A DNA stretch of 64,000 nt from Planctomyces sp. SH-PL14 (GTDB lineage: Bacteria; Planctomycetota; Planctomycetia; Planctomycetales; Planctomycetaceae). The translations under genes were made by a program, and so were the position numbers. Below are positions 1 through 64,000 of this stretch, in pieces. Positions within the stretch are counted from its first letter, which is position 1, and each line of letters opens with the position of its first letter. The notes beneath the pieces were generated by a model that saw only the letters and a program-made list of their open reading frames with translations, was not told where the DNA came from and ran no database searches. The DNA lies in contig NZ_CP011270.1 of assembly GCF_001610835.1 (NCBI RefSeq), positions 3,800,001 through 3,864,000 of the forward strand. Reading direction: 5' to 3'.

Positions 1-2344
1 CGCTGGTCGTGGACGTGAGGAACGTCTTGATTTCCGCGGCGCTGGGGAACCCGGGATCCCCCTGGGCGAGGGGCAGTAGTCCCCGTTCCGGCGTGAACTG
101 CATCCGCGGGCGGCCGGTCTCGTCAGTCAGCCAGATGACGACGTGCTGGTTGGACGCGGCCGGCAGGTGGTCGCGGAGGATCTTCTCCAGGTCGCATTCG
201 ATCGCGACCCCGCCGACTTCGCTCCGCCGGTTCTCGTCATAGACCCCGATCCCCGCCACGAGGCATCGTCCGACCGGCTCCTTGCCCGCCGCGGGAGTCC
301 CTTCGGCCGCGGACGGCTCGACCGACGTCATCCGGCCCGGCATCCCGACATAGACGTCCCGGCGGGCGAGTTCCGAGATCGCCGGGAGGTGTCGGCCGAA
401 GAACTCCCGCAGATCGCTCTGCAGGGCGACGGGCCGCGCCAGCGGGTTCTCGGCGCGGACGGGACGTCCCTTCGCGGCCGGCTCCTCGATCCAGTACGTG
501 ACCGCCATGTAGCTCGGATTGGCGTCGATCAGCCCCCGGTAGATCCGCGTGAGCCGCTGCGTCCACTGGGCTTCCGCTTTCGCATCCTTCTGCTGGCGGG
601 CTTCCAGCAGGTCCTGCACCAGCGGGACCGTCGACATGAAGCGGACGTTGTCGCGGAGGGCGTGGATCTCGTGCGTCAGGCGGGCTTCCAGTTCCCGCGT
701 GTCGTCCGCCAGCACCTGCAGCCGCAGCTGGCGCTCGGCCAGCCGCTTCTGGTATGCGTCGGCCGATCCGAGGGAGATCAGCACCGCCAGGAGGACCGTG
801 AAGAAGGCGATCACGGAGGAGAGGACGCGGTGGCGGCCGATCCAGCGGTGCAGGCGTTTGAACGTCGGCTCCTCGGCGGCGGAGATCGGCTGGTCGGCCA
901 TCCACCGCTGCACGTCGTCCGAGAGAGCGGAGACCGAGGCGTAGCGCTGGCGGCGATCGCGGGACATCGCCTTGAGGCAGATCGCCTCGAGCGACGGCGA
1001 GACCTGGGGGTTGAGCTTCCGCGGGGGCGCGGTCCGCGGGTCGGCGATCGCGTCCAGAAGGGCCGCGATCCGGTTGTCGCCGGGCAGGGACTGGTGGCTC
1101 ATCTCATGCGGGGCGTACCCGGTCAGGATGGCGAACAGGATCGCTCCCAGGCCGTAGATGTCGGTCAGTTCGTCGATCTCGTCCACCCGCCCGGACGCCT
1201 GCTCGGGCGACATGTACATAGGGGTCCCCATGACCTGGCCCGCCAGCGTGACGTCGAGGCTGTCGAGGCCCTGCCCGGAATGACCGGACGCCAGGTAGCG
1301 GTCCGGATCCTCCATCCCCAGGACCTTGGCCAGCCCCCAGTCCAGGACGACCACCTGCCCGAAGTGGTCGAGCGCGATGTTCTGGGGCTTCAGGTCGCGG
1401 TGGATGACCTTGTGGGAATGGGCGTAGGCCACCGCCTGGCAGACGCTGACGAAGGCGACCAGCAGGCGGTGGAAGTCGAGCGGGTTCTCCGTGCTTCCTT
1501 CGCGGCGGTCGTGGTATTCGCGGATCGCGTCGTCCAGCGTCTGGTTGCCGAGGAACCGCATCACGTAGAACAGCCGTCCGTCCCCCTCGTTCTCCCCCAG
1601 GACGTGGAGGGGGACGATGCTGGGATGGTCCAGCCGGCCGGTGATCTCCGCCTCCCGCCGGAAGCGGGCGGTGACGACCGAGTGGGCGCCGCCCGGACTC
1701 GCGATCTCCTTGAGGGCCACGTAGCGGTTGAGGCTGGTGTCGATCGCCAGCCAGACGGTCCCCAGCCCTCCCTGCCCCAGCTTGCGCAGCAGCCGGAACT
1801 GGGTCTTGAACGTGCGGACTTCTTCTCCCACGACCTCCTTGGGGATCAGCGAGAGCCCCAGGACCTTCGCCACGCCCCCCGTCGGGTCGATCCGGTCGAG
1901 CAGGGTCGAGGTCCGCCGGGCCACCGTCGAGACGACGCGGTCGCCGCTCCCCCGCTGCGCGTCGGCGCTGAAGAACCGCTGGCTCTCCTGTTCGGCCTGG
2001 GCCAGGGCCTCCTCGCTGCACGCCTTCTGCTCCAGGAGAAAGTCCCGCAGCGGCCGCCGGCCGAAGGGTGTCCAGCGTTTGAGGACGCCGCGAAGCGTCC
2101 GGCCGCTGACGGCGTTCGTCCGCATCAGGAAGGCCGCCAGGACGAAGTCCCGCTCCGGCTTGGAGGCGCCCCCCGGGGCGAGATTCAGGAGCTCCGACAG
2201 CTCCTCGTCGGTCAGGGCCCGGGACGCCGACGAGATCGGCAGCTCCCGCGCTCCCCCCTCCTGCGGGATCAGGGTCGGGCTCGTCCCGACCGGCCCGGCA
2301 TGGTGATCGCTCGTCACGGGACCTTTTGCGGAATTCTCAGCCAT
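1..2344 (-). CDS. Transmembrane Ser/Thr protein kinase with C-terminal sensor region (3' end cut by window edge)
   Basis: Membrane-anchored Hanks-type kinase that would phosphorylate Ser/Thr residues in response to an extracytoplasmic signal. Visible from the start: a non-kinase N-terminal region (about 1-180), a glycine-rich loop (LGQGGLGTVW, about 187-196), the VALK lysine (K212), the HRDLKPQN catalytic loop (D317), and DWGLAKV where most kinases have DFG, a change common in planctomycete kinases. GTPMYMSPEQA is the activation-segment end. One membrane helix lies near 503-523, followed by a coiled region and an extracytoplasmic part of more than 250 residues that resembles CHASE/Cache sensor modules. 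The frame is open to base 1 (781 codons seen), so the stop is outside the window. Start ATG at 2344 is the first one before the conserved region. The diguanylate cyclase gene ends upstream on the same strand, 21 bases away. The kinase call is secure; the ligand is unknown. Confidence 0.93.
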   Translation of the reverse strand, partial: MAENSAKGPVTSDHHAGPVGTSPTLIPQEGGARELPISSASRALTDEELSELLNLAPGGASKPERDFVLAAFLMRTNAVSGRTLRGVLKRWTPFGRRPLRDFLLEQKACSEEALAQAEQESQRFFSADAQRGSGDRVVSTVARRTSTLLDRIDPTGGVAKVLGLSLIPKEVVGEEVRTFKTQFRLLRKLGQGGLGTVWLAIDTSLNRYVALKEIASPGGAHSVVTARFRREAEITGRLDHPSIVPLHVLGENEGDGRLFYVMRFLGNQTLDDAIREYHDRREGSTENPLDFHRLLVAFVSVCQAVAYAHSHKVIHRDLKPQNIALDHFGQVVVLDWGLAKVLGMEDPDRYLASGHSGQGLDSLDVTLAGQVMGTPMYMSPEQASGRVDEIDELTDIYGLGAILFAILTGYAPHEMSHQSLPGDNRIAALLDAIADPRTAPPRKLNPQVSPSLEAICLKAMSRDRRQRYASVSALSDDVQRWMADQPISAAEEPTFKRLHRWIGRHRVLSSVIAFFTVLLAVLISLGSADAYQKRLAERQLRLQVLADDTRELEARLTHEIHALRDNVRFMSTVPLVQDLLEARQQKDAKAEAQWTQRLTRIYRGLIDANPSYMAVTYWIEEPAAKGRPVRAENPLARPVALQSDLREFFGRHLPAISELARRDVYVGMPGRMTSVEPSAAEGTPAAGKEPVGRCLVAGIGVYDENRRSEVGGVAIECDLEKILRDHLPAASNQHVVIWLTDETGRPRMQFTPERGLLPLAQGDPGFPSAAEIKTFLTSTTS

Positions 2345-2365
2345 GGACTGGTTGAACGGCTTGAG

Positions 2366-3475
2366 TCAGGAAGCGGCCAGGGCGGCGGTGGCATCGGGCG
2401 GCGTGCAGACGATGCGGTTCCGTCCGGCCCGTTTCGCGGAATAGAGGGCTTGATCGGCGCGGTGGATCACCGCGATCAGCGAGTCGCCGGGGCCGTCCCG
2501 GCCGGCGCACCCTCCGCTGACCGTCACATGCGGAGAGAGTCCCGAGGTCGGATGCGGGAGCCTCCGCTCGCGGATCCGCGCCTGGATGGACCGGGCGATC
2601 TCCTCCGCTTCGTGGAGGCTGCGGCCGGGAAGGATGAGGGCGAATTCCTCGCCTCCGAATCGCGCCACGGACAGCGGGCTTCCGAGCGTCGACTCGTTGA
2701 GAATGGAGGCGATGACCCGCAGGCACTGGTCCCCCGCCGGATGGCCGCATGAATCGTTGTAGAGCTTGAAGCAGTCGACATCGAACAGGATCAGGCTGAA
2801 CGGGAGGTTCTCGTCCAGGCAGAGCCTCCATTCGCGGGACGCCACCTGCTCGAAGGCGCGGCGGTTGAAGAGTCCCGTCAGTTCGTCGACGGAGGCGAGC
2901 CGCTCCAGCCGGGTGTTGAGGATCTCCAGGTCGCCGTTGAGCTCCTTGAGCCGCTGGGCGGAGGCGATGGCGAGGGCCTCGGCCTGCTTCTTGATCGTGA
3001 CGTCGTCATGCGTCACCAGGATCCAGAGACGCGACGCGAACTCGCAGGCGAAGCCGCGGATCTCGTAGGTCGACGGACAGGCGGCCGTCCCGGCGGTGTA
3101 TTCCACCTGGAACTCCGCAGAGGTGCGCTCGAGGACGTGCTGCAGTCCGCGGCCGATCTCTACCAGCGGGAGGATCGCCGACGGCTGGGCGCGTTCGACC
3201 GAGCGGAGGACGTTCACCCCCTGGGCGAGGGCCAGGGTGTCCGGGAAGCCGGAGAGGAGGAAGCGGTCCCAGGCGGCGTTCCGCGCAACGATGGTCCCTT
3301 GGTCATCGAGGATCGCCAGCCCCACCTGGAGCGTGTCGAAGATCGCCTGATAGAGCCACGGCGGCACCTCGCCGGAGGGTTCGGTCGGAGCACCCGGCAA
3401 CAGGGCCTGAGCATCGACAGGCCGCCGTTGCGCGTCGGCGGAAGCATCTCGCGCAGTCTCGATCATGACGTTCAT
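2366..3475 (-). CDS. PAS-GGDEF diguanylate cyclase
   Basis: Predicted to make cyclic di-GMP from two GTP. Residues 35-150 look like a PAS domain (PPWLYQAIFDTLQVGLAILDD and following), then a coiled linker (about 160-190) and a GGDEF domain with LTGLFNRRAF and the active-site variant GGEEF at 274-278. GGEEF is a normal active form. No RxxD inhibitory site is obvious just ahead of it. No signal peptide or membrane helix is visible, so it is probably cytoplasmic. The frame is open far upstream (to 4306), but that extension is low-complexity and not protein-like; ATG 3475 (MNVMIE) with AGGGGA just before it is the likely start. The kinase gene follows 21 bases downstream on the same strand, so the two may be co-transcribed. 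Confidence 0.9.
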   Translation of the reverse strand: MNVMIETARDASADAQRRPVDAQALLPGAPTEPSGEVPPWLYQAIFDTLQVGLAILDDQGTIVARNAAWDRFLLSGFPDTLALAQGVNVLRSVERAQPSAILPLVEIGRGLQHVLERTSAEFQVEYTAGTAACPSTYEIRGFACEFASRLWILVTHDDVTIKKQAEALAIASAQRLKELNGDLEILNTRLERLASVDELTGLFNRRAFEQVASREWRLCLDENLPFSLILFDVDCFKLYNDSCGHPAGDQCLRVIASILNESTLGSPLSVARFGGEEFALILPGRSLHEAEEIARSIQARIRERRLPHPTSGLSPHVTVSGGCAGRDGPGDSLIAVIHRADQALYSAKRAGRNRIVCTPPDATAALAAS

Positions 3476-3952
3476 TCCCCTGGTCCCGGGTTGGCCGTGC
3501 GGAACGACTCGCACCGTCCAGTATTGGTTGGACACCCCCGCGGACGGCCCGAAAGTGCGGGCGATGTGGCCAAAACGCCGCGCGCCGGTTGCAAAGTGCA
3601 AATTGCAGCACTCGTAGAGCGGCCGGCGGGTGGATTTCCCCGAAAGCCGGGAGGAACTTGTTGACTCCGAATTCTCGCGCTCGTTTAGACGCCGGTTCCC
3701 CAAAGCGGACGTCCGTCGTGCCACGATTCCTCGTCGAAGCGCTTCCGGCGGCCAGGGTCTGCGTGGTTTTTCCAGCCCTTGAGCCCAGTGGCCGTGGCAC
3801 GATGGGTTTGAGCTGGCACAGCCGTGGCGGCGAGGACGCGGTTCGAGACGGCGGGATAAGACATCCGTCTTCCACGTCCCCTCGATTGACTCCACATCCC
3901 GGCGGCGGTATCGCTGGAGAGGCGGCAGAGGGCCGCTTGAGGGAGGCTTGTC

Positions 3953-4327
3953 ATCTTTTCCGAATACCTCGCCGATTTCGAGGAGCTGCCCGACCTGCGT
4001 CAGCGGGTCCTCCGCGTCCTGGTCGCGCTGCCGTCCGAAGTCCAGCGCGACTTTCTCGACGACTCCCGGTTCCAGATCCTGCTCGAACGCCATGTCCCCG
4101 GCCGCGGCTGGACGATGCTGATGCCCGCCCCGGGACCGTTCGACCAGGGGAGCCGCTGCGTCCTGCTCCGCCGGCGGCTCGCGATTTCGCCGGAACCGTT
4201 CGCCCTCTACATCATCGCCCACGAGCTGGCGCACGCCTTTCTCCGCAACGGAGGCTGGGGCGAAGTGACCGACCCCGAAGCGGCGGCCGACGCCCTGGCG
4301 GCCCACTGGGGCTTCGAAAAGCCGTAG
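3953..4327 (+). CDS. Small HELAH putative zinc-peptidase-like protein, apparent ATC start
   Basis: The protein ends with YIIAHELAHAFLRNGG, the HExxH zinc-binding helix of metallopeptidases, followed by a short tail with Glu/Asp residues (EVTDPEAAADALAAHWGF) that could supply the third ligand. No membrane segment. At about 124 residues it is too short for a full M48 or M78 peptidase, so the function is unproven. Protein-like sequence begins right after an in-frame TGA at 3938-3940, and there is no ATG, GTG or TTG before residue 55. A strong ribosome site, GAGGGAGG, lies 6 bases before ATC 3953, so translation may start at ATC; starting at ATG 4115 would discard half of a sensible protein. The alternative is a mutated start codon. 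Confidence 0.55.
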   Translation: MFSEYLADFEELPDLRQRVLRVLVALPSEVQRDFLDDSRFQILLERHVPGRGWTMLMPAPGPFDQGSRCVLLRRRLAISPEPFALYIIAHELAHAFLRNGGWGEVTDPEAAADALAAHWGFEKP

Positions 4328-4371
4328 CGGCGTTTCCGGCGGGCGGCTCTCCAGTCCTCTATCGGCCGGAT

Positions 4372-4478
4372 GAGGATTGAGGGCGTCTTGTTAAACACCA
4401 AGACACCAAGGCTGAGCCCTGGGGAAATCCCACCTTGGTGCTCTTGGTGACGTCTTTGTGCCTTGGTGTTTAATCCTC
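4372..4478. repeat. Imperfect long palindrome built from ACACCAAG units
   Basis: The outer arms GAGGATT (4372-4378) and AATCCTC (4472-4478) pair. Inside them TTAAACACCAAG (4391-4402) pairs with CTTGGTGTTTAA (4462-4473), and ACACCAAGG (4404-4412) with CCTTGGTG (4433-4440). It sits between convergent genes and could fold as one long hairpin. The repeated ACACCAAG/CTTGGTG units look like a dispersed palindromic element rather than a simple terminator, as there is no T-run. Confidence 0.6.
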
Positions 4479-4483
4479 TTTCA

Positions 4484-7400
4484 TCAAGCCCGGATCCCGG
4501 AAGGAGAGACGCCGCTGCGGCCCGGCAGGACGTAGGGGAGCTTGTCCGGCCAGATCCGGTCTTCGCCGCGGGACCAGATCGCGACCCAGTCCTTCCAGGC
4601 GATCTCGGTCTCGTCGAAGATCGCTTCCCGGCGGGTGAGGATCGGCCACGCGGGGTGCCCGTCGGACGACTCCTGCTGCGGGAGGAGCACCTCTTCCTCG
4701 GAGAGAATCGCGTAGGTCGCCGTCCGTTCGAAATGCTCCTGGTTGTGGACGACCAGCCCGTGCGGCGTGAACTCCTTCCAGCCGCCGATCCCGCGGAGGA
4801 CCGGGTCGAGGTGCTCATGCACCAGCTCCACGCCGGCCAGCTTGTAGAGCCCCGAGAGGGCTGCGTTGAGGCGGTCCCGGTCCTCGGCCCGCAGCGTCGT
4901 CAGCCAGCCGGCCGAGACGATCCGGGCACAGAGCCAGTTCCCCAGCTCCTCGAACTCGATGACGAGCGGCTCGCCGGCGTCGTCGCGGCGGCGGTCGAAG
5001 GCGATCTCGATCCGGTTCGTGGCGAGGCCGATCGAGCGGATCCGCAGGTCGGCGAAGGTCTCGCCATCTTCCAGACGGAGCAGCTCGCAGAAAGTGCGGT
5101 CGACGAAACGGCCGACCGCGGTCTCCACGACTTCGAGACCGTCGCGGTAGTGCTCCACGTTCCGGTCGTGGTTCCGATCGCCGACGACCCGGAGCTCGCC
5201 GCGGAGCTTGGAGAAGAGCTTCGGCAGGGTGCCGGAGTGGAAACCGGGACGGAGGAGGGCGGTCATCGTCTCGCCGTGATGGCCGAACCGCGACGGGTGG
5301 AGCGAGCTGGGGCGATTGGCGGCGTACAGCCCCCAGTTCCCCTTGAGCTCCCACACCAGGAAGCCGAACACCCCCGGCAGGAGGAACAGGTTCACGGCGG
5401 CAAAGACGAGGGCCAGGTTGTAGCCCATCAGCGGGCTCAGGAGGTCCACCATGACCCGCGTCATCACCGGGTAGAACGGAAGCATCATCTTGTGCGTGAC
5501 GGTCACGACCGGGAAGTGCTTCACCGGGTTGATCTGCGGCTCGATGAGGAGAGTCACGTAGATGCGGACGAGGTACGACACGACCCCCCAGATCATCCCC
5601 AGGAGGGCTTTGACGACCACGAACCGCCGCGGATCGCCGGAGCGGAACCGCAGCCATTCGTCGACGACGTAGATCACCTGTTCCAAGCCGCGCATCAGGC
5701 GGTGGAAGTTGTCCATGATCCAGTAGAACGTCGCCGCGAAGACCCGCATCCGGAGCTCATGCCACGCCCGGACGAAGAGGTCGGTCAGCCACTCCTCGAA
5801 GTAGCGGCCGATCGGGGAGTTCAGGAACAGATTCGTCGCCAGGAAGACCTCGAAAATCGTCCGCTGCGACCAGTTGGATTCGGCAACCCAGGCCAGCCCG
5901 GTGAAGATCGCGGTGGCGATCGCCGGGCGGAAGACGTAGTTCCGCAGGACGCCGTAGAACTGACTGCGAAGGATCCGCTGCACCACGGGGGCGTTGACGA
6001 TCTGGCTCGGAAGATCGACCAGCAGCCAGTGGGCAGAGGACCAGACGGCGTGGAGCGCGTTGGTGACCCGCGTCCGGAAGCGTTCGTTCTGCTGCAGAAG
6101 CAGCAGGAAGAACCCGAGCGTGAGGAACGCCACGTAGAACAGCGGGCCGTTGCGGTGATGCGCGTGCAGGTGCGTGACGAGCTGGGCTCCGACGCCGGTC
6201 ACCGCCCCCAGCGGCAGATCGACTTCGAGCGGAGGGGGATCCTGGAACATCCCGACGATGTGCTTGATCGCTTCCAGGGCGACGAAGGCGATCCCGAACG
6301 GCAGGGCGATGAACTCCGTCAGGAACCGTCCCACATGCGTCCCGAAGGCGATCGAGCTCAGCCGCTGGGGCAGTCGCAGGTAGATCGGGCCCTTGCGGTA
6401 CACCTGGTCGAGCCGCTGGCCGAGGCGCTTGTCCGCCTTCAGCAGCTTGTCCCCCAGGAGGGGCTCGAGCGTTCCCGCGACATCGGGGAGCTTGAGGTCG
6501 TTCCGCGAGATCGCGTCCCGCAGGTCGCCGATGCCGGCGAACCCCCGCTCGACGATCGAGTCGAGGAGCTCTTCGACGATCTTCTTGCGGGCGATCTGCT
6601 CGGGGACGTTCTCCGGGATCAGCCCGACTTCTTCCAGGACGGCGTCGATCGTCGGCCGGATGTCGTTGCGGACCTGCTCTTCCGAGCAGTGGATCTGGTG
6701 CTCCAGCAGATGGCGGATCGCCTCGCGTTCCTCGGTCGAGATCTGGAGGCTGCTGACACGCTTCTGCGCGGTCCGCAGGTTCTTGACGCTCAGGACGCCG
6801 CGGAGGAGCGTGAGGTTCTGGCGCATCGGCTCGCGGCCGAAGGAGCGGATCCACCGCCACAGGTCGATCCGGTAGACCCCCTTTTCCAGCGACAGGCAGA
6901 CCTTCTGAAGGTCATACAGGAGCCGGGCCTCGGCGGTGCGGTAGCCGTCGCGGACGTGCTGGAGGAGAGGCGTGAGGGCCGACCGCCACGTGGCGGCCGA
7001 GTCCGGGTCGAGGGTGCAGGCGGCCTGGAGCCGCTCGGTGAGACGGCCGAGCTCCGCCGCCGCCCGTTCGCGGGCCTGTTCGGAGACCTCGCCTCCCGTG
7101 AGAGCGGCCGCTTCCATCGCGAGAATCGCCGCCTTGACCTGGTTTCCCCGGCGTCCCGCTTCGTCGGCCCGCATCAGGAGCCGGCGGTAGTCCGGATCCG
7201 GGGCGGCCGCGTCGGAGGCGGAGACCCGCAGCGGAGCGTGGCGGGGGTGCTGCGGCGGTTCGGGAGAAATGTGGAGCGAGTCCGCCGCACCGGGGGGGCG
7301 GGTCGTTTCGAACAGGGTGCCATGCGGGACTTCGCGGCCGATCATCTCGTCGACCGCATCCCAGTCCCGGACCGACGGGAAGAAGGCGGACCGGTCGGCC

Positions 7401-7987
7401 GGCGCGAAGTACTTGAGCTCCAGCGCGATGGCGACGAACTCGGAGTAGATCTCCTGTTCGGTCATCGGCGGCAGAAGCTGGCCGTCGTGTTCGAGGACCG
7501 TGCGGACTTCGCTCCATTCCGCTTCGCCCATCCGCTGCATCCGCCGGGTCACTTCGCTGAGCGGGAGCCGGTCGGATTCGAAGGCGAGTTCGAGATGGGC
7601 GTGGACGCGGCCGTGGAAGACGAGCCGCCAAAAAAAATGCAGCCGCTGCGACGTGTCGAGGCGGGCAAAGTTCTCGTTTTCGGTCGGGCGGGGGATGAGG
7701 ATGACGTGCGGGGGGAGTTCCGCGGCGGGGGAGAGGTCGAGCTCCTGCCGCTCGACGATCATCAGCAGCCGTTCGCGGTCGATCGTGTAGACGTGGCTGT
7801 GGGGAACGTGGATGCCGAGGCCGGACATCCGCCGGTCCTGCATGATGACGCGGCGGAGGATCCGCGGTTCGACGAACAGGACCGAGGGGTCGGTATGGTG
7901 GACCATCCGCTCGATGCCGGGCATCGACAGTTCGCCGGCGGTCCGGGCTCGGGATTCCGACTCCGAGTGGGGGACGAGACGTTCCAT
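4484..7987 (-). CDS. Very large polytopic membrane protein, function unknown
   Basis: About 1167 residues. The N-terminal 500 or so are soluble and partly helical. A cluster of hydrophobic segments follows (for example FIALPFGIAFVALEAI, FYVAFLTLGFFLLLLQQ, LLGMIWGVVSYLVRIYVTLL, LALVFAAVNLFLLPGVFGFLV), then about 300 soluble residues. No motif that I recognise gives a function; it resembles large uncharacterised planctomycete proteins only in style. The frame is open to 8152, but those extra 55 codons cross spacer-like sequence, so ATG 7987 (MERLVPHSE) is preferred although no clear ribosome site precedes it. It converges with the HELAH gene. The codon pattern is strongly GC3-rich, which also creates a very long false frame on the opposite strand. 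Confidence 0.8.
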   Translation of the reverse strand: MERLVPHSESESRARTAGELSMPGIERMVHHTDPSVLFVEPRILRRVIMQDRRMSGLGIHVPHSHVYTIDRERLLMIVERQELDLSPAAELPPHVILIPRPTENENFARLDTSQRLHFFWRLVFHGRVHAHLELAFESDRLPLSEVTRRMQRMGEAEWSEVRTVLEHDGQLLPPMTEQEIYSEFVAIALELKYFAPADRSAFFPSVRDWDAVDEMIGREVPHGTLFETTRPPGAADSLHISPEPPQHPRHAPLRVSASDAAAPDPDYRRLLMRADEAGRRGNQVKAAILAMEAAALTGGEVSEQARERAAAELGRLTERLQAACTLDPDSAATWRSALTPLLQHVRDGYRTAEARLLYDLQKVCLSLEKGVYRIDLWRWIRSFGREPMRQNLTLLRGVLSVKNLRTAQKRVSSLQISTEEREAIRHLLEHQIHCSEEQVRNDIRPTIDAVLEEVGLIPENVPEQIARKKIVEELLDSIVERGFAGIGDLRDAISRNDLKLPDVAGTLEPLLGDKLLKADKRLGQRLDQVYRKGPIYLRLPQRLSSIAFGTHVGRFLTEFIALPFGIAFVALEAIKHIVGMFQDPPPLEVDLPLGAVTGVGAQLVTHLHAHHRNGPLFYVAFLTLGFFLLLLQQNERFRTRVTNALHAVWSSAHWLLVDLPSQIVNAPVVQRILRSQFYGVLRNYVFRPAIATAIFTGLAWVAESNWSQRTIFEVFLATNLFLNSPIGRYFEEWLTDLFVRAWHELRMRVFAATFYWIMDNFHRLMRGLEQVIYVVDEWLRFRSGDPRRFVVVKALLGMIWGVVSYLVRIYVTLLIEPQINPVKHFPVVTVTHKMMLPFYPVMTRVMVDLLSPLMGYNLALVFAAVNLFLLPGVFGFLVWELKGNWGLYAANRPSSLHPSRFGHHGETMTALLRPGFHSGTLPKLFSKLRGELRVVGDRNHDRNVEHYRDGLEVVETAVGRFVDRTFCELLRLEDGETFADLRIRSIGLATNRIEIAFDRRRDDAGEPLVIEFEELGNWLCARIVSAGWLTTLRAEDRDRLNAALSGLYKLAGVELVHEHLDPVLRGIGGWKEFTPHGLVVHNQEHFERTATYAILSEEEVLLPQQESSDGHPAWPILTRREAIFDETEIAWKDWVAIWSRGEDRIWPDKLPYVLPGRSGVSPSGIRA

Positions 7988-8155
7988 GGATTGAGGGGCG
8001 TTCTCCGTCAGATGGGGAGGGGGTCGGGCGGTTGCTTCCTGGCCTGACAGGACTGTCGAAACGACTGGCCGAAGACCGTTCTCTTCGTTTCCCTCCCGAT
8101 GGGGGAGGGACATCTGATGAACGCATCGTAAGAAAACCCGGATCACCCCCAAAGC

Positions 8156-8245
8156 CCAGCGTCCCGCTGGACCGGGTGGCCGTGGAGAGATGGGATTGAG
8201 CCAGCGTCCCGCTGGACCGGGCTGCCGTGGAGCAATGGGATTGAG
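8156..8245. repeat. Two tandem 45-bp repeats with an internal hairpin
   Basis: Copies at 8156-8200 and 8201-8245 begin with CCAGCGTCCCGCTGG, in which CCAGCG and CGCTGG pair around TCC, and end with GATGGGATTGAG or CAATGGGATTGAG. A related, diverged string (GGCCGTGGCACGATGGGTTTGAGCT) lies near 3790, so this is probably a dispersed repeat family. It lies in the spacer before the large membrane-protein gene. Confidence 0.65.
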
Positions 8246-8569
8246 CTATGGACGCCGACTCGGCGAGTCCGGTTTCTGAACGAAGGCCGGAAAGCGCGCC
8301 CGGCGGACGGGTGTTCTTTGCGCAGTTCGATGCCATTCGCCAGCTGGGTCCAGGGGACACCCTGGCGGCGTGCAGGGGCCGCCCCCTGCCCGCCGGAGGC
8401 CTGGCCGTCGGGAGTTGTCTGAAGGAGGGAGTGTCCAGGCGCGGCTCGGTGCGAGATGCCCCCCTCACCTCTGCGCGACCTGCGGGTTCGGGTCTTGAGC
8501 AGAGGCTTCCTCGGTGGCACGTCGCGGCGGCGAATGACCGGGCTCGCATTTCGGCGTCGACGTTCGCGA

Positions 8570-9164
8570 AGGGGGTCGAAGAATTCTCCCCATTGTCAGG
8601 TTTCCTCTTTCTCCGCCGGACGCGGGGGCGGCGGAACTTTTGGGGGTTGTTGGCTTCGAGGAGGCAGATCAGGAGGCGGTCGGAGTACCGGCGCCGGATG
8701 CCGACGATCTGTCGTCCGAAGTAGACCGGTTCGGGGAGGCCCTGGATCGCGATGGTTCGGGCCTGTTCTTCGAGGCGGAGGGCGTGCTCGTTCGTGGACG
8801 GTGCGGCGGGGGTGGAGCGGTGGCCCGATTTCGGGCGGCGGAACTTCTCGGGGTTGTTGGCCCTGAGAAGACAGATCAGGAGCTTGTCGGAGAACCGGCG
8901 TTGGAATCCGACGAGTTTCCGGCCGTAGAAGACCGGCTCCGGGACGCCGTTACTTTGGGCGATGGTCCGGGCCTCTTCGTACAGACGGAGCCCGTGCTCC
9001 TGGTCGATGGCCGCAAAGGCCTGGCGGTAGGCTTCGGAGACGCGGAGGGCGTTGTAGTGGAGTTCGCGGGAGACGCCGGACCTGGCGGCGGCGATTCGGA
9101 CGATGCCGTAGGTTCGGTAGGCTCCGAGGAAGGCCTGTTGCTTCTTGGTCAGTGGCTTCGGCAC
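8570..9164 (-). pseudogene. Terminase-small-subunit-like HTH protein with internal duplication; 3' end disrupted
   Basis: The start is probably GTG 9164 (VPKPLTKKQQ) with AGGAA 8 bases upstream; an ATG at 9203 is possible. The N-terminus (KQQAFLGAYRTYGIVRIAAARSG) is a helix-turn-helix of the kind found in phage terminase small subunits. Two tandem copies of a roughly 55-residue unit follow: HGLRLYEEARTIA...PEPVFYGRKLVGFQRRFSDKLLICLLRANNPEKFR and HALRLEEQARTIA...PEPVYFGRQIVGIRRRYSDRLLICLLEANNPQKFR. After RRPRVRRRKRKP (near 8600) the protein stops looking real, and the frame stays open to 6912, deep inside the neighbouring gene. A one-base shift near 8615 would give a stop (GAGGAAACCTGA on the coding strand) a few codons later. 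I read this as a frameshifted remnant; the end near 8570 is approximate. Confidence 0.5.
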
Positions 9165-9323
9165 GGCGCGGTTCCTGTCGCGGACGCCGATCCATCGGCA
9201 CATGCCGGCTTTGCCTGTGCGAGCGCCCCGGAAAAACGGCTCGAGTGTCAGGTTTGCCGATCGACGGGCGTGGTGGGGCGATCATTGCCTGCCGCTGGTC
9301 GGCGCGCCGGCTCAGCTCCTCGT

Positions 9324-9378
9324 CTCTGTGCCTCTGTGTTTCCGTCTTCCGGAAGAGATTTGAAACACAGAGAAACGG
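9324..9378. repeat. Palindromic repeat with CTCTGTGTTTC arms
   Basis: CTCTGTGTTTC (9332-9342) pairs perfectly with GAAACACAGAG (9362-9372). Between them lies the perfect palindrome TCTTCCGGAAGA (9345-9356), and partial repeats of the CTCTGTG unit lie on both outer sides. The design matches the ACACCAAG palindrome near 4.4 kb. It lies between the terminase-like remnant and the PSP1 gene. No T-run, so it is not an obvious terminator. Confidence 0.6.
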
Positions 9379-9490
9379 AGGACGCAGAGAGGCATCGAGG
9401 ATTGATCGGCCGCGGGAGCCACCGACGCGGCTCGGCGGGAGCCTCGCCCTCCCGGAGGGAGATGCAAAGGAATACCTCGCCCGGCGCGCC

Positions 9491-10039
9491 CTATCCGCAG
9501 CCGCAACCGCCCGAGCCGCAGCCGCCACCCCCGCCCCCCTTCGGCATTGCCACGAGGCCCTGGGCGGAGACCGGCTGGACCTCGATCACACCGAAGCCCG
9601 CCGCGGCCGCCTGCAGTGCCAGCTTCGTGCACTCCGGCCCGCGGTCATTGAGGACGTAGAGAATCAGCTTCGCCCCATCGAGCGTCACTTCGAGATCGAT
9701 CAGCTGCAGATCGACCTTCCACTCCGCGATCCGCCGCTCCCAGGCGGCGAACTCCCCCTGGAGGGCATTTCGCTGAGCCCGCGCCTTCGCTTCGTCCTCG
9801 GCCGAAACGCTGCGGACGATTTCCATCGGGACCGCGTCGTCTCCGTCTTCGGCCCGCCGGCGGACAATGTCGACGACCGTCGCCAGTTCCAGACCGCGGT
9901 GCGTCTGCACCACGACCTTCTGCCCGCGGCGAACCGCAAGGTCCTCCGGGAAACGCGACCGCGCAACCTCGGGAATCTGCCCGTAACGGACAAGGGCGAT
10001 GGTGCGGGGAACCGAAGCGGACGAGAGAGGAGCAATCAT
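9491..10039 (-). CDS. PSP1-domain (YaaT-like) protein with Cys/Gly-rich tail
   Basis: 182 residues. Residues 14-60 (IALVRYGQIPEVARSRF, then GQKVVVQTHRGLELATVVDI) match the start of the PSP1 C-terminal domain, known from Bacillus YaaT, a cytoplasmic regulatory protein. The rest follows that fold: a helical hairpin (EDEAKARAQRNALQGEFAAWE) and a strand-rich part ending in KLALQAAAAGFGVIEVQPVS. The last 16 residues are only Gly, Ser and Cys, ending GGCGCG; such tails are frequent in planctomycete proteins and may bind metal. No membrane segment. Start ATG 10039 has GAGAGGAG just upstream (AGGAGCAATC before ATG on the coding strand). The role in this organism is unknown. Confidence 0.75.
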   Translation of the reverse strand: MIAPLSSASVPRTIALVRYGQIPEVARSRFPEDLAVRRGQKVVVQTHRGLELATVVDIVRRRAEDGDDAVPMEIVRSVSAEDEAKARAQRNALQGEFAAWERRIAEWKVDLQLIDLEVTLDGAKLILYVLNDRGPECTKLALQAAAAGFGVIEVQPVSAQGLVAMPKGGGGGGCGSGGCGCG

Positions 10040-10174
10040 GACGGATCGACGCTACCGCGCGGCGGTTCCCGGCCGCAAGCGGGACGCGGTCGGAAACGGA
10101 GAGAACGGCGCAGTCGCCAACGCCTGGTGGGGAAAGTCGTCAGGCCCTCATGATGGCGAGCCCGTTGTTGTTGC

Positions 10175-10256
10175 GCCCCTTCAGGGCTTCGGATCGAGCG
10201 CTGCCCAGTTTCCTGGGGCGTTGCCCCAGGCTAGGGTTGTTTCACGCCGTTGGCGT
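10175..10256. repeat. Three-hairpin dispersed-type repeat
   Basis: Three hairpins sit in a row: GCCC...GGGC (10175-10187), CCTGGGGC-GTT-GCCCCAGG (10212-10230) and ACGCC-GTT-GGCGT (10244-10256). The two GTT loops and even spacing suggest one repeat unit and not chance. It lies in a gene-free stretch next to the PSP1 gene start. Confidence 0.55.
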
Positions 10257-10534
10257 TCTCCCAAGCTCAGCAACGTCCGCAATTAGTTGCCCATCTGGTT
10301 ATGGGATAACAACTTGCGAATCAGTCCCACGGATACAATCTTGGGATACAGGGAGCAGATCTAGTCCTGGATACAAAAGGGTCCCCACTTGGATAGAGGG
10401 TTGCAGGACCACGGAGAGTGGACGAAACGCTGATTTTCCTGAGAGTCCGTTACGATTCCAAATCGCGTGCCAACAACTCGTTTCAGCGGTTTTGTCGTTT
10501 GACGTCAGCCATACCCGCGGCCGTTCGAACGCGC
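10257..10534. other. Gene-free stretch, AT-richer than surroundings
   Basis: Together with the hairpin repeat this forms about 500 bases without a convincing gene. Base composition is lower in GC than the flanks (for example TGGTTATGGGATAACAACTT near 10300). I see no coding signal or further repeat; it could hold promoters for unseen transcripts. Confidence 0.4.
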
Positions 10535-10834
10535 CTACGCCTTGGGCCACCTTGGCAGTTTGCCGCCCGGTTTGAAGTCCCGACCGAGGTCGTCGTGAGG
10601 TATGGATGCGCTGCCGTCCTCGTAGCGATTGGCGAGCTTCAGGAAGCGAGTCCCGCGAGGCTCGACGATCAGTGTCCCTGACTCGAATGTCACGAAACTC
10701 AGACCTAGCAATTCGGCCACGTCAGAAAGTCGGCCGCGCATGCCGGCCGCCGGCATCCCCGTCGCGGACCGGCCGGCCACTTCTTCCAAGAGTCGCATTG
10801 CCCCTGCGCCAAGAGTCAGAAGCTCCTGTTTCAC
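10535..10834 (-). CDS. Small winged-helix-like protein, family member A1
   Basis: 99 residues, soluble. An N-terminal helical part (LTLGAGAMRLLEEVAGRS) is followed by a strand-rich part, LLGLSFVTFESGTLIVEPRGTRFLKLANRYEDGSASI. The core SFVTFESGTLIVEPRGTRFL matches EFVEFSDGRLVLLTRGREFL in the next gene upstream, and both share DGSASI and a FKP near the end, so the two are paralogues. The layout (helices, then a two-stranded wing and T/P-x-G) is like a small winged helix, and similar proteins occur near 33.5-34.6 and 58.6-61 kb. No partner or function is evident. Start ATG 10834. Confidence 0.55.
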   Translation of the reverse strand: MKQELLTLGAGAMRLLEEVAGRSATGMPAAGMRGRLSDVAELLGLSFVTFESGTLIVEPRGTRFLKLANRYEDGSASIPHDDLGRDFKPGGKLPRWPKA

Positions 10835-10863
10835 TCGTGCCTCCGTAGGCTTCCGATGAGCCC

Positions 10864-11190
10864 TTAGTTTTGAATGCCCCGGTCACCATCAAACTCCCGC
10901 GGCTTGAACTTCGGCGGGCTCAACAAGTCGTCGTCGATCGATGCACTGCCGTCTTGATGCCGCGAGCATCCCTGGAGGAACTCACGCCCACGAGTGAGCA
11001 GGACCAAACGTCCGTCCGAAAACTCCACGAACTCACAGTCGACCAGTTTCCCGAGACTGTCTAGGTCAACCTCTTCGTTTGCCAATCTGCGGACCTGTTC
11101 AGGGGGAGAGCCGGCTATCTGCAAGAGTTGGAACGCTTCCTTCGCTAACTTGAAGCACTGACTTTGCATCTCTTCACCCGAACGGGCCAC
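10864..11190 (-). CDS. Small winged-helix-like protein, family member A2
   Basis: 108 residues, paralogue of the gene that follows 29 bases downstream on the same strand, so they are probably one transcript. Helical N-terminus (CFKLAKEAFQLLQIAGSPPEQVRRLANE), then DCEFVEFSDGRLVLLTRGREFLQGCSRHQDGSASI and a FKPREF tail. No catalytic motif. Codon use fits the region. The start could be ATG 11190 or the in-frame ATG 8 codons in (MQSQCF). Function unknown; a DNA-binding role is only inferred from the helix-plus-wing pattern. Confidence 0.55.
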   Translation of the reverse strand: MARSGEEMQSQCFKLAKEAFQLLQIAGSPPEQVRRLANEEVDLDSLGKLVDCEFVEFSDGRLVLLTRGREFLQGCSRHQDGSASIDDDLLSPPKFKPREFDGDRGIQN

Positions 11191-11762
11191 GGAATCGCCA
11201 CCCTTGCGGAGCTACGCAATTCGCGGACCGTTGGGCGAACATCGCCACTTCGCGTTCGCCTACCGGGAGTTGCATCATTCGGGCTTGGCGATTCGCCGCC
11301 GCGTGTGAAAGGTCGGCAGCCAGGTCGATCCCCTGCGGGTCCCGATCCACCCTCTTCTGTCGCCTCCGGCCGCAACATGTACACGTGCTGACGGCGGTTC
11401 AAATGGCAGCGGCGTTCGGCCGTAAATGGCATCGCTGGTTCGACTAACATCCTCAGTTTGGCGTCGAACACGTAGTGAACCTCCAAGCCAGTAAGGTTAT
11501 TCCATAGTTGCCGACGCGGCATTCGCCACACCCGCGAATCTGACTTGAGCCCCCCCCCGGGCACGAAGAGCGGCCCACTCATGCGACTGAGGTAGTCCGC
11601 GCATATTTGGCACTCCTTCAAGCTCAAGCAGAGACACGACGGTGGGGCGGCTTGCGGGGTACCCCAGTTGCCGCGTTGGTCCATTTCGGCCCCGCCGAAC
11701 TGCCCCCCAACCAGAAGGACCGTCTCCCTCCCGATTTGACTGAACGAGAAGCCATTCGGCAT
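11145..11762 (-). CDS. Uncertain reading frame next to a dead transposase
   Basis: An open frame of 205 codons beginning MPNGFSFSQIGRETVLLVGG. The first 130 residues have an even, protein-like composition (KECQICADYLSRMSGPLFVPGG, WNNLTGLEVHYVFDAKLRMLVEP), but the last 60 are Arg/Pro/Ser-rich and look non-coding, and the frame overlaps the A2 gene by 46 bases. It may be a real gene whose end has been lost by frameshift. I recognise no family. Its start lies inside the 3' part of the transposase remnant's frame. Confidence 0.25.
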   Translation of the reverse strand: MPNGFSFSQIGRETVLLVGGQFGGAEMDQRGNWGTPQAAPPSCLCLSLKECQICADYLSRMSGPLFVPGGGLKSDSRVWRMPRRQLWNNLTGLEVHYVFDAKLRMLVEPAMPFTAERRCHLNRRQHVYMLRPEATEEGGSGPAGDRPGCRPFTRGGESPSPNDATPGRRTRSGDVRPTVRELRSSARVAIPWPVRVKRCKVSASS

Positions 11763-11798
11763 CGCGTCGAGGGGTTCTCTCAGTGCCGTTCCGAGCAC

Positions 11799-12260
11799 CC
11801 CGGCCGTCCTCCAAGCGGTGATGGCGAACTGCAGGTGGAGAAGTGCGAGATAGTTGGCGGCGGTCTTTTCCCAGCGGGTCAGCAGGCGTCGGGCGCGGTT
11901 CGTCCACGAGTGCAGCCGTTCCACCACCCACCGTCACGCCCGGCCTCGTCGCCGCACAGGACGCGGAGGCTCGGTCCCCTTCCGAGGGATATGGACGACG
12001 TATCCTCGACGGGCCGCCATCTGGCGGATTGTCTGCGCGTCATAGCCCTTGTCCGCGCACAGATGTTGACGACGACGTCGTCGCGGGGGACGGCGAACAG
12101 GAAGGCTTTGGAACGTCTCGATCACCAACTTCTGATCGTGCACGTTGGCGCCGGCCACGGCCACTCCCACCGGCACACCCCGGCCATCAGTCAGCACCGA
12201 GCGTTTGACCCCCAGTTTCCCGCGATCTGTGGGGTTCTTGGCAGGTGTCAGCCTGTCTGC
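11799..12260 (-). pseudogene. IS5-family transposase remnant
   Basis: Reading the minus strand gives NPTDRGKLGVKRSVLTDGRGVPVGVAVAGANVHDQK, then CADKGYDAQTIRQMAARRGYVVHIPRKG, and RWVVERLHSWTNRARRLLTRWEKTAANYLALLHLQFAITAWR. These are the central and C-terminal DDE blocks of IS5/IS427-type transposases, including the terminal E in VVER. A nonsense codon (TGA, 11934-11936) replaces the Arg that normally precedes RWVVER, and the N-terminal third is missing beyond about 12260. No terminal repeats are seen. It is dead and probably old. Confidence 0.8.
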
Positions 12261-12313
12261 GGGAACTCCCGGCGACCTCCACTATTGATCGGCTTTCCGC
12301 CGTCACCTACATT

Positions 12314-12329
12314 CGTGTGTATACACACG
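12314..12329. promoter_or_regulatory. Perfect 16-bp palindrome, likely MarR operator
   Basis: CGTGTGTATACACACG is a perfect inverted repeat 33 bases before the marR-like start. MarR proteins are known to bind such palindromes near their own promoters, so this is the likely autoregulatory site for the regulator and the esterase/xylanase gene behind it. Confidence 0.7.
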
Positions 12330-12361
12330 GTTTCACATGGCCGATCGCTGGGACATGCTCG

Positions 12362-12826
12362 ATGAGACCGAGGGATCGTCTGCCGCATGAACTGAGGGCC
12401 GCTTACATGGCTCTCCATCGCTGTTCCAACACTTGCTTTGCCCAGCTGGGCGTGACAGCCGATCAGTTCGTTCTCTTGGCAACTCTTGAGCGAGGGCACG
12501 CCCTCACTCAGCGTGATCTGGCCGCTCGCATGCCGTCCGATCCCAGCACCGTTCGGGCGATGCTGGTCCTATTGGAAAAGCGGGGCCTCGTCTCGCGCCA
12601 GACACATCCGACAGATGGACGCGCCAGAGCGGTCGCCCTGACAGAGGCGGGCCGACTGAAGTACCGACAGGTCTTCGCGGCCGGCCAGGCCATCAGGGAT
12701 CAGATGGTGAGCTCCCTGAGCGACGCCGAGACAAGATGCCTTTTGAAGCTGCTGGGGCGCGTCTCCGAATCACTGCTGGCCACCACGATGTCCGTGACGG
12801 CCGAGTCAACCGCAAAGAGGAAGTGA
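12362..12826 (+). CDS. MarR-family transcription regulator
   Basis: 154 residues. The winged-helix domain is clear: LGVTADQFVLLATLERGHALTQRDLAARMPSDPSTVRAMLVLLEKRGLVSRQTHPTDGRARAVALTEAG, where DGRARAVALTEAG is the MarR wing. Helices on both sides (RAAYMALHRCSNTCFAQ and the C-terminal SLSDAETRCLLKLLGRVSESLL) form the usual dimer interface. ATG 12362 (MRPRDRLPHEL) is preferred because the longer frame crosses the operator palindrome. It ends 9 bases before the multi-domain esterase/xylanase gene, so it probably represses that gene and itself and is released by a small ligand, perhaps an aromatic acid freed from plant cell wall. The ligand is inference. Confidence 0.88.
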   Translation: MRPRDRLPHELRAAYMALHRCSNTCFAQLGVTADQFVLLATLERGHALTQRDLAARMPSDPSTVRAMLVLLEKRGLVSRQTHPTDGRARAVALTEAGRLKYRQVFAAGQAIRDQMVSSLSDAETRCLLKLLGRVSESLLATTMSVTAESTAKRK

Positions 12827-16366
<3,540 letters not shown>

Positions 16367-16713
16367 GGTTGCCCTTGTCTCCGCGCGAAGGACCTCGGAG
16401 GCCGCCCGAAAGCCCGCCTCAACGCGTATAGGCGATCAGGCCAGCCTGAGTTCCCTCGCTTACCTCGTGCGCATCAAAAATGGGCCGCATCGGTTCGAAC
16501 CGCTGGGCACTCCTAATCCGCTATCGATCTGGCGATTCTGGCCAGCGCGGGCCGTCTGAAGAAAGTACTCGGGATCCGGCGACCGGAGGCGATGCGCAAG
16601 CCGACAGTGCTGGAAGAGAGAGGAGCGGACACCCTCAGTCGTCAGCAATTTTGGGAACTCGCAACTCTCTGTAGGAGGACGGGATGACGGTGGCGTGGGC
16701 CAATCCGTCGCTG
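16367..16713. other. Gene-free stretch after the xylanase gene
   Basis: No convincing gene, RNA or terminator seen. A GC-rich segment just after the stop codon (16370-16420) could fold, but has no clear hairpin with a T-run. Confidence 0.35.
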
Positions 16714-17019
16714 TCACTCAGGATCGAGCAAGTGGTAAAACATTCTTGCCGCCTGGCCAATGACGTGCTGTCGCTCCGTAGAGGTTCGCGCAACGGAGAC
16801 CTTTACCGCTACGTCCTTTTCGTCGTCTTTCTCCGGGCCCTCAGATTGGATACCGAATGGAACTTTCGGAATGACCTGGACAGGCTGTCGTCGAAGCAGT
16901 TTCTGAAGGGAGATCGCGGGATGTGTGCCCACGAACAGATGTTCGCTCGCGATCACGAGCACACAGTCAGAGGCCACAATGCCGAAGAACATGCCTACAA
17001 CGAGGCAAAGTTCGGCCAT
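16714..17019 (-). CDS. Small putative membrane protein, doubtful
   Basis: About 101 residues starting MAELCLVVGMFFGIVASDCVLVIASEH, a single hydrophobic segment that could be a signal anchor, followed by a basic soluble part. The opposite strand also has an open frame of similar size but without a hydrophobic core. No ribosome site is evident before ATG 17019. I recognise no family, and the call rests on the membrane-like N-terminus only. Confidence 0.3.
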   Translation of the reverse strand: MAELCLVVGMFFGIVASDCVLVIASEHLFVGTHPAISLQKLLRRQPVQVIPKVPFGIQSEGPEKDDEKDVAVKVSVARTSTERQHVIGQAARMFYHLLDPE

Positions 17020-17290
17020 CGGAAGGGAGTGCCCTAACCCTCTCAACGTCATTCCAAGCCCGCCTGAGCAAATTGGTTGTTCAAGTTCTGAAGATAGGGC
17101 GGTCGCCCCTCTGCCGTAAGACTCGAAACAGCGCCTTCATTCGGTATTTATCCGCCCCACCTCTCCCTTCCTCGGAGGCCGACTAGCATTGCGTGCGATA
17201 TGGAATCGCGGGTCCTTGCCGGAGGGAAACGTGTTTCCGCCTTCGCCGGCGGGGTGAGGGACACGTAGGTGGTTACACGTCTTTTGCGAC

Positions 17291-18559
17291 TCATACGCCA
17301 TTCACTTTCTTGGGGGCACTGTCAGGCCCGGTGTCGGCGACCCGAACAAAGAACGTTACGGCAGCGACAACCGCGATCCCGGACAGGAACAAGAAGCCGT
17401 AGTCGTATCCTCCGGCATCGACGATCAGGCCGGTCAGATAGTTGCTCGCCGCCGCTCCAAGGCCGATGGCAGTCGCCACCATCCCCTGCGCGAAGTTGAA
17501 CCGGCCGGTCCCTCGTGTCAGGTCCGCCATCATGAGCACCGAGACGACGCCGAAAATGCCGGCCCCGACCCCGTCCAAGATTTGATTCGCGATGAGCAGC
17601 GGTGTGGCGTCGGTCAGCGTGTAGATCAGGCCCCGGATGGGAAGGATTGCGAATCCCAGAAGGAATACCCGTCGGCGGGAGAGAGTCGCCTTCACACTCG
17701 CCAGCAGTGCGACAGGAACCATCGTCACCTGAGCGACGATGATGCACACCGCCATCAGAGTCGCCGCGCTCTCCGGCGACTTGTGACCAACCTTCTGGCC
17801 TACCAGGGGGAGCATGGCCGCGTTGGCGAAATGAAAGAGCACCACTGCGACAGTGAACCAGAGGATTCGGGAGTCGGTCAAAAGTCGTCGAAGCGGGACG
17901 ATTGCGCAGTGGCCGTCGGGACTGTCGGCCCCGCGGGCGAGTTGATGGTCGAGGTCCCTCTCTCGAATCTGAAGCACGCTGATCGCACTGGCGATCGCCA
18001 TGACCGCGACGCCGTAGAAGATCCCCATCGATCCGCAGCACCAGTTGGCCGCGGCGGCCATGACAGCCGACGCCACATTCCCCGCGTGAAAGCAGGCTTC
18101 GTTTCGTCCGAGTCGTGACGCGAGCTGCTCGCGACCGACCAGCCCCAGGCTGATCGCCGCCAGTGCGGGAGGGATCACCGCCACGGTCACACCGGTGAGT
18201 ATCTGAAGGCTGTAGACCGCAGTCCGGGAGCCTGCGGAGTAGAGCGAGACGGACGCCAGGGCGACAACGAGCGCCGCCGCGGCGACGGCCAGCCGCTTTC
18301 GCCGCGTGCTGTCGATCCAGAGGCCGACCAATGTCTGGGTCGCGACTGTTCCGACGAGGAGCATCGCCAGCGCGAGCCCCGCCTCGGATGAAGACCATCC
18401 CCGGCGGCTCGTCAGATCGATGACGAGAAACGGGCCCAGTCCATCCGCAACGTCCGCGAGAAAGAACGCCGTCACGTCGAGAGCCCGATCGCTCCAGCGT
18501 CTCCCACCAATCGCCGTCACTGGAACGGACGGGGGACAGTCCGACAAGATCTCCGACAT
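17291..18559 (-). CDS. Major facilitator superfamily transporter
   Basis: 422 residues with about 12 hydrophobic helices and no catalytic domain, typical of MFS. The N-half motif after helix 2 is LVGLWIDSTRRKRL, close to the MFS motif A pattern (G-x-x-x-D-x-x-x-R). The central loop (RERDLDHQLARGADSPDGHC) separates the two halves. ATG 18559 (MSEILSD) has GGGAG 7 bases upstream and is better than an upstream TTG. It lies 42 bases behind the DMT-like gene on the same strand, so the two are probably one operon. The substrate cannot be told from sequence; drug or metabolite export is the usual guess. Confidence 0.88.
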   Translation of the reverse strand: MSEILSDCPPSVPVTAIGGRRWSDRALDVTAFFLADVADGLGPFLVIDLTSRRGWSSSEAGLALAMLLVGTVATQTLVGLWIDSTRRKRLAVAAAALVVALASVSLYSAGSRTAVYSLQILTGVTVAVIPPALAAISLGLVGREQLASRLGRNEACFHAGNVASAVMAAAANWCCGSMGIFYGVAVMAIASAISVLQIRERDLDHQLARGADSPDGHCAIVPLRRLLTDSRILWFTVAVVLFHFANAAMLPLVGQKVGHKSPESAATLMAVCIIVAQVTMVPVALLASVKATLSRRRVFLLGFAILPIRGLIYTLTDATPLLIANQILDGVGAGIFGVVSVLMMADLTRGTGRFNFAQGMVATAIGLGAAASNYLTGLIVDAGGYDYGFLFLSGIAVVAAVTFFVRVADTGPDSAPKKVNGV

Positions 18560-18601
18560 GATCCAACTCCCGGTCAACGGTGAGAGAAGGGAGAGGACGG
18601 C

Positions 18602-18952
18602 CTACGACCTGAAGACGAAGAACACGGCGCCGCACAGGCAAAGTCCTGCCCACGCGAAGTTCCAGTTGACCGGCCGATTCATGTAGTACACCGAGAATGG
18701 GACGAACACGGACAACGTGACCACCTCCTGCAGGATCTTGAGCTGCCCGAGGCTCAGTCGGTGGGCATCGCCGTAGCGGTTCGCGGGAACCTGCACGAGA
18801 TACTCGAAGAAGGCGATCAGCCAGCTCACAAGAACCGCGACATACCACGGGCGATCGGCCAGATCCTTCAGGTGGCCATACCAGGCAAAGGTCATGAATA
18901 CGTTGGAAATCGCCAACAATGTGACGACGGTTGGAATCACCAGTGGAGACAT
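18602..18952 (-). CDS. DUF486/DMT-type small membrane protein
   Basis: 116 residues with four hydrophobic helices: MSPLVIPTVVTLLAISNVFMTFAWYGHL, YVAVLVSWLIAFFEYLVQVPANR, QLKILQEVVTLSVFVPFSVYY and WNFAWAGLCLCGAVFFVF. The blocks TFAWYGHLK, FFEYLVQVPANR and LKILQE...VFVPFSV are the hallmark of the DUF486 family, a half-size relative of drug/metabolite transporters. ATG 18952 is chosen over an upstream in-frame codon because the helix starts there. It precedes the MFS gene by 42 bases. The function of the family is not established. Confidence 0.88.
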   Translation of the reverse strand: MSPLVIPTVVTLLAISNVFMTFAWYGHLKDLADRPWYVAVLVSWLIAFFEYLVQVPANRYGDAHRLSLGQLKILQEVVTLSVFVPFSVYYMNRPVNWNFAWAGLCLCGAVFFVFRS

Positions 18953-19056
18953 GGCGTGGTTCGCAAGACAGGCCGCGGGATCGGAATACCCCAAGGTTGG
19001 CCGCGAACCTTAAACGGTGATGAGAGCGACCGTCGTGACGAACACCCGTCGAGCGA

Positions 19057-20535
19057 TCAAGTCATTGCGGAGGTTGGAAGGAGGACCGTCACCGTGGTCC
19101 CGTTTCCCGGCGTCGACTGGAGGGCGACTGTTCCTCCATGGGCCTCGACAATCTCCCTCACGATGCTGAGGCCCAGACCGGTCCCCGTCTCCCCATGCTG
19201 CGTTCGGGCCGAATCGCCGCGAGTGAAGCGGTCGAACACGGTCGCCTGACTCGCGAGAGGGATACCCGGGCCGCGATCCTCAACCGTCAGGGTAACCTTG
19301 ACGGAGCTGTCCTCACATGGCCGCGGCTCGACGGAGACCAGGACCTCTCCTCCCAGATGGTTGTAGCGGATGGCGTTGGTCAGCAGATTCGTCACCACCT
19401 GTCCGAGCTGTCCCGCATCTCCGAGCGACCGACTGGGGGCAAGTTTTGTGCTGACTCGGACCTTTCGCTCCTGTGCCAGTGGCCTCAGGAGGTCCACGAC
19501 GTCACGCGTGATCTGAGCCAGGTCGAGCGGGTCGCGTCGTGCCAGTAGCTGGCCACCGTCGGCTCGACTCAACAGCAGCAGGTCGTCGACTAACCTCTTC
19601 ATGCGTCTCGCCGCATCCCGGCACGTTCCGAGGGCGCCCTGGTAGTCTTCGGATGCCCGTTCCCGAGATAGTGCGTGTTCCGCCTGCGCGAGGATCACCG
19701 CGACCGGAGTCCGGAGTTCATGAGAGGCGTCGGCCGTGAAGCGGGACTGCCGATCAAAGGCCTGCTCCAGCCTCAGAAGCATGGCGTTAAAGACCGTCGC
19801 AAGCTGACCGACTTCGATGATTGTCGACTCAGCGGGAAGACGTTCCTTGAGGTTTCGATCGGAAACCCGCTTTGCCGATACGGCCATGCGACGCAATGGA
19901 GTCGAGATCCGGTCGGCGAGCCAGACGGCAGCGATTGCTCCGATCACCAGTGCGACCATCGCGCCGGTTGCCAGCCGCACGGCCAGCCGCCCTAGATCGT
20001 CAGACTCCTTTGCCAAGGGGCGCCCGATCCGGAGTTGTCCGCCATCAGGCGTTGCGACAACGATGTCGAGCCGAGGGCCGCTGACCTGCGTCTCGAAGGG
20101 ATGGGGCCCTTCCCGCTTTGGTCGCCGATCGAGTGGACCGATTCCAGCGGGAACGTTTCCCTTCTCAACGACCTTCACTCCTGCCGAGTTCCACAGAGCG
20201 AAGAATGCCTGATCCCGCGGAGCCGGTCCGAATCGATGGAAGTACGTTTCCGGAATTCGGAGAGATGTCGGTGCGGTCCCTTCATTCAGCTCGCGAACCA
20301 GGATCTCGGCCGCTGCCAGAAGGTCGGCTTCTGCCTGATGATGCACTGCCCTGGACATCATCCAGTAGATCGCCCCGGCGAACGTGGCGACAACGGCGGC
20401 CAGAAGGCCCACATGCGATGCGGTCAGCACACTGCGGAGCGTCCATGCGCGGTGCGACGGCCAATCCGCAGCCGGGTTCGGGGACGCTGCGGAGGATGGG
20501 GGCGTTTCGGCTTCCGGTTTATTCGGGGATGACAT
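19057..20535 (-). CDS. Sensor histidine kinase (HAMP-HisKA-HATPase)
   Basis: 492 residues. Membrane helix 1 (about 35-60), an extracytoplasmic sensor loop (61-185), helix 2 (187-207), HAMP (208-262, DRISTPLRRMAVSAKRVSDRNL), HisKA with SHELRTP (H272) and an HATPase domain with N box (NLLTNAIRYN), G1 (EDRGPGIP), F box (FDRF) and G2 (TGTGLGLSI). It would autophosphorylate H272 and pass the phosphate to the response regulator encoded just before it. The start ATG 20535 overlaps the end of that regulator by 17 bases, so translation is probably coupled. Similar in layout to CusS/TctE-type kinases; the signal is unknown. Confidence 0.94.
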   Translation of the reverse strand: MSSPNKPEAETPPSSAASPNPAADWPSHRAWTLRSVLTASHVGLLAAVVATFAGAIYWMMSRAVHHQAEADLLAAAEILVRELNEGTAPTSLRIPETYFHRFGPAPRDQAFFALWNSAGVKVVEKGNVPAGIGPLDRRPKREGPHPFETQVSGPRLDIVVATPDGGQLRIGRPLAKESDDLGRLAVRLATGAMVALVIGAIAAVWLADRISTPLRRMAVSAKRVSDRNLKERLPAESTIIEVGQLATVFNAMLLRLEQAFDRQSRFTADASHELRTPVAVILAQAEHALSRERASEDYQGALGTCRDAARRMKRLVDDLLLLSRADGGQLLARRDPLDLAQITRDVVDLLRPLAQERKVRVSTKLAPSRSLGDAGQLGQVVTNLLTNAIRYNHLGGEVLVSVEPRPCEDSSVKVTLTVEDRGPGIPLASQATVFDRFTRGDSARTQHGETGTGLGLSIVREIVEAHGGTVALQSTPGNGTTVTVLLPTSAMT

Positions 20536-21172
20536 AACCCTGGCCCCGTCGCGTCTCAATGGTGTCTGGTCCGAGCTTCTTGCGGAGATAAGAGACGTAG
20601 ACATCGAGAAGATTCGACGCCGCCTCGTCATTCTCGTCAAAGAGGTGGTCATACAGCTCGGAGCGGCTGACCACTTTTCCACGGTGAAGCGCGAGATACT
20701 GGAACAGTCCGTACTCCCTCGCCGTCAGCGGAATTTCCTCACCACTTCGGCTGACCGTCTGCGAACGCATGTCGAGAAGCAGGTCGCCAATCGTGACTGT
20801 CGATTTCGTTCGGCCCGCGGCGCGTCGGATCAGGGCTCGCAATCGAGCCAGCAGTTCCACACGCTCGAATGGCTTGGACAGAAAGTCGTCCCCGCCGAGA
20901 TCGAGACCGAGGACCCGATCCGAGAGGGAGTCACGTGCCGAAAGAATCAACACAGGCGTGTGGTGCGTTTCCCGAAGTTGTTCGAGGAGCTTCCAGCCAT
21001 CGATTTTGGGAAGCATGATGTCCAGAACGATGGCGTCATAAGGCCAGGACTGGGCCTTCGCGAGTCCATCGGCACCATCTGGCGCGACGTCAACCGCGTA
21101 GCCGTCGTCCTCCAGCATGCCGATCAGCAGCCGCCGGAGTTCCGGTTGATCCTCGATGACCAGAAGACGCAT
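20519..21172 (-). CDS. OmpR/PhoB-type response regulator
   Basis: 217 residues. Receiver domain with acidic pair (EDQ), phospho-acceptor D51 in AIVLDIMLP, and K100 in FLSKPF. The C-terminal winged helix (about 128-217) has LTAREYGLFQYLALHRGKVVSRSELYDHLFD, SNLLDVYVSYLRKKLG and the wing RRGQGYVIPE. It partners the histidine kinase whose gene overlaps its end. ATG 21172 opens directly on MRLLVIEDQ. The secreted OB-fold gene lies 76 bases upstream on the same strand and may belong to the same transcript or regulon. Confidence 0.95.
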   Translation of the reverse strand: MRLLVIEDQPELRRLLIGMLEDDGYAVDVAPDGADGLAKAQSWPYDAIVLDIMLPKIDGWKLLEQLRETHHTPVLILSARDSLSDRVLGLDLGGDDFLSKPFERVELLARLRALIRRAAGRTKSTVTIGDLLLDMRSQTVSRSGEEIPLTAREYGLFQYLALHRGKVVSRSELYDHLFDENDEAASNLLDVYVSYLRKKLGPDTIETRRGQGYVIPE

Positions 21173-21248
21173 CGAACTCTGCTCTAGGGGTTCGTAAGTC
21201 GAGAGAACAGAGGCGCGACCGAATGGCCGCGCCTCCTGGCAGCGTATC

Positions 21249-22085
21249 CTAGGAAGCACCTTTCTCCAGCAGCTTTCGCAGGTCGCGAAGCTCCCGAAGA
21301 ATCTCGTCTTGAGTTCGCTGCAGGTCGTCGAAATCACGGGGCCGTGAGCTTTCCTGCAGCGGCTCCCTCCGTGGCCCACCTGGGCCTCCCGGCTTCGGCG
21401 GATGCCGTTCGATGGCCGTTCCCGTGGCAACGACTTCGATTCGATCCGCATGCAGATGCACGTCCCCCTTCGGCGTGATGTGCTTCCGTCCGTCGATTCG
21501 CACGAGCTCGCCCGGCTTGACGATCGCCTCCAGCTCTGCACCGAGATGCGGAGGAAACTTCACTTCCGTGCCGTCCTTCAGCCGGAACCCGTCGACATCA
21601 CCGTGTGGATTGGTCACCAGTTCAGCGACGGCTCCCTGCGCCTGCATTGGCACTTCCTGGCCAGGCTTTCCCTTCGGGCCCGGCTTTCCCTTGGGACCCC
21701 GAGGCGGGTGGTCGACCTCAATCACTCTCCCTTCCCGCTCGATCCTGCGAGCCTCAAGAACCGTCTCGCCCCGCGGCCGCGTGACGCGCTCGGCCTGAAT
21801 GGCGACCTCGTCACCCACTTTCGCGAGCCTGGTGACCTCCCTGCCGATGTGTGGAGGAAAGCGGACATCGACCCCTCCCTCCAGTGTCACGCCGTCGATG
21901 TCGTCATGGTCATTTTTCAGAAACTGTCGAACGGTCCCTCGAATCACTTTGTGCTCCTCAGATTGATCTTCTTGAACGGGGGGCTCGGCTTGTGTTACTC
22001 GGGATGCGAGCCCAAAGGGCAAAACAACGCTGCCCAAAGCTACCGCTGATGCCGCGCCCCAGAATTTGAGTCGACTCAGGTGCAT
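21249..22085 (-). CDS. Secreted tandem OB-fold-like protein with collagen-like linker
   Basis: 278 residues. Signal peptide (LKFWGAASAVALGSVVLPFGLASRVTQAEP). Two similar domains: RGTVRQFLKNDHDDIDGVTLEGGVDVRFPPHIGREV... (about 48-115) and QGAVAELVTNPHGDVDGFRLKDGTEVKFPPHLGAEL... (about 148-215). Each has the strand order of a small OB fold, and each carries acidic DHDDID or PHGDVD, possibly a metal or cation site. They are joined by a Gly-Pro-Lys repeat (GPKGKPGPKGKPG). The last 40 residues form a charged coiled coil (LQRTQDEILRELRDLRKLLE). It lies directly upstream of the two-component pair, and an envelope-stress or metal-sensing link is a reasonable guess. The BOF-type OB proteins are a possible relative. 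Confidence 0.7.
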   Translation of the reverse strand: MHLSRLKFWGAASAVALGSVVLPFGLASRVTQAEPPVQEDQSEEHKVIRGTVRQFLKNDHDDIDGVTLEGGVDVRFPPHIGREVTRLAKVGDEVAIQAERVTRPRGETVLEARRIEREGRVIEVDHPPRGPKGKPGPKGKPGQEVPMQAQGAVAELVTNPHGDVDGFRLKDGTEVKFPPHLGAELEAIVKPGELVRIDGRKHITPKGDVHLHADRIEVVATGTAIERHPPKPGGPGGPRREPLQESSRPRDFDDLQRTQDEILRELRDLRKLLEKGAS

Positions 22086-22491
22086 GGTGACTTCTCTCTC
22101 TCAGACCGGAACGGTTGGGATCGACTGATCCGTGAGTCCCCGCCCAGTGACGGAGAAGAATCTAAGAGCCGTGGATTAAACGGAGGTGAGAAGCTGCGGC
22201 GGGCAACATCGGGATGCCGAAGGTGGATCGCTGCTTCGGTCGACTGGGGCGTGTCCGTCTGCCTCTGAGCTAGCCACCGGAGGCAATGGGCAGGGGGCGA
22301 GTTTTTAGTCAACGGGTGACCATCCGATCGCCACAGATTGCGCGAGAGCCTCCTCCGCGTCAGGTGCGAATCGTCCTTCCCTGCAAAATGCTTGGCCGCA
22401 GAGATGAAGAAACTGTAACTCCCGCGAGGTTCGCTTCGTGCAGTCCGAAATGGAGCGTCTCTTCATTGGGCAGATTCTAGGGGAAGTTTGG
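22086..22491. other. Divergent intergenic region between the OB-fold gene and the ABC transporter operon
   Basis: About 400 bases with no convincing gene. It must hold both divergent promoters. GGGGAAG lies 5 bases before the ATPase start at 22492. No clear operator palindrome was recognised. Confidence 0.4.
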
Positions 22492-23304
22492 ATGGTGGAT
22501 GGCACAGCTGAAGCTTCGTCGAAAGTGCATGCACCGTTGCGTGCTGGCGCGACGTCACCGTTGCAGCTCATCCGGATCGTAAAGCGTTTCCGGCAAGGCG
22601 ACTCGGCGATCGAAGCGGTTCGTCAGGCGTCTTTGACGGTCAACCGAGGCGAGTTCGTGGCCATCATGGGGGCGAGCGGTTCCGGAAAAAGCACCATGCT
22701 GCACGTTGCCGCTGGGTTGACGGCTCCTGACGAAGGCCAAGTGCTCGTCGATTCGACCGATCTTTCAAAGCTTTCAGATTCTCAGTTAACAGGCTTCCGC
22801 CGGAGACGCATTGGACTGGTCTTTCAGGCGTTCAACTTGATCCCGTCGCTGACGGCAGAAGACAACGTGATGCTGCCCGCCGTGTCTGAAGGACGGGACC
22901 GCGATGTAAATGCAGAAGTCGCGGGGATCTTAGAGCGTCTCGGACTCTCGCAGCGTCGCAAGCATCGGCCCGATGCTTTGAGCGGTGGGGAACAACAGCG
23001 TGTGGCGATCGCCAGGGCATTGATCATGAACCCGGCTCTCGTCATGGCGGACGAGCCCACAGGCAGTCTTGATTCCGTCACCGGCCAGTCGATCTGCAGG
23101 CTGCTGACGGAACTGCGCGAGGAGCAAGAGCGAACAATCGTCGTCGTAACTCATGAGCCGTCCGTCGCGCGATGGGCTCAACGGGTGGTGGTCATGAAGG
23201 ATGGCCGGATACTCGGCGAGTTCGCCACTCGCGATTTCCAGACGCCACAAGACTTGGCGGCGCACTATCAAGATGTCGTGAACGCCGACTCTTCCGGCAA
23301 ATAG
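22492..23304 (+). CDS. ABC transporter ATPase, MacB/LolD type
   Basis: 270 residues. Walker [10 protein letters not shown] (60-68), Q-loop [16 protein letters not shown], signature [12 protein letters not shown] (164-175), Walker B LVMADEP (184-190) and the H-loop VVVTHE. The FNLIPSLT...NV and [17 protein letters not shown] blocks are those of the LolD/MacB subfamily, which works with FtsX-type permeases in lipoprotein release, export or mechanotransmission. ATG 22492 has GGGGAAG before it; the longer frame adds an unlikely tail. The partner permease starts 65 bases downstream on the same strand. Confidence 0.93.
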
Positions 23305-23369
23305 TTTCGGCCTGCAAAGGCGACTGCTCCTCGCGGACATCTCCCTTCCTCGCGATTGCTTCGTGCCCC

Positions 23370-26300
23370 ATGACCGTCGCTGAATGTCGTACCGTTCTTC
23401 GTCTCACGACGTCTCACCTGTGGCAGCGTCCCGGCCGAATGGTTCTGACTCTGCTCGCTACGATCGCGGCAGCCTGCATCGTTGTGTGGGTTGTCAGCAG
23501 CTATGACTCACTGGTCGCCAAGTTTGACGAGTTCAGCGACAACTATCTCGGGCGATACGAGCTACTCGTTCTGACTGCCGACACAGACAGTCCGATTTCA
23601 CAGGGCGGTTTCGGATCGCCTTCCCGCCCAGTTTCAAAGGATCTGATCGAGTCGCTCCGGAATGACGTCGCAGTGGCGGTCGCGGATCCGGTGTCCCAGG
23701 CGCGGGTTCGAGTCACAAAAGTTGGAGCGGTGGCTGACGAACCTGAGAAAGGAGCCGTCAGCGGTGCCAGACGGTTCGGGGGGCGAGGCGGTGGTGGCGG
23801 AGGCGGGGGCGGTCGAACGGGTGAACCAACCAGTGGTGAGGACGGAAACGCGGGCACTCCAGGCCCAACGGGTCGTCCGCAGGGTGAGGGGATTCCCGGC
23901 TCACTGTCGGGATCCAGCACAAACCCCATTTGGGCCTTGATCCCCGGCATGACTGAGAAGGGAGGAGTTCGATTCACCGGTGGTGGAGCGCCTGGAGGAG
24001 CTTTCAACCGCGGTCCCACCCTTGTTGGCACCGACGCTGTCGAAGCCCCTTATACCCTGCTTGAAGGGCGCTGGCTTGATCCTAAGCAGGCCGACGCCTT
24101 GGACGCTGTCATCTCCAAGGACGCGGCTTCGCAATTGAAGGTCACGGTTGGCGACGAAGTGAACGTGAGCCCTGGAGGCGGATTCGGTTTCGGGGGCTCG
24201 GCCGGAGAGACGGCGAACCTCACCATCGTTGGAATCGTCGAGCAACGGAAGACGCTACCAACGACGCCTGCTATCGTCGGGTTACCTGCAATGCGTGCTG
24301 CTCCCGTCATTCGCGGACCGGCGAGCGCCGCTCTCTACGTGCCAGTGAACCTTGCCAGCAAGATTGCGGGAGTCGAGCCGACGTTTGAGTACGTTGGACT
24401 GGCATTGAAGAAGGGCTACGGGATCGACGAGTTTCAGCGCAACTGGGCTGGCCGGCTGTCGCAGGCCAAGCCCGCCGCGTATATGCAGTCTCTCGCCGAA
24501 CTCGACGCTGAGCTGAGCGAGAGCACGACGTCAGACACCGTTCGTTCACAGGCGTATGCCGCGACCGGTATCTCGCTCCTCGCGGCCTTGTTTATCGTCT
24601 TCTCCACGTTGAGCATGGGAGTCGATGAGCGGATACGGCAGTTCGCGATCCTCCGCGCAGTGACGCTAACGAAGTGGCAGGTCGCTGCGATGATTGGACT
24701 GGAAAGCCTGCTTCTCGGCCTGGTCGGCTGGTGCGGTGGATTGCTCGCTGGATGGGGTCTACTACAGCTCATCGTCAGTTGGAAGCCGGACCTGTTTCCG
24801 ATCGGAGCATTCCTGGGTTTCTGGTGCGTCTTCCTGTCGGGATTGTGTGCTGTGGGAGGGGCTCTGGCCGCGGCGATCATGCCCGCATGGCGGGCAACTC
24901 GGGTTCATCCGCTGGAAGCGATGGCGCCTCAGCCGAAGCTGCCAATGTCTCGTGCTTCCTCATTTGCGTCCGCCGTCGGTCTCGTGCTCGTTGCAGTGAA
25001 TCCTCTGCTCGTGTTTTGGATTCCGATGGCGGATACCTCTCGATACATGATGTCGGCCGCTGTCGGCTGCACGGCAATGGCGATCGGCTTCATCCTGCTC
25101 GCCCCGGCGGTTGTTCTCATCACGGAACGTTTCCTTGGGCCGGTGCTGGCCCGGTTGCTGGGTGTGGCGCCCCAGTTGTTGGCGACTCAACTCTCTACGA
25201 ACCTCTGGCGAACGCTCGGCACGACGATTGGCCTCACCCTGGGGTTGGGACTGTTTGTCGCGATGCAGACCTGGGGATCCTCGATGCTCGGGCCTTACAC
25301 GCCAGGTGACTGGGTGCCGGACATGCTGGTGGCACTCTCGCCTTCAGGCCTACCGGACTCCGCGGTCAAAGCCGTTCTGGATGTTCCCGGTGTCGACAGC
25401 AACGGTTCACTGCCGTGCGTTGCGGAACAGACGCGATTCGCCACCGATGTCACCGGCGCGAAAGTTCGGGCGACGGCATCTCGACAAGACAATTGTGTGA
25501 TGGTCGGTGTGGATGCGGACCGCGGAATCGGAGGCGACGACCCCGTGTTTCCGTTCCACTTCGTAAAAGGCAGTGCGAAGGAGGCCGCGGCCAAGCTGAA
25601 GGAAGGGCGGTATTGCCTGGTTCCTGACCACTTTGAACGCGAGAGCGGACTCACCATCGGAGGAAAGTTTGGGGTGGTTCCCCCGGAAGCGAAAGACGAG
25701 GTCATCGAGTACGAGATTGCTGGCATCGTCTCGATGGACGGCTGGCACTGGATGAGCAAGATCGGTTTGCGAAACCGAGGTGGTGGTCGCTCCGCGGGCC
25801 TAATGTTCGCCGACTTTGCGCAAGTGCAGCGGGATTTCGGCATCAAGCGGACCTCCTTGTTCTGGCTCAATACGGATGGAACTGCCACCGAAGAGGAGAT
25901 CAAGAAGTCGATTCAGTCGATTGCGGAGGCGAATTATGATCCTTCGGCAGTACGACGGGGAGGGTTTGGCGGAGCGGGTGGTTTCGGCGGGATGATGGGA
26001 GGTCGCGGAAACGGTGGATCCGCAACGAGTGTGAACATCAGGACTCGGGAAGGGGTTCGAGAGGCGATCCGTGAGAGGGCGGCCGGGATCATTTGGCTGC
26101 TGAGCCGTCTTCCTCTTGTAACGCTCTTGGTGACTTCGCTGGGCGTTGTGAACGCCATCGTGTCCTCAGTCCGGGCGAGGAGGTGGGATCTGGGGATCCT
26201 GCGGGCCGTGGGTCTGACACGGTCTGGACTCTTCCGGCTCGTTCTCTGCGAAGCGATCCTCGTGGGCTTGGCGGCGTGTCTATTGAGCTTTGGCTTTGGC

Positions 26301-26510
26301 GTCATGGCGGGCTATTGCGGAACGGGTATCACGCGATACGTCAACATCCGCGGCGGCCTCGTGACACCGCTCATTATCCCGTGGAGCTCAATCGCGGCTG
26401 GCTTCGGTTTGACGCTCGCTCTTTGCTTGGCGGCGGCGTTATGGCCAGCAATCCAGGCCGGCCGAACCGAGCCGCTGAAGCTCCTTCAAGCTGGCCGCTC
26501 TGCAATGTGA
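23370..26510 (+). CDS. FtsX-type ABC permease with two core modules
   Basis: 1046 residues, roughly twice a MacB permease. An N-terminal helix (MVLTLLATIAAACIVVWVVS) is followed by a periplasmic domain with a glycine run (GGRGGGGGGGGG) and a Gly/Pro-rich stretch. Next comes a first FtsX core (TGISLLAALFIVFSTLSMGVDERIRQFAILRAV...), ending near WRATRVHPLEAMAPQPK. A second module repeats the pattern with another periplasmic part and a final core (LLVTSLGVVNAIVSSVRARRWDLGILRAVGLTRSG...PLKLLQAG). This resembles the long permeases fused from two halves. It pairs with the ATPase directly upstream. Substrate unknown; a lipoprotein gene and a pseudopilin-like gene follow closely. No good ribosome site precedes ATG 23370. 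Confidence 0.88.
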   Translation: MTVAECRTVLRLTTSHLWQRPGRMVLTLLATIAAACIVVWVVSSYDSLVAKFDEFSDNYLGRYELLVLTADTDSPISQGGFGSPSRPVSKDLIESLRNDVAVAVADPVSQARVRVTKVGAVADEPEKGAVSGARRFGGRGGGGGGGGGRTGEPTSGEDGNAGTPGPTGRPQGEGIPGSLSGSSTNPIWALIPGMTEKGGVRFTGGGAPGGAFNRGPTLVGTDAVEAPYTLLEGRWLDPKQADALDAVISKDAASQLKVTVGDEVNVSPGGGFGFGGSAGETANLTIVGIVEQRKTLPTTPAIVGLPAMRAAPVIRGPASAALYVPVNLASKIAGVEPTFEYVGLALKKGYGIDEFQRNWAGRLSQAKPAAYMQSLAELDAELSESTTSDTVRSQAYAATGISLLAALFIVFSTLSMGVDERIRQFAILRAVTLTKWQVAAMIGLESLLLGLVGWCGGLLAGWGLLQLIVSWKPDLFPIGAFLGFWCVFLSGLCAVGGALAAAIMPAWRATRVHPLEAMAPQPKLPMSRASSFASAVGLVLVAVNPLLVFWIPMADTSRYMMSAAVGCTAMAIGFILLAPAVVLITERFLGPVLARLLGVAPQLLATQLSTNLWRTLGTTIGLTLGLGLFVAMQTWGSSMLGPYTPGDWVPDMLVALSPSGLPDSAVKAVLDVPGVDSNGSLPCVAEQTRFATDVTGAKVRATASRQDNCVMVGVDADRGIGGDDPVFPFHFVKGSAKEAAAKLKEGRYCLVPDHFERESGLTIGGKFGVVPPEAKDEVIEYEIAGIVSMDGWHWMSKIGLRNRGGGRSAGLMFADFAQVQRDFGIKRTSLFWLNTDGTATEEEIKKSIQSIAEANYDPSAVRRGGFGGAGGFGGMMGGRGNGGSATSVNIRTREGVREAIRERAAGIIWLLSRLPLVTLLVTSLGVVNAIVSSVRARRWDLGILRAVGLTRSGLFRLVLCEAILVGLAACLLSFGFGVMAGYCGTGITRYVNIRGGLVTPLIIPWSSIAAGFGLTLALCLAAALWPAIQAGRTEPLKLLQAGRSAM

Positions 26511-26553
26511 TGCGTCACGTGATCTCCCTATCCTGCCGAAATGTGATTCTGCT

Positions 26554-27024
26554 GTGACTGAGTTTTCGCCTCCAACAAGCGTATGCGTCGTCCAGCGATG
26601 GCGTGTCCATGTCTGCATGATCGCAGCGCTTTCGATATCTCTGATCTCGGGCTGCCAAAGACCTACTCCGTCCGGTCCGAAGGTCTTCCCGGTGTCGGGG
26701 GAGGTCAGCGTGAATGGTGAGCGGGCAATCGGTGCGCATGTCACGTTTCATCGCGTCGGGGAGACAAATCCGAAGGCGATCACTCCATACGCAGTCGTTG
26801 AAGGAGATGGATGGTTCCGGCCGAGCACAATCGATGCCTTCGATGGGGCACCGGCCGGACAGTATGTCGTGACGGTCACTTGGCCAACGATCACGGTGGA
26901 AGCTGGTGAAGAAATCGAAGGCCCAGACCGCCTTCAAGGACGATACGCCACCCTCAGGAGTCCTGCAGCTACCGTGACCGTCGTCGAGGGGGAGAACGAG
27001 TTTCCGCCATTCGAACTGAAATGA
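26554..27024 (+). CDS. Small lipoprotein of planctomycete type
   Basis: 156 residues from a GTG start. The N-terminus VCMIAALSISLISGC ends in the lipobox LISGC, so the mature protein should be a lipoprotein. The rest (KVFPVSGEVSVNGERAIGAHVTFHRVG ... GWFRPSTIDAFDGAPAGQYVVTVTWP) is one beta-sandwich of the carboxypeptidase-regulatory-like type, typical of planctomycete lipoproteins found beside DUF1559 genes. It lies between the ABC permease (43 bases) and a DUF1559 gene (54 bases), all on the plus strand. Function unknown. Confidence 0.82.
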   Translation: MTEFSPPTSVCVVQRWRVHVCMIAALSISLISGCQRPTPSGPKVFPVSGEVSVNGERAIGAHVTFHRVGETNPKAITPYAVVEGDGWFRPSTIDAFDGAPAGQYVVTVTWPTITVEAGEEIEGPDRLQGRYATLRSPAATVTVVEGENEFPPFELK

Positions 27025-27078
27025 TGCGTGTTTCCCATCCTGTTGTCCCCTCACTCTGACCGCCCGAAAGTCGACTCG

Positions 27079-28014
27079 ATGCCATCCTTGACTGATGCCA
27101 AGACCAGTTTACCTCGTTCTCGCCAACGCGGCTTTACGTTGATTGAGCTACTCGTCGTGATTGCCGTCATCGGCACTCTCGTGGCGATTCTTCTGCCCGC
27201 TGTGCAGCAGGCGCGGGAGGCGGCCCGGCGGTCGCAGTGCTTGAGCAACATGAAGCAGATTGGACTTGCCTTCCACAACTATGAAAGTGCACACGGAGGC
27301 TTTCCGGCCTGTCGTTGGACTTTCGGGAGTGCCACGTCCGGCTCAGGGTGGTCCGTGCAGATCCTTCCCTATGTGGATCAAGGAGCGTTGTTCAACAAGT
27401 ACGACTTTTCAAAGAACTACTACGACACCGAAAACGGTGACGTGGTGAAGTCGCAAGTCCCCGTCTTTCGATGTGCGTCCGCCCCAGACCCGGGGCTCGT
27501 TGCGTGTACGAAGGGAGCGACAACGACTCTAACGGGCACATTCGGCGCGGTAGGTGACTACGCTGTCACCCACCTGCTGAACGCCCAGTACCAAGTCAAC
27601 GGAGCCCAGGCAAAACCTGCGCTTCCCACTGAGAACGCCATCGGCAAGATCTCGGACATCAAGGATGGAACTTCCAACACCGTACTGATTCACGAGCAGG
27701 CTGGACGTCCCGACTACTACATTCGCGGGCAGAAGCAGGCAACAACGACTGGCATGACCAATCCTGTCTGGTGGGCTCATTGGGCGTCGTATCGCCACTT
27801 CACGTATCAGTCGTACGCGGCCAATGGAACCGCAACTGGATTCGCTTGCACGATCAACTGCAGCAACAGCCAAGGAACCTACGGATTCCACACGGGCGGA
27901 GCCCATGTGACACTTTGCGATGGCAGTGCCAAGTTTCTCGGTGAGTCGCTCGATGCGAAGGTCATGTTTGCACTCCTGTCCCGTGAAGGAAACGAGCCAG
28001 TCGGCGAGTTCTAA
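27079..28014 (+). CDS. DUF1559 prepilin-like protein 1
   Basis: 311 residues. The short basic leader (about 18 residues) is followed by [38 protein letters not shown], the type IV pilin/pseudopilin processing site (cleavage after G) and the DUF1559 signature. The C-terminal DUF1559 domain ends with the usual [17 protein letters not shown]. Such proteins are present in dozens of copies in planctomycete genomes and are thought to be exported pseudopilin-like proteins, function not settled. ATG 27079 gives a normal leader; an upstream GTG at 27028 would give an unusually long one. Probably in an operon with the lipoprotein before it. Confidence 0.93.
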
Positions 28015-28109
28015 ACCGGCATCTTCTCTCCAGCGAAGCGTCGGTGTTCGAGCCCTGAAGAGGCGTCTCGGCCTTTGCTCGCCCCTTACTCTCGGGCCAC
28101 CTACGATCA

Positions 28110-28126
28110 GTGTGATTCATTCACAC
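28110..28126. promoter_or_regulatory. GTGTGA-N5-TCACAC inverted repeat, possible operator
   Basis: A perfect 6-bp inverted repeat 18 bases upstream of the small membrane-protein start. It resembles CRP/FNR-type half-sites, but with a spacing one base shorter than the classic CRP site, so the binding protein is unknown. Confidence 0.35.
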
Positions 28127-28143
28127 ATCCAAGGGGCCGAGCC

Positions 28144-28434
28144 ATGTCGCAGATCGCCGGAAGCATCCTCATCGTCGGGGCGGCTCTCGTTCACATGATG
28201 GAGAGGGCTATTCTCTTCCAGCACGACGCCGCAGCAGGACTGGGGAGCAGCATCCGAATGGCCGGCTACTCGATTGCGAAGGTCAACGGATCTGTCGGCA
28301 GGCAAGGAATCGGGTCACCGCCGGAGATACGCTACATCGTCTGGGGGCTGGCAGGAGTGGGGGCGGTCCTCCTCCTGGCCGGATTTGTCCTCGACCTCCG
28401 CCGTCTGAGAGGGCGGGACAGTTCGAGTTCGTGA
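28144..28434 (+). CDS. Small two-helix membrane protein
   Basis: 96 residues with helices near 5-20 (AGSILIVGAALVHMM) and near 66-87 (YIVWGLAGVGAVLLLAGFVLDL), ending in an Arg/Ser tail. AAGGGG lies about 7 bases before ATG 28144. The central loop (IRMAGYSIAKVNGSVGRQ) is soluble. I recognise no family. An inverted repeat just upstream may regulate it. It follows the DUF1559 gene by about 130 bases. Confidence 0.6.
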   Translation: MSQIAGSILIVGAALVHMMERAILFQHDAAAGLGSSIRMAGYSIAKVNGSVGRQGIGSPPEIRYIVWGLAGVGAVLLLAGFVLDLRRLRGRDSSSS

Positions 28435-28615
28435 CCCGCGCAAAAATAGACCCGGGAACAACGAGGAGGACTGCCTCTGCATGATCGCGGAATGCGTCCA
28501 GGACCTGGCGGCCGTGGGAATGGTGACGGAGTGAGCTCTTGGCCGTATGCTGTCCCCGCCCGGGGGATGTCACTGAGGAGGAGGGAGCACTGTGCCGGCA
28601 GCGCTTTTGTGTCTC

Positions 28616-28691
28616 TCCCCGGGCTTCGCAGTCTTCTTCCGCCCGGGGATGGTCGAGCGGGAGCGAAGGCCGAACCGCCTCACTCCCGCTC
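28616..28691. repeat. Hairpin repeat copy A (CCCGGGGATGGT type)
   Basis: TCCCCGGGC (28616-28624) pairs perfectly with GCCCGGGGA (28641-28649), and directly after it GAGCGGGAG (28655-28663) pairs with CTCCCGCTC (28683-28691). The GCCCGGGGATGGTCGAGC string recurs in diverged form at 31.6 and 31.75 kb. It is part of a roughly 270-base gene-free stretch (28435-28707). Confidence 0.6.
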
Positions 28692-28707
28692 CTGTCTCCG
28701 GGCTTTG

Positions 28708-28977
28708 TTACTCGCTCGCGATGTCGGTTGCCTTTCCACCAACGGTCGAGCAGGGATTGCTAGCGACTGTCGCCTGACTGAGTTTCGCCTGCTGCTGTTC
28801 CTCGATTAGTTTCAGCTCGACTTGGATCAGGCGTAACCGCCTCAGAGTCGCCTTGTCGGCAATCGTGCGAAGGTTGGCCGCCGCCTCAGCAACGAGACGT
28901 GCGGCTCCATTGAGGTTCTGCAGGGCCCGCGACGGATCACTCGTAATCGAAACGATATCGGCGTGCGTGGCTCTCTG
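28708..28977 (-). pseudogene. Helical coding-like stretch without a start codon
   Basis: On the minus strand the frame reads ITSDPSRALQNLNGAARLVAEAAANLRTIADKATLRRLRLIQVELKLIEEQQQAK... and ends IASE-stop at 28708. It is strongly helical, with coiled-coil-like spacing and no low-complexity artefact. An in-frame TAG closes it at 28978-28980 and no ATG, GTG or TTG starts it, so it is a 5'-truncated remnant or starts at a non-standard codon. A degenerate hairpin repeat lies immediately upstream (28991-29050), which may have truncated it. No family recognised. Confidence 0.35.
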
Positions 28978-28990
28978 CTATGACGCGTCT

Positions 28991-29050
28991 GCCCGGAGAT
29001 GGCGAACGGAACTGTGGCTGGCCCTACACGCTCTGTTCCTAAACCTGGGC
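28991..29050. repeat. Diverged hairpin repeat copy B
   Basis: GCCCGGAGATGG...CTGTGGCTGGCCCTACACGC TCTGTTCC matches the repeat at 31598-31656 almost base for base over the CTGTGGCTGGCCCTACAC and CTCTGTTCC parts, but the outer GC arms have decayed. It lies upstream of the second DUF1559 gene; the rest of 29051-29259 holds no gene that I can support. Confidence 0.55.
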
Positions 29051-29259
29051 GTTGTTCGTTCCAGGCCGCCGGAGCATCTTAAGATCGACTGAATCTTTTG
29101 ATTTCGTGAACAACCGGTTCGTAACGGAGTACGAACGCCGCCTGAAAATTGACATTCCCCGACTGGGCGGGCAACATTACGGTCCCTTCAGCTGCACCGT
29201 TCTCGAGGTGTCGGGTCGTCCGCACGTCAATTCATATTCTCTCTTGTGGAGTTCTTCCG

Positions 29260-30300
29260 ATGCTCAGGAAGCGGAACACGGGTTTCACCCTCATCGAACT
29301 ACTGGTGGTTATCGCCATCATCGCAGTGCTTGTGGCAATTCTCCTGCCGGCGGTGCAGCAGGCCCGCGAGGCGGCTCGTATGTCGCAGTGCAAGAGCAAC
29401 CTCAAACAAATGGGGATTGCGATGCACTCGTACATCGAGACCTACAGCTGCTTTCCTCCAGGTCTCACCGGCTCGGCGCAGCAACCAGGCGATAACAGCG
29501 ACAACGCGGGCCGCCTCTCCGCCAACTTCGGCCTGCTGCCGTTTTTTGACCAGCAATCGATCTACAACGCCATCACCGCCGCCAGCAATCAAGGGGCTCG
29601 TCCATGGGATAGCCGCGACTGGTGGAATGCGAACATTCCCACACTCCAATGTCCGTCTGATGTGCAGCACAAGCGGGATCGCGGCAAGACCAGCTATGCA
29701 TTCAGCAAGGGTGATCGAAGCATCGAACTCGAGCACCGAGAAATCGAACGCGTCCGCGGCCTCTTCGGCGGATGGACGCCGTTCAGCATTCGGGATGTGA
29801 CGGATGGTACCAGCAACACGCTCGCCATGTCCGAGGTGAGAAAGTCGGTGGCCTACGGCGGCGATAACCTTGAGGTATACGGCCAAGTTCTCAAGAGCGT
29901 CACGGGTGTTCAGACCAATCCGTCTCTGTGCCTCGGGCAGCTGTCATCAAATCCGGGGCGATTTACGACGGGCGACGCCGACCGCATGCGCGGGGATCGC
30001 TGGGGGGATGGTAGACCGGCATTTACAGGCTTTCAGGCCATCCTGCCTCCGAACTCGCCTTCCTGTGTAAACAGCACCAATGCGGAAGATCCCGACAATG
30101 CGGTCTACTCTGCTTCAAGTGCTCACACTGGTGGAGTTAACTGTCTGATGGCCGACGGCGCTGTGCACTTCATCAGCGACAACATCGACTGCGGTAATCT
30201 CGCATCGCCGCCCCCCGGCCGCGACACGACCCCGAGTCAGTACGGCATCTGGGGCGCGATGGGCACGCGAGCGTGTCAGGAATCGAAGAACCCGTTCTAG
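29260..30300 (+). CDS. DUF1559 prepilin-like protein 2
   Basis: 346 residues. Very short basic leader MLRKRNTG, then [44 protein letters not shown], the classic DUF1559/pseudopilin start with cleavage after G. It ends with HTGGVNCLMADGAVHFISDNID, the conserved C-terminal block. GGAG lies 8 bases before ATG 29260. It is followed within 40 bases by a rho-independent terminator and then a lipoprotein gene, the usual planctomycete pairing. Paralogue of the DUF1559 gene at 27 kb but clearly diverged. Confidence 0.95.
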   Translation: MLRKRNTGFTLIELLVVIAIIAVLVAILLPAVQQAREAARMSQCKSNLKQMGIAMHSYIETYSCFPPGLTGSAQQPGDNSDNAGRLSANFGLLPFFDQQSIYNAITAASNQGARPWDSRDWWNANIPTLQCPSDVQHKRDRGKTSYAFSKGDRSIELEHREIERVRGLFGGWTPFSIRDVTDGTSNTLAMSEVRKSVAYGGDNLEVYGQVLKSVTGVQTNPSLCLGQLSSNPGRFTTGDADRMRGDRWGDGRPAFTGFQAILPPNSPSCVNSTNAEDPDNAVYSASSAHTGGVNCLMADGAVHFISDNIDCGNLASPPPGRDTTPSQYGIWGAMGTRACQESKNPF

Positions 30301-30331
30301 TGACTCATTGCTACGCCGAAGGATTCGCAAG

Positions 30332-30366
30332 GGCCCGGCACTTAACGTAGGTGCCGGGCCTATTTT
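30332..30366 (+). terminator. Rho-independent terminator after DUF1559 gene 2
   Basis: GGCCCGGCAC (30332-30341) pairs perfectly with GTGCCGGGCC (30351-30360) around a 9-base loop, followed by TATTTTTT. It ends transcription 32 bases past the prepilin-like gene, or attenuates read-through into the lipoprotein gene that starts at 30398. Confidence 0.9.
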
Positions 30367-30397
30367 TTCCCTCGTTGAAACATCACTGAGACCGAGC

Positions 30398-30877
30398 ATG
30401 CGCTACGCTCAAGTCATCTGTTCGTCCGCCTTGTCTGCCCTCATTCTTGTCGGTTGCGGCCGAGGAGGAGGAGAACTCTCAGGCACACGAGAGCCGACGT
30501 TTCCCGCAAGCGGCGTTGTTACCTACAAAGGAGAACCTGTTCCGGACGCCACGGTCGGGGCGCGTAGCACCGGCACGAAGAACATTGTCGCATCGAGCGG
30601 GCGAACTGATTCCTCCGGACGTTTCTCTCTGTCGACGTACCAGCCGGGCGACGGAGCAATCGCCGGGCAGCACCAGTTCACTGTGACGAAGGCGGTGACA
30701 GAAGGTGACGATCCCTCGTATTTCGATCCGAGTTCTCCCAACTACGGAAAGCCGGCCCCCAAGACAACCACCAAATACCTTGTCCCTCAGAAGTACTCGA
30801 GTTTTGATACATCGGGCCTGTCAGGTGAGGTGAAGGACTCGGGCTCAGCTGAGATCAAACTGGAGCTGAAAGATTGA
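30398..30877 (+). CDS. Small lipoprotein following DUF1559 gene
   Basis: 159 residues. MRYAQVICSSALSALILVGCGRGGGE carries the lipobox LVGC, so it should be lipid-anchored after signal peptidase II. The mature part (FPASGVVTYKGEPVPDATVGARSTG ... GRFSLSTYQPGDGAIAGQHQFTVTKAV) is a carboxypeptidase-regulatory-like beta-sandwich, as in the lipoprotein at 26.5 kb. Lipoproteins of this type usually sit next to DUF1559 genes in planctomycetes. ATG 30398 is chosen because the signal peptide begins there. Terminators lie both before and after it. Confidence 0.88.
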   Translation: MRYAQVICSSALSALILVGCGRGGGELSGTREPTFPASGVVTYKGEPVPDATVGARSTGTKNIVASSGRTDSSGRFSLSTYQPGDGAIAGQHQFTVTKAVTEGDDPSYFDPSSPNYGKPAPKTTTKYLVPQKYSSFDTSGLSGEVKDSGSAEIKLELKD

Positions 30878-30910
30878 CCGGTCTGAGCAATGGCGGCCAC
30901 TCGCACGTCT

Positions 30911-30950
30911 CACCCGGGTTGGGCGTCCGACCTGCCCGGGTGTTCTTTTT
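30911..30950 (+). terminator. Rho-independent terminator after lipoprotein gene
   Basis: CACCCGGG (30911-30918) pairs with CCCGGGTG (30935-30942), followed by TTCTTTTT. It lies 33 bases after the lipoprotein stop. Confidence 0.85.
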
Positions 30951-31172
30951 GGGCCGCTTGTCACTCGTCCGGAAAGCAAGCCGGAGCCTCAACTGGCTGT
31001 TCGGCGCTTTGCTGGATACGGGGTTTCCAGTTTGGTCGCCAAACTAACGCAGTTGAAGCTCCGGCTGTGAACGCAGATGTTGCAATATGTGACGGCCTAC
31101 CGAACAGGCTGGCTCTTTTTGTCCGTCATACCGCTTCCACGAGCGTCGCGCTCATTCTGGCGTTCCATCACG

Positions 31173-31392
31173 TTATGAACGCCCTTCTCGCGCGTCGCCG
31201 GGGTGGAAACCCAGGATCGCATGGAGGACGAGTCCGAGACCCCATCCGCCAGCCACCCACATGACCCACATATTGTCAGGGTTGCGGGTGTAGTTCATGT
31301 ACGCGAAGGCGCCCACGACGATCGCGTAGACGGCAAAATGTATTGCAAACCCCTCGATTGATCTTCTGTTCGGCGACTTCACGCGCAGCCAT
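31173..31392 (-). pseudogene. 2TM-domain protein gene with a one-base frameshift
   Basis: A good ribosome site (AGGAG, 6 bases) precedes ATG 31392, which reads MAAREVAEQKINRG and then leaves the sensible frame. If one base of the GGGG run (31350-31353, CCCC on the plus strand) is removed, the protein continues as FAIHFAVYAIVVGAFAYMNYTRNPDNMWVMWVAGGWGLGLVLHAILGFHPGDAREGRS, a complete 72-residue 2TM-family protein (two membrane helices separated by an NPxxMW turn). The extra G is either a true frameshift mutation or a homopolymer sequencing error. The family's function is unknown; related domains occur in histidine kinases and small membrane proteins. Confidence 0.75.
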
Positions 31393-31597
31393 GTTTTTCT
31401 CCTGTAACGGCTGAGACACCAAGCTCCTGGGCAAAGGCCATGCCCGTGGTCATTGCACGTCGGCCCAAGAGAAATCCCGAGGGCGCGAGGGCACAACCTC
31501 TGCATGAAGCACGCCACTTGGTGCCAGCTGGTCCGGCAGCCCCTGGCTCTCACGCTCGTGACAGGGGCCACTCTGTCCGAGTGCTTTGGATGAACGG

Positions 31598-31656
31598 CCC
31601 GGGGATGGTTGAGCAGAGCTGTGGCTGGCCCTACACCCTCTGTTCCCGTCCCCGGG
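31598..31656. repeat. Hairpin repeat copy C
   Basis: CCCGGGGA (31598-31605) pairs with TCCCCGGG (31649-31656). The inside carries GGTTGAGCAGAGCTG and CTGTGGCTGGCCCTACACCC, shared with copies B and D. It lies in the gene-free stretch 31393-32091. Confidence 0.65.
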
Positions 31657-31757
31657 TTTCTCTTCCGACGGCGCAGACTTTGATGGCAAATTCGGATGAA
31701 TCGGTCCGCGCGTCCATCAGCAAATTCCCGCAATTCTTTCTGCCGATACTCTTCGCC

Positions 31758-31821
31758 GCCGGGGGACGGTTGAGCAGCCAGTGATGTGCTGGCCCGCCGT
31801 CAAGTCTGTTCCCTCCCCGGC
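31758..31821. repeat. Hairpin repeat copy D
   Basis: GCCGGGGGA (31758-31766) pairs with TCCCCGGC (31814-31821), with GGTTGAGCAGC inside and CTGTTCCC near the right arm, as in copy C. The remainder of 31393-32091 shows no gene that I can support. Confidence 0.6.
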
Positions 31822-32091
31822 ACTTTGTACACGGAGGCGAGGGCCCGAGGGAGAGGAGCGGCGGACTGGAAGGAACGTGCCTGCCGCTCCCCTCTTGGGC
31901 CGGCCTCACTGAGTCGTTTCTTGCTTGCACCAGTCGGCTACGGATTTCAAAATTGCCGTGCCCGGTACGCGGTCGATTTAAGGCAGGTCGGCAACCCCCT
32001 TGTTCGTTCGCGGCACCGGGTATCTTTCTTGACAGCCGGGGCGCGTGGAGCAAAATGGCGTGTTGCGGGCGGACCTACGGAGGTCAGGACC

Positions 32092-32301
32092 ATGGAAAAC
32101 CCAACCTATTTTGTGAAAGTGAACCTTCGCCGATTCGTGGAGAACGCCAGGCGTGAGGGAGAACCGCTGACTCCCGAAGCGGCCAAATCGTACCTGAGGG
32201 CATGGGGGCTCGAACCTTGCCTCGGAAACGTTTGGCGCTGCAACCAAACGACAGTCGACTATCTCAGGCCGGATGAGATCGAATCGAAGATCCGAGTGTG
32301 A
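32092..32301 (+). CDS. Small hypothetical protein (69 aa)
   Basis: Reads MENPTYFVKVNLRRFVENARREGEPLTPEAAKSYLRAWGLEPCLGNVWRCNQ... A GGAGG lies 9 bases before ATG 32092. Soluble, mixed helix and strand: residues 23-36 (EPLTPEAAKSYLRAWG) look like a small helix-turn-helix, and the end (YLRPDEIESKI) like a further helix. I do not recognise the family. It is the first of four small plus-strand genes in a row. Confidence 0.65.
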   Translation: MENPTYFVKVNLRRFVENARREGEPLTPEAAKSYLRAWGLEPCLGNVWRCNQTTVDYLRPDEIESKIRV

Positions 32302-32460
32302 CGGACGAGGCTGAGTACGCCCCCGGGCGGCGTATGCTTAGCCCGGGGCCTGCTCGTCTTCTGCCCTGGGAGACTCCGATCAGGCGCAGACGATTCGGGG
32401 GTTCCGCGAGTTGCGGGGCGGAACCGCACTCCAGTAGGCACGGAAGGAAAGGCCAGAACT

Positions 32461-32733
32461 GTGGACCGCTTAACGGATGGAACTCGGACGATCGAATTCA
32501 CTGAGGGTGTGAAAGTTGATCAGATGGGGCGGATCATCACGCTGACGGCCAAGAAGCCGATTGGTGCCCAGGTGTGGTGGCACTGCGATATCGAAATTGG
32601 CGCACTCCGCGGGCGTGGCAGAGTCATCGACATCGACATTGATCGCGGCAACGGCCTCGAATCGATCCGGCTCGTGCTCGATGCCGAAGAGCCGAAGTCG
32701 ACGACGAGCGGCGACGCCACTGCTAGAAACTGA
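32461..32733 (+). CDS. Small beta-rich hypothetical protein (90 aa)
   Basis: GTG start with an AAGGAAAGG ribosome site upstream. The sequence RTIEFTEGVKVDQMGRIITLTAKKPIGAQVWWHCDIEIGALRGRGRVIDIDID is a succession of strands, probably a beta-barrel or sandwich, with a short charged tail. No signal peptide, membrane helix or known motif. Its neighbours on both sides are also small and same-strand, so a common transcript is likely. Confidence 0.6.
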   Translation: MDRLTDGTRTIEFTEGVKVDQMGRIITLTAKKPIGAQVWWHCDIEIGALRGRGRVIDIDIDRGNGLESIRLVLDAEEPKSTTSGDATARN

Positions 32734-32804
32734 CAATCTGGTCCCCGCCCTTCGCATCGACCGGCGGAACGTTCCTGCCGAGGCCACTCGGCTAGAGTGA
32801 AAGT

Positions 32805-33080
32805 ATGGCAAAGCACGTCGAGTTCACGGGAAAACGCGAGTACCTCTTCGAACGCAACGCCGTGCGATTCGCCGCGATCGTGGACGGCGTTCCAACTTGG
32901 TGCATCATTTCAGAGGAGGCAGTCACCGCGGGTGGCCTCCCGTGTTCCAACGCTCTGGATCTTCTGAGAGTCTTTGACCAGCGGTTCAGAGAGGTCGAGG
33001 CCGCGTCCCGGCGGAGGATTGACAAGGCTGATCCCAACGCCGAGATCGTGATCACTCGGGCCGACCTCGAGAACAGCTGA
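32805..33080 (+). CDS. DUF1488-like small protein
   Basis: 91 residues. YLFERNAVRFAAIVDGVPTWCIISEEAVTAGG matches the DUF1488 pattern (a strand, then VDG, then C-x-I-S-x-E-A-L), and FDQRFREVEAASRRRID is the helix expected after it. DUF1488 proteins are small, cytoplasmic and of unknown function. ATG 32805. The next gene starts 13 bases downstream, suggesting an operon. Confidence 0.65.
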   Translation: MAKHVEFTGKREYLFERNAVRFAAIVDGVPTWCIISEEAVTAGGLPCSNALDLLRVFDQRFREVEAASRRRIDKADPNAEIVITRADLENS

Positions 33081-33093
33081 ATCCGCCAGCGGC

Positions 33094-33336
33094 ATGCGCC
33101 GATGGCTCTACGGTGACCTTCAGGAAGCTCTGACCAAGTATGCAATGCATGTCGACCCAAGCCTCCTCTGTGGACTCTCATTTGTCCTCGTCTTCATCGG
33201 GGTCTTGCTCGTAGCCGGCAAGGCTACTGGTGCCGTCAAACTTGACTGGAACACCACTTTGATCGCCGCTGCCCTGTTGCTGAACCTGGCGATCATTTTA
33301 GCTGCATACGCCGCCCAGACAGTCCCTCTGAGATGA
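33094..33336 (+). CDS. Small two-helix membrane protein (80 aa)
   Basis: Two hydrophobic segments, PSLLCGLSFVLVFIGVLLVAGKA (22-44) and TTLIAAALLLNLAIILAAYAAQT (54-76), joined by a short loop, with a soluble N-terminal helix (WLYGDLQEALTKYAMHV). No motif recognised. It follows the DUF1488-like gene by 13 bases on the same strand. Confidence 0.65.
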   Translation: MRRWLYGDLQEALTKYAMHVDPSLLCGLSFVLVFIGVLLVAGKATGAVKLDWNTTLIAAALLLNLAIILAAYAAQTVPLR

Positions 33337-33385
33337 TTGCGGAGAAGTGGGATCCAGACTTCTGCGGTCCCGGCAGTGGGCCGCC

Positions 33386-33679
33386 TCACCAGCCTAGCCC
33401 CTCAGCATCGAAACTGACCACCACCGGGCTCCAGCTGTATGGCGTAGCCTTCAACAGCTCCGTGCCTCGCGGAGTGATCGTCACTGTGTCCCCTTCTCGA
33501 GAGGCGAGGTTGGCAGCCACCAGGAACTCAACATCGCCTGCAACCGAGGGGGCGACAAGGGTCACAGCGATCGGCTTTACGCCGATCTCTCGAAGCGTGA
33601 TGTATTCGGAGACCAGCATCCGAAACAGTCGAGATGGTGCTCTCGGTCCGAGCGAGTCCTGCTCCATATCCAGCCTCAC
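33386..33679 (-). CDS. Small winged-helix-like protein, family member B1
   Basis: 97 residues. Helical start (SRLFRMLVSEYITLREIG), then a second helix and EFLVAANLASREGDTVTITPRGTELLKAT, the L-x-x-G-x-x-x-x-x-T-P-x-G wing seen in the other small proteins of this window. No enzyme motif. The start may be ATG 33679 or ATG at codon 5. It converges with the plus-strand genes that end at 33336. Confidence 0.55.
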   Translation of the reverse strand: MRLDMEQDSLGPRAPSRLFRMLVSEYITLREIGVKPIAVTLVAPSVAGDVEFLVAANLASREGDTVTITPRGTELLKATPYSWSPVVVSFDAEGLGW

Positions 33680-33871
33680 CCCGAAAGTGCCCCAACGACA
33701 ATCGAACTGCCAGAGAATCGTCGTGCATCCGGCGTTGGAGGACGCCCGTACCTCAAGCCCAAAGGGTCGCCGCTGTGACCGGAAGATAACGGCAGAAATA
33801 GATCAGGTCCAAACCGCCGAAGCTGAGCGGCAACTGCGGCCCTTCCCCCGCGACATGGCCTTTGAGACGAG

Positions 33872-34201
33872 TCAGGCCGGGGGTGCGCCACCGCGATCGG
33901 AGCCCGGCTTCTCTCTTGGATCCTCTGGCTCGACGACGCCGCACCAGACCCGCGGACCTCCGGGGACGTATCGGGGCCCATCCGCCCTCACCCGGTATCC
34001 CAGCTTCGTGACCCGTGTGCCGTTCCGCACCTCTTCGAGCAGTCCGCTTTGAATCAGCCCCTGCATGGCCATGTCGAGTCGGACGGGGTGGTAGCGCGTG
34101 GCATCGAAGCCGGCAATCAGGTCAACCAACAGCCGCCACTCATCCTCTGAGATCTTGAGGCTTTGAACCGGCCCTGCCGAACTCCCCGTCGCTCCCACCA
34201 C
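33872..34201 (-). CDS. Small winged-helix-like protein, family member B2
   Basis: 109 residues. SLKISEDEWRLLVDLIAGF starts the domain in the same way as TLLDDEWGALTQLA and TLFDDEWSGLTRLA in the 58-60 kb members. Then LDMAMQGLIQSGLLEEVRNGTRVTKLGYRV gives the recognition-helix-like and wing-like parts. The tail (PRVWCGVVEPEDP) matches the GVRVWFEPDV ending of the member at 58.6 kb. Same strand as its two neighbours in this cluster. Confidence 0.6.
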   Translation of the reverse strand: MVGATGSSAGPVQSLKISEDEWRLLVDLIAGFDATRYHPVRLDMAMQGLIQSGLLEEVRNGTRVTKLGYRVRADGPRYVPGGPRVWCGVVEPEDPREKPGSDRGGAPPA

Positions 34202-34325
34202 ACACCTCCGACCGACAACCGGTTCTCAGAAAGAGTTTATACGGCCACGCCGGGGGAGAGCTGGTCCGCCGCCTTTCTCAGATGCACCACAGCAGTCCAG
34301 GAATGGTCTACCCCTGACGTGGCCG

Positions 34326-34616
34326 CTATGGCTCCAAACCCCGATGGCTCGCAAATGGTGGTCCCAGCGCATCGAGAACTGAACGCGGGATCGACACCGT
34401 GCCGGAAGCTCCTGAGTCGATGAGCTTCTGCGATACAGCTCGCCCCAACGGTGTCAGTCGCAGCTCGTCGCCGACGGCTTCGGCCAGGCCAGCCTCACAG
34501 AAGAATTCGCAGGCGATTTCGTGCCCCAGCGTCGGGCCGGTCCGGCTCAGAACCCCGTCCTTTGCCGCGAACTTCAAGAGCGCGACCTCGTCCCCCAACA
34601 ACACCAGCCCCTTCAT
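34326..34616 (-). CDS. Small winged-helix-like protein, family member B3
   Basis: 96 residues. KGLVLLGDEVALLKFAAKDGVLSR...EFFCEAGLAEAVGDELRLTPLGRAVSQKL: helices followed by GL...GDELRLTPLG, the wing-and-turn block of this family. It resembles MVEELILLRDEVQFLRWLHGRGG...GEVAELTSLGERI of the member at 59.1 kb. Function unknown; the C-terminal 20 residues vary between members. Confidence 0.6.
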   Translation of the reverse strand: MKGLVLLGDEVALLKFAAKDGVLSRTGPTLGHEIACEFFCEAGLAEAVGDELRLTPLGRAVSQKLIDSGASGTVSIPRSVLDALGPPFASHRGLEP

Positions 34617-34811
34617 TCACAACTCCGTTGTCCTGGTCCCTGCCACCCTTGGCAGTCCTCCAGGCTTCACTATCCTCGGGTCATTTTCGCGAGGAGTCGC
34701 AGCCCGGCCAGCCCCCGATTTTCCGAGGAGCCGCCGTTGAAGGGCGGTGAATTCTGGCCGCCTCGACCGCGATCGCCGACCCCGGAACGGCTGCCCTTTC
34801 GTGCGGTCTTT

Positions 34812-35042
34812 TTACTCCGCCGAGAGACTCTGCGCCGGGACGCGATCGGACGCGAACGCATGAGCGGGAAACAGTTTCCTCTGCTCCCTTACCCACTCGA
34901 TGGCAAACGCCCGCAGGCTTTGCGCGTCCAACTCGGCAGTCCGCAGGCGCTCCCGCAGAAGCATCGAATGATGGCGCAATCTCTCGCACTCAGCGGCGAG
35001 CTCTCGATTGCCGGCGGGCGGACTTTCGAACGGACACTCCAG
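34812..35042 (-). CDS. Small coiled-coil-like protein, apparent CTG start
   Basis: The frame reads LECPFESPPAGNRELAAECERLRHHSMLLRERLRTAELDAQSLRAFAIEWVREQRKLFPAH... and ends QSLSAE. The helical middle and the final tail look like a genuine small protein (76 residues). There is no ATG, GTG or TTG in a suitable place: an in-frame TGA lies 4 codons before CTG 35042, and GAGGG lies 6 bases before that CTG. Either CTG is the start or the 5' end is mutated. ATG further in would remove a third of the protein. No family recognised. Confidence 0.4.
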   Translation of the reverse strand: MECPFESPPAGNRELAAECERLRHHSMLLRERLRTAELDAQSLRAFAIEWVREQRKLFPAHAFASDRVPAQSLSAE

Positions 35043-35140
35043 ATCTGTCCCTCACCCCTCGCATCGTTTAGAAGCCCGCATTCGATGTCGCGAGGAACGC
35101 CGCATGTTTCGCCCACGGAGCCCCAACGCAACAAGTTGCC

Positions 35141-35884
35141 CTAGCGGATGCCAATATCGCTGGGACTCCATGCGCTGGTAAAGCTGAGAGCCGTAGCCAC
35201 GCTGACCAAGATCGCCGGTGCCAGCAGGGTGAAGTAGTCGAGAGAAAGGGTTAAGGGGACGGCTACGCCAGCCCCGAGCATGAACGCCAGAATCTTCCCT
35301 CCTCGAAGAGCGGCCCCACGCAGGGCCGCCCGACGCTCTTCCCCGTCGGCCAGGATGGCTGTTCCCAGGTGCATTCCGGTGTCAGTTGCCGGACCGCTCA
35401 AGTGAGTCGTACGCACGGCGAGCCCCGTCGTCGACGCGACCGCCGAGTTCTGGAGACCCATCGTGAAGGCCAGCAGGGATAGAAACGCGACCGGAGGGGG
35501 CTCCGTGGCGGCCGTCCGAACCAGCTGGCCGAAAGCACCGCCGCGTCCGGCAATAGCGGTGCTCACCAGAAGCACAACCACCAGTACGAGCGGCGTCGCC
35601 CAGCGCGGCTGCTTTCCCTGACGCGCTCGGGACTGAATGACAATCACGGCAACAGCCGCCCCCAGGACGAAGCTGACAACCACGACGGCATACTCGATTG
35701 CCACTCCGACGACCGGCCACTCGAGCCCCATCCGCGTCACCGTTCCCGTGACGTGTGTGACGAACTGTTCACACATCAGGAAGGCAAAGCCGTTGACCAT
35801 CCCCGCGGCACAAGCCAGAAGCAGCCAGCTTGGCGCGTGGCGAGGCGAATAGATCGTCTCGGGAGTGTGAAGCGTGATCTTCAT
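35141..35884 (-). CDS. YoaK/DUF1275-family membrane protein
   Basis: 247 residues with about six hydrophobic helices. The blocks LLLACAAGMVNGFAFLMCEQFVTHVTGTVTRMG, MGLQNSAVASTTGLAVRTTHLSGPATDTGMHLG and the closing helices are the DUF1275 signature (G-x-x-x-A-x-x-F, HxTGT, MGxQNA, T-T-HxxG-x-x-TD). Such inner-membrane proteins are widespread; their role is not settled. ATG 35884. It is followed on the same strand by the small coiled gene and preceded by the Hsp20 gene, without overlap. Confidence 0.92.
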   Translation of the reverse strand: MKITLHTPETIYSPRHAPSWLLLACAAGMVNGFAFLMCEQFVTHVTGTVTRMGLEWPVVGVAIEYAVVVVSFVLGAAVAVIVIQSRARQGKQPRWATPLVLVVVLLVSTAIAGRGGAFGQLVRTAATEPPPVAFLSLLAFTMGLQNSAVASTTGLAVRTTHLSGPATDTGMHLGTAILADGEERRAALRGAALRGGKILAFMLGAGVAVPLTLSLDYFTLLAPAILVSVATALSFTSAWSPSDIGIR

Positions 35885-36002
35885 GGAACGAGGGCGCCGG
35901 AAGAACGAGTCCCGACGACGGGAGCACAGTGAGGCGGGCCAGCTCTACACTCCGCTCAACCATCGTCGGGAACTCACTCATCACATGATGAGGAACGAGA
36001 AC

Positions 36003-36446
36003 CTACGAGGTGGCGAGCCGTTTCTGCCCGTCGGCCCGTACAGGGATCCGCCGCGGCTGGTGTTCCGGCTTCTTGGCGATCTTGATCTGGACCACACCAT
36101 CCGACAGGACCGCCTCGACCGACTCGGCATCGACCTCGTCGGTCAGCCGCAGCGATCGTCGGAGCGTGCCGTACGCGCGTTCGTCATACCAGCTGTTGCG
36201 CGCGTTCGTGGGCGCCTTTCGGGTGACCTCGATCAGCAGGTGTTCCTTCTCGAACGTGATGCTCAGATCGTCAAGCGCGACTCCCGGGACATCCATTTCA
36301 ACGAAGTAGTTTCCTTCATCTTCCCACGAGGACAAGGCGCCGAAACCGTTTGCGATCGCCCGCGGGCGACTGGCGATCTCGCGGCGAACGGCCTCGAAGG
36401 GATCGGAAAACAAAGCGTTCCAGCGTTCATTGAGCGTGGGCATCAT
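36003..36446 (-). CDS. Hsp20 small heat-shock protein
   Basis: 147 residues. An N-terminal region (MPTLNERWNALFSDPFEAVRREI) is followed by an alpha-crystallin domain (about 40-135): WEDEGNYFVEMDVPGVALDDLSITFEKEHLLIEVTRKAP, RAYGTLRRSLRLTDEVDAESVEAVLSDGVVQIKIAKKP, and the C-terminal RRIPV, the I-x-I/V motif that binds neighbouring subunits. Such proteins hold unfolding proteins in a form that can be refolded. AGGAG lies 7 bases before ATG 36446. No HrcA/CIRCE or ROSE element was recognised upstream. Confidence 0.95.
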   Translation of the reverse strand: MMPTLNERWNALFSDPFEAVRREIASRPRAIANGFGALSSWEDEGNYFVEMDVPGVALDDLSITFEKEHLLIEVTRKAPTNARNSWYDERAYGTLRRSLRLTDEVDAESVEAVLSDGVVQIKIAKKPEHQPRRIPVRADGQKRLATS

Positions 36447-37290
36447 CTTTCATCTCCTTTCGTGGTTTTAGCCGCGCCCGTTCAGTCAGGGCGAATTGCC
36501 GGAGAGGGAAAATCGCCTCCGACATGGAGCGACACCGCAAGCAAGCCGCGCGCCGACGGCGGTTCGTAGCTTCAAGAGGAAACTCGTCAAGAACTTGTGG
36601 CAAAGAAGGACCACGAAGCCCTAAACATCGCCTGTCATCTCGGCAGACAAATGGCAGCGTGGCTGTCTTGGAGGACTAGTCTGGATCGCCCGGGCTTCGC
36701 GATCATCTCCTGGCCGAAGTCGTGAAAGTTTCTTTTGGCTTGACCATCGCAGGCCATCTCCACCGAGGGGCCTGACTGCGATCCTCTCGCGGCCGGACCG
36801 CATCCCTGCGAGGAATCGAAGCAACCGGCGCCCGGGCCAGGGATGGAACAGCGAGTTTATAGGGACAGCCCGCTCTATTCGGAGGGTCACGAGAATGCGC
36901 CACAGGGTCGACGGGGCTTTTCGCGGGACCACAACAGGGCTCGCGTGACGCGCGGCGGGAGAGGCCTCGTCGACGTTCAAATCACCGAGGTCGAAGCCTC
37001 CGGGCTCGGCGAGCCGAGAGTTCACTCGGACGATTGCTGTGGGTTGACTCGAAGCGACGCCTCAAGCCAGCTCCCACTGCTGTTTGCCGACGTTATCGGC
37101 AACCGCTCGAAATCGGTCGGGTACTCGGCTATGTCGGCAGAGACAATCCCAACACAACGCTCTGCAGCCTCTGTCTCGGAGTCCTAAGACGGGGGAGTGA
37201 AACCGGACAAGTTTGGCGATGCTGGAAACACACCTCGCGCGCCAGTAGCGATTCAGGTTGGATGCAGTTGGCCGAACTGCCGGTAGAAAC
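36447..37290. other. Long gene-free stretch between hsp20 and the OLD operon
   Basis: About 840 bases without a gene that I can support. On the minus strand, 37040-37180 reads DSETEAAERCVGIVSADIAEYPTDFERLPI and continues to a stop, protein-like but closed by a stop at its 5' side and without a start. I recognise no RNA or repeat; it may hold the terminator of the defence-like operon and the hsp20 promoter. Confidence 0.4.
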
Positions 37291-39096
37291 CTACGCGTTC
37301 GCAAATTGTTCGTAGCGTGCCTTCAACTCCTCTTCGGTCTTCCACTCGCAACACTCCTCTGGCGCCGCGTCGTGATGATCGAGCAGAGCGTACAAAAGGC
37401 GTTTGACGCGATCGCACAGCTCTTGGCTCTCCTTCATCCTCAGCCAAGCACTGACAGGCTTCTCTTCGCTGAACTCCTCACCGAAAAATGCGCCCTCGAA
37501 ATGAGGGATAAGTGCGAGCAGTCGTACCCGCACCGCTTCGACGGCCTCTTGAACTGATGCAAGAATGTTCCTGTTGTTCGTCCAAGCCGGATTCGCGATG
37601 TCTTCGTATTCCTGAGACTTCCTCTTTCTTCGTCTCGCGGTGGGTGAATCGCTGTCATGCAGGACGGCATACCGTGCATTGAACTGATTGAGAATCTTCG
37701 CGATGAGGCAGATCGTCGCTTTGCCGCGGGCACGGATGATGTGCACGTCCCTAAGCTTCTCATCGTCGATACATGTGTGGATCAGGTACTTGAAGGCCGT
37801 ATATTCGGTGTCCCCCTCCACGACGATCGTTCGACCGCCGAAGAAAAACTCGCAGAGATGGGGGTCGCAAAGGTTGAGCATCTTCAGCTCTTCCTTTTCG
37901 TCGACGCTGAGATTTGCCTTCTCTGGACGGAAAACCGTCGTCCCGGTGATGACCCCGGCCACCGAGTCCCGTTCAACTCGTACGACAGTCGTGTTGTCCC
38001 GTGACAGATCGATGAAGGCTGGTGAATGCGTTGTGACCATCACCTGCCACTTCCCAGCCTGAGGCAGGTTGTACAGGACGTTGCACGCTTCTCGGACAGC
38101 ATTCGGATGAAGGCACAGCTCAGGTTCGTCCATCAGCAAGAGATTCGGACGGGTATCTTCGGTTGCCTTCTTTTCAGCCGCGTACTTCAAGGCGGCCCAC
38201 ATCAGAGTTCGTCGGGCTCCACTGCCTTGCTTGTCCGCGGAACTGAGGTGGCCGTCCTGTGGCCCCATTCGTAACACGGCCCCCGGCTTGAAGAATTGAA
38301 GACAGTCCGTGAGATCCTCTTCAGTTTTGGCTTCGAACTGAATCTGATAGCCGCGAAAGACGTTCTGAATCAAACTGGTGAGGTGCTCTTGAGCGTGGTC
38401 AATTTCTTCCTGAGCCTGTTCGAGAACGGACTTCTGGACAGCAGCGATGCTGTCGATGAGCTTACCGTAGTCTGTCCTTGTTTCTGTCCCGTCCTCGGCC
38501 ATGTGACTCTGCGGCATCTTCTCAACTGCGGCATGCAATGCCGCGATCAGGAGCTTGATTACTGCTCCCGTTTGGGCTTCTGGACTCGCGAATGCGTCAA
38601 TGCGATGGGGACGCGGTCTGCGTGAATTCGCGACGTTGGCTGCTCCCCAAGGCACTTGGTCCGACCACTCGTTAGTCTGCGTGTCGAATCCCTGACGCTT
38701 CGCCACTCCAGGATTGCTCCACGTCCATCTTTCTCGAACGATCTGCTCTCCGTCGAGAGTGGCGATCCATTTGCTCGCGGGCGGATTGTCGATGATTCGT
38801 GTGTGGAGCTCGATCTCGGGCAGAGAGCCCTCGACTACCTTGTTTCCCGGAAAGTCTTCGATCGTCAGCTTCGGAGTCGACGAATCGAAAAGGACCTCAT
38901 AGGCGCGAAGGATCGTGCTCTTGCCCGTGTTGTTGCGACCGACCAAGACGACAACGTCATCCAGATCGATCTCGACTGGTGTGCTTCCAATGCAGCCGAG
39001 ATTGCGGATGATCAGTTTTCGGAGCTTCGTCCCGATATCCGATGCTATCACTCCGTCAGCTTCGGATGCTGCTTTCGCTGCCGCCTTCTTGGCCAT
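37291..39096 (-). CDS. OLD-family ATPase/TOPRIM nuclease
   Basis: 601 residues. The N-terminal ABC-type ATPase has Walker A GRNNTGKST (53-61), a helical insertion, a signature-like SSADKQGSGARRTLMWAALKY and Walker B NLLLMDEPELCLHP (D323/E324), with TTHSPAFIDLS as the H-loop. The C-terminal TOPRIM domain has IVVEGDTEY (E427) and LHDSDSP (D481, D483), the acidic metal site of OLD nucleases. The family is known in phage defence: class 2 (GajA) with a UvrD-like helicase, class 3 with reverse transcriptases as in retron Eco8. Here it is last in an operon with a reverse transcriptase and a helicase-like gene. ATG 39096 (MAKKAAAK) is preferred to longer frames. It is probably the effector. Confidence 0.9.
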   Translation of the reverse strand: MAKKAAAKAASEADGVIASDIGTKLRKLIIRNLGCIGSTPVEIDLDDVVVLVGRNNTGKSTILRAYEVLFDSSTPKLTIEDFPGNKVVEGSLPEIELHTRIIDNPPASKWIATLDGEQIVRERWTWSNPGVAKRQGFDTQTNEWSDQVPWGAANVANSRRPRPHRIDAFASPEAQTGAVIKLLIAALHAAVEKMPQSHMAEDGTETRTDYGKLIDSIAAVQKSVLEQAQEEIDHAQEHLTSLIQNVFRGYQIQFEAKTEEDLTDCLQFFKPGAVLRMGPQDGHLSSADKQGSGARRTLMWAALKYAAEKKATEDTRPNLLLMDEPELCLHPNAVREACNVLYNLPQAGKWQVMVTTHSPAFIDLSRDNTTVVRVERDSVAGVITGTTVFRPEKANLSVDEKEELKMLNLCDPHLCEFFFGGRTIVVEGDTEYTAFKYLIHTCIDDEKLRDVHIIRARGKATICLIAKILNQFNARYAVLHDSDSPTARRRKRKSQEYEDIANPAWTNNRNILASVQEAVEAVRVRLLALIPHFEGAFFGEEFSEEKPVSAWLRMKESQELCDRVKRLLYALLDHHDAAPEECCEWKTEEELKARYEQFANA

Positions 39097-39193
39097 TGCT
39101 TGCCTCAATGGGATGTGATCGGCTGACGCAGCGTGGCCCGCCAGTGATGCCCTAAGCCTGATTCTGTCTGGCCAATCTGGATGTGCAAGCGAG

Positions 39194-39802
39194 TCACACC
39201 GAGGGAGACGCATTGCGCGAAAGCGCCTTTTGAAGGCGAAGCATCATCACGGACATCCGCGAAAGTGATTCCTCGATGGCACCACCCAGTGCGGGCGAAG
39301 CGGGATCCGCGACGTCGTTGATCCGATCATCAACGGTCTGCAGCCATGCGGTGGATTTCCGATCGACCCGAACCCACCATTCCGAATCGGAACTCGCTCT
39401 CTTCGCCTTCCTGCCGGCGCCGCGGGGATTGGTTCGTTGGTATTTGCCCCCGATGTGTTCCGACACCGCGCTGACCGTCATCCCGTCCGCGATTGCGGCC
39501 TTGGCGATTTTCATCCGCTCGCTCCGGTCCCCTACGCTGAGCAGTTTTCGGACGATTCCCCAGCCGAGCGGCGTTCCCCGTTTTGGCGTGGTGATCATCC
39601 TGAAATCGCGCTCAGTGAAGAGCTGTCGAAATCGCTTCGCCTTCTGGACCTCATCCAGGCTGACGCCATTCTCAGCTGCGAAAGCCGGGATCGCTCCGTG
39701 AGGCGTCCTTCCCTCGGGGTACGCCGCTAGAAACTTTCGGCCGAGTTCGTACCAGCGGCGCAGAATCTCCGCGGATCCGTCGTGTTGCGAGGAGTCGGGC
39801 AT
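39194..39802 (-). CDS. DUF1016-N-like small protein
   Basis: 202 residues, soluble. SAEILRRWYELGRKFLAAY, then VQKAKRFRQLFTERDFRMI...GTPLGWGIVRKLLSVGDRSERMKIAKAAIADGMTVSAVSEHIGGKYQ has the layout of the DUF1016 N-terminal domain (LxWxHxxxLL-x-V-D-x-x-x-R, then W/M-T/S-V-x-x-L), normally fused to a PD-(D/E)xK nuclease in YhcG proteins. Here the nuclease is absent and a basic linker (RGAGRKAKRASS) leads to another helical part. A DNA-binding or bridging role beside the OLD nuclease and reverse transcriptase is inferred. ATG 39802. It lies 58 bases after the RT and 97 bases before the OLD gene. Confidence 0.6.
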   Translation of the reverse strand: MPDSSQHDGSAEILRRWYELGRKFLAAYPEGRTPHGAIPAFAAENGVSLDEVQKAKRFRQLFTERDFRMITTPKRGTPLGWGIVRKLLSVGDRSERMKIAKAAIADGMTVSAVSEHIGGKYQRTNPRGAGRKAKRASSDSEWWVRVDRKSTAWLQTVDDRINDVADPASPALGGAIEESLSRMSVMMLRLQKALSRNASPSV

Positions 39803-39860
39803 GAGAGTCGGTGTTGAAGAGTAGGGAATCCAGTCGCTCGAACAGCAACTACCGCAACGA

Positions 39861-41174
39861 TTAGACGTCTTTGCCGATCCACGGTGGAATCGACAAGGGA
39901 TTGTCGACGAGCTCATCAACCAAGAGTTGGTCAGCGTCGTCGAAAAACGGTGGCCGCGGAGAGGCACACCCCACACCACCACCCCTTACCCTCACCCATC
40001 TCTCCTTCGCCTCCTCGATCCACTGGTGGATTTCGTGACGCGTCGGCGCTTCGAGATGGAACTTGGTGCAGAGATTTACGATGCGCGAGGCTTCATAGTG
40101 TGCTGCCGCAGGTCCAAAAGCAGGTCCGTAAGCCATGATCCACCCTCTCGTGGCGAGACGGGCAGTGTGATGTGGCGTGGGAGATCGCAGGCCGTCTTCG
40201 AGCTTGCCTCTCAGGTACTCCCAGGACTGGTCCGGAATACTGATCCTGAGCTGGCTGCCATCCCAGCGGACTGCGTAGCCCAGCACGGATGCCGTCCGCT
40301 TGGTGAGATCGGTGATCCGGTCTGGCACACGCTTCAGCTGAAGACCAGCCGCCGCAAGGTGGCGCTCTGAGATGTCGAGCGATCGTTCTGCTTCGGATGG
40401 GCTGCCCGCTGGGCCGATCAGATTGTCGGCGTAACGGACTTGGCCCAGGTTGGGTTCCTGGCGAACCAGGATGTCCAGATCGTAGTGCAGTTCAACGTTC
40501 AAGCCGGTTGGCGCAAAGGCGTCTCCTTGTGGTAGCCCAATCTCTCTCGTTCCGCGCTCGAAACGGAACATCCGCTCGATGAGGGAGAGAAGTCGGGGGT
40601 CAGATACGTGATTTGAAAGATGTCGAAAAAGCCGGTCCAGCCGTACCGACGGAAACGCGTGGCGAACATCGTCTTGATAAAGAATCGTCCGTCCGGTGCG
40701 TTGAATTTCGCGCTCGATATGAAGGAGCAACTGCCAGACGCCGCGCCCGCTTCGAAAGCCATAGATCGAATCCAGGAACATCGTGTCGAAGATCGGTGTG
40801 AGGGCACGATGAACAGCTGTCGACACGCAACGATCCATCACTGTTGCGATCGATATTTCACGTCGCTCCCCGCTCTGATCGGCGGACAGGCTCCGTTTCG
40901 GGATCAGGACGGTCCGAAAGGGCTTCGCGCGGTACGTTCCGTCCTTGATCTTCCTGGTTAGATCGCGAAAAGCCGCAGCCGCCTCCCTCGGGCCGTAGTC
41001 GTCGTAGGTCAGTCCATCGATTCCAGCGGCGCGTCCGCCGTTAGCCCGAAGATCTTGAAACACCGCGAGCAGGTTCTCGTGGTCGACGATGTCGTCGAAG
41101 GAAGTCGTGGCGACGGCAACTGCCTGAGAGGCAGAGGAACGGACTCGGCGTCTCGGGATCTCGTACTGGCTCAT
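39861..41174 (-). CDS. Group-II-intron-like reverse transcriptase with YADN box
   Basis: 437 residues. An RT domain runs from about 35 to 340: FRTVLIPKRS, RREISIATVMDRCVSTAVHRALTPIF (motif 2-like), LDSIYGFRSGRG, motif A YQDDVRHAFPSV (catalytic D169), GLPQGDAFAPTGLNV, and VRYADNLIG where group II RTs have YADD (D250 kept, N251 instead of D). Motif 6-7 like LDISERHLAAAGLQLKRVP and VLGYAV follow. The C-terminal 110 residues are a basic helical domain; no HNH endonuclease, retron VTG or NAxxH block is evident. ATG 41174 lies in the 4-base overlap ATGA with the upstream helicase-like gene, so translation is coupled. The N for D change may weaken or alter polymerase activity. Its template is unknown. 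Confidence 0.9.
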   Translation of the reverse strand: MSQYEIPRRRVRSSASQAVAVATTSFDDIVDHENLLAVFQDLRANGGRAAGIDGLTYDDYGPREAAAAFRDLTRKIKDGTYRAKPFRTVLIPKRSLSADQSGERREISIATVMDRCVSTAVHRALTPIFDTMFLDSIYGFRSGRGVWQLLLHIEREIQRTGRTILYQDDVRHAFPSVRLDRLFRHLSNHVSDPRLLSLIERMFRFERGTREIGLPQGDAFAPTGLNVELHYDLDILVRQEPNLGQVRYADNLIGPAGSPSEAERSLDISERHLAAAGLQLKRVPDRITDLTKRTASVLGYAVRWDGSQLRISIPDQSWEYLRGKLEDGLRSPTPHHTARLATRGWIMAYGPAFGPAAAHYEASRIVNLCTKFHLEAPTRHEIHQWIEEAKERWVRVRGGGVGCASPRPPFFDDADQLLVDELVDNPLSIPPWIGKDV

Positions 41175-42586
41175 CGCGAGATCTCCCTGCGGGAGAGGTA
41201 CTCCGCGACCTTCTGCTCGAGCGAGTTCCCTGCCAGCCAACCCCATCGCTGATAGGCCGCTTCACGCATCTTTGCGCCACGCCGCAACTCCGGATGGTGG
41301 ATATCGAGGAAGTCGACCCATATTGCGGGTCGGTGCCTTATCCAATACCCGGGTATTGTAATTGAACGGACGTTGTCATCGACTCCACACGTTCCGGCGG
41401 CGTAGATCACAGTCTCCGCCTGATCAAGCGACGCTTCTCCCAAGTCTCCGAGCGGCACGACGCGAAGCGTTGAATCCATCATCGTTCGCCTCACCTTACG
41501 CCGAATGACGTGGTGATCGGCTTCAGAGATCCAGTGCGGAATTGATGCATCGGAGCGGACAATCTCAGCACGTGGGAGCTTCTTGGCGAGACGCACCGCG
41601 TGCCGGAGATCGGCCGCGACAATCACCGTTGATGTCGAGGCAGAGCTCACCGCAACCTGCACGATCGCACGGTTTCGCGACTGGTGATAGACGATCCCGT
41701 GGTCGCGCAGTTTCTGACCCGTGAGATCCCCTGAAAGCTTCCGTCCGCTGCGGACGTTGACGATTCTCGCGTTGATTTCCCGAGCGGAATCCCCTCCCGG
41801 GAGGATCGACACCGACTCCAGCCCGAATACACAGTCAATGCTGTCCGCCTCAACGGCAGACAGGCTTACTGTTCCAAGACGGAAGCCCAGCACCCGCACG
41901 AAGGCGAAGCTGTCCACTGCCTCGGCGGCCCACGAGTGGGCAATGTTGCTCGCATCCAGAAAGATGATCAGGCCATTTGGGATGCCACTCAGACGGTAGA
42001 GCCACTGCAGATCGGCGATGGTCCCGAAGTAGGTGTGTCCATCCCTCTCGACGACTCCATTGCGAATCGGGATCAGCCTTGCATGATGAGACTCTGCCAG
42101 CAGATTCCTGATACTGCGAATTGTGTACTCGAGATCTGATCGACTGCCGGAGACGACCGCGATCTGAATCGACGGGAACGCCGCAATGATGTGTGCGATC
42201 ACCCTGTCCCGCAGTTTCTCGGTGGGAACGTCGACAACCCCTTGTTTGGCCTCCGCGATCAGCTCCAGTGGGGCCGTAGAGAGTCGGGGGCCCAGATATC
42301 CAGCCTCATACGGATTGCAAATCGACCATTGAGCGGTTTTGAACGAGAACTCACATCCAGTGACAGCCTCAAGCACCGGCTGCAAACCACGCCGGACATA
42401 CAAATCGATTTCGCGCCCCTCGAGCGTGATGTGGGCTGGCTCGATTCCCTCGACGGCCGCCGACTGCGACGAGAGAGGCGAGAAAACAGACCTCAGTTGA
42501 TCCGCCTGGTCGGCAGAAAACGTAGCGCTCAGGCGCCGATTTTCTCGGATGACGCTCCGCGGCGTGCAGCGAGGTAGAGGAGTCAT
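41171..42586 (-). CDS. Degenerate SF2-helicase-like protein, first gene of the RT operon
   Basis: 471 residues, soluble. The fold pattern resembles two RecA-like domains of an SF2 helicase, but the motifs are broken. EAKQGVVDVPTEKLRDRVIAHIIAAFPSIQIAVVSGSRSDLEYTI sits where PTGxGKT and the following strand should be, without the GKT. GLIIFLDASNIAHSWA sits at the DExx position as LDAS. STVIVAADLRHAVRLAKKLPRAEIVRSD and AETVIYAAGTCGVDDNVRSITIPGYW look like domain-2 motifs IV and V. No Walker lysine or DEAD glutamate remains, so helicase activity is unlikely; a binding role is inferred. It overlaps the RT start by 4 bases. AGGTGA touches ATG 42586. This is a fold guess and needs structure comparison. 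Confidence 0.55.
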   Translation of the reverse strand: MTPLPRCTPRSVIRENRRLSATFSADQADQLRSVFSPLSSQSAAVEGIEPAHITLEGREIDLYVRRGLQPVLEAVTGCEFSFKTAQWSICNPYEAGYLGPRLSTAPLELIAEAKQGVVDVPTEKLRDRVIAHIIAAFPSIQIAVVSGSRSDLEYTIRSIRNLLAESHHARLIPIRNGVVERDGHTYFGTIADLQWLYRLSGIPNGLIIFLDASNIAHSWAAEAVDSFAFVRVLGFRLGTVSLSAVEADSIDCVFGLESVSILPGGDSAREINARIVNVRSGRKLSGDLTGQKLRDHGIVYHQSRNRAIVQVAVSSASTSTVIVAADLRHAVRLAKKLPRAEIVRSDASIPHWISEADHHVIRRKVRRTMMDSTLRVVPLGDLGEASLDQAETVIYAAGTCGVDDNVRSITIPGYWIRHRPAIWVDFLDIHHPELRRGAKMREAAYQRWGWLAGNSLEQKVAEYLSRREISR

Positions 42587-42699
42587 TCACCTGTCCACAA
42601 TTACCGTGTATTGGGAAATCTATCCTAGCCGAGGATTAGGAGCAACTAACAGTCGAGCTTCCACATATCGGGATCCCAAATCGCATGTCGAACGGTAGC

Positions 42700-42912
42700 A
42701 TCTGCAGCGAGTCCTCGATGAGGACGTGACACCGGCTCTTCGGGACCTTGGCCGCATTCGGAGAGATGCTCGAGGCTGACTCCCCGTCGATTGAAGACGG
42801 AGTATCGCGAGTTCACCTGATTGTTGGTTACCGGCGTACTCGAACCCTCGTACACGCCGGTAACAAACGAATGAGTGAACTGCCGCAACACCTGCCTCGT
42901 AGGCGGGTTGCG
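42700..42912. other. Array of hairpins upstream of the RT operon (possible structured RNA or regulatory region)
   Basis: Several inverted repeats follow each other. GTCCTC-GAT-GAGGAC lies at 42711-42725. ACTC(CC)CGTC pairs with GACGGAGT at 42779-42803. GTTACCGGCGT (42827-42837) pairs perfectly with ACGCCGGTAAC (42854-42864), enclosed by AGTTCAC (42810-42816) and GTGAACT (42875-42881). CGCAAC...GTTGCG lies at 42884-42912. The last one ends exactly at the IS21 insertion, and the sequence beyond the element (CGACGGC) could extend its stem. Another hairpin (CCTTGAA/TTCAAGG, 45502-45526) lies on the far side. The region 42587-42912 is otherwise without a gene that I can support. Confidence 0.6.
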
Positions 42913-43065
42913 TGTTGAGGGCGGTCCAAAATGGCAGCGGCGGGCGGGGATCGGGGCGGTCGAATCTGACAGCGCACAGTTGTGCATCTTGAGAACACGG
43001 CAGGATGGAGGCGTCAGCCTCCGTCCTGTCCGTCGTCCCCGAGGTGCCTAGGAGTGCGATCCGAT

Positions 43066-44556
43066 ATGGAGTTCTGGAAAGAAGTCCGGCAGCAGGTCCT
43101 GACCGGCCAACTCACCCAGCGCGCCGCCTGCCGCAAATACAGCCTCGGCTGGCGGACGCTCAAGAAGATCCTGGCCCACGCGGAGCCGCCGGGGTATCGG
43201 AAGAACCAGCCTCGCCCCAAGCCCAAGCTGGAGTCGTTTCTCCCCGTCATTCACCAGATTCTGGAAGCGGACCGCACGGCGCCCAGGAAGCAGCGGCACA
43301 CGGCCAAGCGGATCTTCGAGCGTTTGCGGGACGAGCATGGCTATCAGGGTAAGCTGACCGTCGTGAAAGACGCGGTCCGGGACTGGAAGCAATCCCACCA
43401 GGAGGTCTTCCTGCCGCTCTCCCATCCACCGGGTGAGGCTCAGGTCGACTTCGGGGAGGCGACGATCCGGCTCGACGGCCAGGAACGGAAGGTGGCCCTG
43501 TTCGTGATGACGCTCCCCTACTCGGGAGCGATCTTCCTGCAGGCCTTTCCCCGGGAATGCACCGAGACCTTCCTGGAAGGACATCGCCGGGCGTTCGAGT
43601 TCTTCGGAGGGGTTCCGTATCGGATCAGCTACGACAACTCCGCCATTGCGGTGATCGAGGTTCTCAAGGGTCGGGAGCGGAAGCTCACCCGGGAGTTCCT
43701 GCGTCTGCAGAGCCACTACCTGTTCCGGGAGCACTTCTGCCTCGTCCGCCGCCCCAACGAGAAAGGGCATGTCGAACGCCTGATCGGCTTCGCCCGGAGG
43801 AACTTCCTTGTGCCGGTTCCGCAGGTCGGTTCCCTGGAGGAACTCAACGCCCAGTTGCGGGAGCGGTGTCGGACGGATCTCGCGGAGCGGGTCCGTGGGA
43901 GAGGGAGTTCCAAGCAGGACCGGCTTCCAGAGGATCAGGCGGCCTTCCTGCCGCTCCCGAAGCAGACGTTCGAGGCTCGACGTGTGGGAGAGCGAACGGT
44001 CGACTCCCAGTCCCTGGTGCGGTTCGACGACAACGAGTATTCGGTTCCGGTCCGGTACGCCCACCGCAAGCTTCTGGTCGTCGCCACGGTCCAGGAGATC
44101 CGGCTCGTCCATGAAGACCGACTGGTGGCCCGGCACCTGCGGTGCTGGGACCGGGAACGGACGTTTTTTGAGCCCGTTCACTATCTGGCTCTGCTGGAGC
44201 GGAAGCCTGGCGGCCTCGACTACGCCCGCCCTCTGGAGCAATGGGGACTGCCGGAGTGCTTCGCGGTGCTCCGGCGACGCCTGGAGGCGGGAGATCCCCG
44301 CTCGGGAACGCGGTCGTACATCCGGGTCCTGCGGCTGCTGGAGAAGTTCTCTCTGGCCCAGCTGTCGGCCGCGGTTGAGTACGCGCTGGACATCGATGTA
44401 ATCGATCCGGACAGCCTCCGGACGATCGTTGAACATCGGGCGGAGCGCCCTGCAGAGCTGTTCCGGCTCGACGGCCGGCCGCATCTGGCTCATGTGCGGG
44501 TCGAGACGACCTGCGTCGCCTCCTACCAGGCCCTTCTGGAAGGAGGGACGCCATGA
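43066..44556 (+). CDS. istA: IS21 transposase IstA
   Basis: 496 residues. The N-terminal HTH (WKEVRQQVLTGQLTQRAACRKYSLGWRTLKKIL) binds the element ends. The DDE integrase core has GEAQVDFGEATI (first D), SYDNSAIAVIEV (second D) and NEKGHVERLIGF (E). The C-terminal domain ends with the usual beta-barrel part (SLVRFDDNEYSVPVRYAHRKLLVVATVQEIRL). ATG 43066 (MEFWKEV) is a better start than the upstream codons, which lie in the end repeats. Its stop overlaps the istB start by 4 bases. Confidence 0.95.
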   Translation: MEFWKEVRQQVLTGQLTQRAACRKYSLGWRTLKKILAHAEPPGYRKNQPRPKPKLESFLPVIHQILEADRTAPRKQRHTAKRIFERLRDEHGYQGKLTVVKDAVRDWKQSHQEVFLPLSHPPGEAQVDFGEATIRLDGQERKVALFVMTLPYSGAIFLQAFPRECTETFLEGHRRAFEFFGGVPYRISYDNSAIAVIEVLKGRERKLTREFLRLQSHYLFREHFCLVRRPNEKGHVERLIGFARRNFLVPVPQVGSLEELNAQLRERCRTDLAERVRGRGSSKQDRLPEDQAAFLPLPKQTFEARRVGERTVDSQSLVRFDDNEYSVPVRYAHRKLLVVATVQEIRLVHEDRLVARHLRCWDRERTFFEPVHYLALLERKPGGLDYARPLEQWGLPECFAVLRRRLEAGDPRSGTRSYIRVLRLLEKFSLAQLSAAVEYALDIDVIDPDSLRTIVEHRAERPAELFRLDGRPHLAHVRVETTCVASYQALLEGGTP

Positions 44557-45314
44557 CCGACACGAAGAGCACGGTGCTGCTGAAGCACCACCTCAAACAG
44601 CTCAAGCTGCCGACGATGCAGCAGGAGTGTGAGAAGGTCGCCCAGCGGTGCGCCTCTGACAATGCGGATCACCTGGCGTACCTGCTGCAGCTCTCGGAGC
44701 TGGAGCTGATCGAGCGGGAACGGAAGGCGGCGGACCGGCGGCTCAAAGCCGCCCGGTTCCCGGCGGCGAAGCTGCTGGACGAGTTCGACTTCGCAGCCCG
44801 TCCCAGCGTGAACAAGCCGCTCGTGTTGCTGCTGGCGAAAGGAGAGTACCTCGATCGGCGGGAGAACATCCTGCTGGTCGGTCCTTCCGGGACCGGGAAG
44901 TCGCACCTGGCGACGGCGCTGGGAATGGCGGCCTGCGCCCAGGGCCGCAAGGTGCGGTTCTTCCGGGTGACGGAGCTGATCACACAGCTCCTGGAAGCCA
45001 AGGAAGAACGCCAGCTTCTGCGGATGCGGCAACACCTGGCGAAGCTGGACCTCTTGATCCTGGACGAGCTGGGCTACGTCCCGGCCAGCAAGGCCGGCGC
45101 CGAGCTGCTGTTCGACGTGATCGCAACGGCGTACGAGCGGAACAGCCTGATCGTGACGACGAACCTGCCGTTCGAGAACTGGACGGAGGTGCTGGGGAGC
45201 GAGCGCCTTACGGGCGCCGCGCTCGATCGTCTGACGCACCGCTGCCACATCCTGGAGACGCAGGGCGAAAGCTACCGCCTGCAGGACGCCAAACGCCGGC
45301 GGAAGTCCGGCTGA
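44553..45314 (+). CDS. istB: IS21 helper ATPase IstB
   Basis: 253 residues. A DnaC-like AAA+ ATPase with Walker A GPSGTGKSHLA, Walker B LLILDELGYVPA, sensor TTNLPFENW and the C-terminal RLTHRCHILETQGESYRLQ. IstB activates the IstA transposase and selects the target. It starts in an ATGA overlap with istA, so the two are translated together. Length and motifs are complete. Confidence 0.95.
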   Translation: MTDTKSTVLLKHHLKQLKLPTMQQECEKVAQRCASDNADHLAYLLQLSELELIERERKAADRRLKAARFPAAKLLDEFDFAARPSVNKPLVLLLAKGEYLDRRENILLVGPSGTGKSHLATALGMAACAQGRKVRFFRVTELITQLLEAKEERQLLRMRQHLAKLDLLILDELGYVPASKAGAELLFDVIATAYERNSLIVTTNLPFENWTEVLGSERLTGAALDRLTHRCHILETQGESYRLQDAKRRRKSG

Positions 45315-45682
45315 GCGGCTTTCCCGGCTCGACTCCGGACGTTCCGGAGGTCGATACAAGCTTCAGGCCCCGATCCGTCTGGTGTTCTTCACCCCCTCAG
45401 CGCTGTCATTTTCGGCCGCCCGCCGCTGCCATTTTGAACCGCCCTCAACAGGTTGCGACGGCGTCACAGGGCAACTCCGCACTCCCGAGCAGAATTGGGC
45501 CCCTTGAAGAGCCGCCGCGTTCAAGGCTTGTCATCCCCCCGATGATTCACTCTTTGGTGCGGGCTCGCGGGCGTCACAACGATCTCTCCCAGCTAAATCC
45601 CCCTCAAAAATGCGTCACTATCTGTAGAGGACCCGCCTAGCACTTCGCGACCGGTAATCCTCAGTCTTCAGAGGAGCGATGC

Positions 45683-45889
45683 ATGAATGAGGTGCAACGA
45701 ACAGAGGGCCAGCTGACTCCCGCCCAGATTCGGATTGCCGAGGTCATCGCCTTGGCGATTGCGACGCGGTGGCGAACAATTCAGGGCGAGGGCGAACCTG
45801 ATCGATCTCCGCCTGACGGGCAACCGGCTTTACCAGTTCCCCGAAGTGAAGGGACCGAGTCCGGCGATTCCCGAAGCGTTCAGCAGTGA
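45683..45889 (+). CDS. Small hypothetical protein upstream of recombinase cassette
   Basis: 68 residues. MNEVQRTEGQLTPAQIRIAEVIALAIATRWRTIQGEG is helical and ends in a proline-rich tail. AGAGGAG lies 6 bases before ATG 45683, a strong start. After residue 38 the neighbouring frame (NLIDLRLTGNRLYQFPEV...) looks more protein-like, so a frameshift cannot be excluded. It is the first plus-strand gene on the far side of the IS21 element and reads away from the RT operon. Confidence 0.5.
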   Translation: MNEVQRTEGQLTPAQIRIAEVIALAIATRWRTIQGEGEPDRSPPDGQPALPVPRSEGTESGDSRSVQQ

Positions 45890-45965
45890 TGGCGAACGAC
45901 GTCGCCAGAGTTTGAAGTCATGTGCCCCGGCGGAGCCGGGCGAAAAAAGGAGAGGGAGTGTCTCG

Positions 45966-46991
45966 ATGATCGAATTTGGGCTTGAGAAGCTGGCCGAACG
46001 CCCAAGTTTGGCCAAGACGTGGTACTACGTGCTGCCCTCCCGACTTCTGAGCCTGCTCGAGGCCGAAGGGGTGACGCAACGTCTCGATGCGTCGCTCTGG
46101 GCGGAAGAGATCGAGCTGGGCAAGCTGGCCGAGAGACTCGGAGCAGTTGGCTTTCGCAATGGAAGCCCGGTTTTCGACTCGGTTCTTGTGCCCCCGCCGA
46201 AGCTCCAAGATCAGGGACTCGCTCGTCGGACGATGGAGGAGTGGGGGCTCAACGATGCCGAAAGAGCCACGTTATTGAACAAGGCCGAAAGCCGGCTCGA
46301 CTTCGAACGTGAGACCGCGAGGGGCTACTGCGGTTGGCTCTTTACCAACCCAGCATTTCGCTCCGAGTACCAGGCTCTACAGACGGCGATGCCGCAACTT
46401 CTCCGGCCCGAAGGAGAGATCCTGCTCCCTGCCGGCCCGACGAACTCGGAAACCGAACTGCGAGTAATTCGGCGGGAAACGATGGATCTAGGTCTCCTGG
46501 AGGACTTTTGCCTGCGCTGGAGACTGAATCACGTCGTCGGCCCGAGGACCGTCATGCCGCTGGGGCGTCAGGAGGTCTCGCCGCTTCCCTCACTGGATGC
46601 CGCCCGTGCACAAGAGGTCGGCCGGATCGCGTTTACGCCGGACATCGCCCGGCTCCCGCCGCGTGATGAGCTTCGAGAACGTGAGGAGGCAGCTATCCGC
46701 TTCACCGCTCGGTCGGCCGAACATCTCCGCGAGTGGATCAACCTCGTCGAGTCAATCACTCTGGGTAAGAAGTCGATCGCACGGTGGGCTCGGATCTACA
46801 GTCTGCAGCACTACTGGGGCGTTCTCCACGAACGTCACGGCGCGTCGCTCAATCGACTTGGCTCGAAGACGCTTGACGCATTCGCCCAGTGGCTGGAGAT
46901 CGACCGGTCGACGCTCGAAGGGGATCTCAGCCAGATTCGGAGTCGGCTGGGGGGAGCTTTTGAGTCCCCGCGCGGGCGATCGCTGGATTGA
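45966..46991 (+). CDS. Hypothetical protein (341 aa) between hairpin array and recombinase
   Basis: Soluble, mainly helical, no signal peptide. Recurrent helices include IEFGLEKLAERPSLAKTWYYVLPSRLLSLLEAEGV and EEAAIRFTARSAEHLREWINLVESITLGKKSIARWARIYSLQHYWGVLHERH, and the end (DAFAQWLEIDRSTLEGDLSQIRSRLG) resembles a small HTH. I recognise no family. GGGAG lies 7 bases before ATG 45966. It lies between the small gene and the serine recombinase on the same strand, so it may be a cargo or accessory of the integrating element. Confidence 0.65.
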   Translation: MIEFGLEKLAERPSLAKTWYYVLPSRLLSLLEAEGVTQRLDASLWAEEIELGKLAERLGAVGFRNGSPVFDSVLVPPPKLQDQGLARRTMEEWGLNDAERATLLNKAESRLDFERETARGYCGWLFTNPAFRSEYQALQTAMPQLLRPEGEILLPAGPTNSETELRVIRRETMDLGLLEDFCLRWRLNHVVGPRTVMPLGRQEVSPLPSLDAARAQEVGRIAFTPDIARLPPRDELREREEAAIRFTARSAEHLREWINLVESITLGKKSIARWARIYSLQHYWGVLHERHGASLNRLGSKTLDAFAQWLEIDRSTLEGDLSQIRSRLGGAFESPRGRSLD

Positions 46992-47392
46992 AACGCCGGG
47001 GGATGAGGGGCCCATCCCGCTCTTCCGCTTGATTTCGATCAGCTTGGCCATCGCCGCGCGGCTTCTCCAGCATTCTGCATTCTGAAAGAGCCCGGGCAAC
47101 CCCCGGCGATGGGGCAGCGGCGGGCTTTTCCACCAGTCGAGGACCCTGCCCGACGGGCCTTATGACATGCGGCAGGTCTCGCCGGCTTTGGCGGGCGCTC
47201 CTCGCGAGTGCGCGTCATGAGCTGACGTCCCACCGATGTCCTGCCAGAACGGCCCGTGACAAGGGCGGATCTCGGTCCGACATCCCCTGCTGTTTTCTGC
47301 GCGTCCTCACGGAAGTCTTTGGTGGGTCGGCGACACTCGCCGCCCCACCTTCTCCCCCGGGGACGATGTCCCACCAATCAGAAGCAGAAAAC
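46992..47392. other. Gene-free stretch before the recombinase
   Basis: About 400 bases. Open frames on either strand look like noise. It contains GCATTCTGCATTCTGAAA, a short direct repeat, near 47070. The region could carry the attachment site of the recombinase, but no core can be identified from one copy. Confidence 0.35.
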
Positions 47393-49600
47393 ATGAATCA
47401 TTCGCTGAAAGACAACACCCTGAGGAAGCTCGATGAGCTCCTTAGATCGAATGCGGCGCGCCGCAGGAAGCGCAGGCAGGAGCAGGAGAAAGCCTCGTAC
47501 GCCCGGTACTCCAGCTGGCGTCTGCAAGATGAGACGAGCATCGAGGACCAGAACCGCGAGACGTGCGGTCTCGCCGGAGTGGCGATCAAGCCCGAGTTGC
47601 AGTTCGCCGACAAGGGCATCTCCGGAGCGGAGCACAACCGCGAGGGGCTGTACCAGATGCTCGAAGCAGCCGCCGATGGAGAGTTCAGCGAGTTGTACGT
47701 CTTCTCTCTGAGCCGGCTCGCTCGCGAGTACGTCTTCACGATGTCGCTGCTCAAGTGGTTGGTTTACGAGTGCGGTGTTCGCGTTCGTTCCAAGGTTGAG
47801 GGGATCGACACGAATGTCCTCGGTTGGGAACTGCACTCGGCGTTCCAGGCCATGTTTGCGGAGCAGTATCGAAAGGAGCTGCAGGAGAACAGCCTGCGCG
47901 GATTGCTGGGCAATTTGGCGTCCTTCTACAGCCTTGGAGACTATTGCTTCGGATTCGATTCGCATCCGGATCCGAACGGTGCGTCTCGGAAGGTCCGCGG
48001 CGTTGACGTGCCCAAACGTCGGTATGCCATTCACCCCGAAAATGCCAACTGGGTGAAGCGGATCTTCCACTGGTTTGTCCGCGAGAATCGTGACATCCAG
48101 TGGATCGTCCGTGAGTTGAATGAGCTTCAGGTTCCCCGCGACCACCGGGCCACCAACACGCATTGGGATCACTCGTCGGTCCGTCGGCTCCTTGAGTCGA
48201 CGAAGTACATTGGACTCTGGACCTGGGGCCGCCGGAAGAACTGTCGGAGTCCCCTCACCGGAATCAAGTTTCGGCAGCTGCGCACGGACGAAGAGATCCT
48301 GAAGTGGAACCGCCAGTTCCCTGAGCTGCGGATCATCGACGACGAAACCTTCCACCTGGCTCATTTGAAGCTGAAGGCCAATGCCGACCGGGTCGCCGCA
48401 TACCGCCGCCCTGATGGCAAGCTGGGTGGCGCTGCCGGCCCGAACGGAGTGCCGCGGCATCTGCTGCAGGGACTCTTGCACTGTTCGGCCTGCGGGTCGC
48501 CCATGCACGTCACTGGTCCCAAGGCGAGGTACCTCCGTTGCCGCGGATACCGCGATGGGCTCTGTGACCAGCGGAGTCAGCTCCCGCGCGATCTGGCGGA
48601 GCAAGAGATTCTTCAGCTCGTGAGCAATCGGATTCTGCGTGACGACGAGTGGACCAACCTCATTGTCACTAGGACCATCGAGCATTGGCGCACCGAGTGG
48701 AAAGGCCTGCCGAACGACATCGACACCCTGCGCAGGCGTCTGCGTGAGTGCGAGAGCGGCATTGAGAACCTGCTGAATAAGATCGAGCGGAGTAAGGTTG
48801 CCATTCCGTCGGTCGACAAGCGGCTTGAGGAACGTCTGCAGGAGAAGCAGCAGCTCGAAGACGATCTGGCCAACGCATCGGATCGCCTGACGAAGGCCCC
48901 GGATGAGCGGGGGCGAGAGGACATCGTAAGGGAGCTTGGCAAGCTTGATTCCGTCATCCGGTCTCAAACTCCGGCGGCTGCTGTCGCCTTGGCGGATTTG
49001 CTCCGTGGACCGATCCTCGTCTCCACGGTCCCGGCGCCGCGTCGTATGCGGAAGGCGTTCCAGTTGGCGATTCCTCTGACCGTAGACCGCGTGCTCTACG
49101 CGACGGGCCTTCTCGGCTCCGAACCGCCCACAGATCAGGAAGCTTCGCCTCTGACCCTTGATGTCGAGAGACCCTCGCGGGGACGGACTCAAGCTCAGGA
49201 GGCTTGGAGGCTCCTCCATGAGGGAAAGGCCGCTAAGGACATCGCCCTCGAACTGGGGGTGTCGCGGAGTCGCGTGACCGTCCTCCTCCAGGAGCTGGCC
49301 GCGACAAATCGGCTAGGCTTGAGCGTGAAGCAGTTGCACGCGCTGGCGAGGTCGAGGCGCGCCGCACCTCCAAAGCTGGCGGACCGTCTCGAACCGCGCG
49401 TCATGGAGCTCTTTCGCGAGGGCCACCTGATCGAAGAGATTGCCACGGAACTCGGATGCAGCGACGCCACTGTCCATAAGGCCATCGCCAACTGGCATCG
49501 GACCCGCGGTCTGGCAGTTCCGGACGGGAGGACCCGGCGGAAGCAGCTCACCAACAAGGTCCGGCGGCTTCCCAGCGACGGGGCAACAGAGAATGCGTAG
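47393..49600 (+). CDS. Large serine recombinase
   Basis: 735 residues. The resolvase domain begins ASYARYSSWRLQDETSIEDQ with nucleophile S40, then FADKGISGAEHNREGLYQML and LYVFSLSRLAREY with the catalytic Arg residues. The recombinase domain and zinc beta-ribbon (HCSACGSPM ... YLRCRGYRDGLCDQ) follow. A long coiled coil (about 455-540) and two C-terminal HTH units (DIALELGVSRSRVTVLLQEL and EEIATELGCSDATVHKAIANW) complete it. Such enzymes integrate and excise phages and islands at att sites. ATG 47393 or 47366 are both possible. It sits at the junction between the RT module and the DUF1257/AAA cassette, and its terminator follows. Integrity of all motifs suggests it is active. Confidence 0.93.
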   Translation: MNHSLKDNTLRKLDELLRSNAARRRKRRQEQEKASYARYSSWRLQDETSIEDQNRETCGLAGVAIKPELQFADKGISGAEHNREGLYQMLEAAADGEFSELYVFSLSRLAREYVFTMSLLKWLVYECGVRVRSKVEGIDTNVLGWELHSAFQAMFAEQYRKELQENSLRGLLGNLASFYSLGDYCFGFDSHPDPNGASRKVRGVDVPKRRYAIHPENANWVKRIFHWFVRENRDIQWIVRELNELQVPRDHRATNTHWDHSSVRRLLESTKYIGLWTWGRRKNCRSPLTGIKFRQLRTDEEILKWNRQFPELRIIDDETFHLAHLKLKANADRVAAYRRPDGKLGGAAGPNGVPRHLLQGLLHCSACGSPMHVTGPKARYLRCRGYRDGLCDQRSQLPRDLAEQEILQLVSNRILRDDEWTNLIVTRTIEHWRTEWKGLPNDIDTLRRRLRECESGIENLLNKIERSKVAIPSVDKRLEERLQEKQQLEDDLANASDRLTKAPDERGREDIVRELGKLDSVIRSQTPAAAVALADLLRGPILVSTVPAPRRMRKAFQLAIPLTVDRVLYATGLLGSEPPTDQEASPLTLDVERPSRGRTQAQEAWRLLHEGKAAKDIALELGVSRSRVTVLLQELAATNRLGLSVKQLHALARSRRAAPPKLADRLEPRVMELFREGHLIEEIATELGCSDATVHKAIANWHRTRGLAVPDGRTRRKQLTNKVRRLPSDGATENA

Positions 49601-49682
49601 CTCGCCGACGCCTCGCCTTCGACAACGCCGATCGAGGTAGATCGCGATCCACACAGTCCTTTCCGTCGAACCGAACTCCGCA

Positions 49683-49719
49683 GTGCCGTCAGAACTCAGT
49701 TCCGACGGCACTTCTTTTT
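49683..49719 (+). terminator. Rho-independent terminator after the recombinase
   Basis: GTGCCGTC (49683-49690) pairs with GACGGCAC (49704-49711), with an inner GAAC-TCA-GTTC stem, followed by TTCTTTTT. It lies 80 bases after the recombinase stop and 122 bases before the DUF1257 gene. Confidence 0.88.
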
Positions 49720-49840
49720 GCGCTCGTGCCAGTTGGCTAAATCCCAAGCGATCTTGCGTCACTAACAGTGTTCACCTCCGAAACCCGTTTCCTGTTTGCG
49801 AATCTCACGTCCTTCCCAACATCGAAAGGCCCCACACGGA

Positions 49841-50203
49841 ATGTCCCACATCGTCCACATCCAGACGGAGGTCCGCGATCCGATCGCGATCTTCAACGCC
49901 TGCACAAGGCTCTTGCTGCCGCAGCCGGTCTCCGGAGAGCACCAGCTCTTCGCCAGCCGCGTCCGCGGCCTCGGAGTTCAGCTCCCACGTTGGCAGTACC
50001 CGGTCGTTTGCCAGACCGAGACGGGCCAGCTCCAGTACGACAACTACGGCGGCCGCTGGGGGGATCCTGCGGAGCTCGACCGTTTCCTGCAGCGCTACGC
50101 CGTCGAGAAGACCAAGCTCGAAGCCCGTCGCCAGGGACACAGCGTCACCGAGCAGTCCATGGAGAATGGCTCGATCCGTCTCACCGTTCAGGTCGGAGGC
50201 TGA
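49841..50203 (+). CDS. DUF1257 (Ycf35-like) protein
   Basis: 120 residues. MSHIVHIQTEVRDPIAIFNACTRL is the DUF1257 opening, and VVCQTETGQLQYDNYGGRWGDPAELDRFLQRYAVEKTKLEARRQGHSVTE...IRLTV is its second half. The plastid/cyanobacterial homologue is Ycf35, of unknown function. It starts a conserved trio with DUF2997 (8 bases downstream) and the Ycf46-like AAA ATPase. This trio is known from cyanobacteria and also from phages and plasmids. ATG 49841. Preceded by a terminator, so it probably has its own promoter. Confidence 0.85.
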   Translation: MSHIVHIQTEVRDPIAIFNACTRLLLPQPVSGEHQLFASRVRGLGVQLPRWQYPVVCQTETGQLQYDNYGGRWGDPAELDRFLQRYAVEKTKLEARRQGHSVTEQSMENGSIRLTVQVGG

Positions 50204-50211
50204 AGATCCTC

Positions 50212-50403
50212 ATGAAGACCATCGAGATCACTGTCACCCCGAATGGCCAGACCCAAGTCGAGACGAAGGGCTTCGAAGGGAGCTCCTGCCGTCAGGCGAG
50301 TGAGTTCCTGGAGCGAGCCCTCGGCGGCTCGATCGATGAGCGTCTGACTTCGGAGTTCTATACGACGCAGGCCGATTCGCATCGGACTGAGGCGAAGGCG
50401 TAA
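50212..50403 (+). CDS. DUF2997-family small protein
   Basis: 63 residues: MKTIEITVTPNGQTQVETKGFEGSSCRQASEFLERALG. The first strand pair (KTIEITVTPNGQTQVETKGF) and C-terminal helix are those of DUF2997, which accompanies DUF1257 and Ycf46-type AAA proteins. It starts 8 bases after the DUF1257 stop, so they are co-transcribed. The cysteine in GSSCRQAS is the family's conserved one. Function unknown. Confidence 0.85.
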   Translation: MKTIEITVTPNGQTQVETKGFEGSSCRQASEFLERALGGSIDERLTSEFYTTQADSHRTEAKA

Positions 50404-50498
50404 CGGTTCGCACCGCGGGCCTCTCGCCAAGCTTCTCTTCTTCCAAGCGTCCCAGCCCCGCTTCGGACGCTCCTTCCCATCACAACAGGAGACCTCTC

Positions 50499-51962
50499 AT
50501 GACGCTCACCGAGCGCATGCGGGAGTCGGTCCGCGCCTGCTTCACCGGGCTGTGGATCGAATCCCATGAACATCACGATGCCTTGCTGGAGATCCAGCAC
50601 CTCTGCCGCCAGGAAGGCTGGCAGCTCGCGACCTGGGACATTGACCAGGGGCTTGTCGCTCCCGGAGCCACTGCGGGTTCGGCCGCGGACCCTCTCTCGG
50701 CCATCCGGTCTCTCGGTTCGCTCGCCCAACCCGAGGGAACGACGCTCCTGGTCCTCCAGAACTTCCACCGGTTCCTGCAGTCGGCAGAGATTGTCCAGAC
50801 GCTTTCCCGGCAGATCCTGGCCGGGAAGCAGAACCGGACGTTCCTCGTCGTCCTGGCGCCGGTGGTCAACATCCCGGTGGAGCTGGAGAAGCTCTTCCTC
50901 GTCCTGGAGCATGAGCTGCCGGGAAGGGGTCAGCTGCAGGAGATCGCCCACGGGATCGGGACCGAAGAGGGAGACCTTCCGAGTGGCGCCGAGTTGGACA
51001 CCCTCCTCGATGCCGCCTCGGGCCTGACCCGTTACGAAGCGGAGGGGGCTTTCAGCCTCTCCCTCGTCCGGCACGGCCGGATCACTCCGGATGCCGTCTG
51101 GGAGCTGAAGACCCAGACGCTCCGGAAGAGCGGCCTGCTGTCGCTGTATCGGGGCGACGAGTCCTTCGACAGCCTGGGGGGCCTGGCGGCACTCAAGGCC
51201 TTCTGCCGGCGGTCGTTGCTCCATCCTCGCGGACAAACGAAGCCCAAGGGGGTTCTCCTGCTGGGAGTCCCCGGGACGGGCAAGAGTGCCTTCGCCAAGG
51301 CCCTTGGTCGGGAAACCGGACGTCCCACGCTCTGTCTTGATATCGGAGCCCTGATGGGCTCCCTCGTCGGGCAGACCGAGCAGAACATCCGGCAGGCGCT
51401 CCGCATTGCCGATGCGATGGCGCCCTGTGTCCTGTTTATTGACGAGGTCGAGAAGGCCCTCAGCGGTGTGTCCGGGACCGGGGACTCGGGAGTCTCCTCC
51501 CGGCTCTTCGGCTCTCTCCTGACCTGGATGAACGACCACACGTCGGACGTCTATCTCGTCGCCACCTGCAACGACATCTCCCGGCTGCCGCCGGAGTTCT
51601 CCCGGGCGGAGCGGTTTGATGGGATCTTCTTCCTGAACCTGCCCGGCCAGGGCGAGCGGGAAGCGATCTGGCGGCTCTACGTCGAGCAGTTCGGCCTCGA
51701 TGCCGACCAGAAGCGGCCGGCGGACGAGCAATGGACGGGAGCGGAGATCCGGGCCTGCTGCCGATTGGCGGCGCTGCTCGATCTCCCGCTCGTTCAGGCC
51801 GCCCAGAACGTCGTCCCGGTCGCCGTAACCGCCGCCGAGTCGGTCGATCGGCTCCGGAACTGGGCCAGCGGGCGGTGTCTCTCGGCGGATCAGCCGGGAA
51901 TCTACACCGCTGCCGTTGGTATGAGACCACCGCGGCGGAAGATCACGCCCTCCCAGAACTGA
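50499..51962 (+). CDS. Ycf46-like AAA ATPase
   Basis: 487 residues. The N-terminal half (about 1-210) is a degenerate ATPase-like domain (ADPLSAIRSLGSLAQPEGTTLLVLQNFHRFL, FLVVLAPVVNIPVEL), as in Ycf46. The C-terminal AAA domain has Walker A GVPGTGKSA (256-264), Walker B VLFIDEVEKA (311-320), sensor 1 VATCNDI and RAERFDGIFFLNLPG with the Arg finger region. Ycf46 proteins are plastid/cyanobacterial and are linked to DUF1257 (Ycf35) and DUF2997, both directly upstream here. It probably remodels a partner protein or nucleic acid; the target is unknown. The ATG 50499 start follows a strong ribosome site (CAGGAGACCTCTC). Confidence 0.92.
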   Translation: MTLTERMRESVRACFTGLWIESHEHHDALLEIQHLCRQEGWQLATWDIDQGLVAPGATAGSAADPLSAIRSLGSLAQPEGTTLLVLQNFHRFLQSAEIVQTLSRQILAGKQNRTFLVVLAPVVNIPVELEKLFLVLEHELPGRGQLQEIAHGIGTEEGDLPSGAELDTLLDAASGLTRYEAEGAFSLSLVRHGRITPDAVWELKTQTLRKSGLLSLYRGDESFDSLGGLAALKAFCRRSLLHPRGQTKPKGVLLLGVPGTGKSAFAKALGRETGRPTLCLDIGALMGSLVGQTEQNIRQALRIADAMAPCVLFIDEVEKALSGVSGTGDSGVSSRLFGSLLTWMNDHTSDVYLVATCNDISRLPPEFSRAERFDGIFFLNLPGQGEREAIWRLYVEQFGLDADQKRPADEQWTGAEIRACCRLAALLDLPLVQAAQNVVPVAVTAAESVDRLRNWASGRCLSADQPGIYTAAVGMRPPRRKITPSQN

Positions 51963-51983
51963 CCCGCCACCCAGGAGTTCGCC

Positions 51984-52289
51984 TTGCTCACATCACGTGA
52001 TTGGGCTGTCCTCCGGGCGGCCCTGATGTTCTTTGACGAAGAGATGAGCCCGCATGGCGCCGAGGCGTATCGGCCGTACCTTCCGAAGCGGCTTCGACCG
52101 GAGCTGGCGTCGGCCGAGGTCGCGGATCTTCGCCACAGGCTCAGCGCCGCTCGCGTGCGGTTCCTGTGTTGCGACTCCACCGCGACCCAGGCCGTCTCCA
52201 CGCGGCTATTCCGCCAGCTCTCCCAGGCGGAAGCGATCGCGACCGCTGCGGGCGGCCAAGTGGCAACTATCTTGGTTTTCCTTGACTGA
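51984..52289 (+). CDS. Small hypothetical protein (101 aa)
   Basis: TTG start with AGGAG 8 bases upstream, 21 bases after the AAA ATPase stop, so probably in the same operon. MLTSRDWAVLRAALMFFDEEMSPHGAEAYRPYL...LRHRLSAARVRFLCCDSTATQAVSTRLFRQLSQAEAIAT is all helical. It converges with the XRE gene, their stops 10 bases apart. No motif recognised. Confidence 0.65.
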   Translation: MLTSRDWAVLRAALMFFDEEMSPHGAEAYRPYLPKRLRPELASAEVADLRHRLSAARVRFLCCDSTATQAVSTRLFRQLSQAEAIATAAGGQVATILVFLD

Positions 52290-52298
52290 CAGGGCGCT

Positions 52299-52520
52299 TC
52301 AGAGTCCGGTCATCAGCTCCGCCAGGCTGATCCCCAGCGTCTGGGCGATCGCTTCGATGTTCCGCAGGGCCACGTTCCGCTCTCCTCGCTCGATGCCACC
52401 GATGTACGTCCGGTCGAGCTCACAGGCGGCGGCGAACGCCTCCTGGCTGTAGCCCTGCTCCTTCCGGAGCGCGCGGACCCGCTGGCCAAACCGCTCCAGG
52501 ATGTCCGCTCGCCGTGCCAT
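52299..52520 (-). CDS. XRE-family HTH regulator
   Basis: 73 residues, the whole protein being one Cro/CI-type helix-turn-helix: [64 protein letters not shown]. The blocks YSQEAFA and [13 protein letters not shown] are the HTH core. It reads against the cassette, a common place for a phage- or plasmid-type repressor. ATG 52520. Its operator was not identified. Confidence 0.93.
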
Positions 52521-52674
52521 CCCGGCATTCGATGTTGACTATGCGCATCGCTCCACGGACTATGAGTATCATTCCGTGGAGGGCTGGTTGGGGGCGGGGC
52601 GATCTGGCGGCAGGGGCCCATTCGATGCGCCTGTGTTTCTTTCTTCACCTTCCTCCTCGAATCGAGGCCTTTGT

Positions 52675-53553
52675 ATGACGACATCACTCAGCTCAGACGG
52701 CTCGCCGCCGCCTCCATTGCCCGTGGCCGGATGGCCGTGGGGTCAGATTGCCATTCTGCTCCCCGGCCTGGGAATGGCACTGTCATTCCTGAACGACGCC
52801 TCCCGGCTTCTGACCGGGCAGGAGTTCGACGTCATCGTCCTCTTCGCTGGTCTCTTGGTCCTGACGGGGTTCGGACTGGGGCTGTTTGCGATCGGGAAGG
52901 CCTTGTGGCTGCGTTCCACCGGCCAGCGGCTTCCCCGCTACAAGAAGCTGACGCAGGTCAATCAAGGCGTTTGGGCAGTGGTCGTTGGACTGACGGCGCT
53001 CTCCGTTTCCATCCCCGCTTTCCGCGCCGCGGCCTCCGCGTCCCGACAGGGCCAACTCGGCCCGCCGTCAGGAAAACTGCGAGTCATCTCGTCTCCCAAC
53101 GGCGCCATCGCGATGAAGGTCCCCGCGGAGTGGACGGACTATCCCCGGGACCTGCTCGCTCCTCCGGCCTTCGGAGCCATCGATCCGACGCAGCAAATGG
53201 GAGTGGCGGTCTTTGTCGAAGACCGCCGCAACCTGGAGGCGAACAATGTGGAGCAGTACGGGGCCCTCGTCTCCAGTCGATTCTCTCGGGACTTCGACAA
53301 GGTGGAGTTGCTGGAGGCGACGATGTCCTCACGCCCCGAAGAACCCCAGCTCCAGGAGTACGTCGACGCCATCAAGGACGGGGAACGCACGCGGTTCCTG
53401 CTCGCCTACGTCGTCCGGCCTTCTCTCTTCATCCAGTTGCGGGCTTGGGCCCCCCCTTCGGTCTTCGAGCAGAACGAAGCCCAGCTGGCGGAGATCCTGA
53501 AATCGGTCCACTACCGGGGCGACGAGGCCGCGATCGGAGGGAGGAGCCCCTGA
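52675..53553 (+). CDS. Membrane protein with C-terminal extracytoplasmic domain
   Basis: 292 residues. Three hydrophobic segments: QIAILLPGLGMALSFL (about 24-42), VIVLFAGLLVLTGFGLGLFAIG (53-74) and VWAVVVGLTALSVSIPAF (about 98-116). The soluble C-terminal part (130-285) has GKLRVISSPNGAIAMKVPAEWTDYP, a strand-rich domain similar to that of the next gene (FEVDVPGAWVKASPG). The pattern (a small beta domain with a P-x-x-W motif) recalls PsbP/DUF1795-type proteins, but this is a guess. ATG 52675. It is followed by its shorter paralogue. Confidence 0.6.
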   Translation: MTTSLSSDGSPPPPLPVAGWPWGQIAILLPGLGMALSFLNDASRLLTGQEFDVIVLFAGLLVLTGFGLGLFAIGKALWLRSTGQRLPRYKKLTQVNQGVWAVVVGLTALSVSIPAFRAAASASRQGQLGPPSGKLRVISSPNGAIAMKVPAEWTDYPRDLLAPPAFGAIDPTQQMGVAVFVEDRRNLEANNVEQYGALVSSRFSRDFDKVELLEATMSSRPEEPQLQEYVDAIKDGERTRFLLAYVVRPSLFIQLRAWAPPSVFEQNEAQLAEILKSVHYRGDEAAIGGRSP

Positions 53554-53615
53554 CCAGGGGACTGTGACTTGTCGAACTCCGTGGCCCACATCCATCACCA
53601 TTCAATGGAGGCGTT

Positions 53616-54239
53616 ATTGACCAGCAACAGCCCAAGCGAGAATCTCGCACCGGGAGCGACTTTTGGCGCAATAGCCTCGGACTGGCGGTCAGCTTGTGGT
53701 TCCTTCGGACCTACGTCTGGAACAAGCCGTCCCAAACCCCAGTGAAGCCGGCCGCCGCCCCGACGGTCGTCGTTGAACGGCGTGCCGACGGAAAGCAGTG
53801 CCTCCGGACACCCGACGGCCAGTTCGAAGTCGACGTTCCGGGCGCTTGGGTCAAGGCCTCGCCGGGCCAGCCCAGGTCTTATGGCGTCACGATGTCGGAC
53901 CACGCCGGCAAGTTTGGTGTGGGGATCGACTCGGAGCCGCGACCATCGCCGGGCCGCAGCAGTGCCGCCGAGTTCGGAGTTGCCCGTTTCGAGACATTCT
54001 CCAAGTCGTTCGACCACGGGACCGTTCTGGATTCGACGATCTCGATGCGTCCTGGACGACCGCCGTTTCAGCAGACAGTTGAGACGGTTCACAAGGGCGT
54101 CCGAACGATCTTCATCCTGGCCTACCAGGAGTCTGAGAAGGCTTTCGTTCAGCTGAGCGTCTGGGGACCGCCAGATGACGTCGAAACACGTCGAACGATC
54201 CAGCGATCCCTTTGGGCGAGCCTTCGCGAGGTTCGCTAG
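53616..54239 (+). CDS. Paralogue of the preceding membrane protein, apparent ATT start
   Basis: 207 residues. A membrane-anchor-like N-terminus (RNSLGLAVSLWFLRTYVW), a proline linker (KPSQTPVKPAAAP) and one domain like that of the preceding gene: TPDGQFEVDVPGAWVKASPG ... KFGVGIDSEP ... RTIFILAYQESEKAFVQLSVWGPP. The frame reads IDQQQPKRESRTGSDFWRNSL from ATT 53616, with GGAGG 4 bases upstream. The next in-frame start-like codon is TTG 53694, which would cut the anchor in half. A strong ribosome site beside ATT makes an ATT start likely. A GGGCGG terminator follows. Confidence 0.65.
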   Translation: MDQQQPKRESRTGSDFWRNSLGLAVSLWFLRTYVWNKPSQTPVKPAAAPTVVVERRADGKQCLRTPDGQFEVDVPGAWVKASPGQPRSYGVTMSDHAGKFGVGIDSEPRPSPGRSSAAEFGVARFETFSKSFDHGTVLDSTISMRPGRPPFQQTVETVHKGVRTIFILAYQESEKAFVQLSVWGPPDDVETRRTIQRSLWASLREVR

Positions 54240-54302
54240 CAGTCCATCACTGCCAGCGGATCGGCTTGTCTCCGATCCCTGGCTCTGACCTTCAGTCCTG
54301 TA

Positions 54303-54340
54303 GGGCGGTCGTGATCCTCGGAATCGCGGCCGCCCTTTTT
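54303..54340 (+). terminator. Strong rho-independent terminator
   Basis: GGGCGGTCGTGAT (54303-54315) pairs with ATCGCGGCCGCCC (54323-54335), 13 pairs including two G-T wobbles, loop CCTCGGA, then TTTTT. It lies 33 bases before the next start, so it could also act as an attenuator. Confidence 0.9.
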
Positions 54341-54372
54341 GTTTGTGCTACCAGTTCCTCAAAGGAGCCTTC

Positions 54373-55338
54373 ATGCCCCCTGTCTCAACGGATGAGCCGC
54401 AAACGGCCTCGTCCTCCACTTCCCGAGCCTCACAGCGGCTCCGCACGACAATGGCCGCCACCCGCGTCAGCTTCACCTGGATGGGAGTCCGCAAGACGCT
54501 CAGTCAGGAGCAGAAGGCCCAGGCGGCCGATCAGTTCGATGCGGAGGCGAAATACGTCTCCGCCAGCAAGAAACTGCTCGACACCCAGCATCCGCAGTTT
54601 CGGGCGGTGACCGGTGTTCGAGGCAAGATCCTGCAGTTCTGGAGGTCCCAGACCCTGCCATACCCGGAGCCGGGAGTCCGGCTCATTCCGCAGAAGGAGA
54701 TCGGGCGGTTCGACGAGGTCCTCGGGGAGTACCGCGTCGAGCTAAACGACGCCGTCGGCGAACTCGATCAGGTGTACTCCGAGCTGCGAAGTGCCGCTCG
54801 GAACCGCCTTGGTCGCCTGTTCAATGCCTCGGACTATCCCGTCTCGTTGCGGGACGAGTTTGCCGTGAGCTGGGACTTTCCGGCGGTCGAGCCACCGAAC
54901 TACCTCCAGCAGCTGAACCCGGCCCTCTACGAGCAGGAAAGCCAAAGAGTCCAGGCCCGCTTCGATGAAGCGGTCCAGCTGGCCGAGCAGGCCTTCCTTG
55001 ATGAGCTGTCCAGGCTCGTCGAGCACCTCGCGGAGCGGCTCTCCGGATCGGACGATGGCAAGCCGAAGGTCTTCCGGGACTCGGCCGTCGAGAACCTGAC
55101 CGAGTTCTTCGATCGATTCCGTCGGCTGAACATTCACTCCAGCGACGAGCTCGACACTGTTGTCGAACGGGCTCGGAACCTGATGAACCAGGTTCAGCCG
55201 CAACAGCTCCGCGATGATGCGCCGCTTCGCGGCCGCATGGCGTCGCAGCTCTCGAACGTCCAGGCCTCGCTCGATGGCCTGATGGTCGATCGGCCCCGCC
55301 GCTCCATCATCAGGCCCACGCGGCCGGAGGCAACGTGA
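54373..55338 (+). CDS. Helical cytoplasmic protein, DUF3150-like
   Basis: 321 residues, soluble and almost all helical. VSASKKLLDTQHPQFRAVTGVRGKILQFWRSQTLPYPEPGVRLIPQKEIGRFDEVLGEYRVELNDAVGELDQVYSELRSAARNRLGRLFNASDYP and WDFPAVEPPNYLQQLNPALYEQESQRVQARFDEAVQLAEQAF fit the pattern of DUF3150-type proteins found in phages and plasmids. A coiled coil runs near 100-140. AAAGGAG lies 6 bases before ATG 54373. Its end overlaps the next gene by one base (TGATG). Role unknown; the block of conserved residues suggests a structural or DNA-maintenance role in the cassette. Confidence 0.65.
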   Translation: MPPVSTDEPQTASSSTSRASQRLRTTMAATRVSFTWMGVRKTLSQEQKAQAADQFDAEAKYVSASKKLLDTQHPQFRAVTGVRGKILQFWRSQTLPYPEPGVRLIPQKEIGRFDEVLGEYRVELNDAVGELDQVYSELRSAARNRLGRLFNASDYPVSLRDEFAVSWDFPAVEPPNYLQQLNPALYEQESQRVQARFDEAVQLAEQAFLDELSRLVEHLAERLSGSDDGKPKVFRDSAVENLTEFFDRFRRLNIHSSDELDTVVERARNLMNQVQPQQLRDDAPLRGRMASQLSNVQASLDGLMVDRPRRSIIRPTRPEAT

Positions 55339-55574
55339 TGGAGGTGCTTATCCATTACGACGGCAGCATCATCGCACTCTATGACGAGGTGCTCGACCTC
55401 AGACCGCTGGGGCGTCCGTCCATCGAACGGGCCAGCCGCGTTGAACCGGATCACGAAGGTCGCTGGACCGCACAGTTGATTGGAGGGCCCGAGTTGGGGC
55501 CTTTTGATCGCCGTTCCGAGGCTATCGCGGCGGAGATCGCCTGGCTGGAAGTGCATCGTCTTTCCGGCGGGTGA
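55338..55574 (+). CDS. Small hypothetical protein, coupled to the preceding gene
   Basis: 78 residues. MEVLIHYDGSIIALYDEVLDLRPLGRPSIERASRVEPDHEGRWTAQLIGGPELGPFDRRSEAIAAEIAWLEVHRL. TGATG couples it to the previous stop. The mid part (SRVEPDHEGRWTAQLIGGPELGPFDRRSEAIAAEIAWL) is the strand-helix arrangement of small phage/plasmid host-factor-like proteins seen beside DUF3150. No motif recognised. Confidence 0.65.
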   Translation: MEVLIHYDGSIIALYDEVLDLRPLGRPSIERASRVEPDHEGRWTAQLIGGPELGPFDRRSEAIAAEIAWLEVHRLSGG

Positions 55575-55614
55575 GCCAGCCCGAAGTCGGATCCACACGT
55601 CCTCGAATCATCAC

Positions 55615-55642
55615 ACGCCGCTCCCTTTGGGCGGCGTTTTTC
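55615..55642 (+). terminator. Rho-independent terminator
   Basis: CGCCGC (55616-55621) pairs with GCGGCG (55631-55636), followed by TTTTTC. It lies 23 bases before the next start. Confidence 0.8.
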
Positions 55643-55664
55643 TTTTGCCCTCTACGGAGTCCAC

Positions 55665-55913
55665 ATGTCCCTACGTCAGACCTTCGAAGATTGCGCCGTG
55701 CAGTCGATCGCCGAAATCCTGGAGGAGATCCTGCCCGGCGAGCAGCAGGACCTCGACCGGGAGATCTCACGCGCCACGGGCGACAGCCGGGAAACGATAA
55801 GCCAGCACGGCTTTGTGCGGCTACGGTCGTTCCCGATCGAGCGGGATCCCGAGGACCTCATCGTCGACTGGGATGCGCTCGATTTGGAGCGGAATGTTTC
55901 GGTCGTTTCCTGA
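55665..55913 (+). CDS. Small acidic hypothetical protein (82 aa)
   Basis: GGAG lies 6 bases before ATG 55665. SLRQTFEDCAVQSIAEILEEILPGEQQDLDREISRATGDSRETISQHGFVRLRSFPIERDPEDLIVDWDALDLER: a helix pair then a short beta hairpin. It carries an unusual number of Asp and Glu. No motif recognised. It stands alone between a terminator and the next small gene. Confidence 0.6.
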   Translation: MSLRQTFEDCAVQSIAEILEEILPGEQQDLDREISRATGDSRETISQHGFVRLRSFPIERDPEDLIVDWDALDLERNVSVVS

Positions 55914-56034
55914 TTGCGGGGCTTCGGGTGGCTGATCGTCGCTCCGAATCCGCCGCTGACATTGTAGCTTCATTCGCTCGCCGAGCCGTTCGAGATCGGG
56001 CGGCTCTTCCGCACATCCTCAGAAGGAGATTCGT

Positions 56035-56214
56035 TTGAGTGCTCGTCAGAAACTGAACAACGCCCATGTCAACGGAGTCCTGATCGCCGCGGCGGTGGTC
56101 GGCGCGGTAACCGGCTCGTGGGCTGTCTTCCTTATCACAGCGATCATCGGCGTCGCGATGGCGCTTCATTCAGGAGGGATCCGGCTGCGGTCCGGACGTG
56201 ACCGTCGCTCCTGA
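56035..56214 (+). CDS. Small membrane protein (59 aa), TTG start
   Basis: MSARQKLNNAHVNGVLIAAAVVGAVTGSWAVFLITAIIGVAMALHSGGIRLRSGRDRRS: a single frame with two closely spaced hydrophobic stretches and a positively charged tail. AGGAG lies 7 bases before TTG 56035. It ends the cassette that began with the DUF1257 gene. Function unknown. Confidence 0.6.
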   Translation: MSARQKLNNAHVNGVLIAAAVVGAVTGSWAVFLITAIIGVAMALHSGGIRLRSGRDRRS

Positions 56215-56666
56215 TTTCAACGGGTGAACCTCGTACGCAAAGTGTTTGGGTAAGGGCCCGGTGAGGAAAGCCGGCTTCGAAATCCGTTCCCTCTAGCTTA
56301 TGTCGTCGAAAAAGCCCCACAAGGTTATGTCGACATAGCCTATTTACGACTACTACGTAGTCTTGCGCCTCCGCGTCGGCCGCTCCGCTCGTAGAGCGGC
56401 GGAACGTCTGCCGACGCTTCAGCGAAATGGGTTCCTGAATTGACGTTCTTGTCGATTCGAATGGCCGTCTCGATTGGCCCCACGAAAGGCCGACCGCAAC
56501 CCCTGCTCGACGGGCTTCGCGAACAGATTCGCCCCCATCTGCGGATGGGGGCGAGTTCTGTTCTCTTAGGTATTGGATGGCGAACTGCGGCCGACGGACT
56601 GCAGCCTCTTGCTCACCTGGTACAGGCGGCTTCGCTTAGCTCGAGATCTTTACGATGTAGACCTGA
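56215..56666. other. Gene-free stretch with three palindromes and a long hairpin
   Basis: TATGTCGACATA (56326-56337) is a perfect palindrome inside GGTTATGTCGACATAGCC, with a related half-site TTATGTCGTC at 56299-56308. GACTAC-TAC-GTAGTC lies near 56348 and CCGCT-CGTAG-AGCGG near 56390. Further on, GAACAGATTCGCCCCCATC (56521-56539) pairs with 56544-56563, a 19-bp imperfect hairpin. The palindrome could be a recombinase or regulator site at the end of the cassette, which is inference. No gene seen. Confidence 0.5.
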
Positions 56667-57215
56667 ATCCCATCTGGAGAGACGCACAACGTCCGATCCG
56701 AGACCATGAAGGAGAAGCGCTCCTGCAAGACGGCCTGGAATCGCGGCAACCCTTTGATCATTCCCGTCCCGGGCGTCTACGAATGGCCGAAGCCAACCTG
56801 GGGCCGGGGCACGCCGGCCCGGTACATCTTCCGACGGGACGGGGAGCCGATGCTGATCGCTGGACTCTGGTGGGACTGGAAGCACAGGACACCGGATGGC
56901 GCGGAAGCTTCTCTGCCGACGTTCACAATGAACACGACAGAGCCCAATGACGTTCTGAAGTCGATCCCACACGACCGGATGCTCTGCATTCTCGATCGGA
57001 AGGACATCGACGCCTGGCTGGATCCGGAGAACGAGGCGGCGGACCAGCTGTTGAGGCCCTGCCCAGATTCGTGGCTCGACTACTACGTGACCACTGGGTT
57101 CGTGAACAAGTGCGACAAGCAGCACCAAGGGCCTGGGTGCATCGAAAAGGGGCCACCCGGATCGGAGTTGCCGCCGCCTCCAAAGGAAAAGAAACCGAGG
57201 AAGACAGCAGCATGA
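56667..57215 (+). pseudogene. SRAP (HMCES/YedK) gene lacking its 5' end
   Basis: The frame reads ...HNVRSETMKEKRSCKTAWNRGNPLIIPVPGVYEWPKP...MLIAGLWWDWK...LPTFTMNTTEPNDVLKSIPHDRMLCILDRKDIDAWLDPEN. These are the NARSET, GFYEW (E), AGLW, T-x-x-N and HDRMP blocks of SRAP proteins, which bind abasic sites in single-stranded DNA through the N-terminal Cys2. The N-terminal MCGR block is absent: an in-frame TGA lies at 56664-56666, no matching frame is seen upstream, and a long hairpin lies there instead. It could start at ATG 56706. Without Cys2 the known cross-linking reaction is not possible, so it is probably a remnant. Confidence 0.7.
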
Positions 57216-57494
57216 TCAACCTATCCGCGACATGTCGGCCGGCGCGCGACAAAGTTCTTGAGGTGCGTATCTGTTAGCGAGCGATGCAACCTCAGGCACA
57301 GGCTGACGGAACCGGCCTCCTTTCGGAGAACCTCGGCCGTCGGTGGCGCAGGCGGGGTGGGAGATTTCGTTGATGGACTATTGAACTCGCGTTGCTTCGC
57401 CGTCGTTCCTCAAGCAGACTCTCGGGCGTGGTGGGTGTCGGTGTCGGACAGGGAAGCGGCTGGTCAGTGGTGTGAGGAGCGCGAGGTACTCGAA

Positions 57495-58373
57495 ATGGCA
57501 GCGGCTTCGCGATCGGTGATAACGATCCTGGCACTGTGTGTAGGGCTAGTGTCAGGGATAGCCGGCGACGATCGGACCATGAAGCGCGTGGAAGAGTTGT
57601 TGATGGCGCCGGACGCCACGAGTCCACACATCCGCTTGGTGAAGGCGGTCTTCGGTGGCATGAGGGAGTCCGACCTTGCTGACCTGGTCTTAGACTCGCC
57701 AAGCATGACACTACGGCTACGTGCCGCCGAGGAACTGGCGCTCAACCGGGGTGACCGACATCCCGGTGAAACCTTCCTGGAACTCATCGGCGAGGCGCAA
57801 GGCATAGCGACTCCGCCGCGTGCCGAGGATGCCATTCGAAATGGTGTTCACCATTCCGTAGGGGGCCTCTTCTTCATTGACGGGGAGATTCGACCGCTGA
57901 TGAGAGGCGGGGCAACTTCAATCGAGGGCGGCGATGGCCGGTGGTCGGCGGCGTTTCAGGAACCGAGCTCTCTCGTCGTGAAGGTGGGAGGGCGTCGCCA
58001 TGAGGTCCACCTGCCGTTTCGGCGACCAACGCTTGCGGCGGCAGCTGACGAGAGGGTGATTGTGTGCTCGCTGTACGAACCCTACAGCGCCTCTTCGCCT
58101 CTCAGCATCGCGTTCTCCATGCAAACAGGAGAGGAGATCTGGCGTCGTGAGAGTCTGGCCCCAGCAAAGCCCCTCATGCCTCGCGGTCTGCGCCAGGATC
58201 TGGAGCTCGTGATCCGAGGGGACCGGGTTTACCTGTTCGGTGTCTGTTCACAGTCCATGTTCATCGAGTGCATTTCGCTGGCGGACGGGGGACTCATTGG
58301 TGTTTACCGGATGCCCGCGACGTTTATCGCCGGGGTCCCGGCGAAGGTCTTGAAAACCGCTGCGGAACGATAG
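57495..58373 (+). CDS. Secreted protein, paralogue 1 (VEELLMAP family)
   Basis: 292 residues. Signal peptide (SVITILALCVGLVSGIAG). KRVEELLMAPDATSPHIRLVKAVFGGMRESDLADLVLDSPSMTLRLRAAEELALNRGDRHPGETFLEL is helical, HEAT-like, and GDGRWSAAFQEPSSLVVKVGGRRHEVHLPFRRP...ERVIVCSLYEPYS...SIAFSMQTGEEIWRRES...DRVYLFGVCSQSMFIECISLADG is beta-rich, with the look of PQQ/propeller blades. The gene at 62.7 kb is a close paralogue over its whole length. No catalytic motif recognised. ATG 57495 opens directly on the signal peptide; upstream is gene-free. Confidence 0.7.
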   Translation: MAAASRSVITILALCVGLVSGIAGDDRTMKRVEELLMAPDATSPHIRLVKAVFGGMRESDLADLVLDSPSMTLRLRAAEELALNRGDRHPGETFLELIGEAQGIATPPRAEDAIRNGVHHSVGGLFFIDGEIRPLMRGGATSIEGGDGRWSAAFQEPSSLVVKVGGRRHEVHLPFRRPTLAAAADERVIVCSLYEPYSASSPLSIAFSMQTGEEIWRRESLAPAKPLMPRGLRQDLELVIRGDRVYLFGVCSQSMFIECISLADGGLIGVYRMPATFIAGVPAKVLKTAAER

Positions 58374-58613
58374 GCCGCTGGAAATCGCCTCAAGGCAATT
58401 TAGCCATGCAACCCCGCAGGCCTTGCGCGGAGTCGGAGCGGAGAGCCCGGCCCGTTGAGGGGACGCCGTGCTCTAAGCATGCGAATTGATTACATCGTTC
58501 CGCAGACTGAAGCGAAGATTCCCGCAACCAGCTTGAAAGAGCCGAAGTACTTGGAACAAGGGCTATTGCGGTGTCGTGGACTTCCGTTGGTGCCGAAGCG
58601 GGGGTGCGGGCAG

Positions 58614-58862
58614 ATGTTGAAACTCACGTTGTTGGATGATGAGTGGGGCGCTCTGACTCAGTTGGCGATGGTTCCGCGTCGACGGACGTACGCCGAAGAG
58701 CACTTCGGAGCGGAGGTGGTTCGTCACCTGTGCGTCAAAGGGCTGATCGAGCAGGACGGCGATCTGCTCTCGGCGACTCGCCGCGGGCTGATCGGCCTGA
58801 AAGCCGATCCTCCGCCGTCGCCGGTTGGAGTGCGGGTCTGGTTCGAGCCAGACGTGGCCTGA
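58614..58862 (+). CDS. Small winged-helix-like protein, family member C1
   Basis: 82 residues. KLTLLDDEWGALTQLAMVPRRRTYAEEHFGAEVVRHLCVKGLIEQDGDLLSATRRGLIGLKADPPPSPVGVRVWFEPDVA. Close paralogue of the gene at 59.5 kb, with the same LDDEW, GAEV-x-x-L, GL-x-x-x-D-x-L-x-x-T-x-x-G and GVRVW-EP blocks. Helices then a wing. ATG 58614; the frame is open upstream but only this part is conserved. The C-terminal GVRVWFEP is a family hallmark. Confidence 0.65.
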   Translation: MLKLTLLDDEWGALTQLAMVPRRRTYAEEHFGAEVVRHLCVKGLIEQDGDLLSATRRGLIGLKADPPPSPVGVRVWFEPDVA

Positions 58863-59126
58863 CGTCTGCAGAGCTGCCGCCATAGGCCGGAGTGACGCAG
58901 CTTGCAGCGGCTGGCGTGCGAAGAACTCCGGAACCAGCATATCGGTTAGCGAGCTTACCAATGCCGGCGGCAACTCTGTGCGATTTCGCTGCATCCGGGG
59001 AATCCCTGAATCACAAATATCAGGTGAAGCGGGTGGAAGGGATGTCGCCGGTCGCCGGAGGCGACCTCTATCATCCACTCCGCGCCGGGCCATTTGACGT
59101 AAACTCAGGTCAGGACCCCGGAGACC

Positions 59127-59390
59127 GTGGTGGAAGAGTTGATTCTGCTCAGGGATGAGGTGCAGTTTCTGCGGTGGCTTCACGGGCGCGGCGGAGTCGG
59201 AGCGGTGGGGCAGTTCTCAGGCGATAGCGTTCGCTCCGATTTTCTCGATGCGAAAGGACTGATCCGGCGTAGCGGCGAAGTCGCGGAGCTGACTTCTCTG
59301 GGAGAGCGTATTGCCGGGAGGGTGACAGATCGGGACTTTGTCGAGGTGGTGATCCTGACGGCCTTCGAGGTCGAAGCGCTGCAGCGTTAA
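59127..59390 (+). CDS. Small winged-helix-like protein, family member C2
   Basis: 87 residues from a GTG start. EELILLRDEVQFLRWLHGRGGVG...SDFLDAKGLIRRSGEVAELTSLGERIAGRV: the same helix and wing order as the B3 member at 34.3 kb (LVLLGDEVALLKFAAKDG ... GLAEAVGDELRLTPLGRAV). No motif beyond the fold. It lies between the two close paralogues C1 and C3. Confidence 0.6.
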   Translation: MVEELILLRDEVQFLRWLHGRGGVGAVGQFSGDSVRSDFLDAKGLIRRSGEVAELTSLGERIAGRVTDRDFVEVVILTAFEVEALQR

Positions 59391-59497
59391 CGCGGAAATC
59401 GTTGCCAAAACAGACACGAAGATTCCGTTTCGAAGATAGAGGCAGTGTCGCCCAAATGGGCGATGATCCATGAACCACTCCACCAAGGTGCGGGGTC

Positions 59498-59737
59498 ATG
59501 CGAAAGATCACGCTTTTCGACGACGAATGGAGTGGGCTGACTCGGCTGGCTTTCGCCCCCATGCGGGTTATCTTCGCGCTCGAAGAGCTGGGGGCGGATG
59601 TGATCGAAGTTCTCACTCGCGAGGGTCTGGCGGTAAAAGATGCGGACCGCCTCTCGGTGACACCGCTCGGCGTGCGGTTGGTCCAGGCGAAGTTGACGCC
59701 TTTCGCAGACGGTGTTCGCGTCTGGCTCGAACCCTGA
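59498..59737 (+). CDS. Small winged-helix-like protein, family member C3
   Basis: 79 residues. RKITLFDDEWSGLTRLAFAPMRVIFALEELGADVIEVLTREGLAVKDADRLSVTPLGVRLVQAKLTPFADGVRVWLEP. It aligns over its whole length with the member at 58.6 kb, most strongly at DDEW, ELGADV and GVRVW-EP, so the two are recent duplicates. Helices followed by a two-stranded wing. Start ATG 59498. A DNA-binding role is inferred from layout only. Confidence 0.65.
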   Translation: MRKITLFDDEWSGLTRLAFAPMRVIFALEELGADVIEVLTREGLAVKDADRLSVTPLGVRLVQAKLTPFADGVRVWLEP

Positions 59738-59887
59738 GAGGACGGTAACGCTCTGTCACACTTCGGTCATCAAACGATATCAATGACCGAACGGGCTCAC
59801 AATCTGCGACATTTGCAAACGACTCCTTGAACGCCTGACGCATATCGTGCAGGGCCATCGACGCAAAACTCCGGAAGGAGGGCCTCG

Positions 59888-60130
59888 ATGGACACTGACG
59901 AACATTCTTTCCCCTTGCGCTTATCACTATGGGCTGTCATCGTGGTGGACAAGTTCGCAAAGGCCCTCCAGCGCATGGACGCGGCTGCTGATCGAGCAGT
60001 CGTAGTGAGGGAGCGCCTTGAGACGGTGCAGGTCCGAATTGAAACGCGCATCGCGAGCAACGAGGCGTTTCTAGAAGACCAGCGGTGCAGGCTGCTCAAT
60101 GGCTTCCCGCCGAACAGGAGACCGGAGTGA
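59888..60130 (+). CDS. Small helical hypothetical protein (80 aa)
   Basis: MDTDEHSFPLRLSLWAVIVVDKFAKALQRMDAAADRAVVVRERLETVQVRIETRIASNEAFLEDQRCRLLNG: a hydrophobic first helix then a long amphipathic helix, coiled-coil-like. GGAGG lies 7 bases before ATG 59888. No family recognised. It is not a winged-helix member although it sits in that cluster. Confidence 0.6.
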   Translation: MDTDEHSFPLRLSLWAVIVVDKFAKALQRMDAAADRAVVVRERLETVQVRIETRIASNEAFLEDQRCRLLNGFPPNRRPE

Positions 60131-60349
60131 GGCGCACGGTCGCCGTCAGCACGCCCGATCGGGCCCGATTTCTTGCCTCAAAGCAATTCTCGCCACCTCC
60201 TCCGGATCACCAGTCGGCAGCGTCCCTCGGGTCGTCGGACTTGCGACGCATCGGGACCGGCTTGTGCTGCTAAGTGGCCGACGGTGAACCGGGGTCGCTT
60301 CAGGTCGGACGGTTCGGCCGGCGATGACGGTCTGGTGTTGAGTAGCGCG

Positions 60350-60679
60350 ATGTCGAATTCCGCAGGATGGGGATCGGAGGGTCCGACCAATGTGAAGCCG
60401 GTGCTCAGGAATGGCATGCTTTCAATGCCTGTTGCGACCTACGTTGTACTTCGTGAGGCTGCCGACGGCCGGAAGCTGTGGGAGGGGCGCGTGTCCCCCT
60501 CGGATGAGGCGCGTGTGTGGGGACTCATGGAGGCCGGACTCGTGGTTCTCCACAGTCGGATGTACGTCGCAACGGATGCGGGGGAGCAGGTGGTGAGGGC
60601 GGTCGTGCGAAGCTGCCCTGGCGACATGTGGCCAGCGAACGGTCTCATTCAGGTGGACGTCAAAGCAATCGGGTGGTGA
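60350..60679 (+). CDS. Small winged-helix-like protein, family member C4
   Basis: 109 residues. LSMPVATYVVLREAADGRKLWEGRVSPSDEARVWGLMEAGLVVLHSRMYVATDAGEQVVRAVVRSC: a helix pair then AGLVVL-x-x-x-x-Y-V-A-T-D-A-G, the family's wing. The N-terminal 25 residues differ from the other members and a shorter start (MLSMPVA) is possible. Same strand as its neighbours. Confidence 0.5.
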   Translation: MSNSAGWGSEGPTNVKPVLRNGMLSMPVATYVVLREAADGRKLWEGRVSPSDEARVWGLMEAGLVVLHSRMYVATDAGEQVVRAVVRSCPGDMWPANGLIQVDVKAIGW

Positions 60680-60730
60680 CCAGGGGCGTCGGTCTCGGCA
60701 GCGTCATATCGACGGGCTGGGGAAAACCCG

Positions 60731-61090
60731 GTGTCAGAACCCGCTTCGCAGCGTCCGCTATTTACCGCGGGGGCAATCAAACTGCGGGGGCTTTCAATGA
60801 CAGGACGGACAAGAAGAGAGAGGCGAAGGATGTGGCGGGAGTCGCTGAAAGAAGCCGAGCGAAACCTTCTGCAAGGCGTCGCCCTCACTCCTCGCGAGCT
60901 GTCGGACTTTCTTCTCCTGGCTGGGGATGAGCGTGCAGCCTTCTTCGCGATGATTGAGAGCGCCTATCTGGAATTCGACAGTGGCTTCGTCGTTGTGAGT
61001 CGAGCGGGGCGTCTTGCCCTGCGTGGCGTGTTTGGATCGAGATGGAACGACACGGATCGCTGGTACGACCCAGAGCAGGGCAAGTCGTGA
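60731..61090 (+). CDS. Small winged-helix-like protein, family member C5
   Basis: 119 residues from GTG 60731, or shorter from ATG 60797. ERNLLQGVALTPRELSDFLLLAGDERAAFFAMIESAYLEFDSGFVVVSRAGRLALRGVFG: helices, then YLEFDSGFVVVSRAGRLAL, similar in form to FVTFESGTLIVEPRGTRFL in member A1. The RTRRERRRMWR stretch before it is very basic, suiting DNA or RNA contact. Function unknown. Confidence 0.5.
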   Translation: MSEPASQRPLFTAGAIKLRGLSMTGRTRRERRRMWRESLKEAERNLLQGVALTPRELSDFLLLAGDERAAFFAMIESAYLEFDSGFVVVSRAGRLALRGVFGSRWNDTDRWYDPEQGKS

Positions 61091-61175
61091 GCGGACCGGT
61101 TGCCAGTTCTTGCCTCAAGGCCATTTTTGGCCCCGGAGGGATTCCTCAGTATCACCCCCCCATCTACTCAACAGG

Positions 61176-61409
61176 TTACCGCTGAGCCTCAGCGGTTTTC
61201 AGCTGCTCGACCTCGTGCTCCACTCGGCCGAGTTGGTTTCGGAGTGCAAGGATGTCTGTCCGCGCTTCTTCCGCGAGCTGGAGGTCCTTTTCGAGGCTCT
61301 GCATGACCCGTCGGTGCTGCCAGCCGGTCAGACTCATGAAGACGACGAATGCCCCGAATGCCCAGAATGGGGCACTTCGAGTCGTGGTGGTCGAACGGTC
61401 ATCCGCCAT
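61176..61409 (-). CDS. Small membrane protein with coiled coil (77 aa)
   Basis: MADDRSTTTTRSAPFWAFGAFVVFMSLTGWQHRRVMQSLEKDLQLAEEARTDILALRNQLGRVEHEVEQLKTAEAQR. A single hydrophobic segment (14-30) followed by a coiled coil (36-75) with regular leucines. GGGAGG lies 7 bases before ATG 61409. Type II or bitopic anchor topology is likely. No family recognised. It is convergent with the winged-helix cluster. Confidence 0.7.
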   Translation of the reverse strand: MADDRSTTTTRSAPFWAFGAFVVFMSLTGWQHRRVMQSLEKDLQLAEEARTDILALRNQLGRVEHEVEQLKTAEAQR

Positions 61410-61612
61410 TGGAAAACCTCCCTGGTCTATGGCCGAAGCAGAGCAGACTGTTTCCACTGAGGAGCGGCCGGTATCAACCACTCATCAGCGGGGGGAGGGG
61501 CTGTGGGCTGAGTGGCGGTTCGTCATACAGCCGCTTAACGTGCGGACGACGGCCACATTGCCGGGGGCTTTCATCACGATTGCGTCACATTCTTTGCGCT
61601 GGGGTGAGTCCG

Positions 61613-62443
61613 ATGGTGAATGGGCAGCAGGTGGACGAGGAGCGGGCTGAAGAGATCGAGGACCTGGGGGAACCAACCAGCGTTCACATGCCGTCCCAAT
61701 GGCGGCGGACTCTTGACCAATTCTCAGACCCGGAGCGGGTCGTGCCGTGGGTGCTGACAGGCCTCTTCATCCTGGTGGCCGGAGTCCTGTTCCAGCAATA
61801 CTGGAGCGGAGCCTGGGGCGCCGGAGGGCCGGCGGTGGCAATGCCGATCGGCGGGGCAGTCTGCCTGGCCCTGGCGATCGGCTCGGCGGCCTTTGGCTGG
61901 CGGACGCTCCGGAAGCCGCCGAAGGTGATCGACCGGCCGACCTATTTCCTCTACCCCGAGGCAATCGTCGTCGAGACCTCCGAGACCACGGAGATCCTTC
62001 GCTGGGCCGACGTCGATGCCCTGCTCGCGCCGCCAGCGACCGGCAAGGGGTTCCGGCTAGACGCGCAGGACGGGCGGAAGTTCGAGCTGACCCAGTCGGT
62101 CGAGGAGTGGGGGACGCTGATCCAGACGATCATCGCCCGGGTGACGGCGGAGAAGCTGCCGGCGGCGCTGGAGGCCCTCGCCGCGGGTGAGACGCTGCGT
62201 TTCCGGAACCTGGGGATTCGGCGGGAGGGGCTGAGCAACAAGGACAAGCAGATTAACTGGTCAGAGGTAACGGCCATGGTGCTGCTCGTCAAGCCGGGGG
62301 CGAGCCTGTTGACCGTGCGGAAGAGCGGCTCCCTACTGAACTGGTGTTCGATGGACTTGCTTGAGATGCCCAACAACCAGCTTGTTTACGAACTGCTGGT
62401 TCGGACGGCGCCGAAGCATCTGTTGAAGGAGGAGAAGGCTTAG
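61613..62443 (+). CDS. Two-helix membrane protein with cytoplasmic beta domain (276 aa)
   Basis: Hydrophobic helices at about 46-62 (VVPWVLTGLFILVAGVLF) and 74-96 (GGPAVAMPIGGAVCLALAIGSAAFGW), then a strand-rich domain: RPTYFLYPEAIVVETSETTEILRWADVDALLAPPATGKGFRLDAQDGRKFELTQSVEEWGTLIQTI, and INWSEVTAMVLLVKPGASLLTVRKSGSLLNW. Such proteins (PH-like beta domain after two helices) recur in planctomycetes and actinobacteria, without an established function. ATG 61613 follows GGGGTGAG. It lies between the coiled-coil gene and the second secreted paralogue. Confidence 0.65.
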   Translation: MVNGQQVDEERAEEIEDLGEPTSVHMPSQWRRTLDQFSDPERVVPWVLTGLFILVAGVLFQQYWSGAWGAGGPAVAMPIGGAVCLALAIGSAAFGWRTLRKPPKVIDRPTYFLYPEAIVVETSETTEILRWADVDALLAPPATGKGFRLDAQDGRKFELTQSVEEWGTLIQTIIARVTAEKLPAALEALAAGETLRFRNLGIRREGLSNKDKQINWSEVTAMVLLVKPGASLLTVRKSGSLLNWCSMDLLEMPNNQLVYELLVRTAPKHLLKEEKA

Positions 62444-62673
62444 CGAGTCGTGGGCCCGCATCAGGGGGACGGCGGAGTGGGTGATTTCGCAGGCCCCGCC
62501 GGTCACTTCGCGCCTCATCGCGCCTCTGTCTCCTAGCGGGATGATGTTCGGCACAGTCAGCAAGTCATGTTGCGTTTGCCGCTTGTTGGGAGCAGACTGC
62601 TGAGAGTGGGCCGACAACACCAAGCGTCGGCAGGGCCCGGCAACATCCCTGGATGCTTCACGAGGTGGGTAAC

Positions 62674-63552
62674 ATGGCGGTGAATCCTCGGTCTTCGCTT
62701 TTGGTCGCCTTCGCATCCATCGCTCTGAGGGGGTCAGGTCTGTTCGGAGCCGATCCAACTCTCGAAAGAGTCGAAGAGCTCTTGATGGCCCCAGAACCCG
62801 CCCGTTCACAGAGTCGATTGGTGACAACGGTGTTCGGCAGCATGGACGACTCTCAACTAGCCGACATCATCGTCAGCTCGGCCAGCCTTTCGTTGCGTCT
62901 CCGGGCGGCCGAGGAGATCGCTTTGCATCGTGGGGACCCGCATGCCTGCGAGACGCTGCGTAAACTGATGGAGGACGTTCTCGATCTGCCGCTACCGTAT
63001 CGAGTAGATGATGCGATTCTGAGTGGGAACTTCCGCCCACAAGGTCCAGGCCTCCCAGCCCCGGAACCAACGCGGATCCGAGTGCACCAAGGGATCATTC
63101 CGACTGAAGTGAAGCGGGATGAATGGTCCGTGTCATTCGAGGCCGCCGGCCGTCTTGTCGTATCGACTGGACGGAATCGGCGCGAGGTCCAAACATCCTT
63201 TCAGCGACCGAATGTCGCAGCTGTCGAATCAGATGGCGGGATCATCGTGTGTGCACTCTACGACGCCAGTGGCGATTCGCCACCGCTCTGTCTGGCGTTC
63301 GAGAAGGCAACGGCAGATGAGATCTGGCGACACGAGTGCGTCGTCCCCTCCCGTGACCAATTCGTGGCTTTGAGGAACGATCTGGAGCTGGCCATTCACG
63401 GAGATCATGTCTACGTGTTTGGCACCTGCTCACTGAGGGTGTTCGTCGAGTGCCTCGACTTGTCGAACGGGAGCCATCTGGGAAGCTACCGCCTCCGGTC
63501 TCCGATGATGCCGTTGCCGAAGAGGCACCTCGTTCCGGCAGAAAGAGGCTAG
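62674..63552 (+). CDS. Secreted protein, paralogue 2 (VEELLMAP family)
   Basis: 292 residues, the same length as paralogue 1. Signal-like start (SSLLVAFASIALRGSGLFGADP), ERVEELLMAPEPARSQSRLVTTVFGSMDDSQLADIIVSSASLSLRLRAAEEIALHRGDPHACETL, and the beta part DEWSVSFEAAGRLVVSTGRNRREVQTSFQRP ... FGTCSLRVFVECLDLSNG. It matches the protein at 57.5-58.4 kb block for block. Both are probably lipoprotein-free periplasmic or surface proteins of unknown role. The start may be ATG 62674 or 62653. Confidence 0.7.
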   Translation: MAVNPRSSLLVAFASIALRGSGLFGADPTLERVEELLMAPEPARSQSRLVTTVFGSMDDSQLADIIVSSASLSLRLRAAEEIALHRGDPHACETLRKLMEDVLDLPLPYRVDDAILSGNFRPQGPGLPAPEPTRIRVHQGIIPTEVKRDEWSVSFEAAGRLVVSTGRNRREVQTSFQRPNVAAVESDGGIIVCALYDASGDSPPLCLAFEKATADEIWRHECVVPSRDQFVALRNDLELAIHGDHVYVFGTCSLRVFVECLDLSNGSHLGSYRLRSPMMPLPKRHLVPAERG

Positions 63553-63729
63553 TCACGGCAACTCGTCCCGCTGCCCGTGTGGAACGCTATACGCTCCCCA
63601 TCCGGCACGGCAGACTGGAATGACGCAGGCCAGGAAGGCCGATTGCGACCTCCAGCAGGATGGCGCGGCATTTAAGCGGCCAAAGCATCCTCCCAACAGC
63701 GCTTGCCCTCACCGTCGAGGGAGGGCCGC

Positions 63730-64000
63730 TTACGCCGGTGCTGATTCCATGATCATTCGCAATAGGTCCAAACTGACCGGTTTGACCAGATGGTGGTCGA
63801 AGCCGGACTCCCGTGTGCGGCGACGGTCGCCCTCCTGCCCCCAGCCGGTAAGTGCGATGAGGCGGACGTTCGCAAGGGCCGGCAGCTGACGGACCCGCTG
63901 CGCGACTTCGAACCCGCTCATGCCCGGCATCCCGAGATCGAGGAGAATCACCCGGGGGCCGAAGGCTTCCACCATCCCCAGCGCCTCCTCTCCACTGTAG
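63730..64000 (-). CDS. Response-regulator receiver domain, 5' end outside the window
   Basis: The minus strand reads YSGEEALGMVEAFGPRVILLDLGMPGMSGFEVAQRVRQLPALANVRLIALTGWGQEGDRRRTRESGFDHHLVKPVSLDLLRMIMESAPA then stops at 63730. ILLDLGMPGMSG has the phospho-acceptor Asp and LVKPV the conserved Lys. The sequence runs off the right edge, so the rest (perhaps a hybrid kinase ending in a receiver) is unknown. The final receiver position at the C-terminus fits a hybrid histidine kinase. Confidence 0.88.
   Translation of the reverse strand, partial: YSGEEALGMVEAFGPRVILLDLGMPGMSGFEVAQRVRQLPALANVRLIALTGWGQEGDRRRTRESGFDHHLVKPVSLDLLRMIMESAPA

What the first reader, a model, noticed from the sequence alone, without database searches (positions are those of the whole stretch)
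42700..42912. Hairpin array upstream of the RT operon, with a nested 72-nt hairpin
Four to five inverted repeats lie in a row, one of them an 11-bp perfect stem (42827-42864) enclosed in a 7-bp stem (42810-42881). Retrons and some defence RTs have a structured non-coding RNA just upstream of the RT gene, so this could be a template RNA, a regulatory leader or a recombination site. The array continues beyond the IS21 element.
Basis: partly seen in the sequence, partly recalled or inferred. Interest (0 to 1): 0.6.

Follow-up and report, generated by a model that had tools for sequence, protein, structure and literature searches.

The report
Serine-recombinase attachment site beside RT operon
The hairpin is most likely the DNA crossover site at the end of a mobile element that moves with its own serine recombinase, not an RNA that serves the neighbouring reverse transcriptase; its interest is that a probable phage-defence operon sits exactly at such a junction.

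Summary
The nested hairpin is real: an 11-bp perfect stem (42827-42837/42854-42864) inside a longer dyad, 25 of 35 positions symmetric about 42845/42846, beyond shuffles. The wider 'array' is not clearly above chance.

It is not a conserved leader or template RNA of the RT operon. Nine related operons lack any matching upstream hairpin, and no Rfam family reaches its threshold.

The same genome (G000, about 8.4 Mb) holds a second copy of the DNA to the right of the hairpin: 75 bp, then, after an IS21 present only in the window, about 10.7 kb including an intact large serine recombinase (94% identical). Homology between the copies begins at the hairpin centre; the left half differs. Left halves of three further sites match each other while their right halves differ, and one right half recurs at a fourth locus; every switch falls at the same central dinucleotide (CC at four of five sites). 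This is the signature of site-specific recombination at a serine-recombinase att site, as in phage phiJoe (GG core).

The RT/OLD operon lies between two such half-sites (37053 and 42845), as in a tandem cassette array. No attR was found; recombinase activity and cassette mobility are inferred.

The parts
42810..42881 (.). S1: att-like dyad: left half-site La 42810-42844, core CC 42845-42846, right half-site R1 42847-42881
   Evidence: 25/35 symmetric positions about 42845/42846; R1 is 34/35 identical to the copy at C1:5139563-5139597 while La is only 22/35 identical to that copy's left half
37019..37053 (+). S4: second left half-site (Lb type) in the same orientation, on the far side of the RT operon
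   Evidence: 28-29/35 identity to the left halves at C1:5139526 and C1:5123565; half-site profile score 45 against a best unrelated hit of 10 in 144 kb
37057..37239 (+). remnant of a gene 3' end (DUF1552-like by the author's knowledge; domain not scanned), abutting S4
   Evidence: 70% identical, as the only significant match in this genome, to the 3' end of the gene lying next to the second recombinase element
41171..42586 (-). g471: uncharacterised protein upstream of the RT, overlapping it; homologues or a gene of similar size lie upstream of most related RTs
39861..41246 (-). reverse transcriptase, group II intron-like, with YADN in place of YADD
   Evidence: RVT_1 2e-17; TIGR04416 1e-44, below its cut-off; YxDN in 10 of 11 relatives
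39194..39982 (-). g262: uncharacterised protein
   Evidence: no Pfam or NCBIfam match
37291..39213 (-). OLD-like AAA ATPase/TOPRIM nuclease
   Evidence: AAA_15, OLD-like_TOPRIM; PADLOC Old 2e-86
42913..45450 (+). IS21-family insertion (istA 42982-44556, istB 44553-45314) with 7-bp duplication GGTTGCG; it split the recombinase element 67 bp right of the att core
45735..46991 (+). g418: uncharacterised protein between att site and recombinase, present in both element copies
   Evidence: no homologue beside 16 other recombinase relatives
47162..49600 (+). large serine recombinase (Resolvase, Recombinase, zinc ribbon, HTH), the probable enzyme of the att site
   Evidence: Pfam; 94% identical copy at C1:5141330-5143768

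Best explanation
The hairpin is read as DNA, not RNA. It is an attachment site of the large serine recombinase encoded at 47162-49600. Two recombinase dimers would bind two such dyad sites, each subunit on a half-site, cut both strands at the central CC/GG dinucleotide (42845-42846), swap half-sites and rejoin. Repeated exchanges of this kind leave a chromosome in which left halves and right halves are shuffled among loci, which is what is seen. Shown by sequence: the dyad, the switches of homology at its centre, the intact-looking recombinase 1.8 kb away once the IS is discounted, and a second half-site beyond the RT operon. Inferred: that this recombinase is the enzyme, that it is active, and that the RT/OLD operon was brought in or kept as a passenger cassette between two such sites. 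The perfect inner stem follows from the two recombinase subunits reading the same sequence on either side of the crossover.
For: Window 42838-42912 plus 45451-56183 recurs at C1:5139554 onward (91% over 75 bp, then 89% and 83% over 10.4 kb), and similarity stops just left of the hairpin centre. Half-site table: right halves S1/S2 34/35; left halves S2/S3 29/35, S2/S4 28/35, S3/S4 29/35; right halves S3/C1:279545 34/35; all other right-half pairs 7-11/35. The S3 right side is 96% identical for 876 bp to C1:279545, starting exactly at CC. So three independent switches fall at the same dinucleotide. Dyad 25/35 at S1 and 20-21/35 for every Lb type with R1, but only 10-16/35 for La, Lb or Lc paired with R2 and 8-15/35 with R3. 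The half-site profile finds only these sites in 244 kb around the two loci. Serine recombinase domains. Published parallels: phiJoe attP, at most 50 bp, GG at the centre of an imperfect inverted repeat (PMC5311408); [quoted passage not shown]
Against: No reciprocal right end (attR, La/Lb joined to a host half) was identified for either element copy; the La motif is unique in the genome. S4 has GC where the other sites have CC. No relative closer than about 41% was found for the recombinase, so the site could not be tested in another species; diverged relatives show no recognisable version of the half-sites. Every switch of half-sites comes from one genome.
Confidence: 0.8

Rival explanations
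1. The hairpin is part of a structured non-coding RNA or leader of the RT operon (retron-like template RNA, group II intron remnant, or regulatory leader) transcribed on the minus strand.
For: It lies 224 bp upstream of the operon's first gene, and the 326-nt leader folds at z = -2.9 on the minus strand.
Against: Nine related operons have no matching hairpin or sequence upstream; no Rfam family reaches its threshold; half of the hairpin belongs to another element and occurs without the RT operon at C1:5139563; no sigma-70-type promoter-like site in 42500-43100.
Confidence: 0.06
2. The dyad is an operator, a binding site of a regulator of the recombinase element, rather than a crossover site.
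For: Half-sites of this type occur at several loci near related genes, and dyads are common operators.
Against: An operator does not explain why homology between copies changes exactly at its centre at several loci, in some cases on the left and in others on the right.
Confidence: 0.07
3. The site is an attachment site, but of another enzyme (a different serine recombinase elsewhere in the genome, or a recombinase that acts on folded single strands as integron integrases do).
For: The genome has at least one further large serine recombinase (C1:2761118, 37% identical); the strand folds well as ssDNA.
Against: The recombinase at 47162 lies in the same element, next to the R1 half, in both copies.
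Confidence: 0.07

Closest known systems
attP/attL sites of large serine integrases (phiJoe, phiC31, Bxb1)
   Same: Short imperfect inverted repeat with a crossover dinucleotide at its centre (CC/GG here, GG in phiJoe, PMC5311408), near a large serine recombinase gene; homology switches at the centre.
   Different: No phage genes recognised, no attR found; the recombinase is longer than typical (812 aa as called, about 700 aa from the start of the resolvase domain) and only about 24-27% identical to those of phage records.
Staphylococcal/enterococcal cassette chromosome (SCC/ECC) att sites
   Same: Serine recombinase, dyad in some att forms, direct repeats at cassette junctions, variable passenger content (PMC6222049).
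   Different: No ccr identity (CcrB model 43 bits against cut-off 900), no link to rlmH shown, different half-site sequence; tandem order here is inferred.
Retron msr-msd or group II intron RNA upstream of an RT
   Same: Position upstream of an RT gene and a long stem.
   Different: No Rfam match, no conservation upstream of related RTs, RT nearest to group II intron-like enzymes.

Membership tests
large serine recombinase attachment site | imperfect dyad with a central dinucleotide | tested here: met
   25/35 matches about 42845/42846, CC core
large serine recombinase attachment site | crossover at the central dinucleotide, seen as a switch of flanking homology between copies | tested here: met
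   S1/S2, S2/S3 and S3/C1:279545 all switch at the core
large serine recombinase attachment site | cognate large serine recombinase gene nearby in the same element | tested here: met
   47162-49600, and the same arrangement in the second copy; that it is the cognate enzyme is inferred
large serine recombinase attachment site | element bounded by attL and attR, with an empty attB in relatives | tested here: inconclusive
   only one end identified; no further La or R1 in the genome beyond the known sites; no close relative to supply an empty site
large serine recombinase attachment site | recombination by the enzyme | not testable with these tools
   needs an in vitro or plasmid assay
retron or RT-associated ncRNA | structured RNA conserved upstream of related RT genes | tested here: not met
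   no hairpin or sequence shared with the window in 9 relatives
retron or RT-associated ncRNA | match to a curated RNA family | tested here: not met
   only sub-threshold chance hits
retron or RT-associated ncRNA | transcription and cDNA | not testable with these tools
   needs RNA and cDNA sequencing
SCC/ECC cassette | CcrA/B/C recombinase | tested here: not met
   CcrB model 43 bits, cut-off 900

The most novel reading that the evidence does not exclude
This genome carries an accretion system in which a large serine recombinase moves cassettes in trans, in tandem, at shared half-sites, and a recombinase-less RT (YADN) plus OLD-nuclease defence operon is one of the cassettes (37054-42844), by analogy with SCC composite islands of staphylococci.
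Probability: 0.3. Interest if true: 0.6.

Novelty: new member of a known kind. Interest (0 to 1): 0.35.

Why it matters
It corrects the likely reading of a hairpin next to a reverse transcriptase: structure upstream of an RT is not by itself evidence of a template RNA. It also gives a testable att site and crossover for a recombinase with no close relative in the genomes searched, and a route by which a defence operon could be gained or lost as a unit.

Tried and rejected
The hairpin array as a whole: not clearly above chance. Rfam: a sub-threshold mir-5880 match on both strands is a chance match to a perfect hairpin. tRNA target: no tRNA in the window. A 3-mismatch La hit at C1:4048713 was rejected as chance in apparently coding DNA (valS-like by recall). 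Search for attR by half-site profile in 244 kb: nothing above controls. Dyads beside 16 diverged recombinases: several strong inverted repeats, none recognisably the same. Comparing two pairs of similar relatives (L094/L095, L066/L067) for a switch at a dyad: in the first pair similarity starts about 430 bp upstream of the gene without a clear dyad at the edge; uninformative. The idea that the S3 right side is an insertion sequence: it holds only small ORFs, no transposase recognised by eye. The idea that the second locus is a clean empty site for the RT cassette: attractive (Lb joined to R1), but the gene remnant at 37057-37239 lies on the wrong side for a simple insertion.

Full report
Where it is. 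The window is bases 3800001-3864000 of a single 8.44-Mb contig. The nearest named relatives of the recombinase are MAGs titled Planctomycetaceae, and many neighbouring genes look planctomycete to the author; the placement is inference.

The observation. The nested hairpin is present at the stated coordinates. Within 213 nt an 11-bp perfect stem with a loop of 3-60 is reached by 0.4% of dinucleotide shuffles, and the longer dyad exceeds all 300 shuffles. In the whole window only four such stems of 11 bp or more exist. The other inverted repeats of the array are not clearly above expectation (5 stems against 2.25). The IS21 copy lies at 42913-45450 with a 7-bp target duplication.

The key evidence. 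A search of the genome with the region found a second copy at C1:5139543-5139628. Aligned, the two loci are alike from window 42838 rightwards: 75 bp, then (with the IS21 absent from the second locus) 45451-53525 at 89% and 53813-56183 at 83%. This shared DNA carries an uncharacterised 418-aa gene, a large serine recombinase (47162-49600; copy 94% identical) and downstream genes. To the left of the hairpin centre the two loci differ. A pattern search with the left half of the other copy found three matching left half-sites, all on the same strand: C1:3837031 (window 37031-37053), C1:5123577 and C1:5139538. The right half of the C1:5123577 site recurs at C1:279547, where 876 bp are 96% identical, beginning exactly at the core CC.

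Half-site table. With five junctions aligned on the core (S1 = window 42845, S2 = C1:5139561, S3 = C1:5123600, S4 = window 37054, and C1:279545), right halves S1 and S2 agree at 34 of 35 positions while their left halves agree at 22; left halves S2, S3 and S4 agree at 28-29 while their right halves agree at 7-10; right halves S3 and C1:279545 agree at 34 while their left halves agree at 6. A chain of halves swapped at one dinucleotide is hard to explain except by site-specific recombination there. The dinucleotide is the exact centre of the hairpin dyad. Every left half of the La or Lb type is partly symmetric with R1 (20-25 of 35), whereas pairs with R2 or R3 are at or little above background (8-16). 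At a fixed centre, 25 of 35 has a chance of about 2e-8 under a simple binomial.

Mechanism. Serine recombinases bind as dimers on dyad sites, cut both strands with a 2-bp stagger at the central dinucleotide, rotate and rejoin (established knowledge). The hairpin is the DNA footprint of that symmetry. In phage phiJoe the attP is 50 bp or less, with GG at the centre of an imperfect inverted repeat (PMC5311408); in ECC/SCC islands dyad symmetry in attR and the circular form is described as characteristic of serine-recombinase sites (PMC6222049). Here the recombinase lies about 1.8 kb from the core once the IS is discounted.

The RT operon. The operon (g471, RT, g262, OLD-like nuclease) lies on the minus strand between S4 and S1. 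A related pair elsewhere in the same genome and eight further relatives have no corresponding hairpin upstream. The RT is group II intron-like with YADN where the catalytic YxDD is expected, a feature of 10 of 11 relatives examined. Whether the segment 37054-42844 moves as a cassette is open: both of its ends fall at att-type cores, but S4 has GC rather than CC, its right half is not symmetric with its left, and a gene remnant that at the other locus lies left of the recombinase element sits at the segment's left end.

What is missing. No attR, no empty site in a relative, no assay. Relatives of the recombinase in 248 related genomes and 170 genomes of the same order (overlapping sets) are at most about 41% identical, and the half-sites are not recognisable beside them.

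Verdict. An attachment site of a large serine recombinase, probability 0.8. Ordinary as a kind; of moderate interest because of where it lies.

Noticed in passing
window 39861-41246 (-) and loci L073-L083: A clade of group II intron-like RTs carries Y(A/V)DN instead of YxDD in 10 of 11 relatives, usually with a gene of about 470-600 aa directly upstream, apparently fused to the RT in L080. G2L5 RTs were described from planctomycetes (PMC4244168); a link was not tested.
   Followed up: partly
G000:C1:250000-282138 against 3819208-3822226 and 3867848-3881513: A third region shares segments at about 75-98% identity, in shuffled order, with the window's left part and right flank; looks like mosaic exchange. 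Segment edges inspected were not at the att core.
   Followed up: partly
window 33872-34201, 34326-34616, 58455-58862, 60173-60679 and C1:5123780-5125300: Many short ORFs of about 90-110 aa with similar-looking sequences, in small series around these regions. No family search was made.
   Followed up: no
window 47162-56183 and L097: A further recombinase relative at C1:2761118 (37%) has a downstream stretch resembling the AAA gene at 50499-51962, so recombinase and AAA gene may travel together.
   Followed up: no
window 11383-11437: A short stretch 84% identical to the IS21 end at 45398-45453, perhaps a remnant of another copy.
   Followed up: no
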